From contig OX424560.1 in the NCBI GenBank assembly GCA_949152475.1, forward strand, positions 2,418,001 to 2,482,000: a DNA stretch of 64,000 nucleotides, in the 5' to 3' direction. Both the position numbers and the translations under genes were made by a program. Source of the stretch: Terebella lapidaria (Eukaryota > Annelida > Polychaeta > Terebellida > Terebellidae). Numbering within the stretch: the first letter of the stretch is position 1; every line of letters starts with the position of its first letter. Below are positions 1 through 64,000 of this stretch, piece after piece. The notes under the pieces are model-generated. The model did not search any database and was not told the origin of the DNA. It saw only the letters and a program-made list of their open reading frames with translations.

Positions 1-573
1 TGGCTAGCAAGGTGTGTAAGGTGGTGATCGTGAGTTATCGTCCAAATATTTTAAATGGGGATTGTATTACAACAAATATTTTCTGCTTGTTCTTCCATAA
101 TCAATAAAGATCGAAACGATGTCAATATACCACACTGATTATACTCATATAAATCATAATAGACCTTTTCGGCGGTTAGGTATACACGTCAAACATCTGA
201 GGTGACGTGACGTGAAAACAGTATTAGGGAGCGGGCGAGGCAAGATGCTGACGCGAAATCACGATTATCTGGTCGTCTTTGTGTATCTCACCGCATTGAG
301 CATGGCTTATATTGAGTAAATCCTACAGAAACTTGTCAACAGTAGAGTTACATGGCAGAATGAAGTCATTATGGTTCATAGCCATTTTACAATTATGGGC
401 TTGACCCTTCAAAGAGTCGGAGAACACTGTGTGTGCACGTGGACGACAGAACGGGTTTTATTCAGCCTTAAACAAATGCTCGAGCTGAGAAAATGCAAAA
501 CTTGATTTGTTTATCATGAACTTAGGTGGTTGCTCGATATGAGGCAGTTGGATAATTGGCGAAGTCAGGTCGT
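1..573. other. AT-rich intergenic DNA
   Basis: No coding signal, RNA gene or recognisable repeat end is visible on either strand; only short random frames occur. Confidence 0.5.
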
Positions 574-1345
574 CAATAATTCAGCTCCGGACACTGAATG
601 TTGAATGTGGTTCTGTCAGCGAACATAAAACAGACAATGCACGATTACACAAAACACATTTATTTATAATTTATTTTCATAGGTTGTTGGGCAGTTGTAT
701 ACTAATTCCATCAGGTGTACAGTAGAAACAACTACATTTACCACACTGTCTGCCCCTGATGACGCCAGTGTGTCTCTGGATAAACTATTCGTTCGGGCTT
801 TGTTCCATTGCAAAATGTTGTATTTTACGTTTGTTATTAGTATCTTCAAAATATGGATGTATTTGTGGTAATAGATTTATACTTACATTATAATCGGTCT
901 GGAAATGTGATCGTTAGATGTAATGTAACACCAGATATAAACAATGAACATAATCGTGATACGTGTTGGTATTACATAATTTCTTGTGTTTAACTACATG
1001 TACATATCGCCCACATTGTGAGACCAGTTTGAAAGTGTGATTTCACGTCTTTCGGTTCCATATCCATGGAAAATATAGCTCCCACCTCACATTACTGGTT
1101 TTTGCACAATGTCATGTCAATAAAATGAACTGACTTTGTATAAGGACAATATGTTATTATTATGCAACATTATTCATCACGTAATTTTACAAACGAGTCA
1201 AATGTCTAACCCCCACAACATTTATTAGATTAACCGAAGAAATCAGCACCTCCCTATGAAAAATTTATAACATATTCATCAAGGTACTGGTATCATACAA
1301 ATTCATCAAGGTACAGTGCTTCTTAACCAGTATATTCCAACGAGT
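574..1345 (+). repeat. Dispersed repeat family A, copy 1 (left part)
   Basis: The sequence around 574-1300 (ataattcagc, cagacaatgcacgatt, acaccagatat, aataaa-rich stretches) recurs in the same order at about 9232-9800, 12520-13110, 19920-20357 and 21910-22357. It is noncoding. The copy appears to resume at about 3875-4050, where the sequence matches 9855-9990, so the DNA between 1.36 and 3.86 kb, including the NADAR LINE unit, is probably inserted. Homology was judged by eye; full family boundaries are not defined here. Confidence 0.6.
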
Positions 1346-2247
1346 GCTAGAGTAACCAAAGTTTCCATTGTTTTACAGTACATTTACGATTCTTTTTTAT
1401 GTTCCTCGAAAGACGCATCTTCACACCATCATTGTGGTAGCTTTCACCTCTGGCAAGAAACTCATCATCAGCTGTTACATCATTGGATGGGGTGAGTTCT
1501 GTTACATTCTATGTTCTGTATACATTCATATTTTGTTGTACATGTACCAACCTGTTGCACAAAAACAAGGTAGCAATGTAATAAATCATATGATTTTGTC
1601 ATGATGATACGAATACTATAAATTTTGTATGACGGGTGAGATTAACTGAGCTGCTATGTCATGGGATAGGGCCTGTTCTGTTACTTCTCAAAATAAACAT
1701 GACAGGAGTATTTTTATGATGATGTATTATCCATAGCATGTGTTAAATGTCGATGTCACAATTTCATTTATGACCATGATTTAATAAACATAACTCCATC
1801 AATTGAAAATCTCATGGTTAGATTTTTGTCATTTGATCAATGGGAAGGTCAAAGATGTATAATGTGATGCTACTTAAGATATATCAAAATGCATCACTTT
1901 ATATCTTTTGGATCAACCAGAATCAACTCCTGTGTGTAAACAATTATTGACTCGTGGTGTTTTGTTTATGGCCTCCATGGGCAGTCAACAACATATCAAT
2001 AACACAAGTCGTACCGCCATAAAATGTATGGACAATATATGTATGGACTAATAACTCTAAAATGGCAGTTGAATGGTAAACACGTATTTTTCACGAGCTC
2101 CTCCCTTTTTGCTCTCTTACACCGTGTTATCACTACATGGAATAATTTGGAATAAACTAATGGATTCCTAAATCACCATAGAAGAAGAATGGAATAATTT
2201 TAGTGTGAATTATTTCACGAGAAGACATTATTTCAACTATACAGACC
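1346..2247. other. Unassigned; 5' flank of LINE-like ORF1 unit
   Basis: No gene is evident. The last ~200 bases may be the 5' UTR of the ORF1-NADAR unit, since they lie inside the segment that interrupts family A. No clear promoter or target duplication was found. Confidence 0.35.
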
Positions 2248-3378
2248 ATGATTGAGGACATCAAGGAAGAAATGTCTCACAGCCTTGAGAAGGTAACTGA
2301 ATGTGTCAAATCCATTTCAACAGAACACCGAATATTAAAAGACAAGTATTGTGAACTGGAAAAGGTCGTGGGGGTCCAACAGCAACAAATCAACAACCTC
2401 GAGAAGAAATACTCTGTAATTAAAGACAGACTGCTGAAACAGGAGAGCTATTCTATGAGGGAAAACCTGATAATTAGTGGTATACCAGAGGTGGAGGACA
2501 AGTCGGAATGTGATATCCGTACTACGCTGATGACAATGTTCTCGAGTGAGATGCGACTGGACACGTCCAACATCAACATTGTCAGCTGCCACAGACTTGG
2601 TCCCAAGAACGAAAAATCCAACAGCTCACGAAACATCATCGCCAGATTTTCCAGGCATAGTAGCAAAAAGATGGTCCTTGGAGCTGCAAAAACACTTGCA
2701 AAGCGCAGTAGTCCAGTTTATATCAACGAGCAGTTCCCGCAGGAGATCACCCAGAACCGCAACACCCTCAGACCCCTCCTGAAGAAAGCAAGGTCGCTCG
2801 AGATGACAGCCTACTCTGTCCAGGACACCCTCTGCATTGGTAACGAGCGCTTCACAGTCGACTCACTGCAAGGACTGTTTGACATCAGCGACGTTGGCAC
2901 GAGTACCACTGATTCTCTCGTACGATTCAGTGGCAGGTACTCGATGTACAGCAATTTCTTCACCAGAGAGGGTTTGCTCACCATGGACGACGCCAAATAC
3001 TCCAGCACGGAACAGTACTACCAGCGGTGCAAAGCTGACCACATCGGGTACGTCGCAGTCACCACGGACATCATGGCCCAAACAGATCCACCGGTCATCA
3101 AACGGATCGGCGACGCCGTTCCTCTATCCAAGTCCTGGGAAAAGGTGGCTCAGAAGGTAATGCTGGACTGTGTGACCGCCAAGTTTGGCCAGAACGACGA
3201 TCTCCGCACTGCGCTCCTGGCTACGGGTATCCGATCCTTCGTCGAGTGCACGCGCGACCGGCTCTGGGGCTGCGGACACACCCTGAACGACGACAGATCC
3301 GCCAGCAAGAAGGACTGGGTCGGCAAGAACGTGATGGGTCTCACACTAGATAAAGCTCGACTACCACTGATGAAGTAA
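2248..3378 (+). CDS. LINE ORF1-like RNA-binding protein fused to a C-terminal NADAR domain
   Basis: An uninterrupted 376-codon frame. Residues ~1-75 form a Gln/Leu/Lys-rich coiled coil. Residues ~75-180 look like the L1 ORF1 (transposase_22) RNA-binding domain: RENLIISGIPE, a CHRLGPK turn, then IIARF. About 180-220 corresponds to the ORF1 C-terminal domain. Residues ~226-376 match NADAR (YbiA-like): FSGRYSMYSNFF, STEQYYQRCKA, DRLWGCG and DWVGKNVMG. In other organisms NADAR proteins are N-glycosidases acting on riboflavin-pathway intermediates or removing ADP-ribose from nucleic acid; ORF1 proteins coat LINE RNA as trimers. No ORF2 follows: the stop is followed by a ~480-base 3' UTR and a pentamer tail, so this looks like an ORF1-only (half-LINE) unit. 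The first ATG before the coiled coil was chosen. The domain calls are strong; the role of the fusion is inference. Confidence 0.85.
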   Translation: MIEDIKEEMSHSLEKVTECVKSISTEHRILKDKYCELEKVVGVQQQQINNLEKKYSVIKDRLLKQESYSMRENLIISGIPEVEDKSECDIRTTLMTMFSSEMRLDTSNINIVSCHRLGPKNEKSNSSRNIIARFSRHSSKKMVLGAAKTLAKRSSPVYINEQFPQEITQNRNTLRPLLKKARSLEMTAYSVQDTLCIGNERFTVDSLQGLFDISDVGTSTTDSLVRFSGRYSMYSNFFTREGLLTMDDAKYSSTEQYYQRCKADHIGYVAVTTDIMAQTDPPVIKRIGDAVPLSKSWEKVAQKVMLDCVTAKFGQNDDLRTALLATGIRSFVECTRDRLWGCGHTLNDDRSASKKDWVGKNVMGLTLDKARLPLMK

Positions 3379-3856
3379 GACTGTTTGCTATCCATATCAT
3401 GATAATCACTAACCATAACAATAGCTGCTTGATGCTATCTAAAACATATCTATCTAAAACATATATTGTCCGGTAACCTTCATGAGCCCTTGGGCTATTT
3501 ATTTATCTTATTTTTTCTGAGGTCGTGGGCGTCATGTTTATCTGTGTTAATTATCATATTCCTCTCATCGTTGATTCATTCAAGGATTTCTCTAAAAGCT
3601 GTTTTCTTTTTCTCATGTGTCTGTTTTTTTGTTTTTTTTCTGTCCTTTTTTTTTGTCCTTTTTTTAGAGGTGGTGGGCACCTGTTGAGAGGTATCTCCTT
3701 GTTTATTTTGTTAAATATTATTGTGTCAACAGGTCCACAATCACAATGACTCAAGCCCATCACCTCGTCACTGTTCTGTATCTTTAGTATTTTGTTGATT
3801 TGTATGTACATACATCTGAGACAGTACGAAAATAAATTCTATTCTATTCTATTCTA
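3379..3856 (+). repeat. 3' UTR and (TATTC)n tail of the ORF1-NADAR LINE unit
   Basis: After the stop comes a T-rich UTR, an AATAAA-like signal (aaaataaattc, ~3831) and a short array of attct pentamers ending at ~3856, directly before sequence that rejoins repeat family A. A short-period tail at the 3' end is typical of non-LTR retrotransposition. I could not identify a matching 5' target duplication. Confidence 0.6.
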
Positions 3857-4062
3857 ATAATGCCACTCGTAATTTGCAGGTGTAACCGTGTGGTAATATG
3901 CAACTGTATTTGCGCGTGTGGGTGTCTCTTGTCAACAAGAGTATGTGTGTTGTGCTACAACAATTCAAAAGTGGTGAAAAAACAACTTGGCAGTTGGTAG
4001 TCTTCCCAACCTTCTTCTCATTGACTGAAATGGTGAAATGTTTCAACGTCTCAGTGGTAGCG
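3857..4062 (+). repeat. Dispersed repeat family A, copy 1 (right part)
   Basis: The segment with aatatgcaactgtattt and gtgtgggtgtct resembles 9855-9920 and 13145-13210, in the order expected if copy 1 were split by the LINE-like insertion. Confidence 0.5.
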
Positions 4063-4859
4063 TGTTCGGTCTACAGCTCCTTGTGTGCCCGGAGTAGGGG
4101 TAACCGATCATTCAGGCTGGAGTTCGTCTTCTTCAATCGACCTCTTCTTCTTCGGCTGGATGTTCGGTTGATAGTTTGGGTTCTGAGCTATCTCAGACGT
4201 TATCAGCTTTGGTTCATCCCGACTGGTCTTCTAGTTAGTTTCCTATTACTTCGGCTGACTTTACTTCTTGAAATTTTCTAAGTTCAAATCCGGTTTCAAT
4301 TCATCTGTATACCTGAACACAGAGTCGACTGGGCCGGCTCAAAGAAACTTTCGGCTACATTTCAAGGTTTATTGTATGTTACTCATACAGTCGGTTGAAA
4401 TTGTTGTCAATTCATCTAGGGATGACACTTTCGGTTGCTCTCCGCCCTCCGGCCATTTGATATAATTTCGGCTGCACCGCGATGTGAACTGGTGGGTGTT
4501 CCAGGGTCAAAAACCGCTGACTCCTGCGAATCGGCAGTATTTATACATTTTGGGGTAGGTTTCCCGTGACCTACCCCAACCAATCAAAACTGATGTTTTT
4601 ACCGAAATTCTTTAACAATGGATACCATGTAACAATTTGCATTGTTCGAAATCCTTTTCGAAACACTTTTACGAAATTGCGTATTTTGATTATCAAGGTC
4701 TGAGTTCAGCCGAAGAGCAACCGAAACCACCGAAAAGTACCTGAACTTTAAGAAACGTATGTACACTTATAAAATCAATTGTAAACATTTTTAAAGACCG
4801 AAGAACATGGGTAAACCACATATAACGTTCAATAAACATGTATTAAACCTAGCCGAACA
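4063..4859 (-). mobile_element. Probable solo LTR
   Basis: The 797-bp segment begins TGTTCGG and ends CCGAACA, a perfect terminal inverted repeat with TG..CA ends. Read on the minus strand it has a TATA-like tataaata near 4543 and an AATAAA near 4370, the expected promoter-then-polyadenylation order. The cggct motif recurs throughout. No matching 5-bp target duplication is visible (tagcg left, caact right), and no gag/pol is adjacent. A hairpin (TGGGGTAGGT..ACCTACCCCA, 4550-4577) lies inside. An old solo LTR is the best reading; it could be another repeat with similar ends. Confidence 0.55.
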
Positions 4860-6189
4860 CAACTTTTCGGCTTAAAATCGTTACCAACATTTCTTACGAA
4901 TTTGGACTGAATCATATCTGTATAAAAGTAGTACTGATAATTTCTCGCAAAAATGTTAGGAACACCTTTTACTAATATCGATATAATTTCTTACAAACAT
5001 ATAAATTACTGTGCATGAAGATAACTAGAATAATACACGACACTGAAATCACGGCATCTGCTGACCAACTGACGTACAACACCGAGTACAATTCGAATTT
5101 GAAACACGGAACCTCAACGCGTAAACGAAACAAGTGAAGAATATGACAATACTCGAAGTGAGACCATGCATCAATTTCAATAAGCAGTAGTAATGTTATC
5201 AACGATGAGAACTACAATGAACATATTGTGATCCCCACATGAGTGATAGCGATAATTATTCCCATGGACGTACAGTGATCAAAACCACACTTGGTGCATG
5301 ATGAGGTTCTCGATAATCAACCTTTTGACCATGGGAATATATATTGTAGGCCTATGTCTACAATAGAAATAAGTTTTGCTGTAACTTCCAATTATACTAG
5401 ATATATCCATAAATACATCCACGTCCAGAGAAGCAGCCATCTTCAGGAGTAGACAGTGTGGTAAATTGTATAATGTATGAATTACAAACCGTCCGCATAT
5501 GAGACCAATCATTAATGGCTTTGGAGTAGTTGTATGGTCAGTCTTTGTTTCTATTCTAATAGGCTTCACTTCGATTTCCTATTGGCTACATTACATTTTG
5601 ATATTGTTTTCAGATTGCAAATATTCACAATTTCCCATATTTTTCAGGTACCATCACATGCAAATCAAACGCCAGAAGACAATGGCAATATCTGGATTCT
5701 GATGTCACGTTCTTAAATTACACAAGCTGTCTGATCCAACAAATCGTATGCCAGTCTGGTGAGGCCGATAATGTGGAATTGGGTGGATGTTGGCGTATGC
5801 TGTTATATCAGGACGATTTATTGAAACATTTGTCCTTTTTCCACGAAAGCGATCTGGTATTGTAACAGTCTCGTTATCATTAGCTGACAAACTAATCGAA
5901 TATTTATGTTAAGTTGGTAGTTTAAACAGTTGGAAACACCAGGCAATGGAATATCCACCTACTATTCTGCCTTATTTCATTCACGGAAACTGGTGAAAAC
6001 ACTGAAAGCAAACCATAACACATATCACCCATTGTATGTATCAACGTAATACCATCATTACATCCAGATTTGATACCAATAACCAAAGCTATATTTTAGT
6101 ATAAACACTAGATCCCAAACTGTCCTGAAAAAAAAACCAAATCGTGAATACGCTTGACCCATATATACCCTACAGATGAATATATTGCA
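4860..6189. other. AT-rich DNA without recognisable gene
   Basis: Short frames only (longest ~96 codons, without domain features). No RNA gene or element ends were recognised. Confidence 0.4.
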
Positions 6190-6500
6190 TTTCATAGATA
6201 ACCTACTTCTAAAATAAAACTGGCTAATATGGACCAGTTCCGAATCTGGTTTCGAAGCCACACGACTTGCAAATTTGAACTGTCGATACACACTTACGCA
6301 CCAACTTTAGCTGGCTATAGTCGAGACAAAGCCATGTTTTACATATCATAAGATCGATAAGTACATTTATATTTAGACACCCACGAACAAGCAGTAATGT
6401 ATGTTAAACCGTTCTCGTCAGCACAAGTAATGGGCTGTTATACATTTTACCTTAGAGATCCATGTGACCATATAAGCTAATATGTTGCTTGGTAGGTAAC
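6190..6500 (+). repeat. Dispersed repeat family G, copy 1
   Basis: Diverged match in the same order to 11566-11850: gacttgcaaatttgaactgt, agctggctatag, tgttaaaccgttctcgtcagcac, catataagctaatat. Noncoding. Confidence 0.55.
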
Positions 6501-6698
6501 TAATTCCCTGAGCACAGCTAAGGGAAATCGGCATACATTTTTCCATGACCGATGGCAGCGATATTGTCGCTGCCATATTCTTTCCCTGAAACACCCCTAA
6601 ACGTCGACACACTTTTTAAAAGTTCATATCTTCACTTTGTTGTCATATTTCTTCCAATACGTGGCATTTACAGAATTAGAAATCAAACAAAAGTACAC

Positions 6699-6705
6699 AA
6701 ATACT
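6699..6705. repeat. Left target-site duplication AAATACT
   Basis: Identical to 8435-8441, immediately outside the CACTG ends. Confidence 0.85.
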
Positions 6706-8434
6706 CACTGGGGGGACACATGATTCGGTAACTGCAGTTACCGAATCATTTCCAGAATGGACGCGGCGTGTGCGTATATTCAAATTGTGTGTTTTTGCAT
6801 TTAAAACGTATATTAGCGCTCGTTTTTGGCCAATATTTAATCAGTTGTCGTATTTGAACGAAATCGGGTGAGAATGGTCGATGATTCGGTAACTGACTTG
6901 TGTTGATTCGGTAACTCAAATTACAGAACATGAAATGATTCGGTAACTGACACTTATTTGAAACAAAATGATTTCGATTTTTCAGAGATTTGTGGAGTAA
7001 ATCAATCCAAAATTATTTTCTCTTTTCAGATGATAGTAGGGTTATCCGCTATTATTGCAATAAATGTAGGAGCACATAATTGGAAATTTTCCTGCACTGT
7101 GCTGCAAGAGTAGAAATGGATACCGACAAACAGACAGATTCATATTCCAAAACCGAATCCATGGACGAATTTGATAAAATCAGTATGAGTAGTCAAATCC
7201 GAGTGATACTGAAGTATCAAAGTCGAAGCCATGTGAACATCACATACACCCAGCCAGGTGAGTATGGAATCAGGTGCTCCGGAAGAGCGAGCATCTCAGC
7301 AAATCATGATCACTCTCAGCTATTTTCAGTTATTTTTCTCCAGCATCATACGTACCATGGTCGCCAAATACGACTTCATTAAGAAAATACATTTGATGAG
7401 AAATCATGCTAATTGTATTCACGAGAACAAGCATTTTCAAGCTTGTCCATAACAAGCTAGGTTTAGATTTGGCCTTTCAAATAGATATATTACAAACAAA
7501 CACGCAAGTTGGAATCACTTCGAACATAAAAAAAACTTTCAAGTTCAAATGGACAATCTACAAACAACGAACAAAAACTGAACAAAACTCAAACGACTTA
7601 TTAATACATGTATAATCTCAACATCAATGTGGCTATATAATAAACATGCTCTTCTGTATGATACTTACCGCTGACATCCATGTCAGTGTTTCTCTTGTCG
7701 GTAAAAAAATGGATGACATGATATATGTGTTGCAGATATATATACCGCATATATTCCCGTGTATATGGATATTAGTATTCTTTCATAGGATACTACAACT
7801 CTAGTAACATGTATTTGCCTCCCCTAACCCCTTCCCTGTTAACAATTTTAAAATAGATTTTAAAAAACAGGAACTACCGACCATTATTTTGACAAAATAA
7901 AAAGTCTGATAGGTACTTAGTAAAAAGGAGTAAATTAAGAATTAGCTTTTTTCACGGCCTCCTTAGTACCGATTTTGTGAAGCTGCCCACTTCGATCACC
8001 TACACGTCTGCTACAGGCACTGCAGGAATATGAAATTCCAACCAAAATTGTTGTACATTATTATTACCAACAATACATATCTCTAAGCGGTGCTGGGGTG
8101 GTTCACACGTGCTGGGACTGGATCTCATTGGTCTGACTAACTGTCAGTTACCGAATCCCAATGTCATAGTTACCGAATCAAGTTAGCTAAAGCTGTCAGT
8201 TACCGAATCATCACCGATATTTATAAACAGTCATATCAGTGAAATTATACATGGAACACGACGGAATTCCACTAGATTTGGTTCAGGCAAGAAAATCACT
8301 AAATATTGACCAAAAAATAACGCTAATACGCGTTATAAATGCCAAAAACACACATTTTAAATATACGTACACGCCGCGTCCTTTCTGAAAATGATTCGGT
8401 AACTGCAGTTACCGCATCATGTGTCCCCCCAGTG
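6706..8434. mobile_element. Non-autonomous DNA transposon with long inverted ends and iterated subterminal motif
   Basis: The element starts CACTGGGGGGACACATG and ends with its inverse complement at 8434. The 7-bp duplication AAATACT flanks it exactly (6699-6705 and 8435-8441). Both ends carry GATTCGGTAACTG joined to its own reverse complement (perfect 26-bp palindrome at 6722-6747; one mismatch at 8393-8418). Further copies of GATTCGGTAAC(TG) lie at 6883, 6905 and 6937, and inverted at 8144, 8166 and 8196. The inverted ends extend about 250-290 bp with decreasing identity. The interior has no transposase; a 100-codon frame at 7080-7382 is not convincing and overlaps an older dispersed repeat also seen near 34200-34900. 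A 7-bp duplication fits few superfamilies (P-type elements make 7-8 bp); the assignment is open. Confidence 0.85.
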
Positions 8435-8441
8435 AAATACT
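8435..8441. repeat. Right target-site duplication AAATACT
   Basis: Identical to 6699-6705; together they define the boundaries of the 1,729-bp element. Confidence 0.85.
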
Positions 8442-8717
8442 GGAAATAAACTGTGGGAAGCATGATATTTCGGCGGCCACCGCTTTGTCTAATGACAGGC
8501 TGACCGCGTGATTGGATTAGCCAATCGGGGACAGGGCACATACATGTTGCAAAAGGCACAATTCATGCAAGAAATGCTTCATTGATATCCGTTTGTTTAT
8601 ATTGATTGGTTTGTATGTGTTTATATGACAAGATTACTGATCGCATTGCGTCAGGAAAATCGAAGTGCCACTTCATAGGGCTCTGCCTGGAGATAGGGTT
8701 ACTTAGTGGGAGTTGTA

Positions 8718-10560
8718 TCTTGTTTTGGGTGGATACAATTTGACAAAAAAAGTTCGAATGTTCTGATATGTATATCTCATATGTTTTTTTAAAAAAAAAT
8801 TGCAAGTTGAATATGTTTAATTTCCATACATGTTAAACTGATACTTGTATCAAAGTACACCATGAGAACAACAGACTGATTATACATAAACAGAACACGG
8901 GGTGAGGTATGTGTTTTGTTAACATAGTATTCTGTTGCTTCGTTCCAGTCGTGCAAAGTGGGGATCTACACTTATCGGTGAGACATAAAATAGTAGGCTG
9001 TTCGTGCTTCACTTGTGGTGTCCACCATAAAGGCTACAGGATAACATCATTTTACGAGGGCAAACGTATGATGAAAAAACGATTAGAATGTGGAAATTTC
9101 ATTGGATGTGTAAAACTCACCTGACATTTTGTTTTGAAACGATTAATCACCAGAGACTCCTCTTTTAATCTCATTACCACAACAACATCAATTCTTCCGC
9201 ATGACAAATGACAGTCATTCGAGGGAGTCAGGTCATCAATAATTCAGCACCGGACACTCTCTGTATTGCTGAATGGTTTATAAAAGAGACAATGCATGAA
9301 TACACAAAACACACTTATAATCTGTCTGGGAGTGTGATAGTTGTTTTATTGTAATGTGACACCAGATATTTACCAACGAATTTATCCCACAATAAACCAT
9401 ACATTACTAAACCTAATAGTGACACGTGTTGGTACACATTGTCCTCGAGGACCAGTTCACTAAGTTTGATTTTTACGTTGTATTCGTAGTGAATGGAAGT
9501 ATAGTTCCTATTCGTTTCAAAACACCTTATATTAATGGTTATTGCAGAATGCCATTTCAATACCACAAACATACTGTTAACTACAATGTTGTTAACTACA
9601 ATGGCATATGCTGTTATATAACCTCAATCATTTTTGTAGCTGAAAAATGCATAAAAAAGTCAACTGTCTAATCCGCACGACATAATTGGATTCACCAGAG
9701 AAATATACACCTCCATATGATTACTATATAACATATTCATCAAGACACTGAGAATGTCACATTACTTCTTAATCAATATATTCCAACGATTAACAACGTG
9801 ACAAGGTGACTTGGACAACAATATCATCAGCAAAATTCATGTACATCACCCTGTGAAAATATGCAGCTGTATTTACATGTTTGGATCTGTGTGGGTGTCT
9901 TTTTCATGTCAAGAATGAGCAAGTCTGTGATAGAACAAAACAACAGAAGTGGTAAAAAACCACTTTTTTCACCAGCACCATTTCGTTGCTGAGGCAGATA
10001 GAGTATCACAACTTGAAGCATGTCTCCCAGATGCGTAAAAAAGGATTCAGGGGCGGATCCAGGTATTAGTGGGATTGGGCACGCGAGCCACTTGCGCCCA
10101 GCAATCTAAGGATTGTTCGATGTCCTGGAGGCCAGAGCCTATTTATGTTAGTGGTAGCTTTCTAGATTCTCTTGAGTATACATTCAACACCAGCTCATTG
10201 TGATCACCCTGTTTTCAGACATATTTCTGTTTTCTTCCTCAGTGGGGGGAAGGGATTCCAATGCCCATGTTATAGTTTACCTTTGTTATCGGCATCATCC
10301 AAATCTAGTTGTGTAGGTGTTAACGAATTGTTACTTACGTCAAACTAATTTGTGCAGTGTTGTCGTTTTTTTTTCTTTTACCAATTTGTCACTGTGTTCG
10401 ACAAGTGTATCCTTGAAGGATGAGTTGTCAGAAATCCTGGTGACTATGGGAAGAGATGCAAGAGACAATCCCCCTTATTGTAAGAAGGATAAAAAGTTCT
10501 GTCACCAAGTTTAAATCCGACATGTACAATTGATTCTGTGATTTATAAGGTGTGTCTTGA
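8718..10560 (+). repeat. Dispersed repeat family A, copy 2
   Basis: Matches 11865-13765 almost throughout in order (gtgggtggatacaatt..., the ataattcagcaccgg block, the caccagatat block, the block with ggggcggatccaggtattag at ~10050, and the terminal gacacacgat). No coding potential beyond short frames. Confidence 0.65.
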
Positions 10561-11060
10561 GACACACGATTATTATTCTTCAAACTTTCACATTGTTCAA
10601 TACTGATCAGAATAATTCAAAACCACACATGCGTGATCACTCCGTAGTGTGTGGATCAACTTACTATCATTGGTACAAACAAAACTTTTAATGAAGCCAG
10701 TAAATGACCAATATGTAAAGCAAGTGGATGAGTTATAAACAACTGATCGAATATTTACAGCCAGAGCCACACGACAACTACCAAGGTAACAACAACCTAA
10801 TACTAATGGCGCCTATGCAGTACTGAAGTATCTCCATATTGGTTACAAAGAATGTGTAGTTACCGACAATAACAGAATTCCTGAAATACACTAGACCCAG
10901 TTCATCAGAATGGATCTTTACAAACGGGATGGCAATTAAACTTCCATGAAATGTGAGTTTATTTGAATATCCCACTACTCTGCACAATAACGATATTGTC
11001 CTGTTGTTTGAGCTGGGTTCAAGTGAAGCAGTCAGCAGTATTATGACAAGGATACTTGAG
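10561..11060 (+). repeat. Dispersed repeat family F, copy 1
   Basis: Shared with 14585-14830, 30480-30690 and, more diverged, 39890-40020: tctccatattggttaca, cctgaaatacactagac, tttacaaacgggat, caataacgatattgt. Noncoding. Confidence 0.6.
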
Positions 11061-11379
11061 AAGAACGCAAAAGATGGTGAATGGTGTATACTTTGTGTCT
11101 TGTTTCCATTCTGAATTCACATTCATGTTTAGGGTGATGTTCCAGGGTCAATTGTCTTTTTGATGCTGATATTATTACACATGCGAAACGAATCCTGTAA
11201 GTCGAATTTGTATGTAGTCATGAACTGTTTCAGGATCAAAATGGTGGTAAAATAATTATGCGTTAAATGTATATTTGTATGTGCTTATGATCCTTGATAT
11301 ATAGCGGCCAATAACAAACACATGTCGAAGCAGTCTGTTGATAATTGAAATAGGTATCAATAATCATTTTATAGTGATT

Positions 11380-11706
11380 ATCTGAGGATATATAAAACAT
11401 GACCTCATCTCCACTGCAGCCAGCTGAACTTCTATTTGAATAGGTGCTGAAGCTTGTCCTCACAGTTCAAATTTGCAAGTCTCATGGCTTCAGGTTACAA
11501 ACTGGTCGATATTAGCAAGGTTTATTTTAGCAGCAGGTTGTCCATGCAATATTATACAAATACTACCTTGCTAATATCGACCAGTTTGTAACCTGAAGCC
11601 ATGAGACTTGCACATTTGAACTGTGAAGACAAGCTTCAGTACCTATTCAAATAGAAGTTCAGCTGGCTGAAGTGGAGATAAAGTCATGTTTTATATATCC
11701 TCAGAT
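11380..11706. repeat. Long hairpin (141-bp inverted repeat, 45-bp loop)
   Basis: Arm 1 (11380-11520) and arm 2 (11566-11706) are reverse complements with about six mismatches by eye, separated by 11521-11565. The right arm continues into family G sequence also present at ~6220-6370, so one arm is probably an inverted local copy of a repeat. If transcribed, the RNA would fold into a near-perfect long duplex. Confidence 0.85.
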
Positions 11707-11850
11707 CGATTTTAAGAACATTTTTATCTAGACTCCTAGCAACAAAGGGTAAAATGCATGTTAAACCATTCTCATCAGCACATATAATGGGCTGGAATGG
11801 GCTTTTCCAAACCCATGTGGTCATATAAGCTGAGGTATTGCTTGTTAGGA
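11566..11850 (+). repeat. Dispersed repeat family G, copy 2
   Basis: Homologous in order to 6220-6500 (see hairpin entry); includes the tgttaaaccattctcatcag and tcatataagctgaggtattg blocks. Confidence 0.55.
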
Positions 11851-11864
11851 GTTTTTGAATTTGT

Positions 11865-13765
11865 TTTGGGTGGATACAATTCGGAAAAGAAGTTCAAACG
11901 TTATGATATCTCATGTTTTAAAAAAGAAAAAAAGTGTAATGCCGAACTGCACACTTCGTAAAATATCTTTAATTTTTCATATATGTAAACCGGGTACATA
12001 TATCAAAGTACATCATAAAAAGCTGATTGCAAATAAACAGGACTCAGGGTGGTGAATGCGTTTTGTTAACGTCATATTCAGTTGCTTCGTTGCAGTCGTA
12101 CAATGTAAGTATCAATCTATTACCAACAATACAACTAGAGTTTTATGATGGCAATAACAAATGGAAAATACAACATTTTGGAATAGGAACAAACTCAGTC
12201 AGAATGCTACTGAGTTGATGGTAAATAATAGTGGGGATCTACACTTATTGGTGCGAGATAAAACAGTAGGCTGTTCCTGTCACGCTCGTGGTGTCCACCA
12301 TAAAGTATACATGTAGAATCCGTATGTCAGTGTCACTGGTTTACATATATCCTTTTACCAGGGCAAACGTATGGTGGTAAAAGAGAAATAGTATGAAAAG
12401 CTCAATGAATGTAAAAAACTGTATTCCCACAGTTTGTTTTGGCACGAGTAATAACCCAAATCTCATTACCACATCAGCATCAATTCTTCCACATGACAAT
12501 TGACAGTCATTCGGCGAATACAAGTCGTCAATAATTCAGCACCGGTCACTCTCTGTGTTGCTGAATGTGGTTTTGTGAGCGAACATAAAACAGACAATGC
12601 ATGAATACACAAAACACATATATAATCCGTCTGGGAGAAGGATCGTTTCATGTAATGTGACACCAGATATTCACCAACAAATTTATCCCACAATAAACCA
12701 TACATTATTAAACATACTAGTGATACGTATTGGCATTACACAATTGCGCATGTTTTATCTGCGGGGACCAGTTTACCAAATTTCATTTTAACATTGTATT
12801 CATAGTGAATGAAAGTATGGTTCCTATTCATTTCAAAACACCTTATATTAATGGTTATTGCAGAATGTCATTTCAACACCACGAACCTACTGTTTGGTTA
12901 ACTACAATGGCATATGCTGTTATCTAACCTTATTCATTATGTAGCCTTACAAACCAGTTACCTGTCTAGTCCGCACGGCATAATTAGAATCACCAGAGAA
13001 TTCAACACCTCCATATGAAAACTGTATAACATAATAATCACGGTACTGATGTCACATTGCTTCTTAATCAAAATATTGCAACGATTAACAAAGTCAGAAA
13101 GTGATTTAGACAATGTATCTATATTTACCATATAAAAAATACCGTGTGAAAATATGCAGCTGTAATTACATGTTTAGATCTGTGTGGGTGTCTTTTTCAT
13201 GTCAAGAATGAGCAACATAAGTGGTGAAAAACCACCCTGGCTGGTGCGTTTTTTTACAAGCACCATTTCGTTGCTGAGGCAGATAGAGTATCACAACTTG
13301 AAGCATGTCTCCCAGATGCGTAAAAAAGGATTCAGGGGCGGATCCAGGTATTAGTGGGAGGGGGCACGCGAGCCATTTGCGCCAAACAGTCTGAGGCTTG
13401 CGCTTTTTATGTCCCTTGAGTGTACATTCAAAACCAGCTCACTGTGATCACCCTGTTATTTTTTTTGGGGGGGGGGGGGGGGGGGGAGGGAGGAGGAGCC
13501 CAACTCCCATGTGGTGTTTTACATTATTTGCATCATCCAAATCTGGTGACAAATTGCTACTTACATCTAACTAATGTGTGCAGTGTTGTCATTTTTGACC
13601 ATTTTGTCACTGTGGCCAATAAGTCTATCCTAGAATGATGAGTTGTCAAAAATCCTGGTATGGGGAGAGATGCAAGAGAAAATTCTACTTATTGTAACAA
13701 GGATCAAAAGTTCTGTCACCAAGTTTAAATCAGACATGTACAATTGATTTTGTGATTTATAAGGT
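11865..13765 (+). repeat. Dispersed repeat family A, copy 3
   Basis: Second member of the 8.7-15.1 kb duplicated block, offset about 3.2-3.3 kb from copy 2 and clearly diverged from it. Contains a poly-G run with purine tail at ~13465-13495 that replaces ordinary sequence in copy 2. No gene. Confidence 0.65.
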
Positions 13766-13816
13766 CTTGTGAAGACACACGATGATTATTATTTTACATT
13801 GTTCAATACTGATCAG

Positions 13817-14215
13817 AATAGACGTGGAATCAATACCCAGTATTAAGTATTCCGAGCAAACAAAACAGGGTCCGTTATCCAATCTCATAGTCCGGGGACA
13901 GAAAGTCATATCAGGCATACGAAGTGAGAGAAAACAAAAATGACAGGGAAACTCATGAACCCCCAAAAATGGCCATTAGGAGGTGAAATCAGGTGTTCCG
14001 GAAAGAGTGAGCATTTCCTGCCCCACTAGTGGCACCCTTCATGAATTCCCCAAAATTAACATGAAAATAGATCTAGTTGCATGGCAGACATGGATTTGCT
14101 GTATTTATCAACCAGATCATGATGACGTCCATAGAAGTTCTTAAACGCAGCTATAAGTCTTGGTAAAACATATCCTTGTCACAGCAGTTTAGAGACTAGC
14201 TGGGCACTTCGATAG
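13817..14215 (-). mobile_element. 3' end of a YDxRDDF-type retroelement (inverted partner of 17566-17962)
   Basis: On the minus strand this contains the last ~45 codons of the same protein tail encoded at 17400-17720 (block AQLVSKLL..., FYGRHHDLVDKYI), then the conserved noncoding 3' module (gtgccactagtggggcagga, aacacctgatttcacc, tgactttctgtccccgg, gggtattgattccacgtc). It is a close inverted copy of 17566-17962. The 5' part of the element is missing. Confidence 0.7.
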
Positions 14216-14360
14216 ACAACCACACATGCGTGATCACTCCGTAGTGTGTGGATCAACCTACTATCACTGATACAAACAGAACAGTAAATGACCAATGACC
14301 AATGAGTAAAGTAAGTGGATGAGTAAACCTATTATGAGCAACTGTAAACCTATTATTTAG

Positions 14361-14575
14361 TGGAGTGAGTACCTCAGTAGATAAGGCTGGTCACGTAACG
14401 CAAAGGTCATGGGTTCGAAACTCAGGATGGACCACTGGGTTATTTCGCTAATATGCTTAGGCAAGGTGTGCAACACTAAATGTATATTTCTACCAGGATT
14501 GGAAGGGTACCGGTCATTCAATAGGATGCTATAGTGTAGCGCCGGATTGTGGCATATGTGTAGTCATTCTAGACT
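14361..14575 (+). mobile_element. tRNA-derived SINE-like sequence
   Basis: Contains an A-box-like gtacctcagtaga and a B box (GGTTCGAAACTC, ~14412-14422) at tRNA-like spacing, followed by a non-tRNA body, interrupting repeat family F. The head does not fold as an intact tRNA by eye, and no clear target duplication was found. Confidence 0.5.
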
Positions 14576-14584
14576 GCGGTAAAG

Positions 14585-15070
14585 TTTACAGCGAGTATCT
14601 CCATATTGGTTACAGAGAATGTGTAGTTACCGACGATAACAGATTTCCTGAAATACACTAGACCCAGTTCATCAGATTGGATCTTTACAAACGGGATGGC
14701 AATTAAACTTCCATGAAATGGGAGTTTATTTGAATATCCCACTACTCAGCACAATAACGATATTGTTTAACTGAGGTTTGAGCTGGGTTCAAGTGATGCA
14801 GTCAGCAGTAATATGACAAGGATAATGGAGAAGAACCCCAAAAATGGTGAATGGTGTATACTTTGTGTCCTGTGTCCATTCTGAATTCACATTCATGCTG
14901 AGAGTGATGTTTCAGGGTTATTGTCTTTTTTATGTTGATATTATTACATATGCCAACCGAATTCTGTAATTCAAATTTGTATGCAGCCATGAACTGTTTC
15001 AGGATTAAAATGCGTGTTCACTTAGATGGTGGTAATCTGATGCGTTATATGTATATTTGCATGTGCTTAT
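14585..15070 (+). repeat. Dispersed repeat family F, copy 2
   Basis: Very similar to 10800-11290 (gtatctccatattggttaca through agcgataatt-like end and the tatagcggccaataac block at ~15080). Confidence 0.65.
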
Positions 15071-15239
15071 AATCCTTAATATATAGCGGCCAATAACGAA
15101 CAAAAAATATGAGTGATTGCCCAGTAAAATGTAGTATCTGTATGAGTGATATTAGATTGATCGTTTATGCAAAACAGAAGATAAAGAATTTTTTCAATTC
15201 CATTAAAAAGGTCCAAACGAAGCATTCTTATCGACATCT

Positions 15240-15690
15240 GTAGGTTATATGTCAAGTCCTTTGCTAATGGCCAGATAAATACTGTCAAACGTATCGAAAC
15301 GATTCATAACGATGCTCAGCGATGTCTGAATTGATGGGAAATATATATTTTGTGCTCCATTGCTCATGATATAAACATCTGGAAAGATAAGGTATTTTGT
15401 AGATGTATTTTATTTCCCTCATGAGGATGGTTCAATACATATGACAAGAAAAACGGGAACTAAATTGTGTGTCATTGCATGAACTTCATGAAAACTTGAA
15501 CAGGTCTTCGCTGTCATCAAAAGATATGCATACTGTCGGATTTTCATTAAATCCATGGAAACATGAAACAATATTTCTCTTATCACATATGATGTAGTTA
15601 CCACATGTTTCACCTGCCGAAAGATCCATGCACTGAAGAGCGGGGACATATTATGTAGACTTGCTTGACATCTTCATGTTTCAATCCCTC
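15240..15690 (+). repeat. Fragment related to the 40.8-41.45 / 44.38 kb unit (families D and C)
   Basis: 15240-15420 resembles 33280-33430 and 40830-40990; 15430-15690 resembles 41335-41450 and then 44380-44640 (ccatggaaaca, tatttctcttatcacat, gacttgcttgacat). The order shows what the 41-44 kb locus looked like before the LINE insertion. No frame survives. Confidence 0.5.
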
Positions 15691-15785
15691 GGTCAATAAT
15701 TTATGCAGACAAAAATCAATAAATACCTCACTTTGACTTATGTTGTGTGTGTGTTTGAGCAAACACTGAACTTTCATTTTCAGAA

Positions 15786-17299
15786 GAAGAAAGATGTTTC
15801 CCTTACTGTCAGTAAATCAACTACCACAGGCTCCGTAGCATCAAGGCACAATCATCCATCTTTGAGCTTGCAGCCTCAAACAAACAGTCACTAGATTCTC
15901 GACCAAAGAACATTACAGACGGCCTCGTTATGTCAGTCTCTGGATACCTCATGCCTGTGTCGATTGTCGAAAGTGCCCAGTTCCGCACCTGGCTAGAAGC
16001 ATTGGATCCACACTACTGTGTACCAAGCTGCGGGTACTTCACATCCACACTCCGACAGAACAAAACATCGTCCACGACAGATCTTCTGAATGAACAACTC
16101 CATCAAGCACAGCCCGTGTGTTGGCTCTGGACTTAAGGTCGGGCCGACAGATGCGCTGATTCACCTGAACAATGTAGCCCGTGATGCTGGCTTGTTCACG
16201 ATTTCGGGATCAATACACAGTTGAAAACATCGTGAAATTGTGAAATTGACGAAACCCTAGCGTCCTTCGACACCGTGAAGAAGAAATTCAAACATATGAA
16301 CAGATAACGCATCCAACATGTTGAAAGCTTTCTCGCTACCTGGCGTCTGCTGATCCAGACGGCAACAGTGACGATATCCAGTCAGAACAGGAGATGTGCT
16401 TCGCCCACACCTTAAACCAAGTGACGAAACATGGACTGAAAACAGCAGGACCACTCGACAAAACAGTGGCCAATGTATCTACCATCGTTGCTCATGTTCG
16501 TCGATGAAAAAGGCTTCAGACAATTTGTAAGAAGTTGTTTCGCTTCAAACAACAAACGACACAAGGTGGAATCCCCAACTCCATATGGTACGAGCCATAC
16601 GCAAGGAGCCAGAAAAGGAACTTGATTGTGCACAGCTAACGAAGTATGAAAGGAACATACTTCAAGAGCTTCAGTAGATTTTATCTCCATTCGAAGGTGC
16701 AACGATGCTCGGCCATGGACAAAACACTGTCACGTCCGGTATGGTTGTCCCTTGTGTTCGAAGAATGAAATCCCAGCTTGCAGATATTAACGAGAAATAC
16801 AAATGCAAATTGATGTCCGCTCTCAAAACATCGTTTGACGCCCGCACGTCTGTCAACGAGGAAAAGCAGGTGTTTCTCTTGGCCACAACGTTAGATCCAT
16901 CTTCATGCGGTGAAGTTATGTCAAGGTCCAGAGCTCAACAGAATAACAAACACCCTGAAAGAGAGAATAGCTCGTCTTATCATCCAGCACGAAACGCCAG
17001 CCATCAACACAGTTACTGAACAACAGCCCACCAAACGAGCGAAACTGAACATTGATATCTTTTGGATTTGTTCATGGAGCCACAGAGCAAACAACTGCAG
17101 GACAGCGCCTCTGTTGAAGCTGAGCCTTGTCTTTAAAGTCACAAGGATCCACTTGCTTACTGGCAGACATATCGAATCCACAGTCCCACATCTGGTCATC
17201 CTTGCAGTCCCTGCGTCTTCTGCAGCTGTAGAACGCCTCTTTAGCATCGGATGCAAGACCTTCCGTCCAGAGCGATGTTTGACTTTACTGACTGACTGA
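15786..17299 (+). pseudogene. hAT-family (ZBED-like) transposase pseudogene
   Basis: Pieces in at least three frames read as one hAT transposase. ~15905-16065 encodes SVSGYLMPVSIVESAQFRTWLEAL.., the typical hAT middle segment (VED..F..LL..LDP). ~16690-16890 encodes a PFEGAT.. start, SGMVVPCVRRMKSQL and FLLATTLDPS, matching the all-alpha insertion and following region. ~17180-17290 encodes AVPASSAAVERLFSIG.KTFRPER, the diagnostic hAT C-terminal dimerisation motif. Stops (e.g. ~16136) and frame changes separate them, so it is dead. The BED zinc finger and terminal repeats were not found. A related fragment lies at 27150-27600. It lies between inverted copies of an unrelated retroelement tail. 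Confidence 0.75.
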
Positions 17300-17399
17300 C
17301 ATTCAGATAGATATTCATGCTTGTTTTGTATGCTTTATTTTACTGACCAGATATTCGTGCAAGTTCCATTTTGCTTGTCATTGACAATAAATATACTAT

Positions 17400-17720
17400 A
17401 TGTTGTCAACTAGATTATATGACAATCGCGATGATTTCAATTTTTCCATAGTCAATTTCCCTATTCTAAGCAGCAACATTCCTATGTCACCGGCATATGG
17501 TGTGTTTGTTTCTCAACTTATACGCTATTCCAGAGCTAGTTGCAAATATGAGGACTTTGTCTATCGAAGTGCCCAGCTAGTTTCTAAACTGCTACGACAA
17601 GGATATGTTTTACCAAGACTCATAGCTGCCTTTGAGAAATTCTATGGACGTCATCATGATCTGGTTGATAAATACATCAAATTCATGTCTGCCATGCAAC
17701 TAGATCTATTCTCATGTTAA
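17400..17720 (+). pseudogene. C-terminal fragment of a widespread invertebrate retroelement polyprotein
   Basis: 106 codons with the conserved pattern TRLYDNRDDFNFSIVNFP, IPMSPAYGVFVSQLIRYSRASCKYEDF and FYGRHHDLVDKY. I recognise this tail from long repetitive, reverse-transcriptase-type polyproteins of molluscs, corals and amphioxus, where Y-D-K-R-D-D-F and SYG.Y.SQL.R.AR are hallmarks. Only the extreme C-terminus is present, so no catalytic domain can be inspected; the exact superfamily is uncertain. It is followed by the conserved 3' module and mirrored at 13817-14215. Confidence 0.65.
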
Positions 17721-17962
17721 TTTCGGGGAATTCATGAGGGGTGCCACTAGTGGGGCAGGAAATGCTCACTCTTTCCGGAACACCTGATTTCACCTCCTAA
17801 TGGCCATTTACGGGGGTTCATGAGTGTCACTGTCATTTTTGTTTTCTCTCACTTCGTATGCCTGATATGACTTTCTGTCCCCGGACTATGAGATTGAATA
17901 ACGGACCCTGTTTTGTTTGCTGGGAATACTTAATACTGGGTATTGATTCCACGTCTTTTACA
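17721..17962 (+). repeat. Conserved noncoding 3' module (family B), attached copy
   Basis: Directly follows the YDxRDDF coding tail: gtgccactagtggggcagga, ttccggaacacctgatttca, tcctaatggccatt, tatgactttctgtccccgg and gggtattgattccacgtc. The 3' part occurs alone at 23645-23827 and 46103-46282, inverted and attached at 13817-13999, and partially at 31470-31611. Confidence 0.7.
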
Positions 17963-18029
17963 GCTATTTGCTTACGTGTAGTTATTACAACATGAAACAA
18001 ACGCATTCACATCCAAATTTAAATCATTC

Positions 18030-18305
18030 AGCATTTGCAAATTCGTGAAGAAAACACGCGAAACATTTGTCCCATCGTTTCCAGAATCAATCAGGACGGA
18101 CGTCTGGGGCACATAAAATTAGGGAGAGTGAAAGTCGGATTTCAGAAATATTTTAGTGCATTATGGAATAAATGATGTGTTACTCAATCACGTGAACACT
18201 GTGTGCACATATGAAAAAGTAATCAACAAAATTACGAGGAAGAAACCCACATGCACCATCGCGATGTCTGGACTCTCGCCAAGACCAAGAATTTCCGAAC
18301 AGAAA
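18030..18305 (+). pseudogene. SGNH hydrolase gene fragment (decayed)
   Basis: Nucleotide similarity to 45565-45840, e.g. gtgaagaaaacacgcgaaac, atgatgtgttactcaatcacg, gatgtctggactctcgccaagacc. Frameshifts and loss of the C-terminal DxxH region leave no usable frame. It breaks off into repeat family A at ~18310. Confidence 0.65.
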
Positions 18306-18375
18306 TAATATTTTTAATTTCTATACATAAAAACCTGATACTTGTGTAAAGTTTAACGTCGTCCACTATCCCGGT

Positions 18376-19260
18376 TCCTCGCGGATAGTCCGCTCATCGA
18401 GGGTCACTGCGGGCGCAGTATTTACTTTAGAACGTTAACCAGGAGCAGCCCGCCCAGCGAGCCCAGACATACGGACACCACTTAGATACAGGATCATCAC
18501 CGAGGTGTTAACTGTGAGGCCGGCTCGCCGCGGTCCGCCATGGGGATGGAACCCCAGACAGCCCGACGGTCGGCCAGAGCCTGTGTTGCACCATCCCAGG
18601 GCGAAGGACCTGCGATCCAGGGGGCGAGCCCCCGAGTCAGCGACGGTCCCCCTCCTGGGCCCCCTAAGAGAACTGTCCCCAGGGCCCTCGCAGGCCTTAG
18701 CCGAAGAGTGAGGACGTTGGCCTCATGGCCGAGTCCTCCGTCGTTCTCTCGCCTTGCTCAGCTCTGAGACAACTCCCCTGAACAACGAGGGAGATGGACT
18801 GCCAACTCGACTACAGTGACCTTGAGCTTGCAACCAGGGGAACATGGGTACTTTTTCCGGTTTGAAGTTTCATGGGAAAAATGAATTGTCAAAATACGTC
18901 GAATACCGTAAGTGAAGTCAACACTGAGAATCGTCAGGAATGAACAATGGCAATACGACGTTATACGTTGACAACGGAAGTGTAACTACCATCTTCCTCT
19001 GACCTTTTGTGACCTCAAGCTCAATGACTAGAAACAGAGCGATATCAGATTTGGCAGTCCATCTCTTTTCTATGTCTATGATGTTTATAGTCCTGAAGCA
19101 CGAGATACGAGGGAAATGACGTAAGACCATTGTTACAGTATAATGGGCGAGAGAGTAAGAGAGCGTTGCTAGGCAGCGCACGTGCTTCGAGCACGAAGCA
19201 GCCAGAAAGAAGATAGTGTTTAGAAATAATCTCCTGCCGTGATCTTTGGGCAAAATCGCC
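18376..19260. mobile_element. GC-rich insert in family A
   Basis: Family A sequence (cctgatacttgtgt at ~18330) is interrupted and resumes at acttgtatcaaa (~19263). The insert is strikingly GC-rich in its first 430 bp, with a 75-codon Pro/Arg/Ala-rich frame at 18540-18767, and AT-neutral later. It is repeated at 20367-21253. Its ends are not defined and no coding domain was recognised. Confidence 0.5.
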
Positions 19261-19390
19261 ACACTTGTATCAAAAAACACCATGCAAAAAACAAACTGAT
19301 TGTAAATAATAAAGAAAAACCATGGTGAGGTATGTGTTTTATTAACGTTATATATTCTGTTGTTTTGTTCCAGTCGTACAAAGTGGGGAT

Positions 19391-19530
19391 CACTGACTGA
19401 ACACAAATCCGAGACTGTGATTGGCCAATCACAACGGTGATATAACCCCGTATCCTGAGTACCTAATTTGGCACGCGCCACCTTCGATACGAGTTCCCGT
19501 ATCCCTTGTGAATCTCATTTTCAGTCAGTG
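19391..19530. mobile_element. MITE-like element, copy in unit 1
   Basis: Begins CACTGACTGAA and ends with a near-inverse TTCAGTCAGTG, 140 bp apart, with AT on both outer flanks. It lies where MITE-free family A copies (8960, 12235) read gtggggatctacact. Too short to encode anything. Confidence 0.65.
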
Positions 19531-20366
19531 ATAAAATCAACCTCATGGGATACGGACAGCTAGACGTAGATATAATTCCGTACTCCGTGAACAAACATGG
19601 GCTAACTAATAGTGCGATATAAAATAATTGGTGCGATATAAAATAGTAGACCATTCCTGCCCCACTTGTGTAGTCCAACATAAAGTCTGCATGTAGAAAC
19701 CATATGTCAGTGTCACTGGTTGCCACCTCCTTTCACCAGAGAAAACGTATTATGGTAAATAAGAAAAGAATGTGAAAAGTTCATTGGATGTGTGAAACTG
19801 TTCCCCATACATGAAGTTTGTTTTGGCGTGGGCAATCACCAGAGTTTTGATTTAATCTCATTACCACAACAACATCAATTCTTCCACATGACAAATGACA
19901 GTCATTCGGGGAAGTCCGATCGACAATAATTCAGCACCGGTCACTCTCTGAATTGCTGAATGTGGTTTTGTCAGCGAACATAAAATAGACAAATACATGA
20001 TCACAATAAACTCATTTATAATCGGTCTGGGAGTATGGTGGTTCTATGTGACACCAGATATTCACCAACGCATTGATGCCCACAATATTAAAACCATACA
20101 ATACTAAACATATTAATGATGCGTGTTTGATATTACACAATTCCGTGTCTTAGTACTCGTTGTCCGCATTGTGAGGACCGCTTTACCAAGCGTGATTTTC
20201 ACGTTGTATAATTTCATAGTGAAAAAAATATATATTTCCCATTTATTCAAATCACGTTACATAAATAAAATGGTTATTGAACAGTGTCATTTCATTACCA
20301 CGAACCTACTGTTTGGTAAAATTACAATGTTATATAACCTAATTTTTATTATGTAATCGCGGATAA

Positions 20367-22357
20367 TCCTCGCGGATAGTCCGCTCATCGAGGGTCACTG
20401 CGGGCGCAGTATTTACTTTAGAACGTTAACCAGGAGCAGCCCGCCCAGCGAGCCCAGACATACGGACACCACTTAGATACAGGATCATCACCGAGGTGTT
20501 AACTGTGAGGCCGGCTCGCCGCGGTCCGCCATGGGGATGGAACCCCGGACAGCCCGACGGTCGGCCAGAGCCTGTGTCGCACCATCCCAGGGCGAAGGAC
20601 CTGCGATCCAGGGGGCGAGCCCCCGAGTCAGCGACGGTCCCCCTCCTGGGCCCCCTAAGAGAACTGTCCCCAGGGCCCTCGCAGGCCTTAGCCGAAGAGT
20701 GAGGACGTTGGCCTCATGGCCGAGTCCTCCGTCGTTCTCTCGCCTTGCTCAGCTCTGAGACAACTCCCCTGAACAACGAGGGAGATGGACTGCCAACTCG
20801 ACTACAGTGACCTTGAGCTTGCAACCAGGGGAACATGGGTACTTTTTCCGGTTTGAAGTTTCATGGGAAAAATGAATTGTCAAAATACGTCGAATACCGT
20901 AAGTGAAGTCAACACTCTGAGAATCGTCAGGAATGAACAATGGCAATACGACGTTATACGTTGACAACGGAAGTGTAACTACCATCTTCCTCTGACCTTT
21001 TGTGACCTCAAGCTCAATGACTAGAAACAGAGCGATATCAGATTTGGCAGTCCATCTCTTTTCTATGTCTATGATGTTTATAGTCCTGAAGCACGAGATA
21101 CGAGGGAAATGACGTAAGACCATTGTTACAGTATAATGGGCGAGAGAGTAAGAGAGCGTTGCTAGGCAGCGCACGTGCTTCGAGCACGAAGCAGCCAGAA
21201 AGAAGATAGTGTTTAGAAATAATCTCCTGCCGTGATCTTTGGGCAAAATCGCCACACTTGTATCAAAAACACCATGCAAAAAACAAACTGATTGTAAATA
21301 ATAAAGAAAAACCATGGTGAGGTATGTGTTTTATTAACGTTATATATTCTGTTGTTTTGTTCCGGTCGTACAAAGTGGGGATCACTGACTGAACACAAAT
21401 CCCGAGACTGTGATTGGCCAATCACAACGGTGATATAACCCCGTATCCTGAGTATCTAATTTGGCACGCGCCACCTTCGATACGAGTTCCCGTATCCCTT
21501 GTGAATCTCATTTTCAGTCAGTGATAAAATCAACCTCATGGGATACGGACAGCTAGACGTAGATATAATTCCGTACTCCGTGAACAAACATGGGCTAACT
21601 AATAGTGCGATATAAAATAATTGGTGCGATATAAAATAGTAGACCATTCCTGCCCCACTTGTGTAGTCCAACATAAAGTCTGCATGTAGAAACCATATGT
21701 CAGTGTCACTGGTTGCCACCTCCTTTCACCAGAGAAAACGTATTATGGTAAATAAGAAAAGAATGTGAAAAGTTCATTGGATGTGTAAAACTGTTCCCCA
21801 TACATGAAGTTTGTTTTGGCGTGGGCAATCACCAGAGTTTTGATTTCATCTCATTACCACAACAACATCAATTCTTCCACATGACAAATGACAGTCATTC
21901 GGGGAAGTCCGATCGTCAATAATTCAGCACCGGTCACTCTCTGAATTGCTGAATGTGGTTTTGTCAGCGAACATAAAATAGACAAATACATGATCACAAT
22001 AAACTCATTTATAATCGGTCTGGGAGTATGGTGGTTCTATGTGACACCAGATATTCACCAACGCATTGATGCCCACAATATTAAAACCATACAATACTAA
22101 ACATATTAATGATGCGTGTTTGATATTACACAATTCCGTGTGTTAGTACTCGTTGTCCGCATTGTGAGGACCGCTTTACCAAGCGTGATTTTCACGTTGT
22201 ATAATTTCATAGTGAAAAAAATATATATTTCCCATTTATTCAAATCACGTTACATAAATAAAATGGTTATTGAACAGTGTCATTTCATTACCACGAACCT
22301 ACTGTTTGGCAAAATTACAATGTTATATAACCTAATTTTTATTATGTAATTTTACAG
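20367..22357 (+). repeat. 1,991-bp tandem duplication, unit 2
   Basis: Second unit of the duplication described for 18376-20366; it diverges from unit 1 only after atgtaat (~22357), where family A continues instead of the GC-rich block. Confidence 0.9.
21383..21523. mobile_element. MITE-like element, copy in unit 2
   Basis: Same element as 19391-19530, carried along in the tandem duplication, with a 1-bp insertion (cccgag). Confidence 0.65.
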
Positions 22358-22387
22358 ATGAGTCGATTGATCCACACGGCATAAATA

Positions 22388-23522
22388 GGCTCTGTAAGGC
22401 CAAAAAAAAAAGTATTATGGTTCTGGTGAGGCACGCGCGTCACTTTTAACCCCGCGCATCACTCGTTTTTTTTAAAAACCAAAAAAAAAAAAAAAATCGC
22501 GCGCATCACTTTTTGAGAGGTGAATTTCTTTTTTTTTCAGTGAATTGACACCCATACACCGATTTTCGGGAGATAATGATCGAGTAAAATAGTTCCGAGT
22601 TTGTTTGACATTGCAAAACTTGGTGTATGGCCGGCCAAACAGGGTAAATTCAACCGGGTCGCTAATCAACAGCCAATTTTAGGCGAAAATGGTTGGCCAA
22701 ATGGGCCATATTTGACCGGATCAGTCATCGGCCACCAATTTTAGCAAAAAAAAAATAAAAGAAAAAAAAAGAAAATCGCGTCGTCGCATCACTTTTTCGG
22801 GGACTCCAATAACCAGAACCATAATACTTTTTTTTTTTTGCCTAAGTCTCGTTCATCTTATGTCGTCAAATAACGTAATTGGGTACGTAATCTAGTACTT
22901 CTGGGTCCAAACAATGCCACGTGATCACTTTTGCTGTGATTTGCTGGAATAAAATAATAAACCTTTTGTTTGTTCCACAAAATGGCTCTCCGTTACTTAT
23001 TTCATTTGTGTTGAATATAGCATGATAGATATTATTTTAACGACCCATTTGCCTCTTATTTACATAGTGTTTTATAGTGTGATTTTCGCCCCTTAAATTA
23101 CTGATGATTAAATTTTATTGGTGACGTTATGCTATAAATGGTGCCAAAAATACACGATAACACGTGCGGCCCACGAAACTGTTGATGAGTAGTATACTAC
23201 TACAGTTTGTCACAATTAATATCACCTTTTCTCTATAAAAGATACTGTGTCTAAAATATACAAACACATCATATTCACGCTCTGTAATGAGCAAGAAATA
23301 TTCGATGAAACTCTAAATAGACCAGTTCATACCAACTAGTATCTTTTGAAATTTGTGAAGTGGGTTTCTTGTGTATTTCCGATAAATAGCTTTTTTATAG
23401 TGTAAAACCGCGTGTATCGAATTTACAAGATTAGGCCGAAAATTTGGCGGGAAATTCGAATGGTCCCAAAATGACGAAATAACGCAAAATAACGTGACGT
23501 TTTAAATCTCGCTTACAGACCC
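22388..23522. mobile_element. DNA element with TA target duplication, inserted in family A
   Basis: Left end GGCTCTGTAAG and right end CTTACAGACCC are inverted (one mismatch) and flanked by TA (22386-22387, 23523-23524). Removing it gives cataaaTAttggattcacc, matching uninterrupted family A copies near 9683 and 12983, so the boundaries are supported by an empty site. No transposase. A second inverted repeat is nested at 22397-22844. Confidence 0.75.
22397..22844. repeat. Nested inverted repeat with A/T-run ends
   Basis: Left end: aaggcc, a run of A, then gtattatggttctgg. Right end is the inverse: ccagaaccataatac, a run of T, then gcct. The ~450-bp interior contains repeated gcgcatcacttttt blocks. 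It is probably an independent MITE inside the TA element. Confidence 0.65.
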
Positions 23523-23644
23523 TATTGGATTCACCAGTTATCAGAAACACAGAAAAAAAAAATTGGTTCATACTGTGTGCGTTGTTCTATGTTCAATCGA
23601 CATTCATGCTTTGGGTGATGTTTAGGGGTCATTGCCATTTCGAT

Positions 23645-23827
23645 ACACCTGATTTCACCTCCTAATGGCCATTTTTGGGGGTTCTTGAGTTTCCTTGTCA
23701 TTTTTGTTTTCTCTCACTTCGTATGCCTGATATGACTTTCTGTCCCCGGACTATGAGATTGGATAACGGACCCTGTTTTGTTTGCTCGGAATACTTAAGA
23801 CTGGGTATTGATTCCACGTCTATTGAT
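23645..23827 (+). repeat. Family B module, stand-alone copy
   Basis: Starts at acacctgatttcacc and runs to the gattccacgtctattgata end without the upstream protein tail; nearly identical to 46103-46282. Confidence 0.7.
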
Positions 23828-24109
23828 ATCAGTATTCGCCTACCTAATCATGTAAGTCGCATATGTATGCAGTCCTGAACTGTTCAGAATTGAATGTATA
23901 TTCACTTTTATGGCGGATAACCCCCTTAACATACAGCGGAAATTGGAATTTAGTATCAGGAATTATTTTACATGTTTTTGATCAAGTCATCAGTTATAAT
24001 ACATGAGTGCTTGCCCAGTAAATTAAATATATGTATTAGTGACATGAGCTGGATGCAAACCCATAATATGTGCGCTGAGTACAATGAGATGAGGAACATC
24101 AATTTTCAG

Positions 24110-24530
24110 AAGATGAACTTTTCAACTCCATTCCAAATTTCATCATGTTATGTAGATTCGCTTGACATTAGAGTCTTCATCCCTCAATCATATAACATAT
24201 TCATGGAGCGAATCGACATGATGGATAGTGAAGATGAGGACACAGATGTGAGACTGTCATAGTTTTGTGCTTGATTAAAAAAAACTCTGACATGATGACT
24301 GACACTACAACCAGCACATGTAATGAGCACCTCGACGAACATGTTAATTGCGGACGTGGAAATATTGTGGTATCTGGATCAAATGAGTCCATGTATAATC
24401 CCTGGTAGTCAAATCGGCGCTCGTATTTGGGGATCACTTCTGAAGAAACAATCAGAATTAGTGCTTAGCCGAACTGATCATGCAAGTGCCCAGCTGTCCT
24501 TGACAAGAGGTTCACGTTGATATCTGAAAG
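24110..24530 (+). pseudogene. Decayed copy of the two small ORFs preceding the SGNH gene
   Basis: 24110-24260 matches 44560-44715 (both end FMERxDM...DEDTDV). 24320-24520 matches 44840-45000 and then jumps to the 45524 region (cagctgtc..gacaa). A deletion of ~500 bp relative to 45 kb, plus stops, leaves it non-functional. Confidence 0.65.
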
Positions 24531-24950
24531 TGTTATTCAAACTTGTGAAGAAAAACAAGTAAAACGTTTGTTGAGTAGTTTCCAGGAATCAAAATGGACG
24601 TACTTCTGTGACACATCAAATTAGGGATTTCAGAATCGTTTTGGTGTATTTGTGTGTTACTCAACCACTAGAACATTGTATCCACATATAATTACACGCA
24701 TCACTGCGATGTCTGAACTATTGCCAAGACCATGAAATTCTGAAATCAGTCTTCGTGTCAAGTTAACAAACAAGCTGTGGGCACTGGCTCGGGCACACCA
24801 AACACACATCTCACACACATGACGTGCAAGTTTGTGGAGAGACAAAAAGGGTAAAGTATTCCGTCTGAATACTGCAGGCACTGAAATACTAAAAAAGTAG
24901 TTTGATAGCACCGCCATATGGCTGGAAAAAAACACTAAGGTGAATGAAAT
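24531..24950 (+). pseudogene. Decayed SGNH hydrolase copy
   Basis: Parallels 45560-46060: gtgaagaaaaacaagtaaaac, tgtgttactcaaccac, gcgatgtctgaactattgcc, actggctcgggcacaccaa and tatggctgg. Many frameshifts and stops. It is followed, as at 46-50 kb, by the Tudor-tail gene remnant. Confidence 0.7.
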
Positions 24951-25269
24951 CATATGATGAAGATACATGAAACAATTGAGCAAAAACAGCAGAAACATGA
25001 ATGTTCTTACATGACGATATGTTCGTTTCACAATAGTCTGTTGATGATATGTATGAATAATATGTTGGAACCTTACTTAAGAAATGGTTCGCTGTCAGAA
25101 ACCCAAAACGAAGAGGCCCTGCAGTGAAAAAACATGGAAGCATAATAAACTTTTCTAGAGCCCAAAACTAGCACAACTATGGGACATACTGGAAAACAAA
25201 ATATATACACAAAACATGCAGTGGTAGTATGGGCATGTTATCTTGCAATAAAAATACTCACAAGATACT

Positions 25270-25530
25270 CGCATCTTCAGTTTGTCTGAACAACAAGCAT
25301 CGAAATCGAGAAAATTGTCAATCAACAAGCTTGTGCAAAACCTCAAGAGCCTGGTTTATGCAACAGCTATACTGTCGGAACTATGCCGGAACTATGAAGG
25401 CATGTTCACTGGAAATGTCATTCAGTTGTTCGCCCAGAGGTTCAACATTATATATGATGGAGATGACCGTGTCCACACATACCTGTGTGAATGTATGGAA
25501 CATAGAAATGATTTATTATGCAATGCATCG
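25270..25530 (+). pseudogene. C-terminal remnant of the coiled-coil/Tudor-tail gene
   Basis: LSEQQASKSRKLSINKLVQNLKSL and a diverged FNIIYDGDDRVHTY match the end of the gene at 49735-50010. The match resumes at ~25720-25960 (gctgctggagatctaaaa through the tagatgctac block, cf. 50020-50250), so 25530-25720 is an insertion. Confidence 0.7.
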
Positions 25531-25715
25531 TAATGTTATTTGTAAAAAAAACCCTGTCACATTTGCAATATATGTAGTTTTGTAGTGACTGATAAGCCCT
25601 GTGAGGCTGGGAGTACTATGTTGTTTGTATTTTGTACTGTGATGATGTTGACGTTATGATGTGCTCTGGTCACTCTGATAAACGATAGAAATCTAAAATC
25701 TAATCTAAATCATAC
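25531..25715 (+). mobile_element. 3' fragment of a non-LTR element
   Basis: Inserted into the Tudor-tail remnant; ends in a short-period tail (gaaatctaaaatctaatctaaat). The body (ctgataagccctgtgaggctgg.., tgatgatgttgacg) is UTR-like. No coding. Confidence 0.55.
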
Positions 25716-25959
25716 GAATTATTGACAGATTAAGCTGCTGGAGATCTAAAAGTATATACCAACAATATCTGATCAAAAGGCACGGCCCGGTGAATAAAGG
25801 CAACTATTTGGATGTATTAACAAAACATAGGACATGGTATTAGAATATTTTTCAAGATATGTGTATATATGAACAATGTGAATAATCAAAATACCATGTT
25901 TACTGAAATTGAATTATTATAATGTACTATGAATGTTGATAGATACACAGCTCTAGATG

Positions 25960-26415
25960 CTACTAGACGGACCAAGGGTAATCAAAATCGCACCCCTAAT
26001 TACGGTTAGGTAATCGATTACATTTACAAATTCCATAATATAATCGTATTCGAATACACGCTACAATTACATTGATGAAAATATTTTATAATAGAAGTTC
26101 TGTCGTGGAATTTGTAATACTTTCCAGGGATCAAGCCACTTTGGGAACATGAATATATTATATTACTTTTCACTTATTAATATCATTATACATGTACATA
26201 TCAAATTACTTCAACTTGTTCTTTTTAGGTTATCACATTTACGAAGGGCATTTATGATAGCTTTTTCAATGATTGACTGACAGGAACAAGACCTAGTACT
26301 CAGACTCGGTTAAAGATGTATTTCCAACTATTGTGACAATGGTTAACCATGGTCAAGTCGAACGCACTGTCGTTTGACCTAGTTAGTCGAAAAAACTCTT
26401 ACTGTGGTTGGCAAG
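25960..26415. other. AT-rich DNA, possible hAT-related flank
   Basis: Contains taatcgattac-type motifs near 26000-26050 that also occur near 28850-28920. No gene or defined ends. Confidence 0.3.
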
Positions 26416-26441
26416 ATGGCGTCGCCAAAATCCCAAGCTGG
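26416..26441 (+). other. Possible short first exon with splice donor
   Basis: ATGGCGTCGCC in a good start context (ggcaagATGG) is followed 26 nt later by a consensus donor GGGTAAGT. It encodes MASPKSQAG and then the putative donor in phase 2. No downstream exon could be assigned; it may belong to a decayed hAT element or an unknown gene. Confidence 0.25.
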
Positions 26442-26726
26442 GTAAGTTGTGTCTATTGCCACTCAGTTGGCAGCAATTAGGATATTGAACTTGTAAAATA
26501 CTGCTCACAGCATAGGCCTTATTGGTCGGGTCCAATATCCTTCATTTTAATGTCTGCATCTGACCGGTCACAGTTTGTCTGACCGAGTGAGCTTACTCGT
26601 ATGCAATCCCGATATATCATCAGCAGGTTCGTGGCCGTTTTATCATGAGAATATGCAAGTTATCATCATTTGTCAAATGAGTTTTGCTACTTTCCCGGAT
26701 TTTTGTGACATCCGTAACTCTAATTG

Positions 26727-27600
26727 TAGGGCTTCAACGAGTACTCGGATAACCGGTTACGGTTCGGTTACAGGGTTTAACTCGTTGGCAAAGATTTTTT
26801 TTTACAATTTTTGCAGGCAGCCACTCGCATTCAACAGCTATTCAAACGATCATGGTCGACAACCACAGGCATTCACCTTGAGGGTAACGTGCGCATGCTC
26901 CAAACGTATTGCGCAATAAAGCGATGGTAAATATAGTTGGAAAGACGAAGGTTTTATTCATTCCTGGATGAATTATTCATTCCGCATGGGCAGCTGCCCC
27001 GGGTAGAAAATGATTATAACATTTGACAAAACAGCATTAACATTTGACAAACAAAGCGTCTTTGGCTGCTTATCCTACTCCTCGCTTATCCCCAACTCCT
27101 CTACCACCGGTCCACAAAAAGTGCCATGAAGTAAGCTACGTCATCAGGTGATAGGAAAAGCATCCACGATTGTTGCTCACGTGCGAAAATCAGCAATAGC
27201 AAGAGACTTGCTGGAAGATGAGAGGAGATTGCTGACAGGGAATGTCACCAGATCGAACTCAGAAATGAAGACGATTCGAGCATGAAATGCTGGATCGTCT
27301 GGAGACCTCAAAGCTGTCGGCACATGAACAAGCTGTACTGGCTGATCTGGTTTGTCAACGTCTTTACCCTATTCGAAGAAGCCACAGGTTACGTACAAAC
27401 TCAATACTCTGTGGCGTCCAGCTACATCACTTTCGGCCAGGCCCAGGCGGTACAACGGCAAACTGATCAGGGGTCTGGTAGCAGCAATGGACAAACGCCT
27501 CACACATTTCGAGAACAGGAGTCTATCCGGCTACGAACCACCCTCCTATAACTCCATAACTCATGTCTGTTGTGAATCATGTGTGTGCCCTAAACATTAA
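26727..27600 (+). pseudogene. hAT element remains with transposase fragments
   Basis: 26727 begins TAGGGCTTCAACGAGTACTCGG, resembling hAT 5' ends of the TAGGGCTGCAACGA type. From ~27150, fragments in several frames read as hAT transposase: STIVAHVRKS.IARDLLEDE, then LYWLIWFVNVFTLFEEATGYVQTQYSVASSYI, which parallels the PFEEAT...QGE.Y.T.S segment. Frameshifts and stops throughout. The right end was not located. The left-end call is weaker than the coding call. Confidence 0.55.
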
Positions 27601-27952
27601 ACATGAATGTTCGAATGACTGAGAGTCTGCACGTTAGCAAATTTGCTATTTGGCAATCCCGATAATAAAATATGTTTATACAAACCACCCTCGGTCCAGG
27701 TATGTTATGCATATTTTGGATTGTATACATCTATCCCATGAATCGATACACATTACTTAATAAACGTATACAGAAGAAATAATAAAATATAATGTTTGCA
27801 TGGAATAGTATAATGTGGATCATTCAAAGTGTGTCAATGTTCCTAATGCTCCAATTTCATTACCGGTGCAAAAATACAATTAAGTGTCATTCATTCATTG
27901 AACGAAGCTGAACTGTTACAGCTGAAGTGGTGCTCGAGTGACATGGAAAGGA

Positions 27953-28131
27953 ACGAGAAAATCCCAGCTGATTACAATATCCACAGCAATAGCTGACAGA
28001 ATAAACATGGACAACAATACAAGCAACAAACAGCATGGGCGTACGAGAAAAAACCCAGCTGATTACCATATCCACAGCTATAGCTGACAGAATCAACATG
28101 AACAGCAATACAGACAACAGCATGGGCGCAC
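27953..28131 (+). repeat. 90-bp tandem repeat, two units
   Basis: 27953-28042 and 28043-28131 share acgagaaaa.cccagctgatta, tatccacagc, tagctgacagaat and cagcatgggcg in order. Confidence 0.8.
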
Positions 28132-28305
28132 AGACTCCTCTAGCAACTGTTCAGCTCCATGTCCACATCCCCAGAGCAACCGAGACGGATGATCAATATT
28201 GATGAAGAAGTGCAGCGCTGCCTGACAACGCCTTGCCCACCAGAGGCCAGTACCGCGGCCAGTATCCGGTACAGTTTTGGAGTGTGAATGTCAACACACT
28301 ACCCA

Positions 28306-28453
28306 ATATGGCTGACAAGTCACGTGCCATCATGGTGTGATTCTGGTTACCAACAAATATACACCGTTTGTGTAGTATGAGTAGAACACACAAGGTGTAT
28401 GTTTGTTGGTCACCAGAATCACACCGTGACGGCACGTGACTTACAGGCCATAT
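28306..28453. mobile_element. Foldback element, ~68-bp arms
   Basis: Left arm 28306-28373 and right arm 28386-28453 are reverse complements with about eight mismatches around a 12-nt loop; TCACGTG occurs in each arm. Too short to code; probably a MITE or hairpin RNA source. Confidence 0.75.
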
Positions 28454-28459
28454 CTGTGC

Positions 28460-29712
28460 AATCTCGCCAAGAGAACACTTCATGTAGCAGCCAGCAACGC
28501 AGATGTTGAACGTTGTCAGCATCGGTGCAAAGATTTTTCGCCACTAGCGAGGCTCCATGACAGACCAGACACTTGAATCACTGAGGCCTATCAAAAATAA
28601 CAAGGCCCTTTGAATCACTGACCATTGCATGTTTTGTATTTCTCCAATACCCCAGGTAGGGGTGACTTGAGAATAAAGATTAATTTGATCATATAGATGA
28701 TAAAACAATGCCCGATCTTGGTTGTTCTGGTTATTGGTCAGTTATAATACTTCATACGATTCGTTGATATGTCTATTTGTATCCCATATGAAAATAGTCA
28801 AAATGATTGCAATTATTTCACGATTACAATTATTATTACAAGTAATCGATCATATCTATATCTGCTTGTAATCGTGATTTAATCATGGAATTTCATGAGT
28901 AATCGTTTTCGATCACACTGATCATGTAATCTCCCCAGGTTTGTTACTAACATATTCCTGGTTTACCGTTCAGAAAAGGCACGACTTTCGAGATGTGTTC
29001 CTTCAATCAAAGCTCTGTGTATATATGTGAGCGCTGATAAATAACTAGTATACTGATATATTCCGCCATGTGTGAATGTTCATATGTGTCACCTGCTCGA
29101 TGCCTATACTCAACCATTACATATCTCACTGTACAATGTATAACATCTGTGCAATTCTGGTCAGTTGCATTTTTGCTTTCAAACGGCACGCTACAAAGCT
29201 TGCAAATTACTGTATTTTATTTTCGAATTTGACATCACAAACCATTATTGGTTCTACACGCCTTCATAGAGATTGTTTGATATGTATAGATCGATTCATC
29301 ACCAATAGCAGATTGTTCGGAATTATCCCAAAGAAGCCTGAATGCATGAACTGAATATTCATAATATCCATTTATAGCCTGAAAATACAAATAAATACAT
29401 GAAAAATGTTTTATGCTCTTCATATTGTAATGGAATTTTCACTGATTGCGACCAATAAACTGAATACATGTAACAGTGGGTGGCTGGCGTGAAGAAGAAC
29501 ACGACGAGAGTACCTCACCACACCCTAACTGCAGCGATTCGTTGTCCAACTAAGCTCCAAAGCTCAGAACCGTCGACCGTCAGTGATGCGGTCAGAGCAT
29601 TTGAACGTGCACGGAACTGATAAGATTCGATGAGGCATCAATTAATTTTAATCAGCTTAACGGATACTGATTTCACAGCCTTGTGATACGGCCTGGCAGA
29701 GCGTTGTTATGT
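28460..29712. other. AT-rich DNA without recognisable gene
   Basis: A possible LINE 3' tail (gaataaagattaatttgatca) occurs near 28670; otherwise only short frames. Confidence 0.35.
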
Positions 29713-29716
29713 TTAA

Positions 29717-30132
29717 GGTAGTCCGCTCCAAACAGTGAGGAGAGGGGGTCAAAGAGTTTTTCAAAATAAATGACTGTATTAACAAAATCCAAAGCTTCAA
29801 AATGACATATTTTGTAGAGTAGCTGATCAGCATCTTGAAACTGAAAAGAAAATAGGGGGTCACCGTATCCGTTCTTTTGGAAAACAAGATGCAAGATGTG
29901 AATATGGGCAAAAAAATGTGTAAAAATACCATAAATCAAGTCATTTTAGTAAATGTTTGTGATTTTTGATCGAATATGTCGAAGAAACAAGCACGGTGAC
30001 CCCCTATTTTCTTTTCAGTATTAGAATGCTGATCAGTTACTCTATAAAATATGTTATTTTGAAGAGATAATATTCAAGATATAACTTTTAAATTTTGACA
30101 ATTCATTACCTCCCTGTTTGTAGCGTACTACG
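29717..30132. mobile_element. Foldback MITE with TTAA target duplication
   Basis: TTAA at 29713-29716 and 30133-30136 flank ends GGTAGTCCGCTCCAAACAG and the near-inverse CTGTTTGTAGCGTACTACG. Symmetry runs inward: gaaaagaaaatagggggtca on the left matches tgaccccctattttcttttc on the right, so the whole 416 bp can fold back. TTAA is the piggyBac-type target, but the ends are not the usual CCC..GGG. Confidence 0.8.
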
Positions 30133-30239
30133 TTAATTAACAGTAATTTAACACTGTGTGTAATGATGTAGCATACAGTTTGTCAATTGCATTAGACATC
30201 TAACTCAAAAACATAATTCATACAATGTAATAAGGCAAA

Positions 30240-30900
30240 GTAACACCAAATTCACAAGTGCTTCTTTATTCAATTCTCGAAGACCTATTACGAAAAACTG
30301 ATCAATCATTTACCGCCAAAGTCACACAAATTACGATAAGCCAGTCAACAACAATAGCATCACGATACTAATGGCGCATGTACACTGTAATAAGGTATAA
30401 TAATAATTCGAACACACGTCACCTACCGCCTCTGAAATTCGTTGCCTCGAGAGTCCTATCCACTCGGCCTCAAAGATACATGTATAAAGTATATTGGTTA
30501 CAAAGAATGTGTAGTCAATAAAACTTACAGAATACCTGAAATACACTTGACTCCGTTCACCAGAATGGCTCTTTACAAACGGATTCGCAATTAAACTCCC
30601 ACAAATCTCGCTTTTATTTGAATATCTTAATACTATGCACTATAACGATATTGTCCTGAGGTTTGGGTTCAAGTGATGAAGTCTGTGGTACAATAACAGG
30701 GAAATCGAATGGCACTGAAGGAAAGGGTGAACGCGTCCGTACGTTCACAATCTCGTTGAGGTAGATGTTTAGGGGTCAATATCATTTTTATGGTCAATAT
30801 TATGTGTCAAATAATTCTGACAAATTGGATCTGTATAACATGAAAATCACGCATTTCATCAATTGTTCCAGGATCAAAACGCATGTTCATATATACGATG
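30240..30900 (+). repeat. Dispersed repeat family F, copy 3
   Basis: Shares ggttacaaagaatgtgtagt, acctgaaatacact, ctttacaaacggat and ataacgatattgtcctgagg with copies at 10.8 and 14.6 kb. Confidence 0.55.
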
Positions 30901-31469
30901 GATGTAGAGCCTAATGCATTCTACGTATATGGATAATATTGCTCAGCCATTTGCTAATCATGCTCAAATTATAGTGACAGATATCCAATAATTAGAACAT
31001 AATCAACCTTGTAATCAAATAATCCGATATCCATCAAACCTGACAATACATGTGTCAGTTTATACTACTTTTTATCATTTTTTAAGTTATCAAATATAAA
31101 TTGTTACTCAAAAGACTATAAGAGTGACAATAGGTCGGTAATGCAAAGTCAACATGTGACAAGGCTGAATAATAAAATATTCATGTGGACTAAGCCATGT
31201 ATTCTGACATGTGCAGTCAAGACTTCTATATAAGTGTGTGTTTTGTTGTGGTTATTGCATGACATAATGTCAGTTACCCTCCTACTCTGTACACCTCATG
31301 AGATCAAATGATGCTAAAGAGCACCAATCCATTACGCTGATGGCACAACTATCTGACGGTCTGAGTGTTCATAACACCATAACATAAATTTGCATACGCG
31401 TTCGAACGCAGTCATGTTTTGATGGGAAATTTGCCCGAATTCTGCTAATATGTGTTTGGATAAACATGG

Positions 31470-31611
31470 AAACTAGACCCAAGTATTAAGTATCCGAGCA
31501 AACAAGACCGAGTCCATTATCCAATCTCAAAGTCCGTGGTCAAGCAATATCACGAAAATTTGATGGAACTTCATGAACCCCCATATATGGCCAGAAAGGG
31601 GTGAAATCAGT
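31470..31611 (-). repeat. Family B module, partial copy
   Basis: Inverted and more diverged: caagtattaagtatccgagc, ccattatccaatctca, ggggtgaaatcag. Confidence 0.5.
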
Positions 31612-31954
31612 ATTATTTCCCATCTTTTCCAAGAAATGATTTGTCCGGATATCTCGAGGGGGCGGGTGGGGGGGGGGGGGGGAGATGGACGGGTTGGGCG
31701 CAGCCCCCCCCCCCCCATCCCCGCCTCGTACGCCTGTGTAAATGTGTAGTTTTGACTGCTTAATAAAAATGTTTCTTGTCCAGTTCAGCAAGGATCATCG
31801 TAAGGAAATAGAATGAAAGGAATGAAAACACCCTTCGTGAAGTCAAGACAAAATATCGCCTGTTATGTGACAATCTGAATTTTACCTGGAATTCACATTT
31901 CCACCAGCTTCATGGAAATGGTACATTCTATTATTTTGACGATGCCAATGAAAT

Positions 31955-31985
31955 TATTCATATATATATATATATATATATATAT
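31955..31985. repeat. (AT)n microsatellite
   Basis: Uninterrupted alternating AT of roughly 30 bases. Confidence 0.9.
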
Positions 31986-32049
31986 TGCACTTTTTAGACC
32001 ACTTCAAATATTGTAATAAGAGAAACCCATGACCCTAAATACTCCATGT

Positions 32050-33860
32050 GTGCACCTTCAGTGCCGGGGTGAATACATGACACAATTCCTTCCAAACGTT
32101 AAAAAGTAACAGATACCCCCCAAGGGTTGGCTACAGTCAGATCATTCTAGTACACACCTCGAGTGATTATCAAATAAATCACATTTAGAAATGTTCTGAA
32201 TTGAATTGAGAGTGCGTTTTGGTGAATGGAATCGATTGTATTCTAACAAGTTTCTCGGCGCCGCTACAAAGTGGAAAATTGTATTTGATTTCCGTCAAGA
32301 GGACTTCGTATTGTGTAAGGTTTTTTATTGTCTAACAATTTCACATGCCACAACTAATACATGTCAGAGATGATATCAGACAACATATGCTCCTGCTCTT
32401 TCCACCATGAGCATGTAAGATCAATCTATTACCGCCAACACAGTGAGATTTAATGTAGTGTCGAACAGAACTGAGAAAACGATCCAAAAAAAATCTTGTG
32501 CGTCCAGATTCATTTTCTGATATTTCGGTGCACTGTATTCCCTGGTATAATTTTCAGCACAATAACGTGGTGTTGTTCAGTTTGAGCAATAAACGCGTTT
32601 TTTTTATATTTCGCTTTAAATATTTAGCGTTATTAGTACAACTGTTTTTTGCTAGCTTTAACTAATCCTGTTATATAATTGTGATTAATTACATCACCAT
32701 GCTATAAACCGACGAACATGCGTGCTTGACTCAACTAATCAGGCGACAAAGTACCCAGGGACACCACAGAAAATAATGTTGAGACGAATCATTTAATGAA
32801 GTAAACCTGGCAGAAATTCTTACAGCGCATCGGAATCACGGCCTGTCTGATAAGAACATCACATGTCTCGTGTATTCTTTCCTAGATGATTTTGCTCATT
32901 GCATAGTATTCGGAGTAAAAAGAAACTCATACGAAAAGTTTTTTGTCAATTCATCATGGAATTTATGCACTCGCTATGGTGATGACACCGGGCTCATATA
33001 ACATGTGCACATTCTTGGAGTGTCCAGAATCTCTGTGCAGGTATCAAGGGGTGGGGAGAGGGGGCTCAAATTAACTAGAAATGTGAAACTGGGACATCTG
33101 TCAAATAGCAGACATTGATCCGTCTTCATGTTGTGCAGAATATACCCATAGCAACTATTATGACCGTTTGACAATCTGGTCGACATCATACATGTTGATA
33201 TATTTTTGTTGTCAAAAGTAATAATTATACAATTTTCAATTGATGATATGTCACCGTCATACATAATCTGTTACTAACTGCCAATAACCATCTCCCAAAC
33301 GACATTTCTAAACGATCACGTCTTAATGATGTGTGGATTGATGGATGATATATCTACTGGGCCCCATTGTCGTGAAAATAATCATCTTGGAAAGTAAGAT
33401 GATTTTTTTTAAGAAATGTATTTTATTTCCCCTGATGCCATTGAGTCACCCAGGAAGAATTATAGGTCACCAGGTGATTACCTTTAGGTAATTTACAATG
33501 AATTTCTAGTAACTATCAGCTGAGTATCAGCCCGGAAGTTTTCACACATGTATTTGTCTTCCTGTCAACATCAGCAATGCTCATCGCGTATGTAGACCCA
33601 CCTCAAACGTAAATTGTCTTGAATTATTAAAATCTTATTCAGCATTCGTAGCACTGTTATATTGTCTGGAACTGACTTATTCTTCATCATCAATTTGGTG
33701 TATTCCTGCCGTCCAACTTGTGCAGTGCACAAGTTTCATAGCCACTACATCTTTTATAGCCATTCCATCTTGTGATGCTTACTGTAAATCACCCGCTGTG
33801 ACGGAGGAATACAATATGTCTGGACTGTCCGGAGTCGGCATTTAAAAAGTTGTATGGCTG
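32050..33860 (+). repeat. Dispersed repeat family E/D, copy 1
   Basis: 32110-32280 matches 40050-40200 (attatcaaataaa.., gaattgaattg.gagtgcgtt). 33280-33430 matches 15240-15420 and 40830-40990. 33650-33860 matches 39240-39470 and 51055-51270 (attgtctgg..ctg.ctta, ccattccat.., ggagtcg.catt). No frame of note. Confidence 0.5.
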
Positions 33861-34189
33861 ATATTATGAGCGGTTCAAATGTCAAAACGAGTCTGTTCAA
33901 ATGTCAAAACGAGTCTGTTAGTTCTGAGATATAGATATGGTAGAATGAGAAAGACTGACGTCATGCCAATGGTGTAGGTCTGTGACTGCTTCAGTCTTTT
34001 TATATTTTACTCGTGGATTTCAAATGATAAACATGATAGGATGGTATGATTGCGTTTTACCAATCTTCCCAATCCCATGCGTGAACTACAGTCAAATGAA
34101 TATCAAGGCTCCTTGTTGTTACTCCATATATTTTCTACAATGCAACACGTATCAGGTTTGAGTGAATAACCCTGGATGTGTTTCGTACG

Positions 34190-34960
34190 TTCTCAAGCAA
34201 CAAGACAAACAAGGACCAGCAAACAGACAGATACATATTCTAAGCTTGAATATGTGCCATATCTCCCCCCTCCCCCCCCCCCCTACTGATTGCACATCCT
34301 AAATGCGTCCACCTAATAACATTCGTACAACATGACTATTCTGACTATGACACTAGAAAACATAACACTAAACACTCGTGGGAGAAGCTCCACAGAACAT
34401 TCAATATCTGACCAAAACCTACGATTGATTTACTATCCGAAGACCAAATTCGTATCGCTGTGGTATATTGATAAACACACGGTCATGTATGGAATATACC
34501 CAAATTATCAAAAATGTAAAAAGATTATTAATGTTTATTATTTCTTAGTCCTGTATAACAATAGATCTTGCTGGAATATTCACACCTTCAGCTTTGTTGT
34601 CCATTCTGCACTCCCTGCTTTATTCAATCTCAAGCCATTCGAACTGGACACGTAAATATGTGTACAGACTCAGATCTTTTTGACGAGTACAGGAGATTCT
34701 ACATTGAACTCGTCTGTGACAATGGACGACGATCAACAATAAACGATCCAATGTGGAATTACACCTGAGAATAAACATTTTGTATGTGCCTGGATTCCGA
34801 CAAACAGATAAAAGCATATTCCAATACTCATTCCATGGATGGCCTCTACAAAATCAGTGTAAGTGGTCAAATCCGGCGATACTAAAGTATCAAATTCAAA
34901 GACCATTTTCAAACATATCTTGCCTGTCACAAACTAGACATGTGATGGTTTTCACGAATT
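34190..34960 (+). repeat. Old dispersed repeat shared with 7.1 kb and 53.4 kb
   Basis: 34810-34910 resembles 7140-7240 (ccatgga..., aaatcagtgtaagt..tcaaatcc, actaaagtatcaa). 34610-34680 is an inverted match to 53395-53480 (ttattcaatc.aag.cattc.aactgga). Noncoding. Confidence 0.45.
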
Positions 34961-35699
34961 GTCTGTTTTAACAATTGATCGTGGGATAAAATAGATGGAA
35001 TAGATCTTCCGTTCCTATTGTATTATTCGTTGTGTACTATTCTTACCTTGTTCTGTAAAAGTTGTTTATTCGTTGCTAGTACTTCACCTTGATGTGCTTC
35101 ATAGATTGGTATGCTGTCACCTAGAGTAACCCAGTCCAACTCATGACGTTCGTCATATAATCATGTCGTAAATCTTGATTAATCATAGGCTATAATACCC
35201 CAATAAATTATCCACTGCGACATTCGTCCAATTCAGACTGTAAACTGTCAGCACTAATGTAATCAGAGTACCTCGGCGTGATGGAAAGTCTGACACAGAC
35301 ATATCATTTCAGGTCAGTGGGGAAGTGAAATTCCGATTGTGATAAATAGAAAGACGGTATATTTTAAATTGAGTTTATACAGCGAAACAATCAAATTATC
35401 ATTCACAATTAGGATTTAAGATTGTGTGTACCATATATTGTATATGAATGTTAAACAGCGATATGACCTAATATAATGCTCTCATTCATTCTTGTTACAA
35501 AAGACACTTAGGACTTAGTGTACGAACAATCAATTTTTTTTAGAAAGGTGAGCTGGACTGGAACCACTCATTCTCCTGTGTCCTATCTTCATGTCTATTT
35601 CCTATGTCCTATCTCGCCAATTGGACAATATGTATACATGTATGTTGGTTCCACACTATGTGAGATCGTTGCCTATTTACAAATTAAACTTACCTGTAT

Positions 35700-35820
35700 G
35701 ATACTTTTGATAAACTGTTTGGTCGGGCTTTGTTTCTATTGCAAAATGTATTTTACGTTTGTTCATGGAATCATCAAAATTTGGCTATATTGGTGGCAAT
35801 AGATTGATACTTACACAGTA
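35700..35820 (+). repeat. Short repeat shared with 780-900
   Basis: Both carry gggctttgtt.c.attgcaaaatgt, attttacgtttgtt, gg.aatagatt.atacttaca. Confidence 0.55.
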
Positions 35821-37753
35821 TACAGTTGCTCCGAAGACATGGTTATTCTCGTTTTTGGAAGCAACATTACAATTTTTTTTTAAAACTGAATTCACACACA
35901 TCATGGATGGTCCCGTCACGTCTATGAGGAAACATCGCGTGGATCATCTATCAAATGTTATCTCCAGATAAAGGTCAAGCACTTTATTTACTTTATTACG
36001 CTTTTTTTTATTGTCATACACATGATGTTGAAACCATGAAATATTCGAGGAATTGTTTTTCATGTTTCGTGCATTCGTGCATCGCAACAACATTGAGAGC
36101 CCCTGGCCGTGGCATTGGATCACAGCCTATTTACATATGATCTATTGCAAAATGTCAGCATGGAACTGGGACAGAACTACATACAGACAGTGAGACACCA
36201 TCTACAATTAATTCGTATAAGCAGCAAATGTATACAGTATTTTTGCTTCATAAAACAACTCAGATTTTAATATCGAATTTCTGCATGGTGTATTTTACGT
36301 TCTGGTTGAAAATCAATGACTACGAAATACACCTTGGTTCAGCGGGTGATTATTCATTTATTCTGAATTTATATCTTTATTCTCGGTGTCTTGTCTGTTT
36401 GGCAGGACAGTTTGGTTGTAGGAATACAGTACCGTCAATATGCAAAACGCATTATGGTGCAGATAGGTCAGTCGGCAATGACTGATTCATACCATCTGTC
36501 CCTCCTGGACCAATCACACTAGGAATAGTACCAGGGATTATATGAAACAATCCCACGACAATACCACATTTGATTACCAGCTCATCTATGGTAAATTGTG
36601 TCCTTTGGATGGAAGATGTCCATGTGCTATTCACTGTATCGGTGTGTATGACACCTCGCAGATCAGCAGAAAAATATATATGGGGCTCCGTCGTTTCCGC
36701 CTGTCAAGTTTACCTGCGTATTAAGTGTGTTCGCTAAGAGCACACCTTTATTTGACAAGGTCTTACGAAGTTTCTCAATCTCTCTCTGGAAGTTAGAATC
36801 CCTCCCTAATTAGATTGATCCCTCTATTGTATTCAAGCCAAAGCTGAACTGTTGCGTCTCAAATTCCCAGATTAATAGCCTCGGTATTGATATTGTATCA
36901 CTGCTGTGTGCTGAGATATATGAATGGGACTCCACATATTTGTATTATTGACACGATCACGATAATCTTACACCAAGTTATGACGCAATGAAGAAATGTC
37001 TTGTTCGATCTTGACTTCGATATTTTTTATGATTGTTGTTGACACGGTAGTCCAGTTTGTTGTAAATCAATTTATTAGCGAAATATTTGAGCATTTGTAT
37101 TTTGTATTGTCTTGCAAATAAACTGGTAATACATTTAGGTAGCGTAAATATTGGTCAAATATCGTTTGCAATGGGTGAAAATATTCATTATCCAATCTTT
37201 CTGTTCCTTTCGGCCTATCCTTTATAATGGAGCTAAAGCTACTAATTCATAATTTAATGCAATATCGAAGAAATAAATGTTAAGTTTCATATTATGTGAT
37301 GAGAAAAACTGATAGTTTGCTACCTGTTGCCGAGCTTTGTTCTTCAGTCGTACTGACAACATCGTAGCAAATTATGGTCAAGAATCATCCACCATGGTTC
37401 TTATCGTTTATCCCATGTGTTTCTCGCAGTTGTTTGTTCATTTATGTGGAAAATGTGGAAAGTAGGTAAAACTTGGGCGATAAGAGGTTGAGACCAGAAA
37501 ATCCTGCTCACACCTTATGTCGTTTTCACTCACGTCCCCTATGAACACATTCACAATAATTTGAACATCAACATAGTATGATTCAAAGCCTGTTGGATAT
37601 TGTTTGGATATTTTTAGTGAATCACCATCAAGCAATGCCCAATATATAAGAATAATCAATTTTAATTACGGATCAAGCAGGTACAGTAGTCATCCTTGAA
37701 TCCCAGGTGTTCTTGCTGCGTTTCTGCAGGGAAAACCTGCCTAAAAAGAAGAC
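35821..37753. other. AT-rich DNA without recognisable gene
   Basis: 36440-36500 resembles 38640-38710 (gcattatggtgcagataggtca). No coding, RNA or element ends seen. Confidence 0.35.
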
Positions 37754-37755
37754 TA

Positions 37756-38465
37756 TACTCTGATTATTTTTTTTTTCGTTTACACCGTTCTTTGCCTATG
37801 TTTCAGTCAAATTACTTCGAGCGAACCGAATATTACTTGGTTGAATTACATTAATTCAACCGAATATTACATGTCTATGATACAAACATCAATAGACTTG
37901 CACAAACCTGGCCTTCGAAACGCTATCTGTTTTTTTCGTTTACACCGTTCTTTGCCTATGTTTCAGTCAAATTACTTCGAGCGAACCGAATATTACATGG
38001 TTGAATTACATTAATTCAACCGAATATTACATGTCGATGATACAAACGTCAATAGACTTGCACAAACCTGGCCTTCGAAACGCTATCTGTTACTTTCAGA
38101 ACACAAAAGTTCGATTTAAGCGAAGATTTCCACTGCTATAGGGCGCTGCCATATTGCCTTGCTCATTACATGATTCAAGTGGACAAATTCAAGTTAGGTA
38201 CTATGGGGGCGTGCGCTGCAGTTTATGTACCAATTACATGCTAGGACGGTCCAATTCCTGACCCGCAGACGAAAAGATTTCAGGAGGAATTTATCATTGC
38301 AGTAGATTGCTATCTTTATCAGTTTATTGGGCAGAAGTCTGAAAGTTTGCAGAAAATTGCCGTTTGGCTATAAGGTGAGGTAGGCCAAGTTATAACACAA
38401 TACCGTTTAGTATCGCAAAAATATCAGCGAAAAACGGTGTAAACGAGTTTTAAAAAATCAGAGTA
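37756..38465. mobile_element. MITE with TA target duplication and internal 160-bp tandem repeat
   Basis: Ends TACTCTGATT and AATCAGAGTA are perfect inverses, flanked by TA (37754-37755, 38466-38467). The similarity continues inward to the CGTTTACACCGTT block on both sides. Inside, 37771-37930 and 37931-38090 are a direct 160-bp duplication, each containing the palindromic ggttgaatta..taattcaacc. No transposase; superfamily open (TA target fits Tc1/mariner-type). Confidence 0.8.
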
Positions 38466-39239
38466 TAAGAAGATGAACATAGTACTTTGCTTCATGGGGA
38501 TTTCGATTTTGATCATGTTTTCTTGTGAATAGACAATGGAGGCATCACCAAATATCATTTATTTCAAACGAGTAATTATTTATTTTTACCCGTGCATATT
38601 CGATACTCTGTCTCTTAACAGAACAGCTCAGTTGTATACACGTCCCATGCATATGCAGAAATGATTATGGTGCGGATAGGTCAATGGTCGATGTTACATA
38701 AATTGAATCATATCATCCACACCGCCCAGTTCGCTCACACTTACAGAACAACAGAAATATCACATCGGGTGACTAACGCTGTGCAATGTGATTCACTGGG
38801 GTTTCAACCTCATAGATATATATTTGAGTTGTTGTGTTGTTCCTTAGACGGCAGATGTCTAAGTTCAAGCCATTTTGTGTTATGATGGTCCATGTACGTG
38901 TAACGAAATGTGTGAATATCGTATTTCCTGTTCTCACTCGACACTAAAGTTTCTGTGTCCATTTGCTCTGGTGACTAATCATCTTGGAAGATGTGTTGGC
39001 CTTTTCGAAATGGATTTCATATCCCCCTGTGCATCTGAGTCTACTGTATTACAAGAAGGAATATTTATTGCTGAGTGATAATGGCACCGGAATTCGAAAA
39101 CAAATATCAGCTGAATCTCAGTCTAAATCTCATTTGTTGTATTCTGTTGTGGCTATCATATTTGTCTACCTGCGGATGTAGTCTTCCCCATACGTGATTT
39201 CTGTTGAATTATTAACATTGTCTCCTGCATTAGTATCAC

Positions 39240-40210
39240 TGGTATATATATGGTCCGGAGTTGCCTTATGAATATTCATCAACTGCTGATATCTAGCCAG
39301 ACTGACATTTGTCTTTAGTACAATTGTATAGTCCAGGATGTGTTCTCCGCAAGTTTGATGGCGAATACATCACTATTCAATTCCATAATGCTTATTTTAC
39401 CCGACTTATGTGTGGCACATATGTCGGGTCTGTCTGGAGTCGACATTCATAAGGTTTCATGGTAGGTGATATGATGTGATTTGAACGACATGTAAAAATG
39501 TGATTATATACATCAATGTAGATCTACTGTACATTTTCTCATGGCTTTGCAATACGCATGTAGAATGATTGTTTAAGGAGAAAAGACCCGTTGTTTGGAA
39601 ATCGCTAGTGAAGGATGGTGACTGATCCCAATGAATTGTAGTTTTCATGGATTTGGGCTTGGAATATAGAATCTGATTGTTCCTGTACATATGTGAGTAT
39701 TAAAATGTCACAATTATATTCCACGAGCACAGATATTGAATATCACGGCGATTCAATACAGCTTTCACAATACAGTACAATCATTAAGCTCAAGTGGAGT
39801 TTCTTTGGCGTGGATTTATAGGAATTTTTTATACACAGCATACACAGGGAAAAATATCAAACCAGGCAGATTCATTATTCAAGCCACTTACAGAATTTCT
39901 GAAATATACTTTGACTCACTTTACAAAAGATATTTCTGAAATATACTTGGACTTGATGTTTACAAACGATATCCCGATGAAAATCCAATGAAATGCACGT
40001 TTGTTTTAATATCTCACTACCCTGTGTACTATTCTGAACGTTCAAAGTAATAAATACCCCCAGGAGATAGCTTTAGTGAAGATTACTCTAGTTTATAACC
40101 TCGGTGATTATCAAATAAACCAAACTTAGATATGTTATGAATTGAATTGTGAGTGCGTTGTAGTGGATGGGATAGATTGTATTCTGTCAATCTTCTAGAT
40201 GCAGCACCAC
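39240..40210 (+). repeat. Dispersed repeat families E and F, copy 2
   Basis: 39250-39470 matches 51060-51270; 39890-40020 matches family F; 40050-40200 matches 32110-32280, in the same relative order as elsewhere. Confidence 0.5.
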
Positions 40211-40829
40211 AAAATGAACATGTTCAACAGTCTCATGTGCTTAGAAGCTACGAGGCCGCAACCGGCATATGTGAGAGATAACTTGGAACATCGCGTCTTC
40301 AACATGAGAAAACAATGAAATTCCTACTACTGAGCCGGGGCCACTGCTGGTCGACATCAAATTTGTCCCCGATGATACCACACACTCCGAAGCCCTTTGG
40401 CTTGTAATTTCGTAGCCTTTTGGCTTATTATACACCTTTTGCGTGGGTTCGTATACTATTTGTACCTGGTGTACTGTAGAAACACCAGTTTTGTTGTTGT
40501 TATTATCAAACTCTGGTTGGGTTGCGTCTAGCCAGAAATCACAGTTCGCTGGAATCATATAGCTTCTATCAAATGGACCACAGACAACAATGGAAATATA
40601 AGCCAATTATATAATAATTCAGCAAGGAACAACATTGCTATTCTCGACTGATCGATTGATGATCGATCAATCTTACATGTCTATTAGATTGTCAATATTG
40701 ATTACCTCTTGAATGATAACCACTGACTGTCAGAGATGAACTTGGCTTTTAATTAAACTTTTAGGTCCACTCAAACAAAACGAGGACGCGTTTCATTGTT
40801 GACCCCTATGGGTAATATTCCTAGTCCTT

Positions 40830-41450
40830 TTCTGATGGCCAGCGAGCATCTCCCAAATATATCCAAACGGTTCTTAACGATCGACTTGATGACGTGTCGA
40901 GTAACAGGCGATATATCTTGTGTGCGCTATCGCTCTTGTAAATAATCTCCTTGAAAGGTATGATGAAATATATATGCATGGTATGATGAAATATATATGC
41001 ATGGATATACCTGTATAAGTATAGAGAAAAAATCTTATCTTGAACCAAACCAAAATGTTACATTAATTAGATGATGAAATATGTATAAAATTGTTATAAT
41101 GTTTATGAACTCATTTTTCAATTTATATGTATGTCGATCTATGTAGGACTTCTTACTTTCATATATTCGTGATATATTTTAAAATATTATTTTGACATAT
41201 GGCATTTGAATTTTGTCATTTCAGTTTTTCGCAAATTTTCGCTGATACTTGAAATAGGTTGTACAGATACTGGAGGCTTGGTCTTGCGGCATTCATCCAT
41301 CCATCTATCCATCCAACTCACAGTTATGAAACAATGCTACAAGAAAAATGGAGAACCATCAGTAAATTGTGTTGTGTCATCAGACAAAAATTTCCTGAAA
41401 ACTCGCATATGTCTTTACTGCCTGCAAATGACCTGAAAACATGTATGAAT
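40830..41450 (+). repeat. Left part of the unit continued at 44.38 kb
   Basis: 40830-40990 and 41335-41450 align in order with 15240-15550. The match then resumes at 44380, on the far side of the LINE insertion. Confidence 0.5.
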
Positions 41451-41618
41451 GAATGAATTTGTTTATTATAGTCACATATGCATGTATAAAATAACAACAA
41501 TGAACATACAGTAAAGAGAAATAGCATCCAGCCCTTTCAGGACTTATTAGTGACTCTTCTATCCAGAACTAAAATTTTGGTAGGTGCAACAGAGATTATC
41601 TGTAGTCTGACAACATCA
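41451..41618 (-). repeat. 3' UTR and CATT-type tail of the LINE on the minus strand
   Basis: On the minus strand the frame's stop is followed by ~150 nt of UTR and a short attcattcattcata repeat (plus strand 41446-41460), a typical non-LTR 3' tail. Confidence 0.6.
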
Positions 41619-44377
41619 TTATTTGTATACAATACTTTTTCGTTTTTCCCATAGCTGCATTATATATTTTGCACACAATTTCCAGTTATGACTCATACTG
41701 TACTTCAATTTCTCGACATCCGAAATATTAATAAAGTCAGGTTCACATGATTTACAGCAATCAAAAAATTGTTTCCGTTCTTTTTGATAACCTTTGCATA
41801 CAAGCATGAAATGTATCTCATCCTCAACTTCACCAGAGTTACATATATTACAAGTTCTTTCTTCTATTGTCATTCTTCTGTATATGCCTTCAGTTGTATC
41901 GAATACATTTTGAAAGCGACCGGTTTCTATGTGCAATGGGAGAATACCAAATCTGAACTGTGCAAATACAGATATAACATACTTAGAACTATAGCAAATT
42001 ATATAGGGTTCTACCTGGAAATCGAATTTAAATTCTCTATATGTTCTTAACTTTGGTTTTTTCAGTACAGTTGTTTTCCATTCTTCACACATACGTTCAT
42101 AACACCTGTTGTAAACCACAACATCATCAAATATAGACTTAGATTCATAAATATGTGCTAGACCTAATTCAGATGAAATTTTCATAATTTCACCGCACCA
42201 ATTGTGACATGGATTATCATAACACCATAAAAATACTTTTTTGGTAATTCTATTGCTGTCTAACTGAATGAGTCTGTTCCAGAATTTCAACATCTGAATA
42301 TATCGTCTAAACTTTAAAGACAACCAGGCCATGTCTCCCTGTACCCCAGCCGTAGGGGCAAAACGATGCACCCCCAGAAAATATCGCATGGCTCTATTAA
42401 TAACAGTATCACATCTGATGTGTCTTCCATAACCCCATATTTCTGCACCGTAATGTAATACGGGTAAAACTCCAGCTTCAAACAATTTTGTATATGTTTT
42501 ATAACCACAATCTTTTAGTGCATTGAACTTAGTTATAATTCCACCGAGTGCCCTACCTGCTGATTCTGTTAACACTTGTGTACATTTATCATAGTTCAAA
42601 AATTCATCTAAATAAATTCCTAAATACCTGTAAGAGTCCACTTTACCTAAAATACTGTCAGCAAATTGGAATTCGAATTGTGTGCGTGATTTTTTCTTTG
42701 GACGGAAATGCATAACTTTAGTTTTCGCAACATTGACCTTCAGACGCCATTCATTCATCCACTTATACAAGACATCAATCATCACCTGTAAACTACATTC
42801 TGTATCCGCAATTAGAGCCATATCATCTGCATACAGCAAAATACTAATCATGTCATTGTCAATCCATACCCCTTTACCAGTAGCCTTTATGACATTTGCA
42901 AAAACATTCACAAATAAAGCAAACAATAGAGGTGACAGGTTATCCCCTTGTCTCACACCACTAGATATATCAAACCAGCTGGTTAGCACACCATTCAAAT
43001 TTAGGCAAGCCCTAGTGTCTGAGTACATTTGTTTTATAGTGCTAAACACTTTACCATCAATGTCATAACCAAGGAGTGTATAAAATAACATATCTCTATC
43101 TACACAGTCAAATGCTTTTTCCAGATCCACAAAAGCAACATAAGTTGACAAATTGTTTGTCATACGATAGCGTATGACACTTGTTAATGTAAAAATATGT
43201 TCTTGGCAAGATCGATGTCTTCTGAACCCATTCTGTTCATCCACAATCAAGTCAAGTTCTTCACAAAACATACCTATTCTATTTCGGAGAACCCCCGATA
43301 ACAATTTACTAACGCAAGAGAGCAGACTGATACCCCTATAGTTCAAGGGTACACAGGGGTCATTCGAACTAGACTTAGGTATTGGCTTAATTACTGCATC
43401 TTTCCATATGCTAGGAATACAAGAATTTTTATAACAGATGTTAAGAAATTCGGCTATTAATGGTACAACCATGTCATGTTTTAAAACCTCATTTGGGATA
43501 TTATCCATACCACATGATTTTTTTGTTTTGAGCAAGGACACACAGCGTCTGACCTCTTCATAATCTATATCCTTGTTGATGTAATCATTCTCTACATACC
43601 GATCATCATGCATACAATATTCATGCACCTCGAGAGTGCTAACTCTCTCATGGTACAGATTATCACCATCTCCTGATACAATGGTATTACCTTGGTAAAG
43701 GTTTTCAAAAGCTTCTTTCCAGGTCTGTAATACAACATTTTTGTCTGTAACAATGTCATTACCCTGTCTTATTTGCAGCGGTATATCTGTTTGTTTCCGC
43801 GGCCCCAAGGCTTTCAGCATTTTCCAAAATTGTTTCGGGTTATTTACACAAGCCTCATCAATATTAATAACTTTTTGTCTCTTATACTGTCTTTCAAATC
43901 TACGCAGTGTTCTATCAAACAATGTCCGCTTATTGTGAAAATTATTTCTAAGCAAAGTTTTTTCTGTTACAGTACTATATTTAGCTTTCAAAAATATATT
44001 TTCTGCTTGACACATATCTTTCCAGAGTTTTGATAACTCGTCATTCCAAAATGGCTTATGTAGTTTACTACGGCCTCCACATTTACCTTTATTCCTATTT
44101 ATCACAGGTACATATTCATCTATCTCTGATTGCAGTAGCTGTACGAAGTCACTGTATAGGCAGTCAATATTTTCTGGAACATTCACACAAGTACGTAACT
44201 GAAATAAAAATCTATTCATACGTTCGGTCCACTCAGGTGTCGACATGAATCCATCACGTGTCCTAGAGAAATCATAACGTTTCGTATTATAATTGCCTGA
44301 TCCCTGTACATCAGTGACATTTTCATCAGGTTTACCAACATCACAGAGTAAATTCACAGTGTATACAGTCGAATGGT
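41619..44377 (-). CDS. Non-LTR retrotransposon ORF2: end of endonuclease, reverse transcriptase, C-terminal zinc motif
   Basis: A single ~920-codon open frame with no break. It starts at the very end of an apurinic-type endonuclease (SDHS motif at ~44365-44375). The reverse transcriptase follows, with FVDLEKAFD (~residue 426), GVRQGDNLSPLLFALF, and the catalytic YADD (42818-42832, ~residue 524). Then the thumb region (YRYLGIYLD..) and a C-terminal CNIC..H...C zinc motif (~residues 844-865). It would nick target DNA and reverse-transcribe its own RNA. The 5' end is truncated inside the endonuclease; the first few codons of the open frame (to 44402) derive from flanking repeat. The element is dead on arrival but evidently young, because the frame is undamaged. 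Clade not resolved by eye (L1/Tx1- or I-like). Confidence 0.9.
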
Positions 44378-44714
44378 CACTAAATTCATGGAAACACTGC
44401 AAGACAGTTCATATTTCTCTTATCACATTTGGGTAGGTAAAGTGGAACTATTCTTGGTGAATGCCAGTTTTGCTGAAATAGCCTCATATGATATTGACTA
44501 TCTTATTGTTGAATTTGTTTCACAAGTTTCACCTGTTGTAAGACAGACACTGAGGAACAGGGACATTCTTGTACCACAGTGCAACATAGAATTGCTGGAC
44601 AACATCAGAGTCTACATGTCTCCATTTCTTCAGTCATATGACCATTTCATGGAGCGATCAGACATGTTAAATGGTGACGACGAGGACACAGATGTGTTCT
44701 TCGTCCACACATGA
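44373..44714 (+). CDS. Unknown small protein, first ORF of the SGNH unit
   Basis: 113 codons, ending FMERSDMLNGDDEDTDVF. The middle is hydrophobic and mixed (FVSQVSPVVRQTLRNRDILVPQ). The N-terminus of the gene may be lost, because the LINE inserted at ~44377 cuts the unit here. Decayed relatives occur at 15551-15690 and 24110-24260, always upstream of SGNH-type sequence where that is present. No family recognised; the acidic C-terminus is the only notable feature. Confidence 0.45.
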   Translation: MVTKFMETLQDSSYFSYHIWVGKVELFLVNASFAEIASYDIDYLIVEFVSQVSPVVRQTLRNRDILVPQCNIELLDNIRVYMSPFLQSYDHFMERSDMLNGDDEDTDVFFVHT

Positions 44715-44767
44715 GATAGTACAAGATATTGAGACTATAATTCTTTGTGTTTGATTGAAGATTTTCC

Positions 44768-45115
44768 TTGGAATTTGTTTTCGGTAGGAAAGAAATCAAC
44801 AAGATGTCTGACAGGACTACTAGTAAATCTAGTGGCCACCTTGACAAACACGTGTTTTTGGGATGCGGAAACAGATTTATGTGGTATTTTGATCACATAG
44901 ATCTATGTGAGAACCCTAACAGTCATATCGGCGCCAGCATCGGAGAATCACTTCTGAGAACACAATCAGAACCAGACCTCAGACGACCCTTTTATGCAGG
45001 TCCAAGCTGTCCTCCTCCTCCACATGCTGATATTCCTTTACAGCGTTCTGTATCACACCATTCCTTCAGTGATCCGTCATTTCAGCGCACACCAGTAGAC
45101 ACAACACTATTCTAA
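44768..45115 (+). CDS. Unknown protein, second ORF of the SGNH unit
   Basis: 115 codons with a conserved-looking core LDKHVFLGCGNRFMWYFDH and IGASIGESLLRTQSEPDLRR, then a Ser/Pro/His-rich tail. A relative at 24320-24520 shares LDxxVxxxCGN/WYLDQ and G..IG.SLL..QSE. Immediately 3', in a different frame (45118-45319), lies CPLCGMPDEDHHFQHL, a Cys2/His2-like zinc-binding motif followed by a Ser/Pro-rich end, so the true protein may continue through a frameshift at ~45113 or by splicing. Function unknown. Confidence 0.45.
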   Translation: MEFVFGRKEINKMSDRTTSKSSGHLDKHVFLGCGNRFMWYFDHIDLCENPNSHIGASIGESLLRTQSEPDLRRPFYAGPSCPPPPHADIPLQRSVSHHSFSDPSFQRTPVDTTLF

Positions 45116-45117
45116 GT

Positions 45118-45319
45118 CTTGAAACACCAACATCTCTTGACTCCCAGTGTCCTCTGTGTGGCATGCCTGATGAAGATCACCACTTCCAGCATCTGATGTC
45201 AGATTGGGATGCTTACAATGAGATTGTCCCTGCAACTCAAGTGCCGCCGAGTTCCTTTCTATCATCTTCAGCTTCTACTCCATCTTCATTGATGGCTGTT
45301 GCTCCATCACCTCAACAAT
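45118..45319 (+). pseudogene. Zinc-binding C-terminal segment in shifted frame
   Basis: Open from 45118 to TAA at ~45319: SQCPLCGMPDEDHHFQHL then low-complexity Ser/Pro. CxxC followed by HH..H suggests metal binding. No own start codon near its beginning; probably the continuation of the preceding ORF. Confidence 0.4.
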
Positions 45320-45378
45320 AACTATGTATGACATGCTATCATGAATTATTATTGTTTTTTTTTTCATTGTGAAAGCAT

Positions 45379-46064
45379 AATGAGGCGCAGCAGACATCAT
45401 AATGCACTGGTCGAGTTCCAACCAAAAAGAACATTGCCATGTCCTATACTGCAAATATATGACAGCGTTCATATAAAACAAGTGGGATATGAATGTCCAT
45501 ACAAGCATCAAGCTTACAAGTGGCCAGCTGTTCTCGACAATAAGTTCACATTGATATCTGACAGTATTTGTGAATTTGTTAAAAAAAAAAACGCGTGAAA
45601 CAGTTGTCCAATCGTTTCCTGGAATCAATCTTGACAGACTTCTTTGGCAAATGAAATTGGAAAAAGTAAAAGTCACGGATTTCAGTATCATTATTGTACA
45701 TTGTGGCACAAACGATGTGGTACTCAACCACGAGAGCATTGTTTCCACATATGAGGAAGTGATTAGTGAAATCCGGAGGAAAAATCCAGCATGCATCATT
45801 GCGATGTCAGGACTCTTGCCAAGACCTAGAGACTCAGAGAGAATCAGTCTACGTGTCAAGTATATAAACAACAAGCTGCAGGCACTGGCTCGGGCACACC
45901 AAGCACACTTCTCACACACGTGGCGTAAGTTCGTGGACAATCAGAGAGGTGTGAAATCCGAACTCTTCGGCAGAGATGGTCTTCATCTAAGTGCTTCAGG
46001 CACCGGGGCGCTCAAAAAGTACTTTGATGGCACTGTAATATGGCTGAAGGGGAAACTAAGTTGA
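45379..46064 (+). pseudogene. SGNH/GDSL hydrolase of a mobile or repeated unit (one frameshift)
   Basis: All SGNH blocks are visible: block I LISDSI (Ser nucleophile at ~45563), block III IVHCGTNDVV (~45697-45730), and block V DGLHLSASG with the Asp-x-x-His pair (~45980-46000). Block I is in one frame (45341-45598) and the rest in another (45570-46064); the shift is at the A-run 45580-45591, so this copy is broken by 1 bp or the run varies. Members act as esterases or deacylases; in retroelements (for example the esterase of CR1-type ORF1 proteins) the role is unclear. Decayed copies at 18030-18305 and 24531-24950 show the gene is repeated. No signal peptide is evident. Confidence 0.8.
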
Positions 46065-46102
46065 ATTGAATGACATATTCCTAGTTTGCACTGATATTCA
46101 AA

Positions 46103-46282
46103 ACACCTGATTTCACCTCCTAATGGCCTTTTTGGGGGGTTCATGAGTTTCCCTGCCATTTTTGTTTTCTCTCACTTCGTATGCCTGATATGACTTTCTG
46201 TCCCCGGACTATGAGATTGGATAACGGACCCTGTTTTGTTTGCTCGGAATACTTAATACTGGGTATTGATTCCACGTCTATT
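46103..46282 (+). repeat. Family B module, stand-alone copy
   Basis: Nearly identical to 23645-23827 with the same start point (acacctgatttcacc). It separates the SGNH gene from the next gene. Confidence 0.7.
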
Positions 46283-46572
46283 CAGGGAATGTTGACCTTT
46301 TACTAACTTGTTCATGTATGTACAGTTATAGAGTGCCTGCTATTTGGGAATTATCGTGCTGTTGATGGGATTGAAGGAGAGTTGTTACTTGTTCCTTGCC
46401 TGTTGGTAGCATGGTAGCTTCCATAACATACAGTTCACTTGTAAGTCAAAACTAGGTAACCAGAAATAATAACTGGCAGGCTTAATCACAAAAATAAAAT
46501 GTCGGTGCTCACAAACGCGTTGGTCCATCAAAAGAACCTTGAGCTGAAAACCAAGGACAGTTCGATAAGGAT

Positions 46573-47247
46573 GTGCTTGTTCATGCCATCGCCAGTCTTG
46601 CTGGATCTTCTGTCACAGATATCCACATCCAGGCCACCTGGATGAAGAATTATCTCTTGGGCCTAACAATTGCCAAACTAAGAGGAAAACAAAAAGAGGA
46701 ATTCCTTTCTCAGGAATTCAAAATGACATTGATCGATGAACCTTCTACGTCTCGATCAGATTCGTCCACCTCAGCACATCATCTACCAACGATGTTCTCT
46801 AATCTTGAGAAAGAACATGAGAAAATGAAGATTGAGAAGATGAAGATTGAGCAGGAGCTGCAGGAGAGGCGCGATAAATGCAATACACTGTGAGAGAAGA
46901 ACAAGCAGCTAAGCAGAAAATTAGCTAGGTATTTGAAGAGGAAATCGGAAGGTCAAGAACGGGACATAGAACCTGCTTCGAAAGCATCAAAATCTGAAGA
47001 AAGGCTTCGCTTGCAGTTAAAAGAAAGCAAGAGGAAGTTGAGAGTGATGACCCAGAAACATCAGAAAGTAAATAGGGATCTAACGAAGGCATGCCGAGAT
47101 AAGAAGATGCTCCAGATACAACACAAACGGACACATCCTATATGGACTCAAATTCCCAAAGCTTTGCTGGTACCAGCTGTGACGTTTAGTAAGGACTTGT
47201 TTTCGGTGTGGCCCAAAAAACCTGGTTTCTCTGATCGTATAGACTTT
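46573..47247 (+). pseudogene. N-terminal coiled-coil half of a large unknown gene
   Basis: The frame opens MLVHAIASLAGSSVTDIHIQ and continues into long heptad-rich helices (KEHEKMKIEKMKIEQELQER, LRLQLKESKRKLRVMTQKHQ). One in-frame TGA at 46891-46893 breaks it; the frame is otherwise continuous to ~47247, where an LTR interrupts it. The rest of the gene lies at 47961-50130. Coiled coils imply oligomerisation. I know similar repetitive, uncharacterised sequences from corals and molluscs but no assigned function. Confidence 0.65.
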
Positions 47248-47960
47248 TGTAACTCCCGCTCGTTGTGATTCGAGAGCCGTCACTAAATTGGTGTTCCCCA
47301 ACGCTGGTGTATCATCACTCAGTAGCTCCCCGGCTTCACTTAGGCAAGAAGCAACTCAGATGCAAATAATTTGAAGATTTATATACATCAAATCAACTTA
47401 CAATTGTATGGCTGGTCACCCACGTGACGTACAGATATGAAGTTCAGACATGGAGCACTGTATGATCACATTTCAAAAATAAATAGTGCACGAGGGCACA
47501 ACTAAAAAGAGTTCTTAGCCGGCGGCGTCTCTCTGTCCCTTCCCATTGAAGTTTCCCGTCCCGTTTAGTCGAATGGATTCTCCAGGTAGTCGATCTAATC
47601 CCGGTTGACTCTAAGGCCCTGAAGAAGGAGCCGTCCGCACGGAGTTCGTCGAGTACCTTGGCTGTGGCGGTGACGATCTCCCCACGGTCGATGTCGCTGT
47701 TGCAGTGCTCTCAGAGCGGCCGTCCGCTCTCCCTTATATAGCCGGGGTGGCTGCGCGCGCATCTTCGTCCGCGAACGTATCTTCCGCACTCTTCTCCACG
47801 TGGTGAAGACTGCGTCCGTGAACGGTTCTTCCGCGAATGGTGCTTCCGCGACTGATGCTTCCGCTGATGATGCTTCCGCAATCGTGCTTCGGCGAACGGT
47901 TCTTCCGCGAACGATGCTTCCGCTGATGATGCTTCCGGCAGTTGCATGTATTTTGTTACA
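47248..47960 (-). mobile_element. Probable solo LTR splitting the coiled-coil/Tudor-tail gene
   Basis: 713 bp beginning TGTAAC and ending GTTACA, GC-rich against its surroundings. On the minus strand it has a TATATAAG box (~47734-47740) preceded by a tandem array of GCGGAAGCAT/GAACC-type motifs (47820-47940), a plausible enhancer. No matching 5-bp duplication (acttt / ccagc) and no clear AATAAA in the expected place, so the LTR call rests on ends, promoter and the clean interruption of a gene. Confidence 0.6.
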
Positions 47961-50140
47961 CCAGCAAATCACATTTTCAATCAGAAAATAACCTGGAGTT
48001 ATTGACGAAGGAAAATCAAGTACATGAGATGGAAATAAGCCTGAATTATACAGAACAACTCCTGTAGGACAATGCAACCCTGGAAGTTTTCAACAATGAT
48101 AAGAAGCATTTCATCCAAGAGATGACACAATGCATTTTGGACTTGAAAGACAAAAATGTTGCGACAGCCAAAGTCAGCGGTGTCATATCCAGTGTCTTGG
48201 ATAGGGCGTCACTGAAAGCTAACCGTTTCCAAAGTCGACAGACTGTTGGGAATGTTGTATTGTCAAAGGTTCCACTTGCTCAGGCGCATGTTGGAACCAA
48301 GCTCCAAGACTGTGATCTGACTTTACAAACAGATGAAACTTCCAAATATTCTCGAAAGTATGGAGTTTACATAGTGTCTGACACTGACAAGAACAGTTAT
48401 TTATTGGGACTCCATGAAATGCAAAACGAAAGTGCTCAGACAACTTTGGACATTTTCAAGGACATTCTGGAAGACATCAGTTCAACATGTCAGTCAACCG
48501 GTGTGAGCAGCACTTCAGTTGGGAAAAAAGTTACTGGCCAATATCCAAAGTACGATGTCTGATCGTGCGAGCACAGAGAAATGTTTTAATGATCTACTGG
48601 AGAAATTTCGCTCCACTGCGCTTCCAGAAGTCATCAAAGACTGGTCGAGTCTCTCTGATGCTGAACAAGCGAGCATAAGTAGGATGACCAATTTCTTCTG
48701 TGCTTTGCATTTGTTGGTTTCAATGGCTGGAGTCGCAAACACATCGTTAGATAAACATGAGAAGCTTTCCCAAAATATTATGGAAGACGCAATGAAGTCT
48801 GATAATGAGTCGACACAATTCATTTCATCAGGCTCTGCGCCAAGTCTTTTGCATGTGGAGAAGAGTGGCTGCTTCGGTGACTGGAACACATACGTGAGGA
48901 GTCTCAATGAGTCTGTTCCATTTGTCAGATTTCCAGGAAATTGATTAAGTATCATTTTCCAATTGGCAAAAGTTACTTACTACCATCGTGACAGAATATT
49001 GGATTTCCTTGAAAATGTACATGGTCCCACAAACCGATTACTGCAAGTTGTTCTGCGATATGCAAAGAAGTCCACCATTTGGCCAGCATGTCGTGTGCTG
49101 GGTTTGATCTCCAAATGCATCACTGGACCATTCTGGAGGCGAGTTGAAGACTCAAATCACAGATTGGATTTGAATGAACACTACCTTGCCATGATAAATT
49201 TCTTTCGAGAAGCTGTGGAAGATGTGTCTGCTTTGCTAGAAGGTAAGAGCCCTTTACCAGAAACTTATGTGGAGAAGGACATCGGTTATCAAGCACTGGC
49301 AAGATTCACAGATAATGATGATGATGCAGATGCCATCGCACGCCCATTGTGTCAAGCATCGGCCAGCATGTTGGATTGTCTTGTTTGTGACCAACTCCCA
49401 GAAGGCAAGTATTTACAGCAGACTGACTACCTCAATCAAAAAGCAATGTTAACACCGTGCCACAACATTGAACCAGAATATGCATTCGGGATTCGCGATT
49501 TCCTGGTCCGTTACCGTCCAAATGCTACAACTCTTACTAATGAGGCTTATCTGTTGTATAGCTACAACAAAACTTCCACGCGGCTTGATGGCCTTGATAT
49601 GGAAGAAAAACATCGGCTGCTCACTGAAGCCAGGATGGAAGTGCCTAATCTCAAGAGAAGGAGAGAAGCTCTCGAGGCTCAACTTAGATTTCGGAAGATA
49701 GTTCTGCAACAAAAATACATAGATAGTCACATCTCCAATTTGTCTGAACAGCAAGCTTCGAAATCAAGAAAAGTGCCAATCGACAAGCTTGTTGAAAACC
49801 TCAAGACCCTGATTGATACTGCAGCTACAACATCAGAACCAGGAGGTTCAAATCGCCTCGGAGCAAGTCAGCACAGTATCATGTTGAACACCATTTCAAC
49901 GAATGCACATACACTGGGCGTGTTATTTCTGTTGTTCCCGGTTTCCCTCAGTGGTTCAACATTGTGAATGATGGAGACGAACGTGTGTATACATTTGAAT
50001 TATTAAAAGATTATGCTGCTGGAGACTTAAAAATTATAAACCCTGCCGAATCTGATCAAGATGCTGGGCCCAGTGAACAAAGGCAAATATTTGCATCTAT
50101 CAATTTGACATCGGAAATGGTATTGGATTATTTTTGTTTT
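47961..50140 (+). pseudogene. Main body of large unknown gene: Asp-containing RNase H-like blocks and Tudor-like C-terminus
   Basis: Continues the gene begun at 46573. Conserved-looking blocks: LTLQTDETSKYSRKYGVYIV with YLLGLHEM and TLDIFKDILEDI; IQSTMSDRASTEKCFNDLLEKFR; RMTNFFCALHLLVSMAGV; NRLLQVVLRYA...CRVLGLISKCITGPFWRR; FLVRYRPNATTLTNEAYLLY; helical RRREALEAQLRFRKIVLQQ; and a final SH3/Tudor-like segment FNIVNDGDERVYTFELLKDY. Asp in TDET and MSDR is spaced as first and second catalytic positions of an RNase H-type transposase could be; that is inference. Damage: TAG ~48065, frameshift in an A-run ~48525, TGA ~48942, frameshift ~49870. Related remnant at 25270-25960. Confidence 0.65.
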
Positions 50141-51054
50141 GATATCTGTGCACATATGAACAGATGTGAATATTCAGGGTACATATATTATATTATCAAA
50201 CGTATAATATATCATGAATGTTCATGAGTGCACACCTACAAATGCTACTAATAAGTTATTTTTGTTTTACTTTATATAGATAAGGCAGAATTGTTCATGG
50301 CATACTCATTCAATCAATAAGATCTGTGCACATATATGAACATTGTTACATTTAGCTATTATATACTGAAATTTGTCCATGATTGAATGTTCTTATGTGT
50401 GCATCAGTTACATAATGATTACTAACCTTTGTTCGCAGTTGTTGTTATGGGAAATTACAATTAAAATACCCGTAGACAAGTTTTCAACACAGATATTTTC
50501 ATTTCACTACTACAATTGCTAGTAATCTTAGTTCGCTATACTCGGCTAATCTTTTATTCCCAGTGTAATTCAATATATGCATATGTATATTTTTAAAATA
50601 TTGAAGTGGCATAGTCTTTGTCTGTCATAAAAATATTTTATATGCAGTAACGTAGATTATACAAACCTAATTTTTGGTCTAACCTAATTCTCTCAATAAA
50701 ACTTGGTCGTGTTCATATTTGATGTCCAATAAATTATTCTGGACCTTTTTTTCCATTTGCAAATGGTATTACATTGATGCCATTGATAATTCCATGAAAT
50801 ATGAATGTAAAATTGTTATTCATTTATTCATAACAGGTCAGCAGCAATGGTTCTCCGCCGTCGGCAGTGATAGAAACCACCGGATCCAGAATCTCCAATA
50901 CTTCAACCTTACTGTTAGTCCATAAAAACATTAAATGACCTCTGACCTCAATTTTTGTCCAATCTTTCCAAATTTTTTTTATTTTCATACTATAATATAG
51001 CTCTAAAAGTAACACACACCATTTGGTCCATATCCCTTGGCGTCGCTACCACTA
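50141..51054. other. AT-rich 3' flank
   Basis: 50020-50250 still matches 25720-25960, extending the shared unit ~100 bp past the coding end. Beyond ~50250 nothing is recognised. Confidence 0.4.
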
Positions 51055-51275
51055 CTATATTGTCTGGGAACTGCCTTATGAATATTCATGAACTGCTGGA
51101 ATATGTCCAGATTGACATTTGTCTTTGGTTTACTTGGGGCGACCAAGGTTCGGCTCCACACACATTTTATAGCGAATACATAGCCATTCCGTCTGTGATG
51201 CTTACTGTGGAATATGTGATGACTGTACTTTCTACAGTCGACACTCAAACAGTTTTATGGTAGGTTCCAACATTT
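51055..51275 (+). repeat. Dispersed repeat family E, copy 3
   Basis: Best conserved copy of the block ttgtctgggaactgccttat..gccattccgtctgtgatgct..gtcgacactc; cf. 33650-33860 and 39240-39470. Confidence 0.6.
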
Positions 51276-51591
51276 GGCAGAATTCACATACATCTCATTT
51301 TGTACATGCATGTATAGTTGCTCAACATGTGTGTGGTGGATGAAAAAATCCATGTTGATTGTTGATTGTGAAGGATTGTGATTGTCTTCACGGGTTTGTA
51401 ATTTTCATGGATTCAGCCTTGGAATAGGAAAGGGTCTGATTATCCGTGTTTATATGAGTTTAGCGAATCTGCTCACTTACTGCTCACGACGGCTCCAGCG
51501 GGCAGTATCTTGTGAGTTATGTGTTGAATCGCCACTAAAGGAGTGGTCAGTTCGGAGATATAACTGAGTCCCCGCTCTCGGAATTTTAGGC

Positions 51592-51880
51592 GGGTGGCGG
51601 GATGGTGCAGTGGCAGAGCGCTCGGCCCATGATCTAAAGGTCGTGGGTTCGAGTCCGCTCAGCGCCACTTGTGCCTGAAAACCTCCCACGCCAGTGCAGC
51701 CCGACTGGCGGTAAAAACAAAGGCCGGGTGGTGTCAGAGACTGTCTATGGTGTCTGGCACCTAAAAGATCCCATGGGATTTATCGTAAAGAGTAGGGGAT
51801 TTCCCCGATCCCGGGTTTCTGTCTAGGGGGCATATCATCGAGTTATGGCGCCCCCTTACCCCAAGTACAAGTACCAAGTA
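51592..51880 (+). mobile_element. Intact tRNA-derived SINE
   Basis: A 13-bp duplication CGGAATTTTAGGC lies immediately on both sides (51579-51591 and 51881-51893). The head has an A box (tggtgcagtggcagagcg, ~51604) and B box (GGTTCGAGTCC, 51646-51656). A ~200-bp body with cacctaaaagatcccatggg follows, and the 3' tail is a short (aagtac)n repeat. It is a complete, recent-looking insertion. Not a tRNA gene: the anticodon arm region does not pair properly. Confidence 0.85.
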
Positions 51881-51893
51881 CGGAATTTTAGGC

Positions 51894-54178
51894 TGTTGCA
51901 GCTGTCCTGGTATCTTGTCGTTTGAACAAAAAGCCACACCCACTCAATATGTTGTAAGACTCTTATATGCGGCATTTAACCTATGAATAGAATGATAAAT
52001 GCATCACAAGGTTTTCCGGAAATGTACCGCTGTCGCTGTGATGACGTGAACACAATATCACACAATGTATTACATGATGCGTTTTTTCACCATTACCAGT
52101 TTGTATTATGTTGGTATTCAATCGACCAAACATGATTGCCTCTTCACGCTGTTTAAATTGGGTTTTGCTGGCTTGTGTCCAATGCTAATTAACTTTTCAG
52201 TTATCAGTTATGTAAATTATGACACAGTATAAATTTAATACAAAATGACTGATAATGTGGCATAAAACCGCTCTGTCTGACTGAATAAATGTCCCTAGAG
52301 CTACTGACACTAGCTGATTCAAATTAATTTATATTTGGTAGATATCTCAGAAAGTGTAGATTCGTAGATAAGAATCTACAGTTGAAACAAAGGAGTGACG
52401 TCACTGGTATAGTTTAAGTCCTATAAAACCTTATCAGCTCTGTGCATATCGATATGTACCGACCATTTGGAGTATTACTGTTCCTCGTAGGTTTTTCAGG
52501 ATTTCAATTTTCTTAATACTTTGCCATGAGTCATCTGCTCCACGTTCAGTTTAATGTTTAATATCAGTAAAATATCAATTTAGGTAGAAATGTAATAGCT
52601 TTTATAGAATCAGCATATATAATATTAACATGTGGTCAGATCTACCAACTTTATCATTTGCGACATGAATACTTGGGGGTATTGAACTATGTAATATCAC
52701 TCTTTAACATCTATGTACAATATATGATACATACAACCCTATATCCTAATCAGAATGATGGCTTGACTTTTTTTATAGTATTGTATTTTGTACAAAAATC
52801 AACCCAATTCCGAATAAATCACACCTGTTTTAATTATCACACTTGGCACACTACTTCCCCATAATATGATGCATCCGCGTGAGACTTCCAATCACACCGA
52901 CAGTCCGATTACACCAGTGTTGGTACTTTCCATCTGACTTGCGTGAGTGGATCATATATTGGAGATTTATAACAAGATTATATGAGAAACGTCATCAGTT
53001 AAAATATTTCCCAAACTGAGTTCCTCTTAGATGGGTAAATGCATACAAATCCTTTGGGTACGAGTAGGTAATGTTTCATCAATGATAATAATTAATTTTA
53101 TGCAGAAGAGATGAGGATTCAACCATGCCCTTGGTGGTAAAAACAACCAGAAACACAGCACATATGCAACAAGATCATTACGTCTATTTTATTCCAATAT
53201 CAAATTTATTTGACCATTTCTGGAATACGCTGTCTAGAAGTGGCCATAAGCAATAAACGTGAGACGATGTTTATCAAGACTCGTACACATACAAAGGCAT
53301 TATATTGCCAGGCCTAATTTCCAGGCTGACAATTGTGCATTGTTTGTTATTGATCATCATCCATTGTCACAAATGGGTTGAATGTGTGACATGTACTCGT
53401 GCAAAAACACTTCGATCTGAGTCTGTACACACATTTACATGTCCAGTTTGAATGGCCTTGGATTGAATAAAGCAGGAGCAGCAAGTGCAGAATTGACAAA
53501 AAACAACTAAAGCTAAAAATGTCGATAATCCAGCAACACCTATTAAAATGACTGAAATCTTGGTAAACCGCTTATACTTACACACCCTGCAACATATCTT
53601 ATTAAGTCGGTGACTGACCTGGTTCTTTCTCCTGCAGGTCAGGTCATGTTTTGCAGGTCGTGTCAGGTCAGGTCATGCAAATATACAGTGATGGGATGGT
53701 AATGGGATGATACGATGTCCGAGATAATACTGCCCATTTATGTACTTCACAAATGTCTGTAGGGATTGAGTTTTCTTCGGTCAATATTTACCCCAATTTT
53801 GACATGATGATCACGTTCATTGTCTTTTCAAATTTTTTTGGACATTGCATTTCAATAATCTGTACACAGGAGTTAAGGTAATTATCTCAATTTTCATATA
53901 TCCCGTGCAAACATGTTTTGTAATTGTTCAGTTGTTACTAAATTACTCCTCATGCTTGTCGTGTCACTGATGTGAGTCAAGTGTCACCAACTTAAGTATA
54001 CATTTTGAGTATGACATATTCACTGGTTGGATGAGTTGAACTGTACTGTGAGTTCTTAGGGAAGATTTTGTTGTGTACCGTTATAGGGATGTCATATTCG
54101 TGGTCCGTACCTACGCAATATATTGTGTAGTATACATCCCAACAAGATTTAGTAAGACCAGGTTATTGATATAATTAT
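51894..54178. other. AT-rich DNA without recognisable gene
   Basis: A 53395-53480 segment is an inverted match to 34610-34680; the gtcaggtcaggtc run at ~53638-53680 is a minor tandem repeat. No coding. Confidence 0.4.
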
Positions 54179-54506
54179 TGTAACGGTTTTGGGGCGTACC
54201 CAAAAGTTTCCCCTAGGTAATTCTGTTAGTGTTTTGTGATATTATGGTTAAATAACCGTTTATTAAAATGTATATGTGTTTAAAGGTTCATACGGTTCCG
54301 TATTGTTAATGTTTAAAAGGTTTTCCGTCTCGGAACTTGGTATATTTGTGATGTTGGTAAAGCCGGAGACGGAGCCTGAACCGGAACCGGAGACGGAACC
54401 GGACACGGAGCCGGAACAATGGAGTACAAAAACGTAATGACGTTATTTCCGGAAGGTCATGTGATCAGCCTCGTTTTCGGTTTAAAAGGTGACGTGTCAG
54501 CCACTG

Positions 54507-54611
54507 ATTGGTTCTAGAGTGTTTTTAGAAATCCGGAAAATATCAGTGTTTTGGCGGACTATGACGTCACAATAGGTTGGTCACGTGACGTGGGTCTCAG
54601 GTCTATAAAAG
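54507..54611 (+). promoter_or_regulatory. LTR promoter: CCAAT, CRE, E-box, TATA
   Basis: ATTGG (54507), TGACGTCA (54562-54569), TCACGTGA (54581-54588) and TATAAAAG (54604-54611), in that order and in typical spacing. The same set recurs upstream of two further genes in this element. Confidence 0.75.
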
Positions 54612-54752
54612 CCCCCGCTTCACAGCGGACGGCGGAGTTGGTGTCCTGACGTCGACCTGTGCAGACCCCTTCTCCCATAGCAGAGTACTCCCTTGTTCCG
54701 GATAGAGTCATCCAGATGATAGCAGTTAAGTCTTCCGACTGTGCACTTGGAA

Positions 54753-54758
54753 AATAAA
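54753..54758 (+). terminator. LTR polyadenylation signal AATAAA
   Basis: About 145 bp downstream of the TATA box, followed by a T/G-rich stretch (gagttgtttttccgtgttcg), the expected arrangement at the end of R. Confidence 0.6.
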
Positions 54759-55579
54759 CATGAAAACTTCAACCGAGTTGTTTTTCCGTGTTCGTTAGGG
54801 AACTGGAATTTATAATAAAGTTAGTTCACCGGAAAAGAAAGTAATACGGAGTGAAGGGAGATAAGACCACAGTCGGTTAAGACCAAGTTGTAACGACGTC
54901 TTAGGGTGATCTAAGAACCCAGATCACCGAGGAAGGAGACGGAGACGGAGACGGAGGTGGAATTCAACGGCGCAACTACGGAGGCGGTATCGGACAGAGC
55001 AGTTGCGGAGACGGGAACGACAAAGCAGTTGCAGAGGCGGTACCGGACGACGGAGTTGCAGAGGCAGTACCTGACGGAGCGGTTGCGGTAACCGGAAGTG
55101 AGAACACTTCCGAGATACTCCATTTCAGGTGCAGTCGCAGGTTGCGGTGAGGCGGAGCCAACCGGAGCAGATTGCAGTGCGGCGGAACCTGGCAGAGCGG
55201 TTGCAGTATTCGGAAACGGCAACGTTCCCGGATTCTTTATTCCAGGCGCAGTCGCAGTTTGCAGTAAGACGGAAAACGACGGAGCTGTTGCAGTAAAGCG
55301 GTATCCCGACGGAGCAGTTGCAGTACCCGGAGACGGAAACGCCTCCGGATCCTTACTTTACAGGTGCAGTTGCAGATTAGCAGTCGGACAACGGTTAAGA
55401 GGTCCATTCCAGACCACGCTACCAACCTTAGAGACTTCTAGCCGGAGTTCAACCGTACAGCAGTAGCAGTTTCCCGGAGTTTTACCATTTCAGCTCCGGT
55501 TGAATAACAACTCACCCACCTCCCAAGAAAACCGGTTCATCAAGACGTCACAGAAGGGTGCAAACCCGTTACAACTTTT

Positions 55580-55597
55580 TGGTGGCAGCGGTGGGAT
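55580..55597 (+). other. Primer-binding site, tRNA-Leu type
   Basis: TGGTGGCAGCGGTGGGAT, starting 6 bp after the LTR end. It is the exact complement of an 18-nt tRNA-Leu 3' end (…TGCCACCA) as I know it from animal tRNA-Leu. Its position fixes the LTR boundary. Confidence 0.85.
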
Positions 55598-55607
55598 CAT
55601 CTGCAGT

Positions 55608-56879
55608 ATGACTACTAGACGGGGCAAATTGGCGGAACAGCAGCTGAAGGCAGCCGTGTCGGACACGGAGCAGCCTGTAGGAGCAGTAGGAGCTGAGCCG
55701 TTGCAGATGCCGGTTGCGGAAAAGGAAGCAGTTCGTCCTGCCGAGCGAAAACTGTTGCAGCCGGAAATGCAGAAAGTAGTTGCAGAAGAGCCCCTTCGGG
55801 TTCCTCAAGGAGTACAGCCTGCAGGGCAGTTAGCAGAGGCGGAAATTAACTTTCCGGACCAGGCTGGCGATCGGGAACCGGATGTGGAACCGGAGGGCGG
55901 AGAGAATTTAGTCGACAACCTGACCAGATTATTGGCGACCCAAATGGAGGTGTTTCAGCAGCATCTGGCAGTAACCGGAAAGCAGCAGCAGGCAGAAGCA
56001 GTACAACAACCAGCACCAAGGGCAGGAGTAGCCAGATTAATGACATACGACGGAACTGATCCATGGCTGGAGTATGAGGCTCACCTCCTTGAATACGCTC
56101 GGTACTACCGTTGGTCAGCAGAGGAAAAGGCGCTGAACTTATGTGTCAGTTTGAGGGGTAACGCCCACAGCATACTACTGGATCTGTCCGCGGAGCAGAG
56201 ACACAGCTTTGATACGGTTGTGGCGGCATTAAAACAGCAGTTTTGTCCGGGGGAGAAAATTGTTTTCCAGGCGGAATTGCAGACACGGAAATTGCAGCCG
56301 GAGGAGGAGCTGTCCGAGCTGGCCAGAGACATACGGAGCAAGACGCGGCTAGCTTACCCAAAAGCGGATCCGGCAACAACAGAAGTGCTCATGAAGATGC
56401 ATTTCTGCAACAGTCTGACTAACCGAGATATGCGGTTGTCGGTATTGAAAAGCCACCCGGAAACGCTGTCGCAGGCCCTGGCTTTCGCTACCGAGTATGA
56501 GAGCATTATGAAGACGGACAACAGCAGACCAGCGGAGCGACACCAGACGAGGCAGCTGAATACGGAGCCGGAGTGGAGCCAGCAGGTGAACGAATTGCGG
56601 AAGCAAGCCGAGCAGACTCAGCAGCAGATGGCGGATCTGATGACTCAGGTCAAGGAAGCGGTTAGCCGGCAGCAGCAGCAGCGCAGTTCCCGAGCAGATT
56701 TAGAATGCTTCAACTGTGGCCGGAAGGGGCATTTTGCCCGAGACTGTAGGCAGCCGAAGCAGCAGCAGCAGCGGCGTCAACCACAACAGCAGCAGTCGCC
56801 GCGACAACAGCAGCAGCAGCCGCAGCAGCAGCAACAACTGCAGCAGCCACGACAGCAGCAGCAGCAGCCGGAAAACTAG
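55608..56879 (+). CDS. gag: Gag polyprotein with CCHC zinc knuckle
   Basis: 423 codons from the first ATG after the primer-binding site (MTTRRGKLAEQQ); an earlier in-frame ATG at 55500 lies inside the LTR and is rejected. Order: Glu/Gln/Pro-rich N-terminus with a coiled-coil-prone segment; capsid-like region (~140-310: MTYDGTDPWLEYEAHL, LCVSLRGNA, AALKQQFCPGE, the Ty3 retrotransposon gag pattern); coiled coil; one zinc knuckle CFNCGRKGHFARDC (CX2CX4HX4C, 56707-56748); and a CAG-encoded poly-Gln tail to the stop. Gag packages the RNA into particles. The frame is intact. Pol follows in the -1 frame, with G-GAA-AAC just before the UAG as a possible slip site, not a perfect consensus. Confidence 0.9.
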   Translation: MTTRRGKLAEQQLKAAVSDTEQPVGAVGAEPLQMPVAEKEAVRPAERKLLQPEMQKVVAEEPLRVPQGVQPAGQLAEAEINFPDQAGDREPDVEPEGGENLVDNLTRLLATQMEVFQQHLAVTGKQQQAEAVQQPAPRAGVARLMTYDGTDPWLEYEAHLLEYARYYRWSAEEKALNLCVSLRGNAHSILLDLSAEQRHSFDTVVAALKQQFCPGEKIVFQAELQTRKLQPEEELSELARDIRSKTRLAYPKADPATTEVLMKMHFCNSLTNRDMRLSVLKSHPETLSQALAFATEYESIMKTDNSRPAERHQTRQLNTEPEWSQQVNELRKQAEQTQQQMADLMTQVKEAVSRQQQQRSSRADLECFNCGRKGHFARDCRQPKQQQQRRQPQQQQSPRQQQQQPQQQQQLQQPRQQQQQPEN

Positions 56880-56881
56880 AG

Positions 56882-57880
56882 CGGGTCGCGGAAAAGGGGA
56901 AATTCGGGACCCGGAAGAGAGGACACCCCCATAACCGGCAGGTGGTTCACGGACCCGGTCCCAGGGGCGAGGTGGGCATGTGTGTGACAGCCAGAATATG
57001 CGGAGAGCCAGTAACGCTGATAATCGACACCGGCAGCACTGTCACAATGCTCAACCTACAAACCTGGGAACGGATCCGGAAGCCCGGAATGAAACTGAAG
57101 CGGTCGCCGATTCGTCTTTCAATGGTTGACGGAAGTAACATACGGACGCATGGCCGGAAAGAACTCCCACTCAACATCGCAGGAGTAGCTGAGACCGTGA
57201 CGTTCGAGATTGCAGACTGTGAAGACGAAGGAATACTGGGTATGGATTTCATCCGTTCCCGGATATCCGGCATAAATTTCGACCGAATGACCATGCAGAT
57301 GGGCAGCCAGGAGGTGTTCCTCACCATGTTCGAGCAGACCAGGGAGCCGTTTCCGATCAACGCTATAGCAGATTACCAAATTCCGCCGGAAACGGAACAG
57401 CTGATAATAGGACAAGCAGAGAGTGTCCGGGAAGCAGAAGGAGTACTAGAAATGCCGCAGGAGCCTACTGAGAAAAGACCTTGGCTGATCGGGAGAACTT
57501 TATCCCGGATAAAGCAAGGAACAGTCCCGGTTCGAGTGATCAACGTGATGGCAGAGCCGGTAATCATCAAGAAAGGAGCGCAGTTGGCGACGATGACCAC
57601 CTTAGCAGCCGGTTGCAGTGTTGTGCCGTTGGCGGAGCGGAGCAGGAAGGTGCAGATTTCCACGGAGTCGGAGGCCGGGCGGAATTGGAGCGGGTACGAC
57701 AAGCTGCGGCAGTTAGCAGAGCAGACCCAGGATGCAGTGCCGAGTCATTTCCGCGAGAGAGTAACTGACCTCCTATTTCGGAATAAGCCAACCTTCAGTA
57801 ATGATGCCGGAGAACTGGGGCAGACCAACGAGGTACAACATCAGATAAACACGGGCAGTCACCAGCCGATTAAGCCCGGA
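56882..57880 (+). CDS. pol: Pol: aspartic protease and N-terminal linker of reverse transcriptase
   Basis: Frame -1 to gag, open across and upstream of the gag stop. The retropepsin motif IIDTGSTVTML (DTG at 57026-57034) is followed by a hydrophobic-Gly (ILGMDF) pair typical of Ty3 proteases. After it comes the usual connector ending HQINTGSHQPI, where Ty3-type reverse transcriptase should begin. The frame then meets a junction at ~57880 and ends out of frame at 57928. Protease would cleave Gag-Pol in the particle. This part looks intact. Confidence 0.85.
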
Positions 57881-57882
57881 AA

Positions 57883-58284
57883 AAGTCGGCCTTCTGTGTT
57901 CCTGGCGGCCTTTACCAGTTCAAAGTAATGAGTTTCGGCTTGTGCAATGCTCCGGGTACGTTCGAGCGGTTGATGGAGAAGGTGCTAGGCGGATTGTCCT
58001 GGAAGAACTGCCTCATATATCTGGACGACATCATAGTCTACAGCAAGACCCTGGAGGATCACATCCGTGATCTTCAGGAGGTGTTCAGCAAGCTGAGAGA
58101 GGCAGACCTAAAAGTCAAACCGTCAAAATGCAAGTTCTTCCAGCCGGAGGTGTCTTTCCTAGGTCACATAGTCGGCAGAGACGGTATCCGCACCGACCCG
58201 GCAAAAACGGAGGCAGTACGGAAGTGGCGGACACCCACCAACCTGACGGAGCTGCGCAGTTTTCTGGGACTTTGCTCCTATTAA
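57883..58284 (+). pseudogene. pol: Pol: reverse transcriptase, internally deleted
   Basis: The frame changes at ~57880-57883 and the sequence jumps from the N-terminal connector to GLYQFKVMSFGLCNAPGTFERLM. The fingers and first palm block, with the first catalytic Asp (LDL motif), are missing, roughly 100 residues. The catalytic YLDD (58018-58029) and the KCKFF..FLGH segment remain. A TAA at 58282-58284 interrupts the frame in the GLCSY region; the same frame continues after it. This copy cannot encode active reverse transcriptase. Confidence 0.85.
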
Positions 58285-58839
58285 CGGAAGTTCGTGCCGA
58301 AGTTCTCCGAGATTGCAGCGCCGCTGAATCACTTGACGGAAAAAGGGGTGCAGTTTCGGTGGCAGACGGAGCAAGAGCAGGCATTTGCAGAGCTGAAGAA
58401 CCGCCTAGTATCGGCACCGATACTCGGGTACCCAAGGGAGCAAGGCCGATATATCCTGGACACGGACGCCAGTGACACCGGGCTGGGAGCAGTACTGTCA
58501 CAGAAGCAGGGCAACCAGGAGCGGGTGATAACCTACTTGAGCTGCAGCTTAACCAAAGAAGAACGGAGATACTGTGTCACCCGGAAGGAGCTCCTGGCGG
58601 TTGTGTTTGCGGTACAGAAGAATAAGCAGTACTTGCTGCGACGACACTTCCTTCTTCGCACAGATCATGGCAGTCTTACCTGGCTTATGAATTTCAAGGA
58701 GCCCCAGGGGCAGGTAGCCCGGTGGATTGAGCTCCTGAGTGAGTTTCATTTCGACATCGAACATCGTCCGGGGCGAATCCATAATAATGCGGATGCCTTG
58801 TCCAGATCCCCATGCAGCCAATGCGGAAAAATCGACTGA
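58285..58839 (+). pseudogene. pol: Pol: RNase H domain
   Basis: In the same frame as the reverse transcriptase, after the TAA. LDTDASDTGLGAVLSQ carries the first catalytic Asp (~58465). RKELLAVVFAV, FLLRTDHGSLTWLM and HRPGRIHNNADALSR supply the remaining blocks, a standard Ty3 RNase H that removes RNA from the hybrid. It ends at TGA 58837-58839 shortly after a CxxCG; the frame continues beyond. Confidence 0.85.
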
Positions 58840-58983
58840 AAACAAGCCAAGATAGACGCCTGGAACTACGGAGAAAGGATCCGGCAGACACGAAGTGAAG
58901 AAACTCCTCAGCCCAAGCCAAGGAAGGGGGAACGCCGGAAGCGGTCAAGGAGATCGGGCGGAGAAGCAGAACTGACGGAGGAA

Positions 58984-59133
58984 GCAGTCCCAAGGAAGGC
59001 GGTTGCAGTAGCGGAGAAAGCAGTCCCAAGGAAGGCGGTTGCAGTAGCGGAGAAAGCAGCGTCCCGGAAGCCGGTTGCGGTGACGGAGAAAGCAGCGTCC
59101 CGGAAGCCGGGTGCGGTTGCGGTGACGGAGAAA
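58984..59133 (+). repeat. 36-bp tandem repeat in pol between RNase H and integrase
   Basis: Units at 58984, 59020, 59056 and 59092 (the last 42 bp), in frame with RNase H and encoding AVPRKAVAVAEK / AASRKPVAVTEK-type Lys/Ala repeats. The frame shifts relative to integrase at ~59133. The repeat resembles histone-tail-like basic linkers and is unusual at this point of pol. Confidence 0.85.
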
Positions 59134-59137
59134 GCAG

Positions 59138-60397
59138 TTGCTGAAAGTCGACGGAGTAGTCTACCGGAAATGGAAAACGGCAGAAGGAACCAGCCGAATG
59201 CAGTTAATAACCCCGAAGGAGCTGAGACAGGAGATTTTCCGTCTGGCCCATCAGAGCCGGACGGGAGGACACCTCGGAAGCAGAAGGATGGCGGCTAGCA
59301 TTCGGAGGCGGTATTTCTGGCCGGCTATGATGCAGGACATAAAGCAGTGGGTGCTGAGCTGTGACGAATGTGCGTCAAGAAGTATGCAGAACCTGAAACG
59401 ATCTCCGATGCAGAAATACCGGGTTGGAGCTCCCATGGAGAGGGTGGCAATGGACGTGATGGGTCCGTTACCTAAATCCACCCGGGGGAACCGGTACATC
59501 TTAGTAATCGGTGATTACTTCACCAAGTGGGTAGAGGCTTACCCGATGCCGAATCAGGAAGCGGTGACGGTTGCGGACATATTCGTCAACCAGTTTGCAG
59601 CACGGTACGGTATCCCGATGGAGATCCACACCGACCAAGGCAGAAATTTCGAGTCCGACTTGCTGAGAAATGTTTGCAGAATCCTGGGGATTCACAAGAC
59701 ACGGACAACCGCTTTCCGACCTCAGTCGGACGGTTTCATTGAGCGATTCAACCGGACGCTGCAGCAGATCCTGAGCCTGTACGTAAGCGAGCGGCAGACC
59801 AACTGGGATCAGCTAGTTCCGTTGGCGATGGCAGCTTACCGGAGTACCCCGCAGGAGACAACCGGGCAGAGTCCCAATTTGCTGATGCTGGGCAGAGAAG
59901 TCAACACTCCGGTAGAGTTACTGATTGGCAGGCCGCCGGGCGAATCGACAGCAGAAGTAACAGAGTATGGCAGTCAGCTCCGGGAGCGACTAGAAGCAGT
60001 ATACAAGGCGGTTCGAGCGAAATCTGGCAGAGAGATGGAACGGCAGAAGAAGCTGTACGACCGGAGGAAGGTCGACAATCAGTTCCAGCCAGGAGACCGA
60101 GTGTGGATGGCGGTCAAAACACGGAAGAAGGGCAAAGCTCCCAATTTGCAGAGGAAGTGGAGCGGTCCAAAGCTAGTGCTGAGCAGATTTACCGACGTGA
60201 CCTACGAGATTGCAGAGAGTGAAACTCGGCAGAAGGTGGTTCACTTCGATTTGCTGAAACCGTATAATGGTGTCAAGCATCCGAGATGGATGAAGCGGAG
60301 AATGGCGGATTCCTGGAGGCAGACGGAGCCGCCGAAGCAGAGTAGTGTTCCGGAGACGGAACAGACGGTCTCTGAGTCGGATACGGACTCGGAGTAA
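59138..60397 (+). CDS. pol: Pol: integrase
   Basis: 419 open codons. The zinc domain HQSRTGGHLG...CDEC is complete (HHCC). The catalytic core has D in MDVMGPLPK, D in HTDQGRNF and E in FIERFNRTL, the D,D-35-E triad, with TTGQSPNLLMLGR. The C-terminus has a GP-type module (RKWSGPKLVLSRF...HFDLLKPY); no chromodomain is apparent after it, only a charged tail. Integrase inserts the cDNA. It is out of frame with RNase H in this copy, so expression as part of Pol is doubtful; the domain itself is undamaged. Confidence 0.9.
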   Translation: MLKVDGVVYRKWKTAEGTSRMQLITPKELRQEIFRLAHQSRTGGHLGSRRMAASIRRRYFWPAMMQDIKQWVLSCDECASRSMQNLKRSPMQKYRVGAPMERVAMDVMGPLPKSTRGNRYILVIGDYFTKWVEAYPMPNQEAVTVADIFVNQFAARYGIPMEIHTDQGRNFESDLLRNVCRILGIHKTRTTAFRPQSDGFIERFNRTLQQILSLYVSERQTNWDQLVPLAMAAYRSTPQETTGQSPNLLMLGREVNTPVELLIGRPPGESTAEVTEYGSQLRERLEAVYKAVRAKSGREMERQKKLYDRRKVDNQFQPGDRVWMAVKTRKKGKAPNLQRKWSGPKLVLSRFTDVTYEIAESETRQKVVHFDLLKPYNGVKHPRWMKRRMADSWRQTEPPKQSSVPETEQTVSESDTDSE

Positions 60398-61120
60398 AGC
60401 CGCAGAGGACGAAGAAATATGAGAAGACGGAGTGAGCTGTAGAGCAGGAGAAGGAGATAGCTGAGACCCTGGTAAAACGTTGAGTTCCGGCAGAGAGCGA
60501 CCGCAAGAAGTCGGAGCAGTGAGCAAGTGCTGGTTCCGGAAACAGGGCGGAGAAAGGAAGCAGAGCGGAAAGCGGTGCAGAGACCGGATAGAGACATCCT
60601 AGAGGTTCTGACTGGGTTGAGCGCATAGTCAACCAGTCCAGGGTAGCGGCCAGGGGTCCGGAAGAACCTGGGTTAGCGGTCTAGTATCTCCAGAGAAGCA
60701 GCTACACGTCTTCCGTATACGGAGAATTAAGACAGAAAAGTTTTCCGGCTGTAGACATCCGACCGGAGTTTCCACTTAGCAGAGACAGTAAACCGACTGC
60801 AGATTGACAGAAACGGAGAAACATCACCCCAGATAGGAAGGCGCCTCCTTCTGGACAGAATGTATGCAGTGTCGACAAGCAGTAATACCAGTGAGCAGAT
60901 ATGCAGTTGACGAAGCAGTACAGATGGCGGAAACGCCCAACTTGCAGTCTAGATGTTCGTCTGAGAGGCAGATTCAACTGGCTGAGACTCTATTCAACCC
61001 TCCTGATGGCAGAGATACTTCAAAATTGCAGATACTTCGCTCGGAGAAGCAGTTGAAAGGGAGCCGGAAAAAACCCGGAGAAGCCGGTTGAGCCGGAGAC
61101 GGACACCTCTCGGTTAACGG
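60398..61120 (+). other. Spacer after integrase
   Basis: Same base style as the element (cggag, gcagttg). No frame with recognisable domains on either strand and no envelope-like transmembrane protein. It separates pol from the first internal promoter. Confidence 0.5.
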
Positions 61121-61139
61121 TTGAGTTTTTGCATAATTG

Positions 61140-61209
61140 TGACGTCACTCCTGAGGCAGCCAATCAGCGTGGAGCTTTTCAAGTCACGTGAGCAGAAAGG
61201 GTATAAAAG
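61140..61209 (+). promoter_or_regulatory. Internal promoter 1: CRE, CCAAT, E-box, TATA
   Basis: TGACGTCA (61140-61147), CCAAT (61160-61164), TCACGTGA (61184-61191), TATAAAAGG (61202-61210). Almost the same set as the LTR promoter. It lies ~230 bp upstream of the zinc-finger gene at 61443. Confidence 0.75.
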
Positions 61210-61442
61210 GGCCTTGAAATCGGGCTCTGACAGCAGTCGGAGAGCAGACCTCGAGCTGTGCACATCGCAGACAAAGTTTGGCGGAATTGAATCAAGTCCA
61301 GCATTTTCCGGCAGCGGCAGGTTTTGCAGTGAAAAACGACTAAGTGTTTCCCGGAAGACCACCAGTCCGGAGAAGCGGTGCAGAAGCGGTGCAGTAAAAG
61401 CGGTGCAGTAGATCGACAATTTCAGTTTCCCGGCCTTCCGGA

Positions 61443-62144
61443 ATGGCCTACTCGGCGTTCCTTGAAAGACAAGATCGCGGCCGGAGCAGAGATTGGGCAA
61501 GCCCTCAGCCACTGGATTATAGCCGGCTGTGTAAGCGGTGTGACCGGATGTTCGAGAGTGCGACGGACAGGAGACGGCATGTGTGCCCAGCCCAGAGATA
61601 TCATTGCTGTTTGTGTGCCTTCTACGGCAACCGGGCGAACGACCTTAGGCGGCATCTCCGGGAGATGCACGGCTGGAAGTACCCTTCCGGGAACCGTCCT
61701 CCTCAGGACGAGGCAACCCTCAACCATGTGGGAACCTTTGATTCGGCCTGGCGGGGAACAGCTACGCAGTCCCGGCGAGGGCGGTTCCGGAGATTCTGCA
61801 CACAGTCACCTAGGGAGAATCCGGTCCCGGAAACTTATGCGGACCAGCTTCCGTTTGGACCTGACTGGGATGCTGGAGCAGCCGCTCCCATCGAACAACC
61901 GGAACCGATCGATCCTCCGGTTTGGGTTCCGGATCCGCAGGGCTGTCTTAGGGCAGCGGAAGACTCATCGCCGGAAGATTGGGAGCCGGAACTGGCGATA
62001 TCGACGGAACCAGAAGAGGAAGTTCAGCCGGTGGAAGACTGGGAGGCAGAGATCCGGGAGTGGGAATATAAACCACCTTCTCCCACCCCGGACACGGAAT
62101 CGGAGACTTCCGAGTACCACACCGCGGATGAGGAGGAACCTTGA
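61443..62144 (+). CDS. Accessory two-zinc-finger protein with acidic tail
   Basis: 233 codons, intact. ~Residues 30-50 hold CKRC-x12-H..C, a C2H2/C2HC-like finger. ~Residues 53-76 hold a standard C2H2 finger (CCLC-x12-H-x4-H: CAFYGNRANDLRRHLREMH). The C-terminal ~80 residues are strongly acidic with Pro and Trp (SPEDWEPEL, EPEEEV, DTESETSEY, DEEEP), like an activation domain. It lies downstream of its own promoter, in the sense orientation of the element, with the same base style. A DNA- or RNA-binding regulator is the natural inference; no homologue is recognised. The overlapping 338-codon frame at 61378 is low-complexity and rejected. Confidence 0.75.
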   Translation: MAYSAFLERQDRGRSRDWASPQPLDYSRLCKRCDRMFESATDRRRHVCPAQRYHCCLCAFYGNRANDLRRHLREMHGWKYPSGNRPPQDEATLNHVGTFDSAWRGTATQSRRGRFRRFCTQSPRENPVPETYADQLPFGPDWDAGAAAPIEQPEPIDPPVWVPDPQGCLRAAEDSSPEDWEPELAISTEPEEEVQPVEDWEAEIREWEYKPPSPTPDTESETSEYHTADEEEP

Positions 62145-62151
62145 GGCGAAT

Positions 62152-62277
62152 GGCAGAGTAGCAGTGGACGGAGGCGGTTGGCAGTTTCGCGGAGACGGAG
62201 AAGAAGAGGCGGATGGCAGAGTAGCAGTAGACGGAGGCGGTTGGCAGTTTGGTGGAGACGGAGAAGAAGAAGCGGTG
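62152..62277 (+). repeat. 63-bp tandem repeat, two units
   Basis: 62152-62214 and 62215-62277 share ggcagagtagcagt.gacgga and ggcggttggcagttt in order. They lie in the 3' region of the accessory gene, followed by an A-run and (AT)n at 62297-62330. Confidence 0.85.
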
Positions 62278-62375
62278 GCAGTTAGCAGCAACAACACGGA
62301 AAAAAAAAAAAAATATATATATATATATTATTTATCCAAGAAGACCACCAGGAGGAGTTGCAGTTTGCTGAGCAG

Positions 62376-62426
62376 CCAATCACCAAGCAGATAAGCCAGT
62401 CACGTGACTTCGAGAGACTATAAAAG
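62376..62426 (+). promoter_or_regulatory. Internal promoter 2: CCAAT, E-box, TATA
   Basis: CCAAT (62376-62380), TCACGTGA (62400-62407), TATAAAAGG (62419-62427). Spacing from E-box to TATA (11 bp) matches internal promoter 1 (10 bp). The CRE is absent. The next ATG is at 62505, ~55 nt after the expected start. Confidence 0.75.
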
Positions 62427-62504
62427 GGGGCAGATAGCTGTTACCGGATGCAGAAGGCAGTTTGCTGTAGCTGAGTCAACATCGTCTCAAAGCAGAGAAT
62501 CAGA

Positions 62505-64000
62505 ATGCCGAAAGTAAAGACAACACCCCGTAAGCCCCGCCCTCACCGGTGTGGAGACTGCAACCTAGAGTTCAAGAGCAAGCACACGTTGCTCCGGCAT
62601 GTCACGGAGCAGCACACGAGTGAAGTCACCGTCTTCGCCTGTCCGCAGTGTGACCATTGGAGCAGACGGAAAGAGGGAACACAGAAGCATCTGCAGGCCT
62701 GACACGCAATGGACGCGAACCCGATTCGACTAAGGGTGGGCAGAAAGCAGTTTGAGGAGAAAAGCCTCCAGTCCAAGATGACCCCACGGAAAAGCAAGAA
62801 GCCGGTAACACGGCTTGACCAGTTGTCGGATACGGAGTCGGAGTCGGGAGGTTCGGTTTCGTCCCGGACCCGGTACCGTTCCGGTACCCAGTCGGTGGCC
62901 ACACTAGCAGCCGACGTTTCGTCCACGGAGGCGGAGAGCAGTTCGGAAGAGGAAGCGGAGCTGAAAATCATGGCAAGTGAAGACGAGTTGCAAGATCCAG
63001 GAGACCCGAAGCCGGTTAAGCCGCCCGTGACCCGGAGTTCTTCCCGGAACACCTCCCGGAAAAACAGCCCAGACCCATCTCGAGGTACCGGAGCAGATCG
63101 AGACCGCGGAAAGAAGCGGAGTCGCAGCCGTTCGCCGGATAAATCCGGACGCCATCAACGCCGAGAATATAGGAAGGAGAGCCCGGAGCGAGCCAAGGAC
63201 CGAGGCGGAGAACGTGGCCGAGAGGAGAAACGACACACCCCACCCAAGTCTTCCGGAGGCAGCGTCAAGGGAAAAGGCAAGGCGGTGTATGACTACAAGT
63301 TCCGGCTGTTGGAGGAAGGTTCCAGCGGAGCAGCGGCAGAAGTTGGAGTAGCAGACATTGCGGAAATGCAGAGCAGAGACGATGAGGAAGACCTTTTCCG
63401 GAGCCCACCTCCGAGAACGACTAGCAGTGGCAGAGCAGTGAGCAGCGTGATTGTCCGGCCCGGAGGCGGAGCAGAAAGCAGATCCAGCGGTCGAGCCGAT
63501 AGCAGAGCAGATAGCCGAGCCGATAGCAGAGCAGATAGCCGAGCCGATAGCAGAACAGATAGCAGAGCAGATAGCCGAGCGGACAGCAGACCCATTGGCA
63601 GATCAGGAGGCAGACCGGAGACCAAAACGGAAGGCGGAACCCGGAGCAGAGCTGGCAGTGAGACGGAGACCCGAGGATCCACGGAGAGAACTTTGCCGGC
63701 AACCATTCAAGCAGTAGCCGGAAGCAGAACCAGTTCAGCGGCTAGAGATGACGGAATGGAGTCTTCCGCGTCTGACCGAAGCCATGCAGACGTGCAGAGA
63801 GCCCGGAGGAGTATCCTGGTAGACCAAGCCAGAGCTACACCCGGAATCCTGTCTCCGGTGGAAACCCGACCTCGACAGTCTTCCAGTGAGCGGTCCGGAA
63901 GGAGCCAAGTCCGAGCACCAACCCAGAGTCCACCTTACACATTCTACCCGTTTGGCGGTCCTTCAACTCAACCGTGTCCGTCCCATTGTTTCCCGGTGAA
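62505..64000 (+). CDS. Accessory zinc-finger protein with Ser/Arg-rich (RADS)n tail; in-frame TGA; runs off window
   Basis: The ATG at 62505 opens a basic start and a C2H2 finger (CGDC-x12-H-x4-H). The second finger, CPQC-x12-H-x4-H, is cut by a TGA at 62700-62702, one codon before its last His. The same frame then stays open from 62703 to the end of the window (432 codons). This part is acidic/Ser-rich, then SR-like (KKRSRSRSPDK, EYRKESPERAKDRGG), then carries (RADS)n repeats at ~63490-63590, then Ser/Arg/Pro. An ATG at 62709 offers restart after the TGA. Such length without stops in a long Arg/Ser-biased frame supports real coding. SR-like tails are typical of RNA-processing or RNA-packaging proteins. 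Incomplete at the 3' end. Confidence 0.7.

Follow-up and report, generated by a model that had tools for sequence, protein, structure and literature searches.

A multicopy Ty3-type retroelement of Terebella lapidaria with two zinc-finger genes behind predicted internal promoters

Among retroviruses, an internal promoter has been described as unique to foamy viruses (PMC7390438), and spumaviruses use it beside the LTR promoter, with sense-strand regulatory genes (tas and bet) near the 3′ end (PMC7390438). The Ty3 element Grande of maize carries an accessory gene, gene23, between pol and the 3′ LTR, with its own promoter and a nuclear protein product (PMC7264820, citing Gomez-Orte 2013), and within the literature searched this antisense gene is the sole Ty3 accessory gene with its own promoter. 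Retand, also a plant Ty3 element, has a long region between pol and the 3′ LTR and an accessory protein that is probably DNA-binding (PMC11963269). Animal LTR elements include Cer1 of C. elegans, with its own nuclear regulatory protein, CERV (PMC10309623), the elements of bdelloid rotifers, likewise invertebrates, with extra ORFs (ORF3) after pol (PMC5408684), and the Steamer-like MchSLE1 of Mytilus, with PBS, PPT and pol domains (PMC11046912). Our search of the open-licence literature returned no Ty3 element of an animal in which zinc-finger genes are linked to promoters.

Here we analysed a stretch of 64,000 nucleotides of Terebella lapidaria DNA (the window), which holds on its + strand the first 9.8 kb of a multicopy Ty3-type LTR retrotransposon of 11,887 bp (~11.9 kb); the element ends outside the window, at 66065 in window numbering. 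The LTR, primer site, gag and pol claimed by a first-pass annotation are all present on that strand. As it had stated, no second LTR is found within the window, and the 3′ extension that it had proposed recovered the LTR. The LTRs and the gag-pol part comprise:

54179..55573, + strand: 5′ LTR, 1395 bp, TGTAACGG...CCGTTACA
54581, 54604 and 54753, + strand: 5′ LTR internal motifs TCACGTGA, TATAAAAG and AATAAA, respectively
55580..55598, + strand: primer binding site, TGGTGGCAGCGGTGGGATC
55608..56879, + strand: gag, 423 aa, CCHC zinc knuckle (Pfam zf-CCHC, 3.6e-07)
56750..57928, + strand: protease frame (Pfam Asp_protease_2, 1.8e-10)
57874..58284, + strand: reverse transcriptase without its N-terminal part (RVT_1 from profile position 92 of 205)
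58285..58839, + strand: RNase H (RT_RNaseH, 1e-33)
59126..60397, + strand: integrase (Integrase_H2C2, 9e-21; rve, 1.5e-13)
64672-66065 in window numbering (L032:773-2166): 3′ LTR, starting 672 bp past the window end

The primer site probably matches the 3′ end of an animal tRNA-Leu. Scans of the window for Rfam families and tRNAs gave no matches. The pol order, PR-RT-RNase H-integrase, is that of Ty3/gypsy (Metaviridae), and the structural marks of this group are all present: paired LTRs with TG...CA ends, PBS, PPT and a 4-bp target duplication (4-6 bp being expected). The integrase matches PFV and Ty3 integrase chains, and RNase H and integrase match the Ty3 chain 7q5b; one 38% integrase relative lies on a 5.4-kb contig of the prokaryote set, which ends just past the match. 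Identity with Troyka, which has CG...CG termini and 3-bp duplications (PMC12440569), is ruled out by the TG...CA termini and 4-bp duplications. The two LTRs are 98.4% identical, a purine tract precedes the 3′ LTR, and TTAT is duplicated on both flanks of the window copy. The paired LTRs and this duplication show that both zinc-finger genes are part of a single insertion, downstream of integrase and ahead of the 3′ LTR, and exclude a nested separate element or a host gene for the window copy. Among 11 copies examined, the 4-bp duplication is perfect in 8 of the 9 that were testable. The window copy itself is broken, with a deletion of 304 bp of reverse transcriptase that are present in 9/9 full copies and with a stop in ZF2 that comes after the third zinc ligand of finger 2 and before the fourth.

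Beyond pol, the first-pass annotation had described two further units on the same strand, each with a TATA promoter and a two-finger protein. Both units were found, with genes from 61443 and 62505 and TATAAAAG at 61202 and 62419, but the two-finger description fails in part for ZF1, whose finger 1 is degenerate, a point against our main reading:

61140..61209, + strand: predicted promoter 2, with TGACGTCAC, CCAAT, TCACGTGA (61184) and TATAAAAG (61202)
61443..62144, + strand: ZF1, 233 aa, two C2H2 fingers, one canonical and the other degenerate
62376..62426, + strand: predicted promoter 3, with CCAAT, TCACGTGA (62400) and TATAAAAG (62419)
62505..62702, + strand: ZF2 N-terminal part, two fingers, TGA at 62700 in the window copy
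62703..64000, + strand: ZF2 Arg/Ser-rich tail, its frame continuing past the window to 64379 (L032)

No env domain was detected by Pfam, and ZF1 and ZF2 are the only long frames conserved in the region from integrase to the 3′ LTR. The 432-codon ZF2 frame is longer than any found in 300 shuffles; that of ZF1, with 248 codons, is reached in 1% of shuffles, and the antisense strand also has a 232-codon frame, so that the argument is one of selection and not of ORF length. Judged from substitutions among copies, both genes are under purifying selection, with pN/pS of 0.32 for ZF1, 0.18 for the ZF2 tail and 0.04 for the ZF2 fingers, beside 0.09 for integrase and 0.09-0.23 for the gag and pol parts (a copy without gag and pol being left out of those counts). 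Apart from its normal terminator, gag has an in-frame stop in 0 of 9 copies. Since a non-coding control gave 0.88, 0.68 and as little as 0.47 in its three frames, a value near 0.3 is by itself a modest signal. ZF2 has two canonical fingers in 6/6 copies whose first 100 codons were checked. Against the main reading, the fingers of ZF1 are less constrained (pN/pS 0.48 in the first 90 columns), and a stop lies within the finger part in 3 of 25 ZF2 starts, window copy excluded. Furthermore, 3 of 10 copies have ZF2 without one full frame. One set of 16 ZF2 frames had been picked as open; the count behind the gene-wide pN/pS values above took 10 other copies with no such choice.

Genome-wide, ZF1 has at least 203 matches. 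The first-pass annotation had suggested looking at whether the zinc-finger units always lie between integrase and the 3′ LTR, and the gene order of the window element indeed recurs in 9 of the 10 other copies fetched, all of them located via ZF1. The integrase end is upstream of ZF1 in 30/30 loci, a set made up of the best ZF1 protein matches; such sampling favours intact ZF1 and misses copies that have no zinc-finger genes. The base style that the units were said to share with the element is also there: 13/13 overlapping post-pol blocks (the last two being one stretch) are element-like, against 0/108 host blocks, and when the element's own blocks are each left out in turn 11/13 are so classed, the exceptions being the U3 block and one pol block. 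These data bear on the idea that the units are passengers, either captured pieces of host genes or a nested element, copied without use. It would suit their host-type fingers and the poly(A)/TA run and tandem repeats that lie between them, but is highly improbable given purifying selection similar to that on gag, the order kept in 9/10 other copies and the element composition of the units. The first-pass inference that this lineage may encode its own transcriptional or RNA-processing regulators is partly supported: accessory genes belonging to the lineage are supported by the insertion flanked by target duplications, the other copies, purifying selection and LTR-like promoter modules, while a regulatory role of their proteins is a prediction.

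The module TCACGTGA-TATAAAAG occurs three times in the element, in the LTR and before each zinc-finger gene, and nowhere else in the window. Its strict form is kept in predicted promoter 2 at 29/30 loci and in predicted promoter 3, which is present at 27/30, at 24/30. The strict module was seen in none of 200 shuffles and the relaxed one never more than once per sequence in 1000 second-order simulations, compared with three observed, which excludes a chance origin of the motifs. The alignment of unit 2 with unit 3, 63 bp long, scores above 300/300 shuffles. Against the main reading, the scores of the LTR with unit 2 and with unit 3 are reached by 38/300 and 62/300 shuffles, one relaxed CACGTG-TATAAA match lies in the host part (47426, − strand), and the promoter motifs are, column by column, barely more invariant than the sequence around them; the alignment between LTR and post-pol region consists of repeats of shared words. 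The first ATG past the TATA box is the ZF1 start in 30/30 loci; in unit 3, which again counts against the main reading, an ATG at 62448 precedes ZF2. Between 56229 and 64000 the + strand has no AATAAA or ATTAAA, so a common 3′ end is expected.

We propose with moderate confidence that this Ty3-type element, with its two selected zinc-finger genes and predicted E-box/TATA promoters, encodes proteins that are likely nuclear self-regulators, as in spumaviruses. Genomic RNA would start at the LTR promoter and shorter mRNAs at the two internal ones, all with their 3′ end at the same poly(A) site in the 3′ LTR, and a single host activator recognising GTCACGTGA would turn on all three promoters. ZF2, whose two fingers are tightly conserved and whose tail is rich in Arg/Ser, would bind the DNA or RNA of the element, raising or redirecting expression, and ZF1 may be its faster-evolving partner.

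The zinc fingers are most similar to those of CTCF and Helios/Ikaros. In a PDB search the best matches of ZF2 are DNA-binding C2H2 proteins, which favours the main reading, with CTCF chains in the top 13 rows, a rank that may mislead because the PDB covers only some C2H2 families; the small E-values sum over several repeated CTCF fingers, and the best single stretch reaches 31.7 bits over 58 ungapped residues. This rank and the weak match of ZF1 (E 9e-05) would fit chromatin tools, a CTCF-like finger pair insulating copies from silencing or steering integration. However, the rank carries the limits just given and a pair of fingers is a small set for site-specific recognition, which makes such a role quite improbable; CTCF has a long C2H2 array of eleven fingers, an array of a kind that ZF2, with two canonical ones, does not have. 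A shared origin of ZF1 and ZF2 has a weak signal (P 0.04, with C and H kept in place), and the AlphaFold model of ZF1 has a mean pLDDT of 46.8. Protein searches with ZF1 gave a single relative, P0001, which is not independent of the element, being 97.7% identical to a subfamily of the same genome; those with ZF2 gave none. No relatives were found in the viral collection, and no ZF1 relative on the prokaryote contigs.

C2H2 fingers can also bind RNA, and the Arg/Ser tail suits RNA work as well as transcription, an observation that runs against the main reading. A word bias specific to one strand extends along the whole element (AGCAG 128 times, CTGCT 0) and goes partly beyond synonymous shuffles. 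The proteins, ZF2 above all, might therefore bind unspliced genomic RNA for export, stability or packaging, with no promoter activation, in the manner of retroviral Rev or of CERV, a precedent from an LTR element (PMC10309623). The R+S content of the ZF2 tail (28%) and the word bias, which suggests a reader at the RNA level, point in this direction, whereas the greatest finger likeness is to DNA-binding proteins and integrase and ZF1 also have an excess of TCCG, which is CGGA read on the other strand; we consider this alternative possible, if somewhat unlikely. A further reading, of a virus-like circuit, would have one module (CCAAT, GTCACGTGA, TATAAAAG), used three times, drive the genomic RNA as well as two zinc-finger regulators; one regulator would join a pair of CTCF-like fingers to an SR-type tail and read the GCAG/CGGA words present all along the element's sense RNA. 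As a whole this reading is unlikely.

If self-regulation is the correct reading, complex retrovirus-like regulation arose in Ty3 elements too, and this recently active, multicopy element would be a natural system for testing how such regulators act. Among the systems compared, MchSLE1 is 4758 bp long, with one ORF, 185-bp LTRs and an Asn-tRNA primer (PMC11046912). Bdelloid ORF3s, expressed from spliced messages, are of env-like, GDSL or DEDDy type (PMC5408684), the words 'zinc' and 'promoter' being absent from that text. CERV, likewise made from a spliced mRNA, serves to export genomic RNA, and the abstract names no internal promoter (PMC10309623). Retand has mainly antisense ORFs with a TRP28 domain, and Grande one antisense gene, both in plants; the element here departs from that antisense type, with two zinc-finger genes sense to gag-pol and LTR-like promoter modules. 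Spumaviruses have env, with the internal promoter within it, whereas no env was found here; their Tas is a demonstrated activator, whereas the regulators here are predicted from sequence; and their two promoters have little sequence in common, whereas the two predicted internal promoters of this element carry modules like that of its LTR.

The first-pass annotation had described an LTR, a primer site, gag and pol followed on the same strand by two units that each combine a TATA box with a zinc-finger gene. All of these parts are present in the sequence, its claim that no 3′ LTR occurs before the window ends holds, and a search 3′ of the window located the second LTR at 64672–66065 (window numbering). 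The full element, which is a Ty3 retrotransposon by the features tested, is 11,887 bp long, contains both zinc-finger genes (ZF1 and ZF2) and is laid out as follows.

54179–55573, 5′ LTR
from 55580, primer site
55608–56879, gag
56750–57928, protease (PR) frame
57874–58839, partial reverse transcriptase (RT) and RNase H
59126–60397, integrase
61202 and 62419, TATAAAAG boxes of the two post-pol units
61443, start of the ZF1 gene
62505, start of the ZF2 gene

The LTRs of this copy are 98.4% identical (1401 aligned columns; 9 mismatches, 3 gaps), AAGGAAGGGGGAG precedes the 3′ LTR, and the same four bases, TTAT, adjoin the LTRs on both sides. GC content is 0.50 to 0.56 in the parts of the element compared with 0.36 to 0.39 in its flanks. 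Elsewhere in the window, a 389-aa ORF at 2209–3378 (+) carries a NADAR domain (E 2.4e-29) and lies downstream of a stretch resembling a LINE ORF1 protein by eye, a 929-aa frame at 41619–44408 (−) encodes a LINE-like reverse transcriptase (RVT_1, 1.3e-35), and a direct repeat of about 2 kb occupies 18376–22313 (99–100% identity, copy spacing 1991–1993 bp). A GDSL lipase-like ORF (1.5e-13) lies at 45555–46064 (+); GDSL ORFs occur in retroelements, according to part of one report (PMC5408684).

Searching the genome (probably that of an animal; 761.6 Mb, 438 contigs; the window is 2418001–2482000 of contig 6) with ZF1 gave 776 first-look candidates, of which 150 were scored, so that the 203 matches obtained are a lower bound; identity among the matches listed runs from 100 down to 85%. 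For ten ZF1-found copies, chosen across the identity range, two pieces per copy were fetched. In nine of them the accessory units lie between integrase and the 3′ LTR, in the order LTR, gag, PR, RT–RNase H, integrase, promoter 2, ZF1, promoter 3, ZF2, tail, LTR (one with an extra LTR and gag piece on its 5′ side); the tenth is partial, comprising just the region from before promoter 2 through the 3′ LTR. A perfect 4-bp target duplication is present in eight of nine testable copies (11 examined, window copy included). LTR pairs within copies are 94.7–99.9% identical (n = 10 pairs; the fetched piece truncated one 5′ LTR), and three pairs differ at just 2 or 3 positions, without gaps, from which it follows that the family has been active recently.

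Among the 30 best ZF1 protein matches (window copy included), the end of integrase lies upstream and the first ATG after the TATA box is the ZF1 start in all 30, and the strict promoter-2 module, an E-box followed by a TATA-type box, and the full 233-aa ZF1 are each found in 29. Promoter 3 is present in 27 loci (24 by the strict definition, 27 by the relaxed one) and a ZF2 start in 26, 16 of which stay open to the locus end. ZF2 forms one frame of 587–620 aa in seven of the ten sampled copies, and pol is open as one frame of 1363 aa or more in seven of the nine full copies.

Other arrangements were also seen. On contig 3 (54.622–54.629 Mb) part of the element is arrayed in tandem, giving four ZF1 copies about 2264 bp apart; one locus there has the integrase end, promoter 2 and ZF1, and its 1.5-kb flank contains no promoter 3. 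The truncated copy on contig 12 (near 9.05 Mb) is preceded by sequence in which none of the three forward frames closes for over 1700 codons, probably a stop-free tandem repeat. A Ty3-type integrase (38% identity) is also encoded on a contig filed as a Rhodospirillales MAG, a probable case of eukaryotic contamination.

The window copy itself is broken: its RT lacks 304 bp that all nine full copies have, a stop separates RT from RNase H, and ZF2 is interrupted by a TGA at 62700, which falls within finger 2, after its third zinc ligand and before its fourth. Leaving the window copy aside, the ZF2 finger part contains a stop in none of the ten sampled copies and in 3 of 25 ZF2 starts in the 30-locus set, and open-frame copies of the element exist in the genome.

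Pooled pN/pS by coding stretch (10 copies, 11 for ZF1 and ZF2, window copy included)
gag, 0.23
PR, 0.18
RT part, 0.16
RNase H, 0.11
integrase, 0.09
ZF1, 0.32
ZF2 fingers, 0.04
ZF2 tail, 0.18

Read in the wrong frames, the same genes give 0.55 to 3.63 (one undefined), mostly above 1, and a non-coding control 3′ of integrase gives 0.88, 0.68 and 0.47, with stops and frame-breaking gaps in all ten other copies. Measured against these values, ZF1 and ZF2 are both maintained as proteins. The ZF2 fingers are under the strictest constraint of all stretches measured; ZF1 yields 0.29 with 36 copies and changes fastest in its C-terminal part (mean dN 0.046 versus 0.012 in the first 90 columns). The stretch from ZF1 to promoter 3 (62145–62300) contains tandem repeats and has a mean π of 0.105, compared with 0.014–0.033 in neighbouring stretches.

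ZF2 has two canonical C2H2 fingers (six of six natural copies checked), weakly recognised by Pfam (best E 0.0012, not reaching the cut-off), and a tail that is 28% Arg and Ser. Compared with solved structures, its first 13 rows are all CTCF chains; the best single stretch scores 31.7 bits over 58 ungapped residues, linker included, and the smallest E-values (1.4e-17) add up several repeated fingers. ZF1, with one canonical and one degenerate finger, also finds CTCF first, weakly (E 9e-05). We regard CTCF descent and DNA binding of both proteins as putative.

The element has three copies of the pair TCACGTGA then TATAAAAG (at 54581/54604, 61184/61202 and 62400/62419); the pair appears nowhere else in the window and in none of 200 dinucleotide shuffles of the element, and one looser CACGTG–TATAAA pair lies in the host part of the window. 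A CCAAT box lies 24 bp upstream of the E-box in units 2 and 3 (promoter 2 with ZF1, promoter 3 with ZF2), an inverted one lies 74 bp upstream in the LTR, and TGACGTCAC is common to the LTR and unit 2. Units 2 and 3 share a 63-bp alignment that beats 300 of 300 shuffles, and alignments of the LTR with either unit are no better than shuffles, so the link to the LTR rests on the motifs and their order. Among copies, promoter motif columns are barely more invariant than their surroundings. The unit 2 leader has no ATG upstream of ZF1, and in unit 3 an ATG at 62448, close to where transcription is expected to start, precedes that of ZF2. Since neither AATAAA nor ATTAAA occurs on the + strand over the interval checked, 56229–64000, all element RNAs would terminate in the 3′ LTR; this shared end and promoters 2 and 3 are predictions from sequence.

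A strong word bias runs through the sense strand. The complete element (54179–66065) contains 128 copies of AGCAG and none of CTGCT, its reverse complement, with corresponding counts of 281 and 16 for GCAG and 267 and 87 for CGGA; host DNA scaled to the same length has 8.3 AGCAG and 7.5 CTGCT, 33.0 GCAG and 27.5 CTGC, and 18.6 CGGA and 25.3 TCCG. The biased words are found in genes and non-coding parts alike, and in the LTR. Compared with synonymous shuffles, GCAG is in excess in gag, PR, integrase and ZF2, with no excess in RT, RNase H or ZF1; the GCAG bias suggests selection at the RNA level. CGGA is above the shuffles in every coding stretch compared (gag, PR, RNase H, integrase, ZF1, ZF2) except RT; TCCG is likewise in excess in integrase and ZF1, and the CGGA signal is thus not purely strand-specific.

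The open-licence literature searched yielded no Ty3 element of an animal that carries promoter-linked zinc-finger genes, and the terms accessory, zinc finger, ORF and envelope are absent from the main text of a survey of 1709 mollusc LTR families (PMC6238403). Parts of the published accounts describe an accessory gene of Grande that is antisense and has a promoter of its own (PMC7264820), mainly antisense ORFs with a TRP28 domain, probably DNA-binding, in Retand (PMC11963269), export of Cer1 genomic RNA by CERV (PMC10309623), and ORF3s of other kinds, from spliced messages, in bdelloid LTR elements (PMC5408684). In spumaviruses, expression begins at an internal promoter; its product, Tas, goes on to activate both this promoter and the LTR (PMC7390438). 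The element described here differs in that no env was found, and for this reason is not a spumavirus; it would operate in the manner of a complex retrovirus.
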